From positions 1 to 40,180 of the forward strand of contig CAIKKJ010000056.1 in NCBI GenBank assembly GCA_903827955.1: a stretch of DNA of 40,180 nt, read 5' to 3'. Positions 1 through 40,180 of this stretch are shown here, one piece after another. The notes under the pieces were generated by a model. That model did no database searches, was not told the origin of the DNA, and saw only the letters and a program-made list of their open reading frames with translations. This DNA is from an uncultured Verrucomicrobia subdivision 3 bacterium (lineage in GTDB: Bacteria > Verrucomicrobiota > Verrucomicrobiia > Limisphaerales > UBA11358). Position numbers and translations under genes: made by a program. Position 1 is the stretch's first letter. The number at the start of each line of letters is the position of its first letter.

Positions 1-221
1 CTTCTGGTGTGGCAGTTGTTCCGTCAGGGGCATCGCTGCGTAGCCATGTGCGGAAGAGATAAGCGCTGAAAGCATCTAAGTGCCAAGCTCATCCCAAGAT
101 AATGTTTCCCGGACGCAAGTCCCTAAAGACCACGGGCAGACTACCCGTTTGATAGGCCAGAAATGTAAGCATTGCGAAGTGTTAAGTTGACTGGCACTAA
201 TCGGTCGTGAGGCTTGATTGC
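1..221 (+). rRNA. rrl: 23S ribosomal RNA, 3' end (partial)
   Basis: The first ~220 bases match the conserved 3' end of bacterial 23S rRNA. Recognisable blocks are CTGAAAGCATCTAAG near position 66, GATAGGCC near 150, and the closing ACTAATCGGTCGTGAGGCTT at 196-215. The 5' part lies outside the window, so this is the tail of an rRNA operon read on the plus strand, with 5S following. The exact 3' end is uncertain by a few bases because the partner strand of the terminal helix is not visible. Confidence 0.95.
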
Positions 222-351
222 TTTTCCAATTTGGAAAACAATTTTACTTTCGAATTGTATATCTTTAATAATCTCCTATGTGTAGTTTTCAAAGAAATCA
301 TAAACTAAATGTTCTTTTTTAATTTTTGCACGTTTTTTTCGTGCAAGCCAA
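222..351 (+). other. 23S-5S intergenic spacer with a hairpin
   Basis: AT-rich spacer inside the rRNA operon. It contains a perfect 7-bp hairpin at 326-346 (TTGCACG, T-loop, CGTGCAA) directly before the 5S gene. The position suggests a processing stem, but this is inferred from location only. No tRNA lies in this spacer. Confidence 0.5.
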
Positions 352-467
352 TTTGGTGGTAATACCGCAGTGGTCCGACCCGTTCCCATTCCGAACACGG
401 ACGTCAAACGCTGCATGGCCGATGGTAGTGGTTGTATAGCTTCCGCGAGAGTAGGTAGCCGCCAGTC
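352..467 (+). rRNA. rrf: 5S ribosomal RNA
   Basis: About 116 bases with the expected 5S features: TTTGGTGGT start, the CCGACCCGTTCCCATTCCGA block (376-395), GAACACGG loop sequence, and a 3' AGTAGGTAGCCGCCAG that pairs with the start. It lies about 130 bases after 23S and is followed directly by a terminator, so it ends the operon. Confidence 0.93.
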
Positions 468-471
468 TTTT

Positions 472-508
472 AAAACGCCCAAGAAAAATCTTGGGCGTTT
501 TTTTTGCT
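472..508 (+). terminator. Rho-independent terminator of the rRNA operon
   Basis: Perfect 13-bp stem (472-484 with 489-501), four-base loop AAAA, followed by a T-run to about 505. It lies immediately after 5S and ends the rRNA transcript. From here to about 742 no gene or clear signal is visible. Confidence 0.92.
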
Positions 509-742
509 GCTAAAATGGCCTTGATTTATTATCCGGAGAGTGTTTGGGTGTGGTCTGAGTTGGATAGATCTGGCTGGGTGTTTGGTTCGGCAAGCAGAAA
601 TTGCTTAACGTGCGAAAATTTGCCAAATTGCGTCCCTTAAGGTCGTTTTCCCGGGTCCCGCGGCATTTTCGCAGCGTCCCGCCGCCGTTCCAGTTTCTCA
701 AAATCAGACAATCTCAATTAGACCACGGACAGACAATCCACA

Positions 743-897
743 ATCCGTCTTGAGGTTCCGCCAGATGAGCTTGCCATTTACGCGCAGGCGAGCTTAGTAT
801 TGCCCTGATGGAACATAGCGGATCAGGTTTGCATATCAGGTTTTTGCCACACCCTGCCGGGTTTGGCGGCAGACTTTTGTGGAATATCGCGCTTCAT
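743..897 (-). pseudogene. Integrase 5' remnant (copy 1), decayed
   Basis: Read on the minus strand, this encodes a broken N-terminus of a tyrosine recombinase like the one at 2389-2733. From the ATG at 897 it reads into WQKPDMQ, then a frameshift, then LIRYVPSGQY, an in-frame TAA at 794-796, and ARLRVNGKLIW with NLKTD. The other copy reads NLIRYVPSGTYYARLRVKG at the same place. The start context CATGCAA followed by a GTATA element is also shared by both copies. The frameshift and stop make it non-functional, and nothing of the catalytic domain remains. It sits just before a truncated tRNA-Arg copy, as the second remnant sits before the intact tRNA. Confidence 0.82.
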
Positions 898-966
898 GCA
901 AACTGTATAGAAATGCAGTATAGAAAACGCAGATCATGTTTTCTAAATGCTACTTTATATTGATTC

Positions 967-1014
967 TATTGTGTCGCGCTCGTAGCTCAGTTGGATAGAG
1001 CACCTGCCTTCTAA
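967..1014 (+). repeat. Truncated tRNA-Arg(TCT) copy: promoter-proximal bases and 5' half (att-like)
   Basis: These 48 bases are identical to 2791-2838, which is the 9 bases before tRNA-Arg plus its acceptor strand, D arm, anticodon 5' stem and whole anticodon loop. Identity stops after the loop: here it continues with ATCAAA, whereas the intact gene continues with the GCAGG stem strand. A break exactly at the anticodon loop is what a tyrosine recombinase crossover at a tRNA leaves. It is best read as the 5' half displaced by a later insertion at the same site. It cannot make a tRNA. Confidence 0.85.
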
Positions 1015-1127
1015 ATCAAAACGGACTTTTTCACAAATCATCACACCTCTTCCACTATTGATTTCATTGACGATTATCATCAGGCGTTATCCCGAAAAAT
1101 CCAATGTTGCCGGTAAAAATCGCAAGT

Positions 1128-1214
1128 AGTATACAAAAAAACGCGGGATAGAGCACCTGCTATGCGTTTAGATGCCTGATCCTTCCAGATGGTTTTGTAT
1201 ACTTTTGTATACTG
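1128..1214. repeat. Cluster of AGTATACAAAA boxes, direct and inverted
   Basis: AGTATACAAAA occurs at 1128-1138. Its inverse occurs twice side by side at 1193-1214, as TTTTGTATAC followed by TTTTGTATACTG. The 13-mer CTTTTGTATACTG (1202-1214) is the exact reverse complement of 2739-2751, just upstream of the second integrase remnant's start. The copy-1 integrase remnant has the related GTATAGAAA twice just upstream (905-928). Position next to integrase starts and att-like sequence suggests recombinase arm sites or integrase promoter control sites. That role is inference. Confidence 0.5.
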
Positions 1215-1321
1215 CTTTGGAGGAAAAATTCCCAGTTCGCGTTCACGTGTTTGTCATCTTGCTTGCTAAAATGGAGGCCAAGCCAGTTGCCAATCACGAG
1301 AACGCTCGCCCCATGCAAGAC

Positions 1322-1397
1322 TGGTAGTGTCAAATTTGCAACCAGCACCGCGCCCATGTGACCCATCGCGGAACTGGTTTCAAACCTGACACAACCA
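1322..1397. repeat. Imperfect 24-bp inverted repeat pair (MITE or IS-end like)
   Basis: Bases 1322-1345 and 1374-1397 are inverted copies matching at 20 of 24 positions, separated by 28 bases. Both carry a GTGTCA core and end in CCAG or its complement. There is no U-run after it, so it does not look like a terminator. It could be a very small non-autonomous element or the fused ends of a lost insertion sequence. Confidence 0.45.
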
Positions 1398-1552
1398 GGG
1401 ATAATCACGCGCGAAAGGAGATCGCAGATTCATGAAGATTTTTTTGGCCGCGTTTTGAAGTTAAAAACACGCGCAGCCTATCCTCATATTAGGCCACATC
1501 ATCAATACGCTCATCTCTTCGGAACTGCTCCGTCGTCTGCTGGACACTTGCC

Positions 1553-2392
1553 GTGCGCGAGTGGTGGCGTATTGCTCGATACTCTGCACTGGGCTGGGTG
1601 GAATTGACGATTGATGGCCGCAAGGTTGGCGATGCAGTGTTGTCCCCGGAGTTTTCTGATCTGAACCGGCGCGTGCTCTACATCTCGCACGATGTCACGT
1701 CGCTGTTCTCCAAAGGTGTTCACACGTTCGATGCGGTCTTAGGCAATGGACAGCACAGTCCCGTGGAGCACATCGGCGCGGACGAAGCTGACAACATAGT
1801 TGTGTCGGGTGGCAAGGGCGCCGGGTATCACAATCGCTGGGGACGTTTCGGCGGTCCGAAGTTTCTGCTGGAACTCGAAGTCGAATACGCCGACGGCACG
1901 CGCGAGTTTTTCGGCACAGATGAAACGTGGCGGTGGTCGGACGGTCCGATTACTTTCAACGACCTCTGGCGCGGCGAGAAACAGGATTTGCGTATCACGC
2001 CGACGAATTGGAATCCCGTCGCCTTGTTTCCTGCTCCGCCGGGGCGAATGGAAGTCTCGTCGATTCCGCCCGTTCGTAAACCGCTCGCGACATTGACGGA
2101 GGCAAATCAGCGCGTGAAATCCGGTGACACGGTGTTCATTCGCGGTGGCAAATACGCGTTGCCTGCGAAACAAACCATCGGCGTCGAACTCAGCCAGAGC
2201 GGCGAGGCGGGAAAGCCGATTCAGTTCTTTGCTTACACCAACGAGACGCCGGTGCTCGACGGTTCGGCGCTGGCGGGGCGGGGGCGCATTGTGGGATTGC
2301 TCATCTCGGGCGATTGGATTCATGTGCGGGGCTTGGAGGTGTGCAATGTTCCGTCGCGCGGCACGAGTTACGGCATCTGGATCAAGGGCGCG
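1553..2392 (+). pseudogene. Chimeric fragment: rhamnosidase N-terminal piece joined to a beta-helix lyase piece
   Basis: One open frame of about 280 codons holds two unrelated gene pieces. Residues 1-170 look like the N-terminal part of a GH78-type alpha-L-rhamnosidase (GWVELTIDGRKVGDAVLSPE, then a beta-sandwich continuing to a SIPPVR motif). From about residue 172 the frame becomes the start of a right-handed beta-helix polysaccharide lyase (KSGDTVFIRGGKYALP, then PVLDGSA, WIHVRGLEV, YGIWIKGA). It lacks a rhamnosidase signal peptide and both catalytic domains. The 3' end runs into the integrase remnant on the opposite strand near 2390, with a GCGC microhomology. I read it as recombination debris within the tRNA-Arg scar. 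An expressed fusion is possible but unlikely, since neither half has an active site. Confidence 0.7.
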
Positions 2393-2733
2393 ATGCGTTG
2401 GTCGTGGTAATCCTTGGTGCGCGGTTTGAGTGAGACGTCGCTAGCAACCCGCTTTTTGTGAATGGCGATGGCATCGGCCATGTTCATCCGTCCAGCCGAT
2501 ACAGAATTGCGGGCTTCGGCTCCTTGGCGTTCCGCCTTCTCGAAATCCGAGAGGCGCAGCTTGGCTACCGAAAGAGTGTCGGTTTTAAGGCTGCGACGGA
2601 TGAGCTTGCCCTTAACGCGTAATCTTGCATAGTAAGTGCCAGATGGAACGTAGCGAATTAAGTTTGAATACTGGGTTTTCTGCCAATCTTTTTCAGATTC
2701 GGCGGGCTCTGGGACTGTTTGCGTCTGAATCAT
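2389..2733 (-). pseudogene. Integrase 5' remnant (copy 2), C-terminally truncated
   Basis: About 115 codons of a tyrosine recombinase N-terminus. It has a DNA-binding SAM-like start (NLIRYVPSGTYYARLRVKG) and a core-binding region reaching KPRTKDYHDQRIA, after which the sequence becomes lyase debris. The arm-binding region is present, but the whole catalytic domain (R, H-x-x-R, Y) is gone. I prefer the ATG at 2733 over one five codons upstream, because the context matches that of remnant 1. The 5' end faces the intact tRNA-Arg 67 bases away, so the element lay on the 5' side of the tRNA. Confidence 0.82.
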
Positions 2734-2799
2734 GCAATCAGTATACAAAAGTCAATTTGGAGTGCTTAAATATTCAGAATCCATTGTATTTATTGTGTC

Positions 2800-2876
2800 G
2801 CGCTCGTAGCTCAGTTGGATAGAGCACCTGCCTTCTAAGCAGGTTGTCGCGCGTTCGATTCGCGCCGGGCGCACCA
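2800..2876 (+). tRNA. tRNA-Arg (anticodon TCT)
   Basis: Full cloverleaf: acceptor GCGCTCG/CGGGCGC (with one G-U), D stem GCTC/GAGC, anticodon stem CCTGC/GCAGG around loop CTTCTAA, T stem GCGCG/CGCGC with loop TTCGATT, and encoded CCA at 2874-2876. The 5' half is duplicated at 976-1014. If the integration reading is right, the 5' half and the upstream bases of this gene were supplied by an integrated element, while the 3' half is the original chromosomal one. Confidence 0.96.
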
Positions 2877-3024
2877 TGTTTTACGATCTGCAAACGTTGG
2901 TGTCGTGCTGGGGCGGGACAATTTATCTTGGATTTCCAATTCGCCGCGAGCCGGCCACAACAACCTTACACGTCACAATTCGAGAAACTGGCTTGACCAG
3001 AGAACGGCTGGCTGGCTGCGTTGA

Positions 3025-3990
3025 TTACGCCGCTTTTTTTCCGTTTTTAACCCGCAGTGCTTGCAACGCTTGCTTGAAATCTTTCGGCAGCGGGGCCTCA
3101 AATTTCACAAGCTTCTCCGTGCGTGGATGGAGGAAGGAAAGTTTGTGCGCGTGCAGCAACACGCGGGGCGCGGCGTAGCCGGTGAGTTCGGCGAATTTTT
3201 TATTTTGTTTTGCGCCGTAGGTCTCATCGCCCAGCAGCGGATGGCCGAGGTGCAGGAGATGCACGCGGATTTGGTGCGTCCGTCCGGTGTGTATCTCGGC
3301 CTCGACGTGCGCGGCGTGATGCAGCTTTTCCAAAACCCGCCAGCTGGTGTGCGCGGCGCGGCCATTATCGTCATCGTGGACGGCCATGCGTTTGCGGTGC
3401 GTGGGATGGCGTGCGATGGCGGCGTGAATCTCGCCGGCGTCGCGCGCGGGCAAACCGATGACGAGCGCATCGTAAAACTTTTTCACGGTGCGCTCGGCGA
3501 ATTGTTTGGAGAGCGCGAGGTGCGTCTCGTCGTTTTTCGCCACGACGAGGCAGCCGCTGGTTTCTTTGTCGAGGCGATGCACGATACCGGGTCGCGCCAC
3601 GCCGCCGATGCCGCTCAACGAGCCTTTGCAGTGATGCAGCAGCGCGTTGACGAGCGTGTGTTCCTCGTGGCCAGCGGCGGGATGCACAACGAGGCCGGCG
3701 GGTTTGTTGACGACGAGCAGCGATTTGTCTTCGAACAAAATTTCCAATGGAATTTGCTCCGGCAGCGCCAGGGCGGACTTGGGTTCAGGGAAAAAGATTT
3801 CAATCGTTTCGCCGGCGCGCGGTGCGTGCGTGGGCTTGACGGTTTTGCCGTTGATGCGGATGTGGCCTTGTTCGATGAGGCGCTGCATGGTGCCGCGCGA
3901 GGTGGCGGGAAATTTTTCGCGGAGAAAGGTGTCGAGCCGCACGTCGGGGCGCGATTGCTCGACGGTGAATTGTTCGGTGCGCGTGGACAT
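3025..3990 (-). CDS. rluD: RluD/RluC-family 23S rRNA pseudouridine synthase
   Basis: A 321-residue protein with an N-terminal S4 RNA-binding domain (about 17-65, VRLDTFLREKFPATSRG) and a RluA-type pseudouridine synthase domain (about 88-310). The catalytic motif HRLDKETSGCLVVAKND places the catalytic Asp at 141. The later GRTHQIRVHL and GHPLLGDETYG motifs are also present. Family members isomerise uridines in helix 69 and neighbouring sites of 23S rRNA. It starts 5 bases after the lspA stop, the common lspA-rluD pairing, so the two are co-transcribed. RluD is preferred over RluC on overall pattern and context, but the exact target uridines cannot be read from sequence. Confidence 0.92.
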   Translation of the reverse strand: MSTRTEQFTVEQSRPDVRLDTFLREKFPATSRGTMQRLIEQGHIRINGKTVKPTHAPRAGETIEIFFPEPKSALALPEQIPLEILFEDKSLLVVNKPAGLVVHPAAGHEEHTLVNALLHHCKGSLSGIGGVARPGIVHRLDKETSGCLVVAKNDETHLALSKQFAERTVKKFYDALVIGLPARDAGEIHAAIARHPTHRKRMAVHDDDNGRAAHTSWRVLEKLHHAAHVEAEIHTGRTHQIRVHLLHLGHPLLGDETYGAKQNKKFAELTGYAAPRVLLHAHKLSFLHPRTEKLVKFEAPLPKDFKQALQALRVKNGKKAA

Positions 3991-3995
3991 TCGGT

Positions 3996-4541
3996 TCAGT
4001 TTACTGCCTGCGGCACGGAATCATTCTTCCAGTTGATCAAGAAAATAATCGCCACGCCGGTGCAGATGGCGGAGTCGGCGACGTTGAACGCGGGAAAATC
4101 CCAAATCTCCGTCGTGCCCCGCCGCGCCATGTAGAAATGCAAAAAGTCCACGACGGCGTGGCGAGCGGGTAGCAGGCGGTCGGTTAGATTGCCGATAATG
4201 CCGCCGAAGATGAGGCCGAACGCGAGCTGGCCGAGGATGCGGTGCGCGCTGAAATGCCGCCGCGAAACCCACAGCACGACGAGCGCGATGATGGCGATGG
4301 CGGCAAGCAAAAAATTGTTCCCGGTGAACAGGCTCCACGCTGCGCCGGTGTTGGCGCGGTGGGTAAGGTTGAAAAAACCGGGGATGACATTGATTTCATC
4401 GCCGGGGAAAATTTTAATGAGCACCAACCACTTGGTGAACTGGTCGAGCGCAAAGATGAACACCGCCAGCGCCAAGATGCGGCGGCTGGGCTTGGACAAA
4501 ATGGAATCGGCAGCAGACACATCGTCAGTTTCAAGTTTCAA
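3996..4541 (-). CDS. lspA: Lipoprotein signal peptidase (signal peptidase II)
   Basis: Inner-membrane aspartyl protease that removes signal peptides from lipidated prolipoproteins. Four hydrophobic segments are visible. Family motifs are NLTHRANTGAAWS (58-70), GIIGNLTDR (114-122), VVDFLHF (130-136) and FPAFNVADSAI (149-159), giving a catalytic pair of Asp132 and Asp156. The start is uncertain: the longest frame begins with TTG inside a heptamer repeat at 4527-4559. GTG or TTG codons slightly downstream (residues 8 and 15) would still leave all four helices. It leads a two-gene unit with rluD. Confidence 0.92.
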   Translation of the reverse strand: MKLETDDVSAADSILSKPSRRILALAVFIFALDQFTKWLVLIKIFPGDEINVIPGFFNLTHRANTGAAWSLFTGNNFLLAAIAIIALVVLWVSRRHFSAHRILGQLAFGLIFGGIIGNLTDRLLPARHAVVDFLHFYMARRGTTEIWDFPAFNVADSAICTGVAIIFLINWKNDSVPQAVN

Positions 4542-4559
4542 GTTTCAAGTTTCAAGTTT
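4527..4559. repeat. AGTTTCA heptamer tandem repeat at the lspA start
   Basis: Four perfect copies of AGTTTCA (4527-4554) plus a partial fifth. The array overlaps the likely lspA start on the minus strand and lies 53 bases before the ATG of the plus-strand NYN gene. Seven is not a multiple of three, so copy-number change would shift the frame from any start codon upstream of the array. Confidence 0.85.
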
Positions 4560-4612
4560 GAACCGCATGAGTTTGGCCTTTGGACTTCCAGCACATTGGA
4601 CTAATTTTCAGC

Positions 4613-5083
4613 ATGGCATTGGTGCGAATTCTCGTGGACGGCTACTCGCTGTTGCACAGCTGGCCTGAGCTGGCTGAAGGCGCGGCGCGGCATTCCGAGG
4701 TCGCGCGCGATGCGCTGGTGGAGATGCTGCAAGCGTATCAGGACGCCTGCGGCACGCCGGTGACGATTTTCTTCGACGGTCGCGGCAATCGCAAGACGAA
4801 GCCAAAAAATAATTCCACCAGTGCGGTGGAGGTTTTGTTTTCGAGCAGCGGGCAGACGGCGGATGACTTGATTGAACGCGCGGCGCACCGGTTTCAACCT
4901 TATGGCGAGGTGTTGGTGGTGACGGACGATTTTGCGGAGCGCGCTACGGTGAGCGGCTTCGGCGGCTCGGTGGCCAGTTGCGGCAACTTCATCGCGATGA
5001 TTCAGAATGCGCTGGCGGACTTGGCGGAAAACCTGAACAATCACAATCGCAAAGAACGAAACCGTTTTTCGCGTTCGCGCTGA
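4613..5083 (+). CDS. NYN-domain (YacP-like) ribonuclease
   Basis: A 156-residue protein of the YacP/DUF901 family, a PIN-like NYN fold that cuts RNA near ribosomes or during mRNA turnover in relatives. The typical opening is present (MALVRILVDGYSLLHSWPEL, Asp9 being the expected metal ligand), as are the IFFDGRG strand and a DDLIERAA segment followed by VLVVTDDFAERA. I chose the ATG at 4613 because an earlier TTG adds 11 residues not expected for the family. The usual DGYNLL reads DGYSLL here. It is transcribed away from lspA across a short gap with the heptamer array, and the next gene starts 4 bases after its stop. Confidence 0.82.
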   Translation: MALVRILVDGYSLLHSWPELAEGAARHSEVARDALVEMLQAYQDACGTPVTIFFDGRGNRKTKPKNNSTSAVEVLFSSSGQTADDLIERAAHRFQPYGEVLVVTDDFAERATVSGFGGSVASCGNFIAMIQNALADLAENLNNHNRKERNRFSRSR

Positions 5084-5087
5084 ACTG

Positions 5088-6200
5088 ATGAATTTTCCAG
5101 CCCCCAAACTTCTCTTCACCACGCTGGCCGTGCTGTGGCTGCTTGCGTCAGCGGCGGCGCAGGCGGAACCGCGCTGGCTGCTGGTATTCAACACCTCGTC
5201 GTCCATGAAAAAACGCTTGCCAGCCGTCGAGGCGGAGGTAAAGACGTTGTTGATGACGGAGTTCAGCCGCGGCCTGCATGCGGAGGACAGCGTGGGCGTG
5301 TGGACGTTGAACGACCGTTTGCACACGGGACAATTTCCATTGCTGGTCTGGTCGCCGGAACGCGCCCCGCTGGTGGTTTCAAATCTCGTGGCCTTCGTGC
5401 ACCGGCAGAATTATTCCGGCAACACGAGCTTCGCGGCGTTACAGCCGTTGCTGGATCAGGTCATCGCGGATTCAGAGCGGCTGACGGTGGTGCTCATCTG
5501 CGACGGCGAGGACGAGCTTCATGGCACGCCTTATGATGGTGGTTTGAATGAGACCATCAAGCAGACGCGCGATGCCCGTAAAACTCTCCACCAGCCGTTT
5601 GTCATCGTGCTGCGAACGCAACTGGGGAAATTTGTCGGGGCGACGGTGAATTTTCCGCCCGTGCCGGCGAACCTTCCGCCATTTCCGCTGCTGCCGCGCG
5701 AAATCAAAGCCGCCACGCCCGCACCGCCGACAAATGTGGCGGCCGCTAAACCGCCGGTCGCCGCGCAGCCGTTGATCATCGTCGGCACGCACGTCAGCGC
5801 AAACACGAATGATCTTCCGAAAATAATAATTCCGCAAACTCCGCCCGTCAGTCCGTCAGTCGCGGTCGTGGTGAAAACCAATCCGCCGCCTGCCAACCTT
5901 GCGCCCGCGCCCGTCGCCGTCCGGCCGCCGCCGCCGCGAGTGCTGAGTCCGCCGGCGGCTGCGGTGGTTGCGGTGACGAACATTGCGGCACCAGCCACGA
6001 ACAGCGCCGCCGCCCCGACCACCAATGCGGGCACGGCCGAGGACGGCCTTTCGCGCTGGCTGATTTACATTGGCGGCGGAATTTTAGCGGCGGCGGTGGC
6101 GCTGGTTGTTTTTCTGGCGCGACGTGGGCGGCGGGGTTCGCATAGCAGCCTGATCACGAGTTCGATGGAAAATGATTCACGTCCGCCGGGGCAAAAATGA
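5088..6200 (+). CDS. Secreted, membrane-anchored von Willebrand A domain protein
   Basis: A 370-residue protein with a signal peptide (about 1-27, cleavage near AQA-EP), a von Willebrand A-like domain (28-185), a long Ala/Pro-rich linker (about 200-320) and one C-terminal membrane helix (about 328-347) with a short basic tail. The metal-site motif is degenerate: FNTSSSM replaces the expected D-x-S-x-S, with Asn35 for Asp. A later ICDGEDE supplies an acidic loop. The domain would face the periplasm. It follows the NYN gene closely, but no functional link is evident. Function is unknown, and adhesion or envelope assembly is only a guess. Confidence 0.72.
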   Translation: MNFPAPKLLFTTLAVLWLLASAAAQAEPRWLLVFNTSSSMKKRLPAVEAEVKTLLMTEFSRGLHAEDSVGVWTLNDRLHTGQFPLLVWSPERAPLVVSNLVAFVHRQNYSGNTSFAALQPLLDQVIADSERLTVVLICDGEDELHGTPYDGGLNETIKQTRDARKTLHQPFVIVLRTQLGKFVGATVNFPPVPANLPPFPLLPREIKAATPAPPTNVAAAKPPVAAQPLIIVGTHVSANTNDLPKIIIPQTPPVSPSVAVVVKTNPPPANLAPAPVAVRPPPPRVLSPPAAAVVAVTNIAAPATNSAAAPTTNAGTAEDGLSRWLIYIGGGILAAAVALVVFLARRGRRGSHSSLITSSMENDSRPPGQK

Positions 6201-6249
6201 TTTCTTTCGCGCGTGACTTTTGCCCGGCACTTTGGAAAATTTCGCATTC

Positions 6250-6891
6250 ATGAAAACTTTCAAGTTGAACTGGTTTATCGCGTTGGCGTCGCTCGGTTTG
6301 TTTGCCGCCGGCTGCTCCAATGAAAAGAACACCGCCGCGCCCGCCGTGCCGCCGGTTGCGGCGGCCAATCCGGCGCCCGTCTCGGCCAGTGGCGCGGAGG
6401 TCGCCGTCGTCACCACGAGCGAAGGTGTGCTGGTGCTGGAGTTCTATCCCGACGTCGCGCCGAAGCATGTCGAGAATTTCAAAAAGCTCGCGAAGAGCGG
6501 TTTTTATGACGGCCAGTGCTTTCACCGCGTCATCAAGGGTTTCATGATCCAAGGCGGCGATCCGAACACGAAGGACGATTCCAAAAAAGATATGTGGGGC
6601 CAGGGCGGGCCGGGCTACACCATCAACGCCGAGTTCAACGCCAAGCACCACGCCCGCGGCATCCTCTCGATGGCGCGCACACCGGATCCGAATTCCGCCG
6701 GCTCGCAATTTTTCATCTGCCACGGCGACTGCGGTCAGCTTGATAACCAATACACAGTCTTTGGCAATTTGATCAAGGGCGACGATGTGTTGGAAAAAAT
6801 CGCCACCACGCCGACCGAAGGCCCGGACCGCCCGGTCAAGCGCATGAACATCGAGAGCATCAAGATTGTTCCTGCCGACAGCGTGAAATAA
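6250..6891 (+). CDS. Lipoprotein peptidyl-prolyl isomerase (cyclophilin type)
   Basis: A 213-residue cyclophilin with a lipoprotein signal (LGLFAAGC, lipidated Cys22) and a short Ala/Pro spacer before the isomerase domain (about 50-210). Active-site blocks are visible: CFHRVIKGFMIQGGDP, with the catalytic Arg in FHR, and NSAGSQFFICHGDC. It catalyses cis-trans isomerisation of peptidyl-proline bonds and should assist folding outside the inner membrane. I chose the ATG at 6250 because it gives a clean lipoprotein signal. It is followed 51 bases later by a second cyclophilin without a signal peptide, so the two probably arose by duplication and serve different compartments. Confidence 0.9.
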   Translation: MKTFKLNWFIALASLGLFAAGCSNEKNTAAPAVPPVAAANPAPVSASGAEVAVVTTSEGVLVLEFYPDVAPKHVENFKKLAKSGFYDGQCFHRVIKGFMIQGGDPNTKDDSKKDMWGQGGPGYTINAEFNAKHHARGILSMARTPDPNSAGSQFFICHGDCGQLDNQYTVFGNLIKGDDVLEKIATTPTEGPDRPVKRMNIESIKIVPADSVK

Positions 6892-6942
6892 TTTTTGGAC
6901 ACGAAGTTCAAAACCACACCACCAAACAAGGAAGTTAACATT

Positions 6943-7452
6943 ATGAGCGAAATCGCAATCATCAAAACCACCGAAGGCGACCTGACCCTGGAATTCTGGG
7001 ACGATGTCGCGCCCAAGACCGTTGAGAATTTCAAGACGCTCGCGAAAAAGGGCTACTACGACGGCACCTGTTTTCACCGCATCATCAAGGGCTTCATGGT
7101 TCAAGGCGGCGACCCGCTGACCAAGGACGCCAGCAAGGAACATCTGTGGGGCACCGGCGGTCCCGGCTACCAGATCAAGGCCGAGTTCAACGCCCGCTCC
7201 CACCAGCGCGGGGTCATCTCCATGGCGCGCAGCGCAAATCCTGATTCCGCCGGCTCGCAATTTTTCATCTGCGATGGCGATGCGAAGTTTCTCGACCGCC
7301 AATACACCGCGTTTGGCAAACTCATCAAAGGCGAAGACACACTGGCAAAAATTGCCGGCACCTCCGTCGGCGCCAGCGGCTCCGGCGAACCCAGCAAACC
7401 GCTCAAACGCATCGGCGTGGTGAGCGTGACGATTGCCGAAGCGGCGAAGTAA
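6943..7452 (+). CDS. Cytosolic peptidyl-prolyl isomerase (cyclophilin type)
   Basis: A 169-residue cyclophilin, nearly all domain, with FHRIIKGFMVQGGDP and SAGSQFFICDGD at the active site and no signal peptide. The start at 6943 is fixed by an AAGGAAG ribosome-binding sequence at 6928-6934. An upstream in-frame ATG would add 16 residues of unlikely sequence. It resembles the preceding lipoprotein cyclophilin throughout, so the pair is a tandem duplication with one copy retargeted. A strong terminator follows at 7471. Confidence 0.92.
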   Translation: MSEIAIIKTTEGDLTLEFWDDVAPKTVENFKTLAKKGYYDGTCFHRIIKGFMVQGGDPLTKDASKEHLWGTGGPGYQIKAEFNARSHQRGVISMARSANPDSAGSQFFICDGDAKFLDRQYTAFGKLIKGEDTLAKIAGTSVGASGSGEPSKPLKRIGVVSVTIAEAAK

Positions 7453-7470
7453 AAGGCAGGGTCTTTATCC

Positions 7471-7502
7471 AACGGCGCGGAAAATTTCCGCGCCGTTTTT
7501 TT
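7471..7502 (+). terminator. Rho-independent terminator after the cyclophilin pair
   Basis: Near-perfect palindrome 7471-7497 (AACGGCGCGG stem, AT-rich centre, CCGCGCCGTT) followed by seven T. It ends the plus-strand unit 19 bases after the last stop. Confidence 0.9.
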
Positions 7503-7571
7503 ATTAGATGCTCTGGAGCTGTGAGGGGAAAAACAAAAAACATCAACTGCTTGCGGCTTTTAAGCCGGAAG

Positions 7572-7952
7572 TCATTTCATGAAGGGCGCGTTTCGGCAAG
7601 CCTCGAAGCCCCGGATCGTGAGATCCTCAAGCTCCGCAAACAGCCCCGGATCGGCTGATGTGAAATTGAAACACGACTTGCCTTGCATCCGCGCCTTCAG
7701 TTCCTTCGCCACGCTTTTGAGCAAGTCTGGCCGGGCGTAAACCCCCATGTGATGAAAACTCACATAGGCTTTCCCAATCGTCACCCATGCGATCGGGAAT
7801 GGCTGTTTGTGCGTCGGATGTCGTCCGCCTTCCAAACGAAAACAACTCGCCGAATCTTCCGTGACGGCGAGCTTGCCCGCCTGACGCTTGAGAATTTCTC
7901 GCAGCGCGGCGAATACCTCTTGGAAATTTGCGGCCATAGAAAATCGAATCAA
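7572..7952 (-). CDS. Conserved small soluble protein, function unknown
   Basis: A 126-residue protein without signal peptide or membrane helix. The central stretch WVTIGKAYVSFHHMGVYARP, then a charged helix and MQGKSCFNF, is strongly structured and looks like a conserved family. It reminded me of the DUF1801/YdhG-like fold, in which a HxM segment precedes a helix and a Gly-Lys-x-Cys turn, but I am not sure. The start could instead be the Met five codons downstream (7937). It is a single gene, convergent with the cyclophilin terminator. Confidence 0.6.
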   Translation of the reverse strand: MIRFSMAANFQEVFAALREILKRQAGKLAVTEDSASCFRLEGGRHPTHKQPFPIAWVTIGKAYVSFHHMGVYARPDLLKSVAKELKARMQGKSCFNFTSADPGLFAELEDLTIRGFEACRNAPFMK

Positions 7953-8086
7953 TGCCTAACATCTAAGCAGGCAACACATTGTTGCCTAGCTCGATTTTTA
8001 TTGGGCGACTCTATTTCCGACTTTCTTTCTGGTCAAGCAGTGTTTCGGCGCGACAACGCGGGTGCATCCGTGGTAAATATTTCTCC

Positions 8087-8281
8087 GTGGAAAATTCCCA
8101 ACTCGCCCAAGTCCTCGTCGCGCTCGGTTGCCCGGCGGAAAAATCCGCCGACATGGCCGCGCAACTGGACAAACGCGCCCAACAGCTTGCCGCCGAGAAA
8201 AACCGGCCTTACGAAGAAGCGTTGAAACATCTGCTCACGCTGATGAAACAAGGCTGGGCGGCCAAAGAAAAAGGATTTTGA
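8087..8281 (+). CDS. Small helical protein preceding the NUDIX gene
   Basis: A 64-residue protein, with GTG start at 8087 chosen because the earlier part of the frame is not protein-like. It is helical and charged: residues 13-31 (CPAEKSADMAAQLDKRAQQ) and then RPYEEALKHLLTLMKQGWA. It ends one base before the NUDIX ATG, so the two are likely translated together. No function is recognised. A partner or regulator of the NUDIX protein is a guess from position. Confidence 0.6.
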   Translation: MENSQLAQVLVALGCPAEKSADMAAQLDKRAQQLAAEKNRPYEEALKHLLTLMKQGWAAKEKGF

Positions 8282-8282
8282 C

Positions 8283-8840
8283 ATGAACCAGCCCTGGAAA
8301 AAAACCGGCTCCAAACCCGTCGGCGACTTTCGCATCTTCAAGCTGCGCTCCGATTTTTACCTCAACCCGCGCACCGGCAAGGAGCATGATTTCTATGTGC
8401 TCGACACCGTCGGCTGGGTCAACGTTATCGCTCTCACGCCCGCGCGCGAGTTGGTGATGGTGCGGCAGTTCCGTGTCGGTTCCAACACGGTGGAGTTGGA
8501 AATTCCCGGCGGCATGATGGATCCCGGCGAGACCGATCCCGTGGCCACCGCCGTGCGCGAACTGCGCGAGGAAACCGGCTACGCAGGCGAGCACGCCCGT
8601 CTGCTCGGAAAAATCTGGTCCAACCCCGCCATCCTGAACAACCGCACGTTCACCGTGCTGATTGAAAATTGCACGCTCAAGCACGGTGTGGAATTTGACA
8701 GCGGCGAAGATTTGACGACACAACTCGTGCCGGCGGAGGAAATTCCCCAACTCGTTGCCGATGAAAAAATTGGCCACAGCCTCGTCGTCGTAGCGTTGTA
8801 TCATTTTGAACTCTGGCAGCGCGGCTTGAAAAAATGTTGA
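8283..8840 (+). CDS. NUDIX hydrolase, ADP-ribose pyrophosphatase-like
   Basis: A 185-residue NUDIX hydrolase. The Nudix box runs from Gly77 to Tyr100 (GMMDPGETDPVATAVRELRE, then ETGY), with one more residue between Glu83 and Arg92 than the canonical count. The upstream IPGG and RQFR elements are typical of the ADP-ribose/sugar-nucleotide branch, which splits ADP-ribose into AMP and ribose 5-phosphate using Mg2+. The substrate is inferred from this resemblance. It follows the small helical gene with one base between them. Confidence 0.87.
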   Translation: MNQPWKKTGSKPVGDFRIFKLRSDFYLNPRTGKEHDFYVLDTVGWVNVIALTPARELVMVRQFRVGSNTVELEIPGGMMDPGETDPVATAVRELREETGYAGEHARLLGKIWSNPAILNNRTFTVLIENCTLKHGVEFDSGEDLTTQLVPAEEIPQLVADEKIGHSLVVVALYHFELWQRGLKKC

Positions 8841-8917
8841 TGGCCGGAAGCCGGAATGCGATTACACTGACCGACGTTGATTGAACGTCCGCAACGTTCA
8901 CGACGTCAAAACCTGTC

Positions 8918-9253
8918 ATGAAAACCATCGCGCAAAAAAAATTCTGCCTGCTTGGCGTGGCGCTCCTGTTCGGCTTGCTGGCTGTGGGTGCAAGCGCAGC
9001 CGAAAAAGATTCAAAGGATTCGCCAGCGAAAACGGGTGTCGATCACGGAATCAAGATCGCCAGCCACGCCGGAGCGAAGGTGGACAAGCTGGCAACGTTG
9101 CTTACACAACATGCCAAAAGTGCGATGGGAAAAGCCGAGCACGCCGTGTCGCACGTCGCCAAGCGCGCGGAGCAGGTCGGGCACAAGGCCGAGGTGACCG
9201 CCAAAAAAACGGTGCACAAGGTCGGCGAAAAAATTGAGAAACTTACCGAGTGA
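8918..9253 (+). CDS. Secreted Ala/Lys-rich helical protein
   Basis: A 111-residue protein with a signal peptide (about 1-28, cleavage near ASA-AE) and a mature part of low complexity, rich in Lys, Ala, His and Val (AGAKVDKLATLLTQHAKSA, then repeating HxVAxKAE-like units). It should form a long amphipathic basic helix in the envelope. No enzyme motif is seen. The downstream NifU-like gene starts 4 bases after its stop, but the two products are predicted in different compartments. Confidence 0.62.
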   Translation: MKTIAQKKFCLLGVALLFGLLAVGASAAEKDSKDSPAKTGVDHGIKIASHAGAKVDKLATLLTQHAKSAMGKAEHAVSHVAKRAEQVGHKAEVTAKKTVHKVGEKIEKLTE

Positions 9254-9257
9254 ACGC

Positions 9258-9734
9258 ATGAACGAAGATTTGCAAAAACGCATCCAGGCCGCGCTCGCCA
9301 ATCCGCAGAACATGGGCGAGATGACCGGCGCGGATTCCATCGGCACGGTCGGCAACGCGGATTGCGGCGAGATGTTGCGACTGTGGGTGAAGTTCAAAAA
9401 CGACAATGGCCGCAAAGTGATTGACCGTGCGTCATTCCAATCTTTCGGCTGCGAGACGGCGATTGCCGTGGCGAGCTTGGCAACGGAATTGATCCGCGGC
9501 AAAACGGCGGAAGAGGCGCTTGCATTGAAGACGGAGGAACTCGCCGGCGAACTCGGCCCGCTGCCACCGATGAAAATTCATTGCGCGCAGCTCGTTGAAG
9601 GCGCATTGCGTTCTGCGCTCGCGCCGGAAAAAGTGGAGGTCAAACCCGTCGCGCCGGTGAACGCGCCGACGTTGCTCGACAGTTTTTCCAAACCAAAAGA
9701 AGGCGGCGTGAAGCTGACGTTTTTAGATGATTAG
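9258..9734 (+). CDS. NifU/IscU-like Fe-S cluster scaffold protein
   Basis: A 158-residue protein of the NifU N-terminal/IscU family, which builds and hands over Fe-S clusters. The three cluster cysteines are in place: Cys36 in GNADCGEML, Cys64 in SFGCETAIAVAS and Cys109 in MKIHCAQLVEGAL. The residue two after the first Cys, usually Asp (CGD), is Glu here. A C-terminal tail of about 40 residues extends beyond the usual end. The start at 9258 is preferred over one eight codons upstream because it opens the family domain directly. No cysteine desulfurase or other isc/suf gene is next to it. Confidence 0.82.
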   Translation: MNEDLQKRIQAALANPQNMGEMTGADSIGTVGNADCGEMLRLWVKFKNDNGRKVIDRASFQSFGCETAIAVASLATELIRGKTAEEALALKTEELAGELGPLPPMKIHCAQLVEGALRSALAPEKVEVKPVAPVNAPTLLDSFSKPKEGGVKLTFLDD

Positions 9735-9754
9735 AAAACCAGTATTTTTGTTGG

Positions 9755-10330
9755 ATGAAAACCTGGAAGAAAAGACTGTTGGTATTTGTTGCTATGCTTT
9801 TCTGTCTTGGAATTTTTTCTTACATCTCAAAAAACTTTTGGTTTGAACAGTTCCAAATTTACTCGCTGGGAAAGATAGAAGTTGCAGCTCAAAATTTTCA
9901 AAATTTGCCGGAAGACATTGATGCGGTGGAAATCTTCATGCTTTCAGATAGACGAGATCCAAAAGACACAAATGGATTCGCAGGTGATTTTGAGCCCATT
10001 GGGACAAAAGAGCACAAGGCGATAACTGGAGCAGATGCGAAGGAAATTGTTTCTCTTTGGGGGCAATTCCTAATTGGCCGGGAATTTCAAGCAATGTGTT
10101 TTGAGCCGGTATACGGACTTCAGTTCAAACGAAAGGGTGAGATTTATTTTCAGACTTCAGTTTGCTGGGAGTGTTCTGGATATACGATACCAGTTTCATT
10201 TCTGGGAACCGTCCACACGGTTGAATATGGATTTGATTCCAAGAGCCAAGGTGCGCAAAAGCTTTTTGAAAGACTTCAGCGTTTACTCCCATTGCCGCAG
10301 AAATCAGAGCCTAAGAAAGCCCAGATATAA
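9755..10330 (+). CDS. Membrane-anchored protein of unknown function
   Basis: A 191-residue protein with an N-terminal basic start and one hydrophobic helix (about 8-25, LLVFVAMLFCLGIFSY), then a soluble domain outside the inner membrane or a signal-anchored one. The domain has a Cys pair (CWEC) and aromatic strands (FEPVYGLQFKRKGEIYFQ). The gene is clearly richer in A+T than its neighbours, which suggests later arrival. It converges with rnc. I do not recognise the family. Confidence 0.6.
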   Translation: MKTWKKRLLVFVAMLFCLGIFSYISKNFWFEQFQIYSLGKIEVAAQNFQNLPEDIDAVEIFMLSDRRDPKDTNGFAGDFEPIGTKEHKAITGADAKEIVSLWGQFLIGREFQAMCFEPVYGLQFKRKGEIYFQTSVCWECSGYTIPVSFLGTVHTVEYGFDSKSQGAQKLFERLQRLLPLPQKSEPKKAQI

Positions 10331-10356
10331 CAGACATAAATATCTGCTGGTGAAAT

Positions 10357-11049
10357 TTACAATTCTTCCCGCAATTTTTTCAACGCTGCCAGCGCGGCAT
10401 CGCTTTCGGCGGCGCGTTTACTTTTGCCGGTGCCGCGCGCGAGTTCCACGCCCTCGTGCAACACGGCGCAGACGAAGCTGCGGTCGTGATCCGGGCCTTC
10501 CGCAGAAATCGTTTCATAGACCGGCGCGGTCGGTGACTTCGCCTGCAACAATTCCTGCAATTCGCCCTTCGGATTTTCGATGGCTGCCGGTGCGACCAGT
10601 TCGGAAAAATCAGCGGCAAATTCGCGTAAAATAAATTCCCGTGCCGCCGTCAGTCCGCCATCCAGATAAATTGCGCCCAGCACTGCCTCGAAGGTATCGG
10701 TCAACGCGGACGCGCGTTCGCGGCCGCCGGTGTTTTCCTCGCCCCGGCTTAAAATCAGATGCGCACCGAGGCCGAGGGAACGGCCGTGCATGGCCAGCGA
10801 ACCGCTATTCGCAAGCTTGGCGCGCGATTTGGTGAGCTGGCCTTCATCGGCGTCAGGAAATTTTTCGTAAAGCGCCTGCGAAAGAATGATTTCCAAAATG
10901 GAGTCACCAAGAAATTCCAGGCGCTGGTTGTGCGGGATGGGGGCGTTGGCATCGTGCGCGACGGACGGATGCGTGAGCGCGAGGCGCAAAAGATTCTCGT
11001 CACGGAACGGGTGGCCGAGACGTTGCTGGAGTTCGGCGAGCGTGGACAC
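10357..11049 (-). CDS. rnc: Ribonuclease III
   Basis: A 230-residue double-strand-specific RNase that processes rRNA precursors and structured mRNAs. The signature NQRLEFLGDSIL (41-52) gives the catalytic Glu45 and Asp49. DTFEAVLGAIYLDGG (118-132) gives Asp118 and Glu121. A double-stranded RNA-binding domain fills residues 158-230 (NPKGELQELLQA, then an RGTGKSKRAAESDAA helix). It starts 6 bases after the zinc-ribbon gene upstream, so the two share a transcript. Confidence 0.95.
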   Translation of the reverse strand: MSTLAELQQRLGHPFRDENLLRLALTHPSVAHDANAPIPHNQRLEFLGDSILEIILSQALYEKFPDADEGQLTKSRAKLANSGSLAMHGRSLGLGAHLILSRGEENTGGRERASALTDTFEAVLGAIYLDGGLTAAREFILREFAADFSELVAPAAIENPKGELQELLQAKSPTAPVYETISAEGPDHDRSFVCAVLHEGVELARGTGKSKRAAESDAALAALKKLREEL

Positions 11050-11055
11050 GGAAAA

Positions 11056-11667
11056 TTATATTGCCGCAGTTTTTTCGGTGGTGGTTTCCACCGTCGGGTT
11101 GGCTTCAACGGCCGCCGGTTTCGCCGCTGGCTCAGAAATTTCCACGGCGGCGGCGGCGGGCGGATTCAACCCGTGTTCGAGGAGTTGCGCGACGTCGTGC
11201 TGGACTTGTTCAAGCTGGTTGAGATGCAGGCCGGGGTCGGCAATGGTGAAGATGTCGCCGGTCTTGGGCTGTTCGTAAATGAAAATCCGCTGGCCGTCGC
11301 GTTTGATTTGCTCCTTGATTTTGAGGATGCGCTTGCGTTCGAGCATCACGGCGAGAATGTAGGCGGCGGGCGCGTAACGCGGATCGTTTTGCTCGATGAC
11401 TTTGCGCAAGACGGTTTCGGCGGTTTCCTTCTGGATGGCTTCGACCGGCTGGGCGGGCGGTGCTTCGTAAACGCCGTTCCAATGCGAGATAAAACCGGTG
11501 CGTTCGCGGACGTCGCCGGTTTTTTTTGCACAAGGTTCGCAGATGTCCGAGCGGCGCAGTTCCTTGCCTTCGTCAAACAGGACGGTGCGATACGGCTGCT
11601 GGTCGGCAAACGGCTGGGTGCACGCCTCGCAAGCGTGGGCGCGGGACTGGATGTTCCACTCGTTCAT
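11056..11667 (-). CDS. Zinc-ribbon protein co-transcribed with rnc, function unknown
   Basis: A 203-residue protein with two CxxC pairs (Cys13/Cys16 and Cys43/Cys46) forming a probable zinc ribbon. A helical middle follows (about 75-150, RYAPAAYILAVMLERKRILK), then an Ala/Pro/Glu-rich tail. No signal peptide is present. The 6-base gap to rnc implies a joint transcript and perhaps a role around RNA, but no enzyme motif is visible. Confidence 0.68.
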   Translation of the reverse strand: MNEWNIQSRAHACEACTQPFADQQPYRTVLFDEGKELRRSDICEPCAKKTGDVRERTGFISHWNGVYEAPPAQPVEAIQKETAETVLRKVIEQNDPRYAPAAYILAVMLERKRILKIKEQIKRDGQRIFIYEQPKTGDIFTIADPGLHLNQLEQVQHDVAQLLEHGLNPPAAAAVEISEPAAKPAAVEANPTVETTTEKTAAI

Positions 11668-11738
11668 GGGCGCGGGGATTTAAGCACGATTAGCACACTT
11701 GGACACGAAGAAAATTTCCCCGACACGAAAAATTTCGT

Positions 11739-15719
<3,981 letters not shown>

Positions 15720-15801
15720 CTGATTAATGCACTAATGTCGGCTAATTGGTGCAAAACTCAAGCCGCAATTGAGGGAGCTGTTGAAAAACCCATTGTAAAA
15801 T

Positions 15802-15849
15802 ATGGAGCCAGCGAGTGGGATTGAACCACCGACCTACGGTTTACGAAAC
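15802..15849. repeat. Left attachment repeat (tRNA-Thr 3' half remnant)
   Basis: These 48 bases are identical to 29581-29628. They cover the 3' CCA end, T arm, variable loop and anticodon loop of tRNA-Thr, read on the minus strand. Identity stops at the 5' anticodon stem. There is no 5' half here, so it is not a gene. Confidence 0.95.
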
Positions 15850-16054
15850 TGATTTTTATAATCTGCTAATAGTGCGCCTATTTCACATCGCCAAAACAAA
15901 GTATATGAATCGCCTTTGTTTACCGCACTGGAGTAATTTTAATTTCATTAGCCACGCTGAATTGATTTCAGGTCAATTTTTTATACGACCCGCCAGAATT
16001 ATTATATCGCCCCCTCGGCTGGCAGAACGTGACGGAAGATTATAGAAAGCCCCC
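15850..16054. other. Left end of the island, noncoding
   Basis: AT-rich, about 205 bases between the left attachment repeat and the serine recombinase stop. No gene is visible. It may contain recombinase binding sites. Confidence 0.4.
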
Positions 16055-16651
16055 TCAGTTATTTTGCAACTTCGTAATTTTGCACACACTGCTAATTGGC
16101 AAATTCAATTCCCGACTGATTTCACGGAGCTTCATGCCCTGACCCCGAAGTGCCAGCACTTCGTCACGGTGCTTGTGAAGTGTGGCAGGACGGCCAAGGC
16201 GAACACCACGAGCACGAGCAGCATTCAAACCGGCATTCACACGGTCTTTAATTAAATTTCGCTCAAATTCACAGACTGCTTTGAGCACGTCTAGTTGAAG
16301 CTTGGAAGCTGGATTGTTGCCGGTGGTGTCTATGCCCTGCGAGGTGCAAATCAAAGGAACACCAAGGTTGCTCATTTCGTCCACGAGCAAGCACAGGTGC
16401 GTCAGGCTACGGCCAATGCGGTCTAGCTTGTAGGCCACGACTCGCTCCACCTTGCCGCTGCGCATTTCCTTCACCATGCGGTCTAGGGCAGGGCGTGAAG
16501 CTTTGCCACCCGAAACCTTGTCGGTATAGACCTCACAGTTCGTCCAGCCACGCATCTGGCAGTATCTTTCGACTTCAAGAAGCTGGCTGTCGGTGGTTTG
16601 CTTACCAGAAGCGAGTGAAATGCGAAGGTAGAGAGCCGTGATTTTTTCCAT
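16055..16651 (-). CDS. Serine recombinase (resolvase/invertase family)
   Basis: A 198-residue small serine recombinase. The catalytic domain (about 4-140) has the YLRIS motif with nucleophile Ser12, and conserved Arg residues in YKLDRIGRSLTHL. A long helix with EFERNLIKDRVNAGL follows, then a C-terminal helix-turn-helix (about 160-195, HRDEVLALRGQGMKLREISR) for site binding. Such enzymes resolve or invert DNA between paired sites. No obvious target pair was found. It reads leftward near the left end of the island, apart from the tyrosine integrase. Confidence 0.9.
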   Translation of the reverse strand: MEKITALYLRISLASGKQTTDSQLLEVERYCQMRGWTNCEVYTDKVSGGKASRPALDRMVKEMRSGKVERVVAYKLDRIGRSLTHLCLLVDEMSNLGVPLICTSQGIDTTGNNPASKLQLDVLKAVCEFERNLIKDRVNAGLNAARARGVRLGRPATLHKHRDEVLALRGQGMKLREISRELNLPISSVCKITKLQNN

Positions 16652-16787
16652 AAATCAAATGTATCTTAAAATCCCGGAAAAGCGAGAATAACCCAGGAAA
16701 TACAAGGGTTTTATGAGGGTCAAAAGGGGGAGGATTTAGAAAACCCTGTTTCTGCTGACTCCACGTCTAATGGAGTGATTCACCAAG

Positions 16788-17006
16788 CTATTTTTCGGCT
16801 CTATACACCAGCGGTGTTCCCTCAGACTCCAACCGATATACGCAAGCGGCTGAATATGCGACTTCATCTCCGGTTGGCGCTTCCAGCTTACATTGCAAAC
16901 GCTTAGGGTGTGGCTTGTCCACCCAAAGTATTTGTCCGTCCAAAATACCGCCTTCAAATTTGGCCTGTATTCCACACACTTCTGTTTTTTGCTTGGAGTA
17001 ACTCAT
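16788..17006 (-). CDS. Small protein downstream of hsdR, unknown
   Basis: A 72-residue soluble protein (KFEGGILDGQILWVDKPHPK, then a CKLEAP strand and AAYSAACVYRLE-like end). It follows hsdR by 25 bases on the same strand and may be the last gene of the restriction operon. Coding is plausible from its balanced, protein-like composition, but no family is recognised and no clear ribosome-binding site is seen. Confidence 0.45.
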   Translation of the reverse strand: MSYSKQKTEVCGIQAKFEGGILDGQILWVDKPHPKRLQCKLEAPTGDEVAYSAACVYRLESEGTPLVYRAEK

Positions 17007-17031
17007 GTTTTATTAGTTTTGGTTTTTAAGT

Positions 17032-20000
17032 TTAATTATTCATCCCGCTGTAAACACCTTCGCCGCTCTGCGGATAGCTCTCGTAAATGTGCTCGAAAAT
17101 AACGGCACACTTTTGTTCGTAAAGCTCCGGTGAATACGCCCGTGGCAATCCAACATCCAGCACGTCTTTGATGGTGTCACGAACCTTGGCCTGTGATGAC
17201 TGACGCTTGCGCCAATCCAGCACGAGCAATCCCTTGAGCTTCGTGAGCAGTTGCTTGGCGACTTTTTTTATTTCGGCACGTTCTTCCGTCGTCAGTTCTG
17301 GGGCTGGTCTGGTTAAGATGTCCAGAATTACCAACTCCTCTTCCGACAGATGTTCACGCACATGGCGACTTTCTTCCTGACTCAGCTCCCGCAGGAAATC
17401 CAACAAGTCATCAATGTTCTTACCGCCGGAATTATATTCCTCAATCAACTCCTCGAATTTTTTCCCAAGGTCAGTGCGAGTGCGGTTCAAGCTAATCAGT
17501 CGTTCCAACTGCGCTCGTATCGCTGCCTTCAACACTTCGAGGTCAGTGTTCTGGTGCTTGGCTTTCTTCAATCGCTTGGCCAATGCTTCAAAATCTATCT
17601 GCGACAAATCAATCTTGGCTGTGGTCTTGTCATGGATGGCCACGCCTTCAACCGCATCGTCCAACACCTTGTTGATGCTGCCCATGACTACCGAGATGTC
17701 CACGGGGTTGGGATTTATCTTGGTGCGAATGGCATCGCCAATCGTCGTCAGGCAAGCCACCACGCCGTAAAATTCCAACGATGCAGGGTCAGGTTTAACG
17801 GCACGGTAAAGCGTGTTCACCAATCGCTCGTGACCAAAGAAATCCCGCCGCATCTGGTCAGGCGCAATCAACGCATCCACGGCATCACCCACAAGCTGCA
17901 ATCGCTCCATGCCAACAGGTGACTTTTCGATGTCTGCCAACACTACGTCACGATTCGCACAGAACGCCGTCGCATCCTTCACGGCTTTGCGCAAATCAGC
18001 AATCAGCTTCGCCTTGTCTTTGACGGGATTGCCTCCATCACCACCTTTGCCGTAAATCGCCAATGCTTTTTCGAGCGATGCGAACACGTTGGCATAATCC
18101 ACAATCATGCCGCTGTGCTTGCCGGGGTAAACTCGGTTCGCACGGGCGATGGTCTGCATCAGCGTGTGGTTGCGCATCGGCTTGTCCAGATAGACCGTGC
18201 TGCAACTCGGTGCATCGAATCCCGTCAGCCACATGGCGCACACGAACACGATGCGAAGATTATCCTTCGGGTCTTTGAACTTCTCGTCCAACGGCGGTTG
18301 CGAATCGTTAATCCGCTTGCGGTGAGGAACGATGTCCAGCCCCAGCTTGGCCATCTGCTCAATCTCGTTCTGACTGGATGACACGATCAACGCCATGTCC
18401 GTGGTGTTAATGACGTTCAACCGATCCAGCAATTCATTCTCGGTGGACTTGGGCATGGCAGGGCCACGCAATGCAGTTTGCACCCGCTGTTTTTCCAAAT
18501 CCAAATACTTCCGAACCTTGTCGTGCATCCGCAGTGCCGTCGCCTTATCAATGCTCACTACCATTGCCTTGCCTTGAAATCCACGTCCAAGGAAATGACG
18601 CACGATGTCTTTGGCAACCGTCTCCAAACGGTCATCACGAGTGAGGATGTGATACTGCTTACCCAACTCACGTTCCAACTTGGCTTCTTGGTCTTCATCC
18701 AAACCCGCTGCATCAATCACATCATAGATGTCATCGTTTAGGTCAGGATTCACCAATTGCAATTCGGGTGTGCGGTTCTCGTAGAACAACGGCACGGTGG
18801 CACCGTCTTCCACGGACTGCTGAAAGTCATACACGCTGACGTAATCACCAAAAACTTCCTTGGTGCGCTCTTCACCCGCAATCAACGGTGTGCCGGTGAA
18901 GGCAAGGAACAAGGCTCTGGGCAAAGCAGACCGCATGTTCACAGCCATCGTGTCATACTGACTGCGATGAGCTTCATCCGTCAGCACAATCACGTCGCTC
19001 TGGTCACACAACACTTCCGGCGTTTGAAATTTATGGATGAGCGTGAAGACGTAGCGATGATTGCCCCGCAGCAAATCCCGCAGATGAGCACCGCTTTCGG
19101 CGTGATTGTCCACGTCGTCTTTACACGCACCAACGGCGGCGAAGGTCTTGGCAATCTGCTCATCCAGTTCCACCCGATCCGTCACCACCACAAATTTCCA
19201 ATCACCCACGAGTTTGCGCAGAACTTTTTGCGCAAAGAACACCATCGAAAAACTTTTGCCGCTGCCTTGCGTTTGCCAGAACACACCGCCACGACCATGA
19301 CCCATCTGCCGTGCCTTGAGCATGGAAGCAATGGCATTGTTCACGCCCAGGAACTGATGGTTCTGTCCGATGATTTTTATCAACCCTGCCTTGTGCTCGG
19401 AGAACAACGTGAAGTTTTCCACCAAGTCCAACAATCGGTTTTTATCGCAAGTGCCACGCAGAATTACGTCCAGCGAAACCCGCCGTGGCTCGTTCTCATG
19501 TTCAATGCGCTTCCATTCAAAGAACCGTTCCCAATCGGCGGTGAGTGAACCCACCCGACTATCTGTGCCGTTGCTGGCGATGAGCAATGCGTTGTAAACG
19601 AACAGTTGCGGGATGTCTGACTTGTAGCACTTGAGGTTGTCGTCAAAGGCGGAGCGAGCCGGAACACCGGGCTTTTTGAGTTCAATCACCACCAAGGGCA
19701 GACCATTGACGAAGGCCACGAGGTCAGGCCGACGGGTGTATAGTGCGCCGGTGATGCTGAGTTGGCTGACGAGGAGGAAATCATTATTGGCGGGATTTTC
19801 CCAATCCATTACCTGTAAACGTTCGGTTTTTTGACCACCGTTGATTTTATCCGGCACCGACACTTTGATGCCGTCCTTGAGGTGCTGATAAATCTGACTG
19901 TTAGCCGACACCAGACTCATTGCACCACGGTCACGGGTCAATTCATCCACGGCGGCATCAATGGCATCGGTTGGCAGCGATGGATTTAATTTTACCAACG

Positions 20001-20172
20001 CAGACCGAAGACGACTCACTAACACGACTTCGCCGCTGGACTCACGACCCAACGTGCCGGATGCGCCGAAGATTTCTTCCGAAGCCACCACAGTTTGCCA
20101 ACCAAGTTCAGCAAACAGCTTGATAGCCGGTTGCTCAACCAGTTGGTCTTCGGTGAAGGCGTGGCTGCTCAT
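17032..20172 (-). CDS. hsdR: Type I restriction enzyme R subunit
   Basis: A 1046-residue translocating restriction subunit. The N-terminal nuclease has the RPD...VIELKK pattern (Asp150, Glu164, Lys166). The helicase motor has Walker A QTQGSGKS (300-307), a DEAH box at 399-402 with FTGTP after it, and QTIARANRVYPGK late in the second motor domain. A helical C-terminus follows and should dock on HsdM/HsdS. It cuts unmethylated DNA after ATP-driven translocation and needs HsdM and HsdS. It begins 6 bases after the nuclease gene that separates it from hsdS, in one transcript. It is full-length, with no disruption seen. Confidence 0.95.
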   Translation of the reverse strand: MSSHAFTEDQLVEQPAIKLFAELGWQTVVASEEIFGASGTLGRESSGEVVLVSRLRSALVKLNPSLPTDAIDAAVDELTRDRGAMSLVSANSQIYQHLKDGIKVSVPDKINGGQKTERLQVMDWENPANNDFLLVSQLSITGALYTRRPDLVAFVNGLPLVVIELKKPGVPARSAFDDNLKCYKSDIPQLFVYNALLIASNGTDSRVGSLTADWERFFEWKRIEHENEPRRVSLDVILRGTCDKNRLLDLVENFTLFSEHKAGLIKIIGQNHQFLGVNNAIASMLKARQMGHGRGGVFWQTQGSGKSFSMVFFAQKVLRKLVGDWKFVVVTDRVELDEQIAKTFAAVGACKDDVDNHAESGAHLRDLLRGNHRYVFTLIHKFQTPEVLCDQSDVIVLTDEAHRSQYDTMAVNMRSALPRALFLAFTGTPLIAGEERTKEVFGDYVSVYDFQQSVEDGATVPLFYENRTPELQLVNPDLNDDIYDVIDAAGLDEDQEAKLERELGKQYHILTRDDRLETVAKDIVRHFLGRGFQGKAMVVSIDKATALRMHDKVRKYLDLEKQRVQTALRGPAMPKSTENELLDRLNVINTTDMALIVSSSQNEIEQMAKLGLDIVPHRKRINDSQPPLDEKFKDPKDNLRIVFVCAMWLTGFDAPSCSTVYLDKPMRNHTLMQTIARANRVYPGKHSGMIVDYANVFASLEKALAIYGKGGDGGNPVKDKAKLIADLRKAVKDATAFCANRDVVLADIEKSPVGMERLQLVGDAVDALIAPDQMRRDFFGHERLVNTLYRAVKPDPASLEFYGVVACLTTIGDAIRTKINPNPVDISVVMGSINKVLDDAVEGVAIHDKTTAKIDLSQIDFEALAKRLKKAKHQNTDLEVLKAAIRAQLERLISLNRTRTDLGKKFEELIEEYNSGGKNIDDLLDFLRELSQEESRHVREHLSEEELVILDILTRPAPELTTEERAEIKKVAKQLLTKLKGLLVLDWRKRQSSQAKVRDTIKDVLDVGLPRAYSPELYEQKCAVIFEHIYESYPQSGEGVYSGMNN

Positions 20173-20178
20173 AACGGT

Positions 20179-21201
20179 TTAGTTTGTCCACTGCTTCCAC
20201 TTCCTGAGAACTTTTTTTGTCGCATTAGCCAAAACAACATCATTGTGTGAATCGGCAATTTTAACTTCGTGGATTACTTTCAATGCTGTGGAGTTGCGGT
20301 ATGCCATGATATTCCACTTTCCATCATCATCCACGAACAAACCGACTCCCACACCTTTGGTTTTGCCATGTGTTTTCCGAAAGTGAATATAGGAATTAAT
20401 CCCAATCCAACGATAGTATTTTGATTTGTCTTTGCCTTCTTCCCACCAATGCCCAAGCTGCGGACTGAACCGATAATTTTTTTTAGCAACTTTGGCGATT
20501 TGCTTGTTGGATCGGCTCTCTTCAAATATCGCTTCCATCATCCGCACCCAATCTGCCGCCGTCTGGAAAATATCTGACTGCATAGAAAACCATCCGAATT
20601 TAGTCTTCTCAGGGTAGCGAAGCCGATGCAGAGCTTTTGCAAGGGCGTTCATCGCCGATTTTGAAATTCTTGTTGGCACATGCATATTGGCGTTCTCCAG
20701 ATAGTTGATGAAATTTTGAGCGATGAACTTGTCTATGGCCGATAGTTTTTTGGGCGATTTCACTAGCTCAAACAGAGCCAAGTAGTAGTCACGCCAATGC
20801 AGAATTTCCCATTCGCCATACGCTCGGTCATGGGGGAAATAATTTTTGACGAGTGCGATTTTCTTGGCGGATTTCAAGTCCCGGTCAGAACTGTAATTCT
20901 TCAACTGGTTGGGATGCAGCGGAGCATCCACCTTGTTTTCAACGATGGCAGCAATGCGACCACCGTTGTAAATCGCCAAGTCCAATCGTCCAACGGTTGA
21001 AATCTGCGTCCTTGCGGTGCATTTGGATGGCACGATCTTTTTGCTGACGCCCAAGAACGTGAGGAAAATTTTGCGAAATGCAATGGACTGATTGAAGCAA
21101 GCGGCAGTGATCTGCGTCAGCCGATCCTCGGTGTAGGAACGATAATCGCCTTCCAGCATTTGCACGAACAATCCATCGTTGTGTTCTGCTGAATGGCTCA
21201 T
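20179..21201 (-). CDS. Predicted PD-(D/E)XK nuclease inside the type I RM operon
   Basis: A 340-residue protein placed between hsdS (3 bases upstream) and hsdR (6 bases downstream). Residues 71-103 carry a PD-(D/E)XK nuclease core of the PDDEXK_4 type: GRLDLAIYNG supplies Asp74, AIVENKVDAP supplies Glu88 and Lys90, and Gln99 follows in LHPNQLKNY. The C-terminal two thirds (about 150-340) is helical then beta-rich (WWEEGKDKSKYYRWIGI, GVGVGLFVDDDGKWNIM) and is not recognised. It has no methyltransferase or helicase motifs and is not a standard RM subunit. It could be an accessory effector that acts when the RM system fails, or an independent defence gene carried in the operon. That is inference from context. 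Confidence 0.8.
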   Translation of the reverse strand: MSHSAEHNDGLFVQMLEGDYRSYTEDRLTQITAACFNQSIAFRKIFLTFLGVSKKIVPSKCTARTQISTVGRLDLAIYNGGRIAAIVENKVDAPLHPNQLKNYSSDRDLKSAKKIALVKNYFPHDRAYGEWEILHWRDYYLALFELVKSPKKLSAIDKFIAQNFINYLENANMHVPTRISKSAMNALAKALHRLRYPEKTKFGWFSMQSDIFQTAADWVRMMEAIFEESRSNKQIAKVAKKNYRFSPQLGHWWEEGKDKSKYYRWIGINSYIHFRKTHGKTKGVGVGLFVDDDGKWNIMAYRNSTALKVIHEVKIADSHNDVVLANATKKVLRKWKQWTN

Positions 21202-21204
21202 GGT

Positions 21205-22392
21205 TCAGTTCACGTTGATTTGTCCTGACATCAACCGTGGCAATAGCAGGTCACGGGTCTTGCGGAGGTTTTCGATAGTTCGTTCAAGCTTCAAAATTTG
21301 ATGCGATAGCGGAGCAGCAAAATCACCAAATTTCTGACACACATCAGCCGTTGGGACGATAAAAGTTTTGGATGCAAATTCTGGCCAATGTCCTTTGTAA
21401 TCATTGAAAACTACCAACCCATTGGTTGCCCAATACAGCCAATAAATGTTTCGATGAACTTGTGGATTTGGAACGAAAGGCAGCACGTTTTGGATAGCTG
21501 AAAATGGAAAATGAATTAGCCGTTGGTAGCAGGTATGATTTGCAAATACGATTATTGGATTATCCTCGCTTGCCACAACGCCCGGTTCGTCATCGTGATA
21601 ACCTATGATTCCACTTTTGCCTTGGTCAAAAACTGGCACAGCCCCGTTTGGGCTAACGGTTTTCGTGTCATATTTTTTACCAAGCGGAATTCGTTCCACC
21701 ATTTCTTCGACCGTTTTGACATCCCATCCCTTCGGAATTTTCCCCAACGGTGAATCCACCATTGGCGTCTTGGCGTGATTGGGATAACGAAAGTTCACGA
21801 ACCACTCACGGTAAAGATTGCGAGCCATCCGCTCCAAAATCTTAATGCGCCGCTGGCAGTTCTCAATCAACTCGTCGTATGCCGACAGGATGCCAGCAAT
21901 GCGCTGTTGAACGGGAAGCGGAGGTTGGAGAACTTCAAAATCTTCAATGGTCGTTTTGGTTAGTGCCTCCCTTGTAGCGCCACCCTGAGCAAGTGTTAGT
22001 AGTCGGGTTTTGAATTGGACGCTGTTGATACAGTTCAAAACAAAACGTGCATCCGCCATGTTTGGATGAACCCTTATTATAGCAACGTGCTGATTTACTC
22101 GTGCGGGTTGAAACTTTAACGGAGCTAAACAACAACGAGCCACAGATGCGCCAGTGATATTCAGCAGGATGTCATCCTTTTGAACAATGACATTTTCCAA
22201 TTCCGCCGCTTGCTCATCATCAATGAATGCTAAGTCATCCTCCATGAAGCTGAAGTCATATACATTCATGCTCCGAATCAGCGGAATGCCCGAATTTTTG
22301 TATGCGTTTTTTCCACCCCTAGGAGTTGCGCCACTGCCGATTTTGGAGGTGATTTCCTTGAGCCGCTTTAATGGGAAATTTGAATTGCCCAT
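21205..22392 (-). CDS. hsdS: Type I restriction enzyme specificity subunit
   Basis: A 395-residue HsdS with two target-recognition domains (about 1-155 and 210-355). They are divided by a conserved helical spacer (PLPVQQRIAGILSAYDELIE at about 157-177, continuing to REWFVNFRYP) and closed by a second helix (IENLRKTRDLLLPRLMSGQI). It sets the bipartite DNA sequence that HsdM methylates. Each half recognises one part, but the sequence cannot be read from the protein. It starts 2 bases after the hsdM stop, and the next gene starts 3 bases after its own stop. Confidence 0.93.
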   Translation of the reverse strand: MGNSNFPLKRLKEITSKIGSGATPRGGKNAYKNSGIPLIRSMNVYDFSFMEDDLAFIDDEQAAELENVIVQKDDILLNITGASVARCCLAPLKFQPARVNQHVAIIRVHPNMADARFVLNCINSVQFKTRLLTLAQGGATREALTKTTIEDFEVLQPPLPVQQRIAGILSAYDELIENCQRRIKILERMARNLYREWFVNFRYPNHAKTPMVDSPLGKIPKGWDVKTVEEMVERIPLGKKYDTKTVSPNGAVPVFDQGKSGIIGYHDDEPGVVASEDNPIIVFANHTCYQRLIHFPFSAIQNVLPFVPNPQVHRNIYWLYWATNGLVVFNDYKGHWPEFASKTFIVPTADVCQKFGDFAAPLSHQILKLERTIENLRKTRDLLLPRLMSGQINVN

Positions 22393-22394
22393 GG

Positions 22395-24014
22395 CTACGC
22401 CTCCAAAATCTCCGCCACGTTTGCCGCAATGGTTTTCTCCAACTTGCGAGCTGCGGTATTCAGCGTTTCAAGTTCTTCGTTCAATGTTTCCAACTGCTCC
22501 TTGAAATCTTCGTCGCTGACTTCTTCACCTGCCGCCACCCCAACGTAACGGCCAGGATTGAGTGACCATCCTTGCGCTTCAATTTCCGCAAGCGTGGCCA
22601 CCTTGCAGAATCCCGCCACGTCCGCATATTTCGCCTTGGCTCCAAAAATTTCCTTCACCTTGGCCTTGGCTTCGTCGCCACCCAACGTGAAATCCAATTC
22701 TTCGCCCCGATACAACTGCACCACGTTGGCAATGAATCCAACCTGTGCCGATGTCCACTCCCGATGAGCACGGTCAACTTGGCGGTAGATGTGCCGTGCA
22801 TCAATGAATAGCACACTGTCAGCCCTTGGTGTCTTTGTCTTGCCCTTGTCGAAGAACCAAAGGGTGACAGGGAGCGTGACGGTGTAGAACATGTTTGGCC
22901 CCACGGCCACCATCACGTCCACGGCCTTGGCTTCAACCAACTTCTTGCGCAGTTCCATCTCGCTACTGCGAGCATCGGACGCAGAGTTGGCCATGACGAA
23001 TCCTGCACGACCTTTGGGATTGAGCGACGAATAAAAAAGTTGAATCCACAGGTAGTTGCCGTTGTCCGTGGATGGCAACCCAAACGGATAGCGACGACCT
23101 GCACCAACCGATTCTTTCAGCCGGTCTTTGTCCACGGCATTGACGTTGAACGGTGGATTCGCCAGAACGAAGTCAAACTTGCCCGTGGCTTCATGCGGGT
23201 CATCGTAATAGCTGTTGGTCTGACCACCGTGCTTGATGTCGCCTTCCAATCCATGCACGGCCAAGTTCATCCGGCACAAACGACCTGTCTCATCGGTCTT
23301 CTCCACGCCAAACACACTGAGTTCCGATGATGGATTCTTTTTATGCTCGCTCACGAACCGAGCGGATTGCACGAACATGCCGCCTGAACCACACGCAGGG
23401 TCAAGAATGCGACCATGAAACGGTTCAATCACTTCGGTCAGCAACCGCACGATGCTGGATGGCGTGTAAAATTCACCACCGCCTTGGCCTTCGGTCATGG
23501 CGAACTCGCCAAGAAAATATTCGTAGATACGGCCAAAGGCGTCGTAGTCCAGTGTGGCGGGAATCTCTGACACCATTTTCAACAGTCCCTTGAGCAGTGT
23601 GCTCGTGAAGATGTTGTAGGTCTTGGGCAGCACACCGGAGAGCTGCGAGTTATTGCTTTCAATGTTTCGCATCGCCTCGTTGACCTTGGCACCGATGTCC
23701 GATGCTTCGGGCAAACTGAGCAGATAATCAAACCGGCTGGTGGCTGGCAGGAACAGAACGCCTTCGGCCTGATATGCGCTTGGGTCATCCACCCGTGAAC
23801 CACGACGTGATGAGGCACTGGTTTTGTCCAGCTTGGCACGTTGGGCAGCAAACCGCACTTCGGCGAACCGCAGGAAGATAAGGCCAAGGACGGGTTGGGA
23901 ATATTGCGCAGCACTGAGGCTGGAATTGGCACGGAATTGGTCAGCGGCATCCCATAGCCGTTTTTCCAGTGTATCTGTTCCGGCATCTTTTCCCGTTGGA
24001 GCGACCCATTGCAT
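22395..24014 (-). CDS. hsdM: Type I RM N6-adenine DNA methyltransferase (M subunit)
   Basis: A 539-residue HsdM that adds a methyl group from S-adenosylmethionine to adenine N6 at the HsdS-defined site. An N-terminal helical HsdM_N domain ([20 protein letters not shown]) is followed by the methylase domain. AdoMet-binding [10 protein letters not shown] is at 205-214 and catalytic NPPFN at 286-290. A coiled C-terminal end contacts HsdS. The ATG at 24014 is the first good start, because the frame upstream has stops. It leads the operon hsdM-hsdS-nuclease-hsdR, and a terminator at 24199 separates it from upstream minus-strand genes. Confidence 0.95.
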
Positions 24015-24198
24015 ACGTGCCGGGCATGGTAGGGAGGAAGATGTTTAGCAGCAAAGGTAAATGTTCACAAAACCCTTGCACGGCGAGGAATGCCACTTCC
24101 GGGCGATGATTGGCCTCAAAAGCGGTGCTGACAGCCAAAATCGTCTCTGAACGCCTTAAACAAATGCCAATTTCGTCGTCAAATCACTACATGTGCAG

Positions 24199-24234
24199 CA
24201 AAAACGCCACACCAGTTTGAGGCTGGTGCGGCGT
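24199..24234 (-). terminator. Rho-independent terminator upstream of hsdM
   Basis: On the minus strand, a 12-bp stem (24234-24223 with 24215-24204, one G-U) with a seven-base loop and a following U-run. It ends transcription arriving from the small genes at 24.25-24.62 kb, so hsdM needs its own promoter in the 185 bases downstream. None is clear to me. Confidence 0.82.
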
Positions 24235-24251
24235 GAATGGGGAAATCTGCG

Positions 24252-24440
24252 TTATAGCTGCTTGATGCGGAAGAATAGTTGGTTCCAGTCAGCCACATCC
24301 CAATAGTTCGTCGTGCGCCAACTGTTCGTCGTGGCCGTGAAGACACCACCGCTATTCGTCCAGTTGAGCAGGTCGCCAGACACTTGAACTTGGTAGTTCG
24401 TGCCAGCATGAAGATTGATGGCTGCGACGATGTTTAGCCC
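24252..24440 (-). pseudogene. C-terminal fragment of a secreted verrucomicrobial-type protein
   Basis: About 60 codons in a frame with no start codon of its own (AAINLHAGTNYQVQVSGDLL, then NWTNSGG, WDVADWNQLFFRIKQL). This looks like the closing module of large secreted proteins of this group, which typically end in a YQVQVS-DL-NW strand pair and an F(Y/F)R tail. It follows the 62-codon gene at a shifted frame. I read it as a fragment left after rearrangement. A frameshift fusing it to the upstream small gene is possible, but no slippery site is apparent. Confidence 0.55.
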
Positions 24441-24622
24441 TTCACAAACCGCATCAGTTGGTTCCCGTTCACCGTCTGATTGCGGCTTACATCTGTGGTC
24501 TTGCCGTTCCGATACGTCGCTAGAGTTTTGCCGGTCTTGAAATCGGTGAGGTAGGTCTGTGTGCCGGTAGTCTTCACCGTGGCCAACATCTTTCCTCGTG
24601 AATTTCGTATGTAGTCTGCCAT
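24434..24622 (-). CDS. 62-residue basic protein with YIRNSRGK-type repeats
   Basis: A short protein opening MADYIRNSRGKMLATVKTTG, then TYLTDFKTGKTLATYRNG and a QLMRFVKG end. Strand-turn units around G-K or N-G-K turns repeat about every 15-18 residues, a pattern seen in small phage- or island-encoded proteins that report a residue sequence such as YDxxGRxLG. Its function is not known. It lies upstream of the fragment and terminator on the same strand. Confidence 0.5.
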   Translation of the reverse strand: MADYIRNSRGKMLATVKTTGTQTYLTDFKTGKTLATYRNGKTTDVSRNQTVNGNQLMRFVKG

Positions 24623-24899
24623 TGGTTTTCAAAGTCCTGTTCTGTTCGCCTCACCTACACTTTTCGGTAGGAAAGTGGAAAAGTTTTTTTCGCAATATTT
24701 TCACACCTCACCGTTTTCTGCGCCTTAGTCCGTGTAAATCCTTACATGACAAGACGAATTATTTACAAATTGGTGCTGTTTGGTTTTAAGCTGATGGAAT
24801 CTGGTTGGTTGGAATTAGCTGAACAGCTCTTCCATCTCTGGCACATGATGCATTGATGCCAAACTCGAAGTCAATCACACGCCAGGCTTAATGCGGTTT

Positions 24900-25166
24900 T
24901 CAATTTGAAATCGTTACATGTGGTTCTTCGCCCACAATCACGACGCCACCAAGTGCATCGGCAAATTCTTGCAGCTCACCCAACCGTTTTCGAGATAGTC
25001 GCTTTGCCTTGGTCACAAATTTGGCGGGGTCATCGAGCAGGATGTTGATGTGCTGCTCATACGTCGGAGCCTTCATCGCTTGCATGAATTGCAACAGAGT
25101 GGCGAGTGTGACCTTTAAGACTTTAGGCTTCCGTTGTTTAGCTGATTTTGAAATTCGTTTCGTCAT
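24900..25166 (-). CDS. Small basic protein, second gene of an unknown pair
   Basis: An 88-residue protein with a Lys/Arg-rich start (TKRISKSAKQRKPKVLK), a helix (ATLLQFMQAMKAPTYEQHIN), a second helix (SRKRLGELQEFADAL) and a closing strand (GGVVIVGEEPHVTISN). I chose the ATG at 25166 because a GAGGAA ribosome-binding sequence lies 3 bases before it. It starts 7 bases after the stop of the upstream gene, so the two form one transcript. The basic start suggests nucleic acid binding. The family is unknown to me. Confidence 0.68.
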   Translation of the reverse strand: MTKRISKSAKQRKPKVLKVTLATLLQFMQAMKAPTYEQHINILLDDPAKFVTKAKRLSRKRLGELQEFADALGGVVIVGEEPHVTISN

Positions 25167-25173
25167 AGGTTCC

Positions 25174-25647
25174 TCACAAAGAAAACAAAACCACGCTCTC
25201 ACCACCGTCCAAATTCAAATCACCCGTCACACGGCGACAGTCATAAATTTTGAATTTCACACTCGCTAGTTCACTGACTGCATTGGCAATGCGGTGAAGT
25301 TCGTCTTCGTTGAATTGACGACGTTTCAAGCGGTGGAGACTCAACTTGGCACGTCTCACCACGAGGAACGTCAGGAACGATATGGGGCTTGCGAACCTGA
25401 ATTGGAACATCACGGGTAAGTCTGACGGAACAACGTGCGTGTAAAACTGGTTGTAAACCTTGCCACAGTTGGCGCAACTCGCACACGTCACGGCGTCATC
25501 AAGGTTGTCCTGAATTGAGTCCTGCCAGTGAGGGTGCTTGTGGGTTAGGTCTTTGCCGGAAGCGATGTCATCAAACACGGTCAAAATTCTGCGAACACAT
25601 GGTTCGGTTTCTGCCGTCAAAAGGGAATTATCTTTGTGCGTTTTCAT
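25174..25647 (-). CDS. Protein with Cys cluster and DnaB-like stretch, unknown
   Basis: A 157-residue protein. A Cys-rich segment CASCANCGKVY (about 53-64) looks like a zinc or metal site. Further on, SLHRLKRRQFNEDELHRIAN followed by AVSELASVKFKIYDCR resembles, by eye, the segment of DnaB-type helicases that follows Walker A and reads HRLRRGxLxxxDWxRLxxA then PIYIDD. No Walker A is present, so it cannot be an active helicase and may only share that sub-fold. The ATG at 25647 is preferred over a GTG nine codons upstream. It leads a two-gene unit preceded by a shared upstream motif. Confidence 0.62.
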   Translation of the reverse strand: MKTHKDNSLLTAETEPCVRRILTVFDDIASGKDLTHKHPHWQDSIQDNLDDAVTCASCANCGKVYNQFYTHVVPSDLPVMFQFRFASPISFLTFLVVRRAKLSLHRLKRRQFNEDELHRIANAVSELASVKFKIYDCRRVTGDLNLDGGESVVLFSL

Positions 25648-25673
25648 CTCCAATAAATAGAAATTCCAAAACA

Positions 25674-25696
25674 CAAACGATTGATTCCGATTAATT
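25674..25696. promoter_or_regulatory. Bipartite upstream motif, copy 1 (CAAACGA-N6-CCGATTAATT)
   Basis: Seventeen fixed bases in a 23-base frame, CAAACGA then six variable bases then CCGATTAATT. It lies about 27 bases upstream of the unit starting at 25647 and recurs at 27806-27828 upstream of the gene at 27728, with the same orientation relative to the gene. Candidate binding site for a common regulator, or a shared promoter element. The role is inferred. Confidence 0.5.
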
Positions 25697-26115
25697 TTAA
25701 TCTACGAATTTTATTTGAAGAGAGAAGCTAAGATTTAATTCCAGAAAATCTTGGCGGTAGAGTTTCTTTGTCCTTCGATAATTGATTCGTCTGGTTTTGA
25801 TTTGGGCAGATGAAACCTTCTCAAATCATTCATCAAGTGACCCTAGCAGTGAGTTTCTATGTGGGTTTATTTCTATTGCTGCTATTCAGTGTTTCAATGT
25901 CCTTCGTCTTGGTATGACTTGGTGCATCTGGTGGTGATTTCACTCGTCAGGCTACTTAACCACATCGGCGTTGATAGTTGCTCCGACCTTGCATACCTAC
26001 TGCAAGTGAACCTAAGCCAACATCACCGATTAACCAAAAGGTCTTGGTTTATCCTCCATGCCAATACGAGCACATGGATTCGACTTCAATACATATCGCC
26101 GTGCCAACAGAGAAT
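25697..26115. other. Noncoding stretch between two small operons
   Basis: No convincing gene in either strand. Open frames here are short, lack start sites or ribosome-binding sequences and have implausible composition. The stretch repeats GATTAATTTTAAT at 25689-25701 (edge of the previous motif) and 26134-26146 (in the end of the next gene). Confidence 0.4.
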
Positions 26116-26526
26116 TCAGAAAAACTGCATTGGGATTAATTTTAATTTGCAGCAACGGTAGGTGTGCATCACGTTGCTGACTCTTTTGCCTTCGTAAACA
26201 CGAACGGGGTCAGGGATAAACAAGATATGTCGCTCTCCATCAATTTTGGGGGTGATGTCCTTCAACTGACCGTCCGGTGAAATCCAAACAGCGTGGAATT
26301 CACCTTCAACGTAACGTTGTCGGCACTCCCAAATTGTCCAGCCATGTTGAATGGCACCACCATCCATTTTGATTTTCTGCTGAACATTGGGAAAGCAGTG
26401 GTTTGGCAAGAATGATTCTGTGTCGGTCACGGGCACATACACAGGTTTGGCGGTTAAGCCGAGTTTGCGCCTCAAGCCTAAGACATTTCGATTTACCCTA
26501 CGGGGAGTTGTTGAAACGAGTTTCAT
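26116..26526 (-). CDS. NADAR-partner protein of unknown function
   Basis: A 136-residue protein whose ATG overlaps the stop of the NADAR gene by one base, so they are translationally coupled. The middle resembles a family I have seen in islands and phages: NVQQKIKMDGGAIQHGWTIW, then EFHAVWISPDGQLKDITPK with many conserved Trp/Gly positions. No catalytic set is recognised. The N-terminus is basic. The coupling suggests it works with the NADAR protein. Confidence 0.65.
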   Translation of the reverse strand: MKLVSTTPRRVNRNVLGLRRKLGLTAKPVYVPVTDTESFLPNHCFPNVQQKIKMDGGAIQHGWTIWECRQRYVEGEFHAVWISPDGQLKDITPKIDGERHILFIPDPVRVYEGKRVSNVMHTYRCCKLKLIPMQFF

Positions 26527-27011
26527 CAGTTCAACCCCCCATCACGAAGTTCCATCCATAGCGACCCAAGCAAATTCTCCCCAACCCACACCCCATCCAC
26601 CAACTTCATACCCCAAGGGTCTGATTTTCTAGGCCGGTTCGACACATCCTCCACCAAGGTTTTACCCAAGGTAGCCTTCAACCCCTCACCAACCTTGCGG
26701 TGGGTTTTCAACTTCAACCCAAGGCACAACCGCATATTATTCAAATCCACCGCACTGCACGGCTCCACGACCCGTTCAGCCTTGCACCGTTTGCTAATCA
26801 TCTTCGCCGCCATTGGGGAGCATTGTTTCCAAATCTCGTTACGCACAGGGGAACCAGCCGGAAAGCGTAGAGCCTGAAAAAGAGCCTCAGTCGTGCGCCA
26901 CCACACCCCATCAAATTGAACGGGAAATGGAGCCATATTGCCCAACCACCCAAAGGGCAAGGCAACCTTCGTGAAGGGTATCACCGTCGAATTATCCATA
27001 ATGTTCATCAT
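26526..27011 (-). CDS. NADAR (YbiA-like) domain protein, predicted ADP-ribosyl/N-glycosidase
   Basis: A 161-residue NADAR-family protein. Matching positions are LGNMAPFPVQFDG (23-35), the TTEALFQALRF helix (40-50, family usually has S-E-H), the LVEDVSNRP region (119-127), DPWGM (131-135) and the closing GENLLGSLWMELR. Some family members have been reported to remove ADP-ribose from nucleic acid bases or to cut N-glycosidic bonds of nucleotide metabolites, acting in the cytosol. Here the function is inferred. It has its own sigma70-type promoter at 27139-27166, with about 120 bases of leader. No ADP-ribosyltransferase toxin is visible nearby. Confidence 0.82.
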   Translation of the reverse strand: MMNIMDNSTVIPFTKVALPFGWLGNMAPFPVQFDGVWWRTTEALFQALRFPAGSPVRNEIWKQCSPMAAKMISKRCKAERVVEPCSAVDLNNMRLCLGLKLKTHRKVGEGLKATLGKTLVEDVSNRPRKSDPWGMKLVDGVWVGENLLGSLWMELRDGGLN

Positions 27012-27138
27012 AAAATCTCAGTTTTAGGGCATGGATTTCCTCACAAGGGCACAATGCACCTGTGTTTATAGCGGGGGAAATTAAAGTCCTAGCAGAGGAG
27101 TCAGCAGTTCAACACGCCAATTCATCTAGCATGACACA

Positions 27139-27166
27139 ATTATATAGATAAAAAACAAAAAGTCAA
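27139..27166 (-). promoter_or_regulatory. Sigma70-type promoter of the NADAR unit
   Basis: On the minus strand: -35 TTGACT (27166-27161), 16-base spacer, -10 TATAAT (27144-27139). It is close to consensus and points toward the NADAR gene, whose ATG is about 120 bases downstream. Confidence 0.75.
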
Positions 27167-27401
27167 GGAATAACCAATGAAATCAAGCTAAATACCATAT
27201 TCAACAAATGTCGCCGGTGAAAAATAAAGCCGGTAAATACGATTTTCCCCCAAAAAAAACCTCGAAAGTTTTAAGGGTGATTTTGACGGATTTGGGTCAA
27301 AAAGTCTGAAACCAATCCGGTAATTGCGTAATTACCGAAGTGGGTCATTTTGGTGTCCTGTCGTGCAGACTGACATCACCGGCAACCCCCACCAGAAAAG
27401 T
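27167..27401. other. Noncoding gap with a palindrome (operator candidate)
   Basis: About 235 bases without a gene. It contains a perfect 8-bp inverted repeat at 27318-27337 (CGGTAATT, GCGT, AATTACCG), which could be a repressor site or an RNA hairpin. No T-run follows it. Confidence 0.5.
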
Positions 27402-27728
27402 TCATTTATCAGAAGCAGTCCACGGCAAGGGGGGTATCGTCCAAACGCCTTTTTCAACCTTCAACTGCCCCCCTGCCACCTCCATGACCTGCTCCCATTC
27501 TCTTTGGTTCGTCACCACGAACAGGGTGTGGCCTGTGCCCATGACTTGTGGTTCATAGCCGTTGGGGTCTTGCTTCAAGGGTTGTATCGTCCATTTGCAC
27601 TGCGCTGGCGTGATGTCACCCAAGACCATCTCAAGGAACTGTTGGTGCTCAGCTTGGCTCGTGGCGAAATACATGTAGCCGTCATGGCGATGCTGCGTGA
27701 TGCCGTATGGTGTTTTTTTGTCAGTCAT
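27402..27728 (-). CDS. Small protein made of an internal duplication, unknown
   Basis: A 108-residue protein with two related halves. One half reads ATSQAEHQQFLEMVLGDI then CKWTIQPL, and the other VTNQREWEQVMEVAGGQL then GVWTIPPL. The repeats begin with T-x-Q-x-E and end in W-T-I-x-P-L, so an ancient duplication is clear. I chose the ATG at 27728 because the longer frame to 27914 adds 62 residues of unlikely sequence. There is no recognised domain. The shared motif copy lies at 27806-27828, about 80 bases upstream. Confidence 0.62.
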   Translation of the reverse strand: MTDKKTPYGITQHRHDGYMYFATSQAEHQQFLEMVLGDITPAQCKWTIQPLKQDPNGYEPQVMGTGHTLFVVTNQREWEQVMEVAGGQLKVEKGVWTIPPLPWTASDK

Positions 27729-27805
27729 AATAATTCTTTCGTTTGAGGCGAGCGTGATTGCCGCCAATAATAAATATCTGACTTCGAGAAAATTTGACCA
27801 ACAAT

Positions 27806-27828
27806 CAAACGAACGAGGCCGATTAATT
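27806..27828. promoter_or_regulatory. Bipartite upstream motif, copy 2 (CAAACGA-N6-CCGATTAATT)
   Basis: Identical in its 17 fixed bases to 25674-25696, with a different six-base middle (ACGAGG against TTGATT). It lies upstream of the gene at 27728. Candidate shared regulatory element of the island. Confidence 0.5.
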
Positions 27829-27995
27829 CCAATTTCAGCCTGAAATGTCGCTATATGGTTCCATCGTGATGTGAAAATGACATTTAGGTTCCACACGGTT
27901 TTGGGGCATAGCAAGACCGCAAGATGTGGAAATTAAACAAGATTTTGACCTGAGCCGGTGATATGTATTGAGGTCATAGTAAATCCGTTTCGTTG

Positions 27996-28033
27996 AAAAC
28001 CTCTGTGGTCGTCATAAACCACAGAGGTTTTTC
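27996..28033 (+). terminator. Bidirectional-looking terminator before the integrase
   Basis: Perfect 14-bp stem (27996-28009 with 28018-28031), eight-base loop and a T-run to 28032 on the plus strand. The minus-strand copy would have four T, so it may work both ways. It insulates the cargo from the integrase. What transcript it ends on the plus strand is unclear, because no gene lies just upstream. About 500 bases (27729-28228) around it hold no protein gene. Confidence 0.85.
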
Positions 28034-28056
28034 TTGCCCAAATGCCTGGAATAACC

Positions 28057-28086
28057 TTGACAAATGCTAATACATTTAGATATAAT
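28057..28086 (+). promoter_or_regulatory. Sigma70-type consensus promoter for the integrase
   Basis: -35 TTGACA (28057-28062), 18-base spacer, -10 TATAAT (28081-28086). Both boxes are perfect consensus. The integrase ATG is at 28229, so the leader is about 135 bases. A short inverted repeat (TTTTAG, AGC, CTAAAA) at 28151-28165 lies in that leader and may be a control site. Confidence 0.8.
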
Positions 28087-28228
28087 GTGACCATACTAGA
28101 AAACCGTTTCTGCGTTTTGTCTATTGGCCAACATTGAATATAAGCCAGTATTTTAGAGCCTAAAAGCTGAATAATGTCTATTTGGCGACTCGAAAGAGCA
28201 GCATTCGTTTGTAAAGTAGTCCTAATAT

Positions 28229-29566
28229 ATGTTGATTGACAATGTAACCCGTGGTTCGTCAGTAGGTGACATTAATTCGGTGGTTTCCTATGACCCCACA
28301 CCACCCCGTTCAGAAGGTAAGAAAAAGCAAAAATACCGTTTAATTCGCAAGAAATACCCCAAGATTTACCGCTATGAAAAGAGTGGTGGCGAGTATTTCG
28401 TTGTAGATTGCCGCTCAAAGCAGTGGGGCTTGAAGGGGCGCAAGAACTTCAACAATGAAGTTGATGCGGTAAAATATGCGCAGGAGATTGATGAGCAAAT
28501 CCAAAAGAATGGTGCCGCCGTCAGCAACAATCTCATCTACCAGAGCAAGGACATTGAGCGATGGTCGGTGATGCTCCAACCGCACGGAAAAACCTTAGTA
28601 GATGCAGTCAAGCACTACGTTGGGTATCTGGAAGGGCAAATCAAAGCGTCCTTCATCCCCAACATCTGTGACTTGGTTGAGCCATGGAAAACTGAAATGA
28701 CGGATGAGGTGCTTAACCCTATCGCTCACAGAACCAGCATAGAATACAAGTCGCTCGGAAAGTTCATCATCCGCAAGTTCGGTCATATGCGCCCCAATGA
28801 GGTGACCAAAAAGCACGTTGATGCCGCCTTGAAAGAAATCAAAGCTGAGCAGGTTACCCGCCAAAAATATCTCCAATACACCAACAATTTTTTCAACTGG
28901 TGCATAAAACAGAAGTATGTGCCAGAAAATCCCGCCGCAGATATCAATCTCAAAATCCGTCGCAAAGAGGTGAAGACATTCAATTCCGAAGAGGTTGAAA
29001 ATCTCTTGAGAATCTGTCAGGAGAAGTATCCGTCAATGTTGGGTTACTACTGCCTCTGCGTATTCGCTGGTATACGCCCATCAGAAGCGGAGCGAGTTGA
29101 GTGGGAGCACCTCAACTTTGAAGCTCGTGAAATCTTTGTGGTGGATAAGTCAAAAACCGGTCTTCGCCGCTTTGTGATAAAGGACGCAGATACGCTTTGG
29201 CATTGGCTGGAGCACATCAAGGCTACTCGTCCAAATGAACCGCTCAATCCACTTGTGGCGCACGAGAACATGCAACGTAAAATTCGTGAGGAAATGGGGG
29301 TATGGCATCAGGACGTATTGCGCCACACGTTTGGCTCCTGTTACTACAATCTCATCCACGACTTGAACAAGGTGTCATTCGACATGGGAAATAGCGTAGC
29401 CGTTTGCCGCAAGCATTACCTACGAGCAGTGAGCAAATCTGACGTGATGAAGCTTTGGGGGTTGCGCCCATCATCAATTGCGGCTCAGTCTGGAGAATCG
29501 AAATCGGATGGTTTGACGGAAACTTGTCAGAAAAAATCTGGTTTTCTTGAACAAGAATCTTCGTAA
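28229..29566 (+). CDS. Tyrosine recombinase (integrase) of the tRNA-Thr island
   Basis: A 445-residue integrase with an N-terminal basic region (30-50), arm/core-binding domains (about 110-240) and the catalytic domain (about 250-405). Catalytic residues visible are Arg283 in FAGIRPSEA, Lys309 in KSKTG, Arg365 in the QDVLRHTFGS block and nucleophile Tyr397 in CRKHYLRAV. The HxxR histidine is replaced by Asp (DVLRH), and the later GH is GN. These changes look typical of a family branch rather than inactivation, because H-Y-L and R-H-T are kept. The gene points toward tRNA-Thr and ends 14 bases before the attachment repeat, as for tRNA-targeting integrases. Confidence 0.93.
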   Translation: MLIDNVTRGSSVGDINSVVSYDPTPPRSEGKKKQKYRLIRKKYPKIYRYEKSGGEYFVVDCRSKQWGLKGRKNFNNEVDAVKYAQEIDEQIQKNGAAVSNNLIYQSKDIERWSVMLQPHGKTLVDAVKHYVGYLEGQIKASFIPNICDLVEPWKTEMTDEVLNPIAHRTSIEYKSLGKFIIRKFGHMRPNEVTKKHVDAALKEIKAEQVTRQKYLQYTNNFFNWCIKQKYVPENPAADINLKIRRKEVKTFNSEEVENLLRICQEKYPSMLGYYCLCVFAGIRPSEAERVEWEHLNFEAREIFVVDKSKTGLRRFVIKDADTLWHWLEHIKATRPNEPLNPLVAHENMQRKIREEMGVWHQDVLRHTFGSCYYNLIHDLNKVSFDMGNSVAVCRKHYLRAVSKSDVMKLWGLRPSSIAAQSGESKSDGLTETCQKKSGFLEQESS

Positions 29567-29580
29567 GTCATTGATAATAA

Positions 29581-29656
<76 letters not shown>

Positions 29657-29735
29657 TTGAAGGGAAAACAACCGGAGCTGAATTCGTTCACAGAATAAAG
29701 ATTCTCCGCCGGACGGGAAGGAAAAAATCTCCGCC

Positions 29736-30971
29736 TCACAACCGCAGGAAAATTTTCCGCTGATACAAAAACCGCGCGAACCAGATGAACAGCAGCACGC
29801 CGACCAGCGAGCTGACCAGTTCGCCGCAGCCGGCGGCAATGTGCGTGTCGAAGAAATTTTTTACCGGGCCGCCCGTCAGCCGGCGCGCCAGTTTCTCAAA
29901 ACCCAGCCCGCCGAGAAAATTGCTCGTCAGATACAGCGTGATGGGATTCATCCCGATCCAGACGAACGGCTGGCACCATGTCTGCCATTTTTTTACGTCC
30001 ACGATGAAATAGAAAACCGCCAGCAGCATCGCGCTATAGCCGCCGGCCACGAGGACGTAAGACGAGGTCCAGATTTTTTTGATGACGGGCATTTCCAAAT
30101 TCCACAGCCAGCCGAGCGCCGCGCTAGCCGCCCCGGCGCTGAAAAGCCAGACGACTTTTTTCATTTCTGGAAAATTTTTCAGGCGCAGAAACAAGCCGGT
30201 GAAAATTCCCAGCAAGCCGGTGACGAGCGCGGGCAGGGTGCTCAAGATGCCTTCCGGATCGTAAGTGCCATCGTATTTCCGGCCGGGCAGATATTTTTGA
30301 TCAAGGTAGTTGGCCAGGTTCACACCTTGGATATACGAGCCGTGAATCATCGTGGTGCTGGCCAGATTCAGGTCGGAAATTTTTTTGAAGCCGGCTTCCT
30401 TGGTGATGACCGCATCGCCGCCGGGTGACGGTCGCACATCAGGAAATGGCACTTGCGCCAGCAACGCCCAGTAGCCCAGCAGCAGCGCGGCGGCAGCGGC
30501 GGCCAGCATGCGCACGTTGCAGAAAATAAACAGCAGCCCGCCGAACGTATAGCAGAGCGCGATGCGGTTCAGCACGCCCATCAAACGCATGTCTGGCCAC
30601 GGGTTCGTGAAGCCGCCTGAATAAATCAGCGCCACGATGAACAGCAGGACGCCGCGTTTCAAAACCCGTTTCACCGCCGCGCCCCGTCCTTCTTGCGCGA
30701 TGATTTTTTCCAGCGAAAAAACCGTGGAGACGCCCATGATGAAAACGAACAGCGGAAAAATCAGATCGTAAAACCGGAAGCCCGCCCACTCCGCATGATC
30801 CAACTGCTCGGCAAAAAATTTCGTGGCCGGATTGTCGCTCATCTCGTGCAGCGCGTAAGCCAGTGAATCGGCACCGAGAATCCAAAACATATCGAAGCCG
30901 CGCAGGGCGTCGAGCGAGGTGAGTCGTTGGGTGGGTGCGGGAATTGTTTCTGTCGCGCGGGCGGTTTCCAT
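29736..30971 (-). CDS. Multipass membrane acyltransferase (DUF5009/HGSNAT-like)
   Basis: A 411-residue inner-membrane protein with about ten hydrophobic helices. Family motifs are RLTSLDALRGFDMFWILGAD, the helix entering with FYDLIFPLFVFIMGVS and MGVLNRIALCYTF, and a WIGMNPITLYL segment near the C-terminus. Relatives include eukaryotic heparan-alpha-glucosaminide N-acetyltransferase, which moves acetyl groups across the membrane, and bacterial acyltransferases of unknown target. A target on an exported sugar is a reasonable inference. It diverges from the serine hydrolase gene, with about 100 bases between starts. Confidence 0.82.
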   Translation of the reverse strand: METARATETIPAPTQRLTSLDALRGFDMFWILGADSLAYALHEMSDNPATKFFAEQLDHAEWAGFRFYDLIFPLFVFIMGVSTVFSLEKIIAQEGRGAAVKRVLKRGVLLFIVALIYSGGFTNPWPDMRLMGVLNRIALCYTFGGLLFIFCNVRMLAAAAAALLLGYWALLAQVPFPDVRPSPGGDAVITKEAGFKKISDLNLASTTMIHGSYIQGVNLANYLDQKYLPGRKYDGTYDPEGILSTLPALVTGLLGIFTGLFLRLKNFPEMKKVVWLFSAGAASAALGWLWNLEMPVIKKIWTSSYVLVAGGYSAMLLAVFYFIVDVKKWQTWCQPFVWIGMNPITLYLTSNFLGGLGFEKLARRLTGGPVKNFFDTHIAAGCGELVSSLVGVLLFIWFARFLYQRKIFLRL

Positions 30972-31067
30972 GCCGGTGAGAGTAGAGTTTTCTGGCGCGG
31001 TCAGGGAAACAAAAAGTTATGGCTTTTTATGCGGATTTGTAACAACACTTTTGACCGTAAGATTTAT

Positions 31068-32459
31068 ATGGAGAAGAAATTTGCCCTACTGTCCACCGTG
31101 TTGCTGTGCGCCATAATCGCTCGCGCGGAAACACCGCTCGAAACCGAGTTGCTCAACGCCGTGCGCGCCGAACATTTCGAGCGCATCATTGATTTTGGCG
31201 CGGGCAATGAAAACCGCCCCGTCAAAGCACACCTTGGCGTGCCTGCGAAACAGATTGCGCAGCCGCCAAATGTCAACGTCGCCGTCCTCCAGCTCGACGC
31301 AGACGGCAAGTTGGTTGACCGCGCGTATGTTTTGCTGTCGCGCGATTATCCCGATGGCCTCGTCGTGCCGCTCGACAAAAATCTGGGCGCGAGCAGCGTG
31401 CGCTTTTTGCGCTGGGACATCGACCGCTCGAACGGCGGAAAATTTTCCAGCGATGGCACGCGCACCAGCGAGAAAGGTTGGACGAACAATCCACCGCTCA
31501 CGGCTGCCGACGAACTGGTGCCGGGGCGCACGAATGCCGCGATTCAATTCATGGCACCTTACCCTGCGTCGTTGTTCAAGAGCATGGTGGCCTTTCACGT
31601 TATGCGGATGATTGACGCCGGGAAAATTTCCTTGAACGCGGAATACAGTTACGACATTGCCGACGCCAAGCCGGAGCCGCGCAAAATCCGCGACTGGCTC
31701 GATGCAATGATTACCGTCAGCGACAACCACGCCACGAGTGCGCTGCTGAAAATGTTGCACGACAAAAATGAAATCGAGCCGCTCAATCGCGAGTTCCGCG
31801 AGTTGAACCTGCCCACGCTGCAAATCAACGGCACGAATCCAAAAAACGGCCTCGGCTGGGACACCGCCAAAATCAATCTCACCGCCTGGGATATCGCGCG
31901 GATGTTCTGGCTGATTGACGGTGGCGCGGGGAATTTTTGGGGTGACGCAGATGGAAAACCCGTGACCGAAAAAATTCTTTCCGACGCGTCGCGTGCGTTC
32001 CTCAAAAAGACGTTGTCCGAACAAGGTTTCAATGACTGCCTGACCACGGCGAATTTTCCCGGCGCAAAAAATGTGCGCGCCGGAATTCCCACGCGCGTCG
32101 CCGAGCGCTGGATTAATCCGACCAACGGTCACGTCGAAGTGGACGGCGAAGATTTCGGCGTGGACATCCGCGCCGCGAACGCGCAGGCCGAGGTGAACTT
32201 CGCGCACAAGACCGGGTTGACGTTCAACTACGGCTCCGACGCCGGCATCGTGACCTCGCTGTCAGGCAAGCCATTCCGGCATTACGTCATCGCCATCGTC
32301 GGCAACCTCGGCCATCGCTACGCGGACGAAGTGTTTGCCACGCGCACCAATTTTCCGGCGTTCGACAAAGTCGGGCCGATTGTCTACACCCAACGAATTC
32401 CCGCGCTGGGCAAGGCGATGGATGAAGCGCTCATAAAACTTTCGGCGGAGAAAAAATGA
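31068..32459 (+). CDS. Secreted serine hydrolase, class A beta-lactamase/PBP fold
   Basis: A 463-residue protein (start at 31068, MEKKFALLSTVLLCAIIARA signal peptide; an earlier start would add 47 residues of unlikely sequence). The penicillin-recognising fold lies in the second half. Catalytic motif S-x-x-K is SLFK, with Ser168 and Lys171. SDN is in ITVSDNHATS and KTG in NFAHKTGLTF. This set is complete, so it should be an acyl-serine enzyme acting on a peptide or beta-lactam in the envelope. The N-terminal ~120 residues are unrecognised. The next gene overlaps its stop by 4 bases, so the pair is co-translated. Confidence 0.83.
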   Translation: MEKKFALLSTVLLCAIIARAETPLETELLNAVRAEHFERIIDFGAGNENRPVKAHLGVPAKQIAQPPNVNVAVLQLDADGKLVDRAYVLLSRDYPDGLVVPLDKNLGASSVRFLRWDIDRSNGGKFSSDGTRTSEKGWTNNPPLTAADELVPGRTNAAIQFMAPYPASLFKSMVAFHVMRMIDAGKISLNAEYSYDIADAKPEPRKIRDWLDAMITVSDNHATSALLKMLHDKNEIEPLNREFRELNLPTLQINGTNPKNGLGWDTAKINLTAWDIARMFWLIDGGAGNFWGDADGKPVTEKILSDASRAFLKKTLSEQGFNDCLTTANFPGAKNVRAGIPTRVAERWINPTNGHVEVDGEDFGVDIRAANAQAEVNFAHKTGLTFNYGSDAGIVTSLSGKPFRHYVIAIVGNLGHRYADEVFATRTNFPAFDKVGPIVYTQRIPALGKAMDEALIKLSAEKK

Positions 32460-33442
32460 ACGCAATCGCTCCAGAGATCCATAAAATGAAACGGCTCAAA
32501 CCCGAACGCCTTTGCCTCGGGGACACCGTCGGTCTCATCGCGCCCGCCAGTCCGCCGCCGGATCCCCTGGCGATTGACCGCGCGGCCGAAGCACTGGAGG
32601 AATACGGTTTCAAACCCAAGCTCGCCAAAAATGTCCGCGCCCGGCACGGTTTTCTCGCCGGCAGCGACCGCGAGCGCGCCACGGATTTCATGGCGATGTT
32701 CACCGATAAAAAGGTGAAGGCCATCGTCTGTTTGCGCGGCGGTTACGGGTGCTATCGGATTCTCGACCGGCTGGATTACGCGGTCATCCGCCGTCATCCG
32801 AAAATTTTTTCCGGCTACAGCGACATCACCGCGCTGCACAGCGTGCTCGCGGCGAAGTGCGGCATGATTTCCTTCCACGCGCCGATGTGGAACGGCGCGC
32901 TGGCCGATCCGAAAGTTCCCGTGTTCACAAAAAATTCTTTTCTGCGAACCGTCACGGAGACGAAAGCCCCCGGCAGCATTTGCGCGGGTTACACTGGAAA
33001 ATCTGTTTCCATTTTTCGCGGTGGCATGGCGGAAGGCCGCTTGGTCGGCGGTAATCTGTCATTGATTTGCGCGAGCCTCGGCACACCGTTCGCTCCGTTG
33101 TTCAAGAAAAAAATTCTTTTCTTCGAGGACATCAGTGAGCGACCGGGGCGCGTGGATCGGATGCTCACGCAACTCTGGCACGCGGGAATTTTTTCGCAAG
33201 TCGTCGGCGTGGCGGTTGGCGTGAACGCCGACTGCGATGAGCCGGGCAAAAAAAAGTCGCGCGAGTTTCAGCAGACCGGTGCGGACGTTGTGCGCGAACG
33301 GCTCGCGGCGTTGCGAGTGCCGGTGGTCTTTGGCTTGCCGTTCGGCCATCTGGATTTGAACGCCACGATTCCCGTGAACGCGTTGGCGCGGCTGGATGGC
33401 AAACGCGGCGACCTGATCATCACCGAGGCGGCAGTGAAATAA
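32456..33442 (+). CDS. ldcA: LD-carboxypeptidase (S66 family), murein tetrapeptide carboxypeptidase
   Basis: A 328-residue S66 peptidase with the nucleophile Ser122 in IFSGYSDITALH, preceded by VCLRGGYGCYRILDRLD. The rest of the catalytic set (Glu in FFEDISERPGRVDRML and His in GLPFGHLDLN) is also present. Family members release the terminal D-Ala from L,D-linked murein tetrapeptides during cell-wall recycling. The ATG overlaps the previous stop (ATGA). An internal Met ten codons on is a possible alternate start. No signal peptide is seen, so it acts in the cytosol. Confidence 0.88.
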   Translation: MNAIAPEIHKMKRLKPERLCLGDTVGLIAPASPPPDPLAIDRAAEALEEYGFKPKLAKNVRARHGFLAGSDRERATDFMAMFTDKKVKAIVCLRGGYGCYRILDRLDYAVIRRHPKIFSGYSDITALHSVLAAKCGMISFHAPMWNGALADPKVPVFTKNSFLRTVTETKAPGSICAGYTGKSVSIFRGGMAEGRLVGGNLSLICASLGTPFAPLFKKKILFFEDISERPGRVDRMLTQLWHAGIFSQVVGVAVGVNADCDEPGKKKSREFQQTGADVVRERLAALRVPVVFGLPFGHLDLNATIPVNALARLDGKRGDLIITEAAVK

Positions 33443-33443
33443 G

Positions 33444-34277
33444 TTAAAATCGTGCGACAATTTGCCGCGCCATTTCCGGGATGATTTCTTTGTGGTCCGG
33501 TCGCGTCGTAAAAATCACCAGTGCAAATTTCTTTCCGTTCACCAATTCCACAATCGCCGCGTCGTGCCGCGCGGTGCTCATATAGCCAGCCTTGGACCAC
33601 AGTCTTGCATTTGGCGGCAAACCTGCGCCGATGAATTCACGGCCTTGATGGTCGTTGGAATTCGGATTCGCAAAATCGCGCGACATCAATTTTAGCATTT
33701 GCTGGCAATGGTTTTCTGAAACACACTTGCCGGCGGCGATTTCAACAAGCAGGCGTGCGGTGGTGTTGGTTGTCAGAAAATTTCGCGCGGGAACAAATTG
33801 ATCTACAGCCTGCTTGTCGCGGCCATACGGGCCTTCCCACCACGTCTTGCGGTTGGCGTTTATTTCGTAGCCGCGCGAGTGGAACCAACGGTTGACAGCG
33901 TTGCGCCGCTCGTGCCACGCGGCGAGTTCGGCGGGCGGAAGTTCGGGGCCGCTGGTCGTGTCGGTGAGCGCATCGAGAACGTAGCCGGTGGCCTCGTTGC
34001 CGGAATCCACAATCATGTCGCGGAGTGCGCGGCGCAGTTCCGGTGTGTCGGAAGTAATTTCATCTTCCAGCCAGCGGTGCGTGGCGGCGAGGTAAAATAA
34101 TTTGATGACGCTGGCGGGATAAATTTTTTCATCGCCGCGATGGTGGGCGCGCGGAAAATTAATTTCCGATAAATCTACGAGCGTTAAGGCGAGTTCCTCC
34201 GCGCGCAGGTTGAGCGGCGAAAACTTTTTCAGCACGGATTCGATGGTGTCATCCACGATTTTTTTTAGCGCGGGCAT
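33444..34277 (-). CDS. Serine hydrolase, class A beta-lactamase-like
   Basis: A 277-residue protein (start at 34277, because the longer frame to 34478 crosses a noncoding stretch). The S-x-x-K motif is YPASVIKLFY. SDN is the variant SGN (VDSGNEATG), and KTG is the variant KAG (SKAGYMS). It lacks a signal peptide in this reading and converges with ldcA at 2 bases. It probably hydrolyses a peptide bond in the murein-recycling context, but the altered motifs and missing signal make an antibiotic-resistance role doubtful. Confidence 0.75.
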   Translation of the reverse strand: MPALKKIVDDTIESVLKKFSPLNLRAEELALTLVDLSEINFPRAHHRGDEKIYPASVIKLFYLAATHRWLEDEITSDTPELRRALRDMIVDSGNEATGYVLDALTDTTSGPELPPAELAAWHERRNAVNRWFHSRGYEINANRKTWWEGPYGRDKQAVDQFVPARNFLTTNTTARLLVEIAAGKCVSENHCQQMLKLMSRDFANPNSNDHQGREFIGAGLPPNARLWSKAGYMSTARHDAAIVELVNGKKFALVIFTTRPDHKEIIPEMARQIVARF

Positions 34278-34341
34278 GGGTGGATTCTGACGTGATTTTG
34301 GGCGGAGAAAAGTGAAATTATTCGTTTCCTGAAAGTGGAAA

Positions 34342-35400
34342 ATGTGCTTGAATTTGCAGGTGAAAATCAACGCCCGTGCGTGCGAGTTGCGGCTCGCCAA
34401 CCCGTGGAAAATTGCCAGCACCCAAGGCTCTGGCGTCCACCAGACCGTCATCGTGGAACTCACCGACGCCAGCGGCATCGCGGCGCTGGGCGAGGCGGCG
34501 CCGTCGCGTCTTTACGGCGAGTCGGTGGCGAATGTGTTGCCGGTCATCGCCGCGCTGGATGCCTCTAAACTATCCTTCGCTGACGTGCCGAGCAGCATGA
34601 AGTTTTTGGAGACGATTCCAAAAATCCCTTTTGCCGTGAAGTGCGCGTTGAATTTGGCGTTGCTCGACGGCGCGGCGAAGCACGCAGGCAAGCCGCTTTA
34701 TGATTTTCTCGGCCTCGGTTTTCGTGAGCGGCATCACGTCACGTCGTTCAGCATCGGGATTGATGCGCCGGACATCATCGCCAAAAAAGTTTTGGAGGCA
34801 GCGGAATATCCCGTCATCAAACTGAAGGTCGGCGATGCGCGGGACAAAGAAAATTTCGCCGCGCTCCGCAGCGTTGCGCCCAACAAGCCGGTGCGCGTGG
34901 ATGCGAACGAGGGCTGGAAGACAAAGGAAGAGGCGTTGCGGATGATCGAGTGGCTGATGGCAACGGACAAAAATCTGCAATTCATCGAGCAGCCGATGCC
35001 GCGCGACTCCAGCGATGCGGATTTGAAATGGCTCAAGGAGCGTTCGCCACTGCCGATTTTTGGCGATGAATCGTGTCACACGGTGGCGGACATCCCGCGT
35101 TGCGCGGAATGTTTTCACGGCGTGAACGTGAAGCTGGTCAAGACCGGTGGCGTGAGCATGGCGTTCGACACGTTGCAGGCTGCGCGCAAGGCGGGCTTGC
35201 AAACGATGCTGGGCTGCATGATTGAGACGAGCGTGATGATCAGCGCCGCCGCGCATCTGGCGGAGTTGACGGACTATCTGGATATTGATGGAAATCTGCT
35301 GATTACCAACGATCCGTTCGCTGGTGTGACGGCGAAGAATGGGGTTTTGTCTTTTGCTTCAGCCAAAGAAAAACGCGGACTCTGTGTGAGCCCGCGGTAA
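34342..35400 (+). CDS. Dipeptide epimerase (enolase superfamily), L-Ala-D/L-Glu-type
   Basis: A 352-residue enolase-superfamily enzyme. Catalytic lysines are the KLKVG pair (Lys160, Lys162) and Lys267 in KLVKTGG. Mg2+ ligands are Asp187 (VDANEGW), Glu216 (FIEQPMP) and Asp242 (GDES). The spacing is that of L-Ala-D/L-Glu epimerases, which convert murein-derived L-Ala-D-Glu into L-Ala-L-Glu for breakdown. The substrate is inferred from spacing and from its position near ldcA and two serine hydrolases. It opens with MCLNLQVKINARACELRLAN, and the start fits the family. Confidence 0.87.
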   Translation: MCLNLQVKINARACELRLANPWKIASTQGSGVHQTVIVELTDASGIAALGEAAPSRLYGESVANVLPVIAALDASKLSFADVPSSMKFLETIPKIPFAVKCALNLALLDGAAKHAGKPLYDFLGLGFRERHHVTSFSIGIDAPDIIAKKVLEAAEYPVIKLKVGDARDKENFAALRSVAPNKPVRVDANEGWKTKEEALRMIEWLMATDKNLQFIEQPMPRDSSDADLKWLKERSPLPIFGDESCHTVADIPRCAECFHGVNVKLVKTGGVSMAFDTLQAARKAGLQTMLGCMIETSVMISAAAHLAELTDYLDIDGNLLITNDPFAGVTAKNGVLSFASAKEKRGLCVSPR

Positions 35401-35448
35401 ATCTTGGAAACTTTTTTAACTACGCATCAAAAAGTTTTCTGCTGCTTG

Positions 35449-36306
35449 TCATTGCAACGGCCAAGTGGATGGATATTCATCCGTGCCGCGAACAAAGGTC
35501 TGGATATAATTTTTCTGCGCAACCCACTGCGCGTGGCCGTCGCAGAAGACCATGTTGCCGCCGGCGTTGCCGTGGTTGTCTCCTTTGTCAGGGTAGTTAT
35601 CATTTAGGCGGGTGGGATCGGTGGAAAACCGATCGTCGGCATCATAAATAATCAGGATGTCCGAAGACCCAACAACTTGGCCGGAGGACATGTAAGGCAA
35701 AAAAGTCAGCTTGGAAGTATAGGGTGAACAATGGTTCTGGTTCTTGCGCTGGCTGCCGTCAGTCTTGATGTTATTACCGGTGTTCAGGTAACTGTTCAGA
35801 TAGCCGGAGCACTCATAGCTGCTGCCGTAGAGTTGATCCTTGCCCCCGGCGTTCGCAATCAAATCCGTCATATAGGTGGAACCGCCGTGGATGCGATTTA
35901 CATAAAGATCGACTCCGCTCTGGTTGAGAGAACTGCCAGTCATGTTATACGACTTGTTGGCCGGAATAGGTGCCGAGTTAGTCCTAACTTCATTCTTTGT
36001 GGATGGACAAGAGAAAGCCTTGAGGGTGGGGATATAAGTCGGGTAAAGCCAGTTCATGTCGTCGTCGCCATAATTCATCGTGCCGGTGTAGGCATGATGG
36101 TCGTCCTCATCGGCGAACATCTGGCTGCCGAGCCCCATCTGCTTTTCGTTGTTCAAACAGGAGATGCGCTTGGCGCGTTCCTTGGCACTGGCGAGGGCGG
36201 GCAATAACATGGCCGCCAGGATGGCGATGATGGCAATAACAACGAGCAATTCTATCAAAGTGAAGGCCTTGGCAGGACTTGCAGACTCAATTCGCATTCT
36301 ATGCAT
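35449..36306 (-). CDS. Prepilin-like protein with H-X9-DG C-terminus
   Basis: A 285-residue type II secretion/pseudopilin-like protein. It begins with a methylation/cleavage leader ([20 protein letters not shown]) and a hydrophobic helix, followed by a charged helix, a Cys- and Tyr-rich body and the closing [20 protein letters not shown], which carries the H-X9-DG pattern common in Planctomycetes and Verrucomicrobia. It would sit in the membrane or in a surface fibre after peptidase processing. A second similar protein lies 24 bases upstream on the same strand. Confidence 0.85.
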
Positions 36307-36330
36307 GCCTTTATGTTTAAGATACCAAAG

Positions 36331-37218
36331 TTATTTGCGAGCGGCGCAGCGGGATGTGAACCATTGCCAATCTTGTGCCGTTGGTCCATTTGGATTTCCA
36401 ATGATGAGACCACTTGAGCCAAGACCAGACATGTTCTGGGTCACGGCAATTTTAAGTCCAGGATTAACCCATTTATGATATTCAGAGTGACCATCAACAA
36501 ATGAAAAACCAGCCCCCCATTTGTGATATGCCCCCGGCACGTCGGGAAAACCAACTTGAGCTGCCCAACCACCTCCCGCAGTAAAACCATTATCAACTTG
36601 AAGCCAGCCGTCCATCCCAGAACCATTATCTGCAAGGTCAACCCCACTTTCTTCGGTAAAAACAATCAAATCAGTTGGGCCGGGGAATCCGATAATATTT
36701 GAGAGCTTACTATAGAATTTAGCATTGGCTTGATTTCCAAAAATCCCAACTCCTGGGTAATATCCAACTTGGGCTTGCATTGAATAAGTGCGAACTCGCT
36801 GGCCATTGGCCGAAGGAACATTATCTGCAGGACAACGATAAACCCCCAATTGCCCGGTCATATAACCGGCCATCAAATTAGTTTGGTAATATGCTGTATT
36901 GGTGTTGGCGTCAACGGCGCCCCACCGTTGCACAGTCAAATTACCACACCAACTGACACCTCCTACAGATGAAGGCGAGTTGGGCATCATCTGATCGTTG
37001 TTATCTCCGGCAAACATGACCCAGCCCAATGCAAGCTGCTTGTTATTGCTGATGCACTGTGCCTGATAGGCCTTACCCTTCGCGGCGGCCAGTGCGGGCA
37101 GCAACATCGCCGCCAAAATAGCGATGATGGCGATAACCACCAGCAGTTCAATCAGGGTAAAAGCTAAACTTGTTCCGCTGCTCAATTGTTTCTGTTTCAT
37201 TTCAGTTTCTATTTCCAA
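36331..37218 (-). CDS. Second prepilin-like protein with H-X9-DG C-terminus
   Basis: A 295-residue relative of its downstream neighbour: leader with [20 protein letters not shown], short charged helix and a variable middle. It closes with a [20 protein letters not shown]-type sequence (H-X9-DG-like spacing). It is upstream of the other prepilin by 24 bases, so they share a transcript. The middles of the two are unrelated, so they are distinct paralogues. The preferred start is 37218, but Met7 is possible. Confidence 0.85.
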
Positions 37219-37253
37219 GACATCTCAAACTAGGAGCCAAATTAATTCTTTAA

Positions 37254-37284
37254 CCGGGACACCCGCCCGTTGCGGATGTCCCGG
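37254..37284 (-). terminator. Hairpin after the giant secreted gene, probable terminator
   Basis: 13-bp stem with one mismatch (37254-37266 with 37272-37284) lying between the Calx-beta gene stop and the prepilin genes, which would follow on the minus strand. It is flanked by AATTAATT on both sides. The U-run after it is weak (TTAAAG), so termination is plausible but uncertain. Confidence 0.5.
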
Positions 37285-37306
37285 CCAAGATACGAATTAA
37301 TTCCAG

Positions 37307-40180
37307 TCAGTTGTGGAGGATTCGATAGAACACCTGTCCACCGCCACTGTATGGAGTCGTGGCCTGAAACTGATTACTACCCAGCGAGGTAATCGTCGCG
37401 GCTGGACTCACATCATTATAGGTTCCATTCACCGCGCCGGAGCTCCGGAGGGTGAAGGATGAGGTTGTATCGGTTGCACTCGAGGTGGTGAATTTGATGA
37501 CCACATTGCCGCCATTAAGGACGATGCTGTTGATGGTGACCACCGGCGGAAGCGGCAGTTGCACCACTTGAAGGTTGGCAAAATAGGCACCGGCTTCGGG
37601 ATCGCCAACGCTGGCACCAAATGGATCCGCATAACCCAGCATCAGATAACCATTCGTCCAAATCGTCGTGTTGGTATAAACAAAGACGGGCGTGTGGTTG
37701 ATGGACATGGTGACAATGCCATTTAGCTGTTTGATTTCCACATCACTCCATGTGCTCGCATCATATCCTATTACGGGCGAAGCATTGGCCGGCTGGCCGG
37801 CGGTCTGGCTGCCACTGCCGTTGCCGTCAAAGCAGGTGAACGGACCCGGATTGACTTTGAAGGCTTTGCCAAATGGTGAGGCCACCTGCGTAGCAACCCG
37901 CGTAAAGCCAGTATTGTTGTTGGTATTACCCTGACCAGTGTATTCAGCATAATCGCCAGCAGATACATAACCACTCGGCTGTGCCGTTACGTAATACCAG
38001 ATACCATCACTGGACCAAGTTTGGTTGGTGATGAATCCACCGCCATACCACCAGTTGCTGCAAGTGCCCGTGTGGTTAATACCAAACAGCACACCTTCAG
38101 TGGACCTAGAGGTCACCTGTCCTTCAATGATATTCATGTTGAACCGGACCGCATAATTGCCGCTCAAGAAGAGGTTGGTATAGTAGGCGTTCACCGCACC
38201 TGGAGCTGGCGATGTCGCATTGGCCTTGTTGCAGGTCAAGTGGAGCGCGCTGGAGTTTCCACCTGGCGGCGGCGGAAGAGTGAAACCACCTGGGGCGCTT
38301 GACAACGGCAAACCGAAATCCACACTGAAATTAGCTGCGTCATTAGCCGGATCACCGGTGCCATAAACTACGTTCCAATTAGAGGCATCGGCAGGGTTTT
38401 GCAAATCATCCGACAGTAATACGGTGTTGGGCGCATAGTGCGCTGAAACAATCGTGCCTGTGCCCGAGCCGGCTCCAATTGCATAACCGGAACCGGACGC
38501 AACGTTAACATTCAATGTGCGGTTCGTGGTGACGTTCGGATTATCCAACGGGTAAACCAGCAGTGCCGCTGTTTGTGTTCCATCAGGAATGGTCACGCTG
38601 GTGGTCGATGCGAAATCCGTGCCCGCCACAGCCGAACCACTGTAAGAAAGATTCACATTCAAATCTGAACCCGTGGTCAGCTTGCCACGACGAGTCACAA
38701 TGTAACTCAAAAAGTCACTGTTGTTGCCGGGGGGAGCGGCGTTAGTATAACGACCGTAGGCTTGGCTCGTGCCGGTGATGTCTATTGTCGGCGTGTCAGT
38801 GTCGAGAATATTCACAATGGCGCTGCCTGCACCAACGTAGCCAGTGCCAGACTGAAGGGTTAAAACAACCGTTGTCGTCGCGCTGGGAATGCCATCATCA
38901 ATCGGATAAACATAAATGTTGGTATCTGTGGCGGTAGAAGCCAAGGTCACCGAGGTGGGCAGAGTGGTATATTGCGAACCATTGGTAGCCGTGCCAGTCA
39001 GCGTGTAGGTAACGGTCAGAGGCACACCCGCCGAGGGGCGGCTGATATTAAACACTGCCGGCGTGCCAACAGTTGCTTCGTCACATGTCGGAGTCGGGGC
39101 GGACACGTTCACCACGTTGTTATAATTGGAAACCACGATGTTGGCGAACAACGCGAAGTTCAGGTTGGTATATTGATTACCAGAGACCGAGTTCGCTGCT
39201 GTTGAACCCGTGCGGCTGGCCACGAAAGTAAGAAAACTGCCCGGAGGTGTTCCTGCTGATGAATAGTTGGCCGTGGCAATAATATTACCGTCCATCTTGT
39301 AAATAATCACGCTACCAACCTTTTCAACGGACACATCATGCCACTTAAAGTCAAAAAACCCGGGAAGAGAATAGTTATTCGTTTGCTGGGGATAAAGGAT
39401 TTGCTGGGCCAAGGGAACCGGAGAGGGGGGAAAGATGGTGCGCCAGGCCACGCCGTTAGCCAGGTTGGTTGACATTTGGGCTGGAGTGTATGGAGGATTA
39501 GCCGTGGTGCTAATCATATTGCGGGTTCCCAGACCATTCGCTCCATTACCGACATTATACACCAGCGGGTCACCCGGAAAGCCCGGCGTCCCGGTTCCGG
39601 TGGACTGATAGGAGAAGTCTTGATATGAGGCCTGTATTGAAGGGCCATACATGCGTAGCTGCGCGGTGGTGCCGTTATCGGTCAAGGCTCCCACCCAAAT
39701 CGCATCGGTGTGGCCGGGCGTGGTATCAGTGGTGCCAGCCGTGCCGTAGCCGCAACCGTAGAAAACGGTTGAGGCGGTGCTGTTGTGTGTGGTGGTCGCA
39801 AAGCTCGCGGAACTGCTAGTAAAATCAGTATTCGTGGCGGCGTAAGCGCTGCAGTCTATGTTCATCCACATATCCGCGTGCATCACGAAATTGGCAGTAA
39901 TGCTGAAATTTGTTGGGCACACCGACATTCCCGCCACCGCTGCCCCGGATTTGAGGGTCACAGTGGTTGAACTCGTCGCATTCGTGTAAACCGCACTTAT
40001 CTTCAATGCGTGGTGAATTGCAGCCGAACCAAATAACGCGCTATGCGGAGCGACAGGGATGCCGGCCTTGGTGACATAGTCAAAGTTGTAATCAACCAAG
40101 TTGTTGGAAATCGAAGCAAAGGGGGCAGGAGCCGTGTAGCTGAAGAATTGCACCCAGTGCGCACTGTCGTCGGTGTTGAA
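37307..40180 (-). CDS. Giant secreted protein with Calx-beta-type repeats (5' end off window)
   Basis: The open frame continues beyond the right edge, with no stop between 40153 and 40180. The piece before a GTG at 40153 reads FNTDDSAHW, typical of the start region of secreted proteins of this group, so the true start is outside. About 950 residues are visible. An N-terminal lectin-like or concanavalin-like domain comes first. Calx-beta-like repeats follow (residues about 340-560; VNILDTDTPTIDI and TATNGSQYTTLP units with DG/DD turns), then a second concanavalin-like domain. The closing segment TPYSGGGQVFYRILHN ends as a surface or secretion module. It is rich in Thr, Ser and Asn with few charges, as for extracellular fibres. 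Export and carbohydrate binding are inference. Confidence 0.8.
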   Translation of the reverse strand, partial: FNTDDSAHWVQFFSYTAPAPFASISNNLVDYNFDYVTKAGIPVAPHSALFGSAAIHHALKISAVYTNATSSTTVTLKSGAAVAGMSVCPTNFSITANFVMHADMWMNIDCSAYAATNTDFTSSSASFATTTHNSTASTVFYGCGYGTAGTTDTTPGHTDAIWVGALTDNGTTAQLRMYGPSIQASYQDFSYQSTGTGTPGFPGDPLVYNVGNGANGLGTRNMISTTANPPYTPAQMSTNLANGVAWRTIFPPSPVPLAQQILYPQQTNNYSLPGFFDFKWHDVSVEKVGSVIIYKMDGNIIATANYSSAGTPPGSFLTFVASRTGSTAANSVSGNQYTNLNFALFANIVVSNYNNVVNVSAPTPTCDEATVGTPAVFNISRPSAGVPLTVTYTLTGTATNGSQYTTLPTSVTLASTATDTNIYVYPIDDGIPSATTTVVLTLQSGTGYVGAGSAIVNILDTDTPTIDITGTSQAYGRYTNAAPPGNNSDFLSYIVTRRGKLTTGSDLNVNLSYSGSAVAGTDFASTTSVTIPDGTQTAALLVYPLDNPNVTTNRTLNVNVASGSGYAIGAGSGTGTIVSAHYAPNTVLLSDDLQNPADASNWNVVYGTGDPANDAANFSVDFGLPLSSAPGGFTLPPPPGGNSSALHLTCNKANATSPAPGAVNAYYTNLFLSGNYAVRFNMNIIEGQVTSRSTEGVLFGINHTGTCSNWWYGGGFITNQTWSSDGIWYYVTAQPSGYVSAGDYAEYTGQGNTNNNTGFTRVATQVASPFGKAFKVNPGPFTCFDGNGSGSQTAGQPANASPVIGYDASTWSDVEIKQLNGIVTMSINHTPVFVYTNTTIWTNGYLMLGYADPFGASVGDPEAGAYFANLQVVQLPLPPVVTINSIVLNGGNVVIKFTTSSATDTTSSFTLRSSGAVNGTYNDVSPAATITSLGSNQFQATTPYSGGGQVFYRILHN

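Follow-up and report, generated by a model that had tools for sequence, protein, structure and literature searches.

Probable stacked integrations on the 5' side of a tRNA-Arg(TCT) gene in a Verrucomicrobiota genome, and the integrase family behind them

The stretch of DNA analyzed here, referred to as the window, covers the 40,180 nucleotides of contig C56 of a 3.86-Mb assembly of an uncultured Verrucomicrobia subdivision 3 bacterium. It starts with the 3' end of a 23S rRNA gene, followed by a 5S rRNA gene. An intact tRNA-Arg(TCT) gene with its anticodon at nt 35-37 was detected by ARAGORN on the plus strand (2800-2876; Rfam RF00005, 69.5 bits), and is followed by a minus-strand ORF (3025-3990), which we presume to encode an RluD-like protein. 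To the left of the tRNA gene, and on its strand, lies an orphan 5' half of a tRNA-Arg gene (nt 1-39; 976-1014), identical to 2800-2838 in 39 of 39 positions. The similarity to the tRNA-Arg(TCT) region begins shortly before this half, with 100% identity over the 44 nt from 971 to 1014 and 96.5% in a 57-column alignment from 959 to 1014, and ends on the last base of the 7-nt anticodon loop.

Each of the two tRNA copies has an integrase remnant to its left, encoded on the minus strand with its N-terminus towards the tRNA. The right remnant (2368-2748) is an ORF of 126 aa that has lost the C-terminal catalytic part. It showed a match to the phrog_1 integrase (E 0.0011) and none to Pfam at 0.001, and the part at 2398-2745 (minus strand) shares 61% aa identity with residues 2-117 of the integrase of an intact element on contig C73 of the same genome. 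The left remnant (626-850) is 47% identical to residues 22-94 of that protein and contains four in-frame stop codons (three TGA and one TAA). Extrapolated from the alignments, the genes would start 52 bp (right) and ~63 bp (left) from the respective tRNA 5' half. Different repeats accompany them: GTATAGAAA occurs twice in tandem (905-913 and 918-926) and presumably represents the arm-type sites of an older, outer element, while AGTATACAAAA, an 11-mer (2740-2750), is the presumed arm-type site of a younger element and has a second copy at 1128-1138, in the left end of that element. The original prediction, which described two related integrase remnants with their starts towards tRNA-Arg copies, an orphan half that stops exactly after the anticodon loop, and a perfect left tRNA copy next to differing integrase pieces (39 of 39 positions against 76% DNA identity over 88 columns between the remnants), was borne out on each of these points. 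Of the bounds it gave, 743-2876, the left one has to be moved outwards, as the left remnant reaches to ~626.

The region directly to the right of the orphan half (1015-1413) resembles the left end of the C73 element, to which it is 87% identical at 1031-1091 and 86% at 1229-1413. On account of this similarity, we regard 976-2838 as another element of this family, now decayed. Inside it, a plus-strand fragment (1553-2410) with Bac_rhamnosid_N (PF08531, E 3.8e-29) and Pel9A-like beta-helix (PF22842, E 1.8e-6) matches in Pfam is either truncated cargo or a later insert. The left end also contains a third short tRNA copy on the plus strand (1146-1160), a 15-nt exact match to nt 18-32. With a remaining length of 1.82 kb, this copy of the element falls below the 2-200 kb length filter of the Islander algorithm.

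The intact relative on C73 (locus L006) measures 7.77 kb and comprises, in order, an orphan 5' half, cargo, a HUH Rep, an integrase, and an intact tRNA-Arg(CCT) gene (C73 11744). Its orphan half consists of nt 1-39 of tRNA-Arg(CCT) (C73 3972) and is identical to the 39 nt of the target. The integrase is a single ORF of 385 aa (PF00589, E 1.8e-19) that starts 67 bp from the tRNA and is not split by the att site, and the Rep is of the ORF2/G2P type (PF23343, E 7e-13). Among the cargo are an RCC1-repeat protein and a protein with a weak match to PEP-CTERM, below the cut-off. Also encoded are a small HTH_17-like protein (likewise below the cut-off) and a protein of 281 aa (L006 9673-10518) for which neither Pfam nor PHROGs gave a match.

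The left end of the C73 element harbors a 17-nt inverted copy of its own target tRNA (L006 4163-4179). The third tRNA matches, direct in the window and inverted in C73, each correspond to the element's own target and lie ~130-150 bp from the junction; the idea that such a match is a general rule was dropped, as it is clear only in these two elements. A segment of ~190 bp (window 1229-1413; L006 ~4205-4395) is, in C73, predicted to fold strongly (z -3.07). Matches to parts of the C73 left end, largely to this segment, were obtained in 14 of 49 genomes (own included); the short matching loci of the other genomes contained no tRNA, and no Rfam match was found for the left end at E 0.1. The segment could be a replication origin, an RNA, or a dispersed repeat.

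Taken together, the arrangement in the window very probably arose when two small elements with tyrosine integrases integrated one after the other at the 5' side of tRNA-Arg(TCT); both have since decayed. Reading along the attP site of such an element, one would meet the integrase start, then arm-type repeats and promoter-proximal DNA, and after these tRNA nt 1-39, followed by the element's left end. Strand exchange, with a crossover that probably falls inside the anticodon loop, would join the 5' half of the element to the chromosomal 3' half and thereby restore the gene, while the old 5' half would be pushed to the far end of the element. The end repeats may bind the integrase as putative arm-type sites, and the ancestor was presumably able to excise. 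Once restored, the gene would serve as attB for a second element integrating by the same route, so that from left to right one finds the remnant of the older integrase, the older 5' half, the younger element, and the current tRNA. As insertion takes place at the front side within tRNA genes, each arrival would therefore supply a new front half and new upstream DNA. Accordingly read, the half at 976-1014 is the restored 5' half of the older element, displaced by the younger one, and nt 1-39 of the current tRNA (2800-2876) would be element-supplied and its 3' half chromosomal.

The integrase of C73 was matched in 36 of 40 genomes (own included), and its best named relatives were found in metagenome bins of Verrucomicrobia subdivision 3 and Pedosphaera. 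Relatives with the integrase start beside the tRNA 5' side, as sought by the original prediction, were indeed present in other genomes: among the matches listed, 49 of 51 integrase-tRNA pairs were on the 5' side, with the tRNA 5' end facing the integrase start, or 45 of 47 without four contigs that were fetched twice. In the two remaining pairs (L094 and L106), the tRNA 3' end faces the integrase start. No tRNA lay within 500 bp of a further 11 integrase rows, and the N-terminus was missing from five loci. One family integrase without an adjoining tRNA (L222/L278, G253:C12) starts ~650 bp from a tmRNA gene.

A family-independent census covered all 149 tRNAs and all 96 PF00589 domains of three genomes, 45 of which lay within 1.3 kb of a tRNA. 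Here, 18 of 19 domains on the family list were located on the 5' side and 24 of 26 others on the 3' side (Fisher 2e-9), with the family list (34 places) hand-picked among the matches listed and weak C-terminal-only hits omitted. One such omitted hit (G021:C131) is on the 3' side; counting it gives Fisher 3.5e-8, and if the two G000:C140 domains that share a tRNA are also treated as one, the value becomes 3.7e-8. Some tRNAs were flanked on both sides, including tRNA-Ser(CGA) on G000:C140 and a tRNA-Ser on G021:C186. An integrase with its catalytic end at the tRNA, which would have spoken against the original prediction, was absent from the family: ten integrase domains in the census face the tRNA with their C-terminus (nine on the 3' side, one on the 5' side), and none is family-like.

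Across the phylum, 288 genomes (own included) were searched with a profile built from 26 integrases, which found matches at E 1e-40 or better in 26 of them. The 28 loci read outside G000 comprised 13 on the 5' side, 10 N-facing on the 3' side, and 5 without a nearby tRNA. In an integrase tree of 81 rows (50 on the 5' side, 13 N-facing and 5 C-facing on the 3' side, 13 of unknown side), the side required 7 changes and the target tRNA 40, as counted by a quick method with long branches flagged. The five C-facing rows form one clade, and the targets of the 50 rows on the 5' side span 18 isoacceptors, with an intact tRNA beside them. Two very similar integrases in G021 (L069 and L070; tree branches of 0.034 and 0.052) adjoin different tRNAs, Thr(TGT) and Arg(CCT), and this pair perhaps reflects a recent target switch.

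Displaced halves were scanned for at 93 tRNAs in 91 loci, with some contigs present twice. A same-strand 5' fragment was found upstream of 13 tRNAs, 11 of which were exact from nt 1 to nt 37-42; the displaced half of L089 has 3 mismatches in 37, and that of L252 consists of two 24-nt pieces. The combination that defines a tRNA island, an intact tRNA and a same-strand displaced fragment on the correct side, is thus found in the window and throughout the 13 elements, and the att block shared in the window is the tRNA 5' half (nt 1-39), as expected of a 5'-restoring mode. Downstream 3' fragments were found at two tRNAs, the tRNA-Thr(CGT) of the window (47 nt) and L262 (29 nt), the latter being the only one with a 3' fragment among 8 phylum loci (two of them short or near-duplicate) that served as a 3'-side control. 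Matches on the opposite strand were seen in L006 (17 nt) and L099 (39 nt); in L099, the inverted nt 33-71 of tRNA-Arg(CCT) lie directly behind a truncated integrase, at 14294.

The repeats provide a further link between the two ends of an element. A heterobivalent (lambda-like) integrase would bind arm-type repeats lying to either side of the core. Longest common strings were shared more between the ends of the same element than between elements: their lengths summed to 147, whereas permutation gave a mean of 107 (sd 5.7, p 5e-5), and an element's own left end ranked first in 6 of 13 elements. In L006, L089, and L253, the longest shared string does not resemble a repeat unit.

In the first set, 38 of its 45 distinct 5'-side loci showed no distal half in the DNA fetched, including 16 of the 20 with at least 8 kb to the left, and neither did 6 of 12 loci of the phylum set; contig ends, decay, or longer elements may explain the missing halves. 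In addition, five loci (L095, L221, L077, L092, L098) have a tRNA 3' half without a matching 5' half before it, and ARAGORN detected no complete tRNA in the 18-20 kb around L077, L092, and L098, or at L221 (L275). Rebuilding is therefore not universal, or the supplied half decays. In G015, one contig (L174) carries a 5' half and an integrase remnant, and another (L095) the unrebuilt 3' half of tRNA-Arg(TCT), so that the gene looks split across the two in this incomplete assembly. Similarly, a tRNA-Arg(TCT) with NN inside (L176, G044:C52, 4332-4416) lies ~3 kb from an oppositely oriented displaced half, an arrangement that is perhaps a scaffolding error at the repeated half.

Stacking was also observed outside the window. 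Across the 13 elements, 7 of 15 flanks to the left of a displaced half encoded a minus-strand integrase N-terminus, against 0 of 13 right-flank controls. The N-terminus was clearly recognizable in five flanks (the window, L078, L080, L251, and the inner half of L252) and weakly so in two (L254 and L255); the one flanking the inner half of L252 is 97% identical to the current integrase of that locus. In G009, the order is an intact outer integrase, a tRNA-Arg(ACG) 5' half, and the left end of another element (L041/L276), and on contig C89 (L073) the restored tRNA-Arg(ACG) is accompanied by inner-type repeats. Judging from their sequences, the two contigs would join as a tandem at tRNA-Arg(ACG) through the identical half.

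These flanks bear on the possibility of a single integration, in which the left remnant of the window would either be debris with no relation to the element or belong to it as a second gene. The left remnant is indeed badly decayed, and one element (L020) does have a second integrase-like ORF. Still, the remnant would start ~63 bp to the left of the 5' half, which is the usual place in this family, a tandem repeat lies in between, and six other displaced halves (two of them weak) have an integrase N-terminus on their left with none in the right-flank controls, making a single event very unlikely. Another reading sees in the orphan half no relic of an attachment site but a decoy with a function of its own, or a tRNA-derived RNA, under selection; we consider this less likely again. 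Its preservation between two broken integrases, and the other partial tRNA copy ~130 bp further on, could be taken as signs of such a role, but displaced halves are the expected by-product of integration and occur in 13 elements, two of these (L089, L252) carry mismatches, and nothing points to transcription of the orphan half. Least credible is a local tandem duplication of the tRNA-integrase region with subsequent decay, which would account for the tRNA half and the similar DNA directly upstream of both copies, and which was rejected on several grounds: the copy breaks off precisely where the anticodon loop ends, the DNA beyond it resembles the C73 element's left end, DNA identity between the remnants is 76% next to fully identical halves, the repeats GTATAGAAA and AGTATACAAAA are unlike, and the same pattern recurs at other tRNAs. 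The alignment of the remnants that the original prediction had proposed as a check thus turned out as it anticipated, with diverged remnants beside different repeats.

Under successive integration, the DNA upstream of a restored tRNA would stem from the element. The 60 nt upstream of restored tRNAs had a GC content of 0.365 (n=50) against 0.549 (n=14, p 7e-7) at tRNA-Arg(TCT) genes presumed unoccupied, in a comparison that mixes tRNA types and taxa. By its position and base composition, this DNA may well have taken over the promoter, such that the restored tRNA would be transcribed from element DNA. A candidate motif directly upstream, CATTGATTTNATTGG, had caught the eye but was dropped: allowing up to 4 mismatches, it was present at only 6 of the 50 occupied genes, compared with 1 of the 14 unoccupied ones.

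No syntenic empty site was found by three routes: the gene at 3025-3990 was matched in 23 of 24 other genomes, with no match reaching the tRNA, and searches with the right flank of C73 (49 genomes, own included) and with the left flank of another element (4 genomes) gave none. At the window locus, the outer end of the older element and the original 5' half are missing. Of the successive 5'-side integrations originally proposed, then, recurrence in relatives and stacking elsewhere were found, the supply of promoter-proximal bases is probable from position and composition, and the empty sites suggested for comparison did not turn up. Six peptide patterns retrieved no relatives from IMG/VR, and matches in phage and plasmid records were all below 60% identity (24-27% among the matches listed).

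The 12 elements besides the window copy are 3.5-9.2 kb in size, with L252 representing a stack of two. As such, they are reminiscent of integrative mobilizable elements (IMEs) and integrating rolling-circle plasmids, which are small and combine an integrase with a HUH Rep or a relaxase and a small HTH_17-like protein. A HUH Rep was found in L006, in L259 (below the cut-off), and in L254 (by blastp), a relaxase in L255, and a small HTH protein in 5 of the 13 elements. The present elements differ from IMEs and rolling-circle plasmids in the reversed side of the tRNA, and in a conserved protein of 236-286 aa with a GRPR or GRPK tail, encoded next to the integrase or in its vicinity in 5 of 13 elements (L006, L252, L253, L254, L259), which is possibly a recombination or transfer factor. 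As further load, L253 carries a C-5 methylase together with Vsr, and L080 has AbiE-like genes.

Islands that restore the 5' half are known, but rare. According to passages of the Islander report (PMC4383910), 3760 of 3919 islands carry a 3' fragment and 159 a 5' fragment, in agreement with the original remark that placement on the 5' side is unusual. The elements described here resemble the 5'-fragment islands in those passages, with a tyrosine integrase, an intact tRNA at one end and a displaced 5' fragment at the other, and a crossover of the anticodon class, for which tandem arrays are also known. There, however, they form a 4% minority to which these passages assign no lineage, while here the 5' mode is usual for one family, at least near the genus of the window (the phylum profile matches stand at 13 versus 10). 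No description of this Verrucomicrobiota integrase lineage was found among the open-licence papers listed, and what is new is that one lineage of bacterial integrases uses the 5' mode as a rule.

A review (PMC8371274), citing Williams 2002, describes promoter takeover by 5'-restoring elements as rarely observed in bacteria. It also states that, apart from very few exceptions, tRNA genes in bacteria retain the promoter they had originally, and the opposite situation is described there and in PMC5495485 for archaeal pTN3-like integrases. As in these pTN3/TKV4 integrases, the restored tRNA would be parted from its original promoter; unlike in these archaeal systems, where integration disrupts the integrase gene, the gene lies outside att here and stays whole. 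Integration in the anticodon region is also shared with the tRNA-dependent lysogeny of actinobacteriophages, as presented in passages of PMC10865867. There, the tRNA is not rebuilt and the element carries its own, which recalls the five loci with only a 3' half (L095, L221, L077, L092, L098), whereas most loci of the family have an intact tRNA.

The mode of integration matters for the host gene. Elements restoring the 3' half leave the tRNA its own promoter, while those restoring the 5' half take over both promoter and leader. Tentatively, and with slightly less than even confidence, we propose that, across a large group of Verrucomicrobiota, a lineage of mobile elements has rendered the 5' half and upstream control region of host tRNA genes replaceable, with the newest arrival rebuilding and driving the gene at many isoacceptors and arrivals stacked in order; that, with an element of the 3' type on the other side, the two halves of a tRNA gene may come from two different parasites; and that the side is an inherited trait of the integrase which changes less often than the target. 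The co-occurrence of a 5'-mode lineage and opposite-side integrases in the same genomes allows one to test the general preference for the 3' side, how an integrase switches side or target, and whether element promoters control the tRNA supply of the host, while ordered stacks offer relative dating of integrations at one locus.

The window itself also contains a classical element of the 3' type (15803-29656), in which nt 29-75 of a tRNA-Thr(CGT) gene are repeated 13.8 kb downstream. It shares the tyrosine integrase and the displaced tRNA fragment with the family described here, of which it is the mirror image: its integrase domain (28979-29374, plus strand) has its C-terminus towards the tRNA 3' end.
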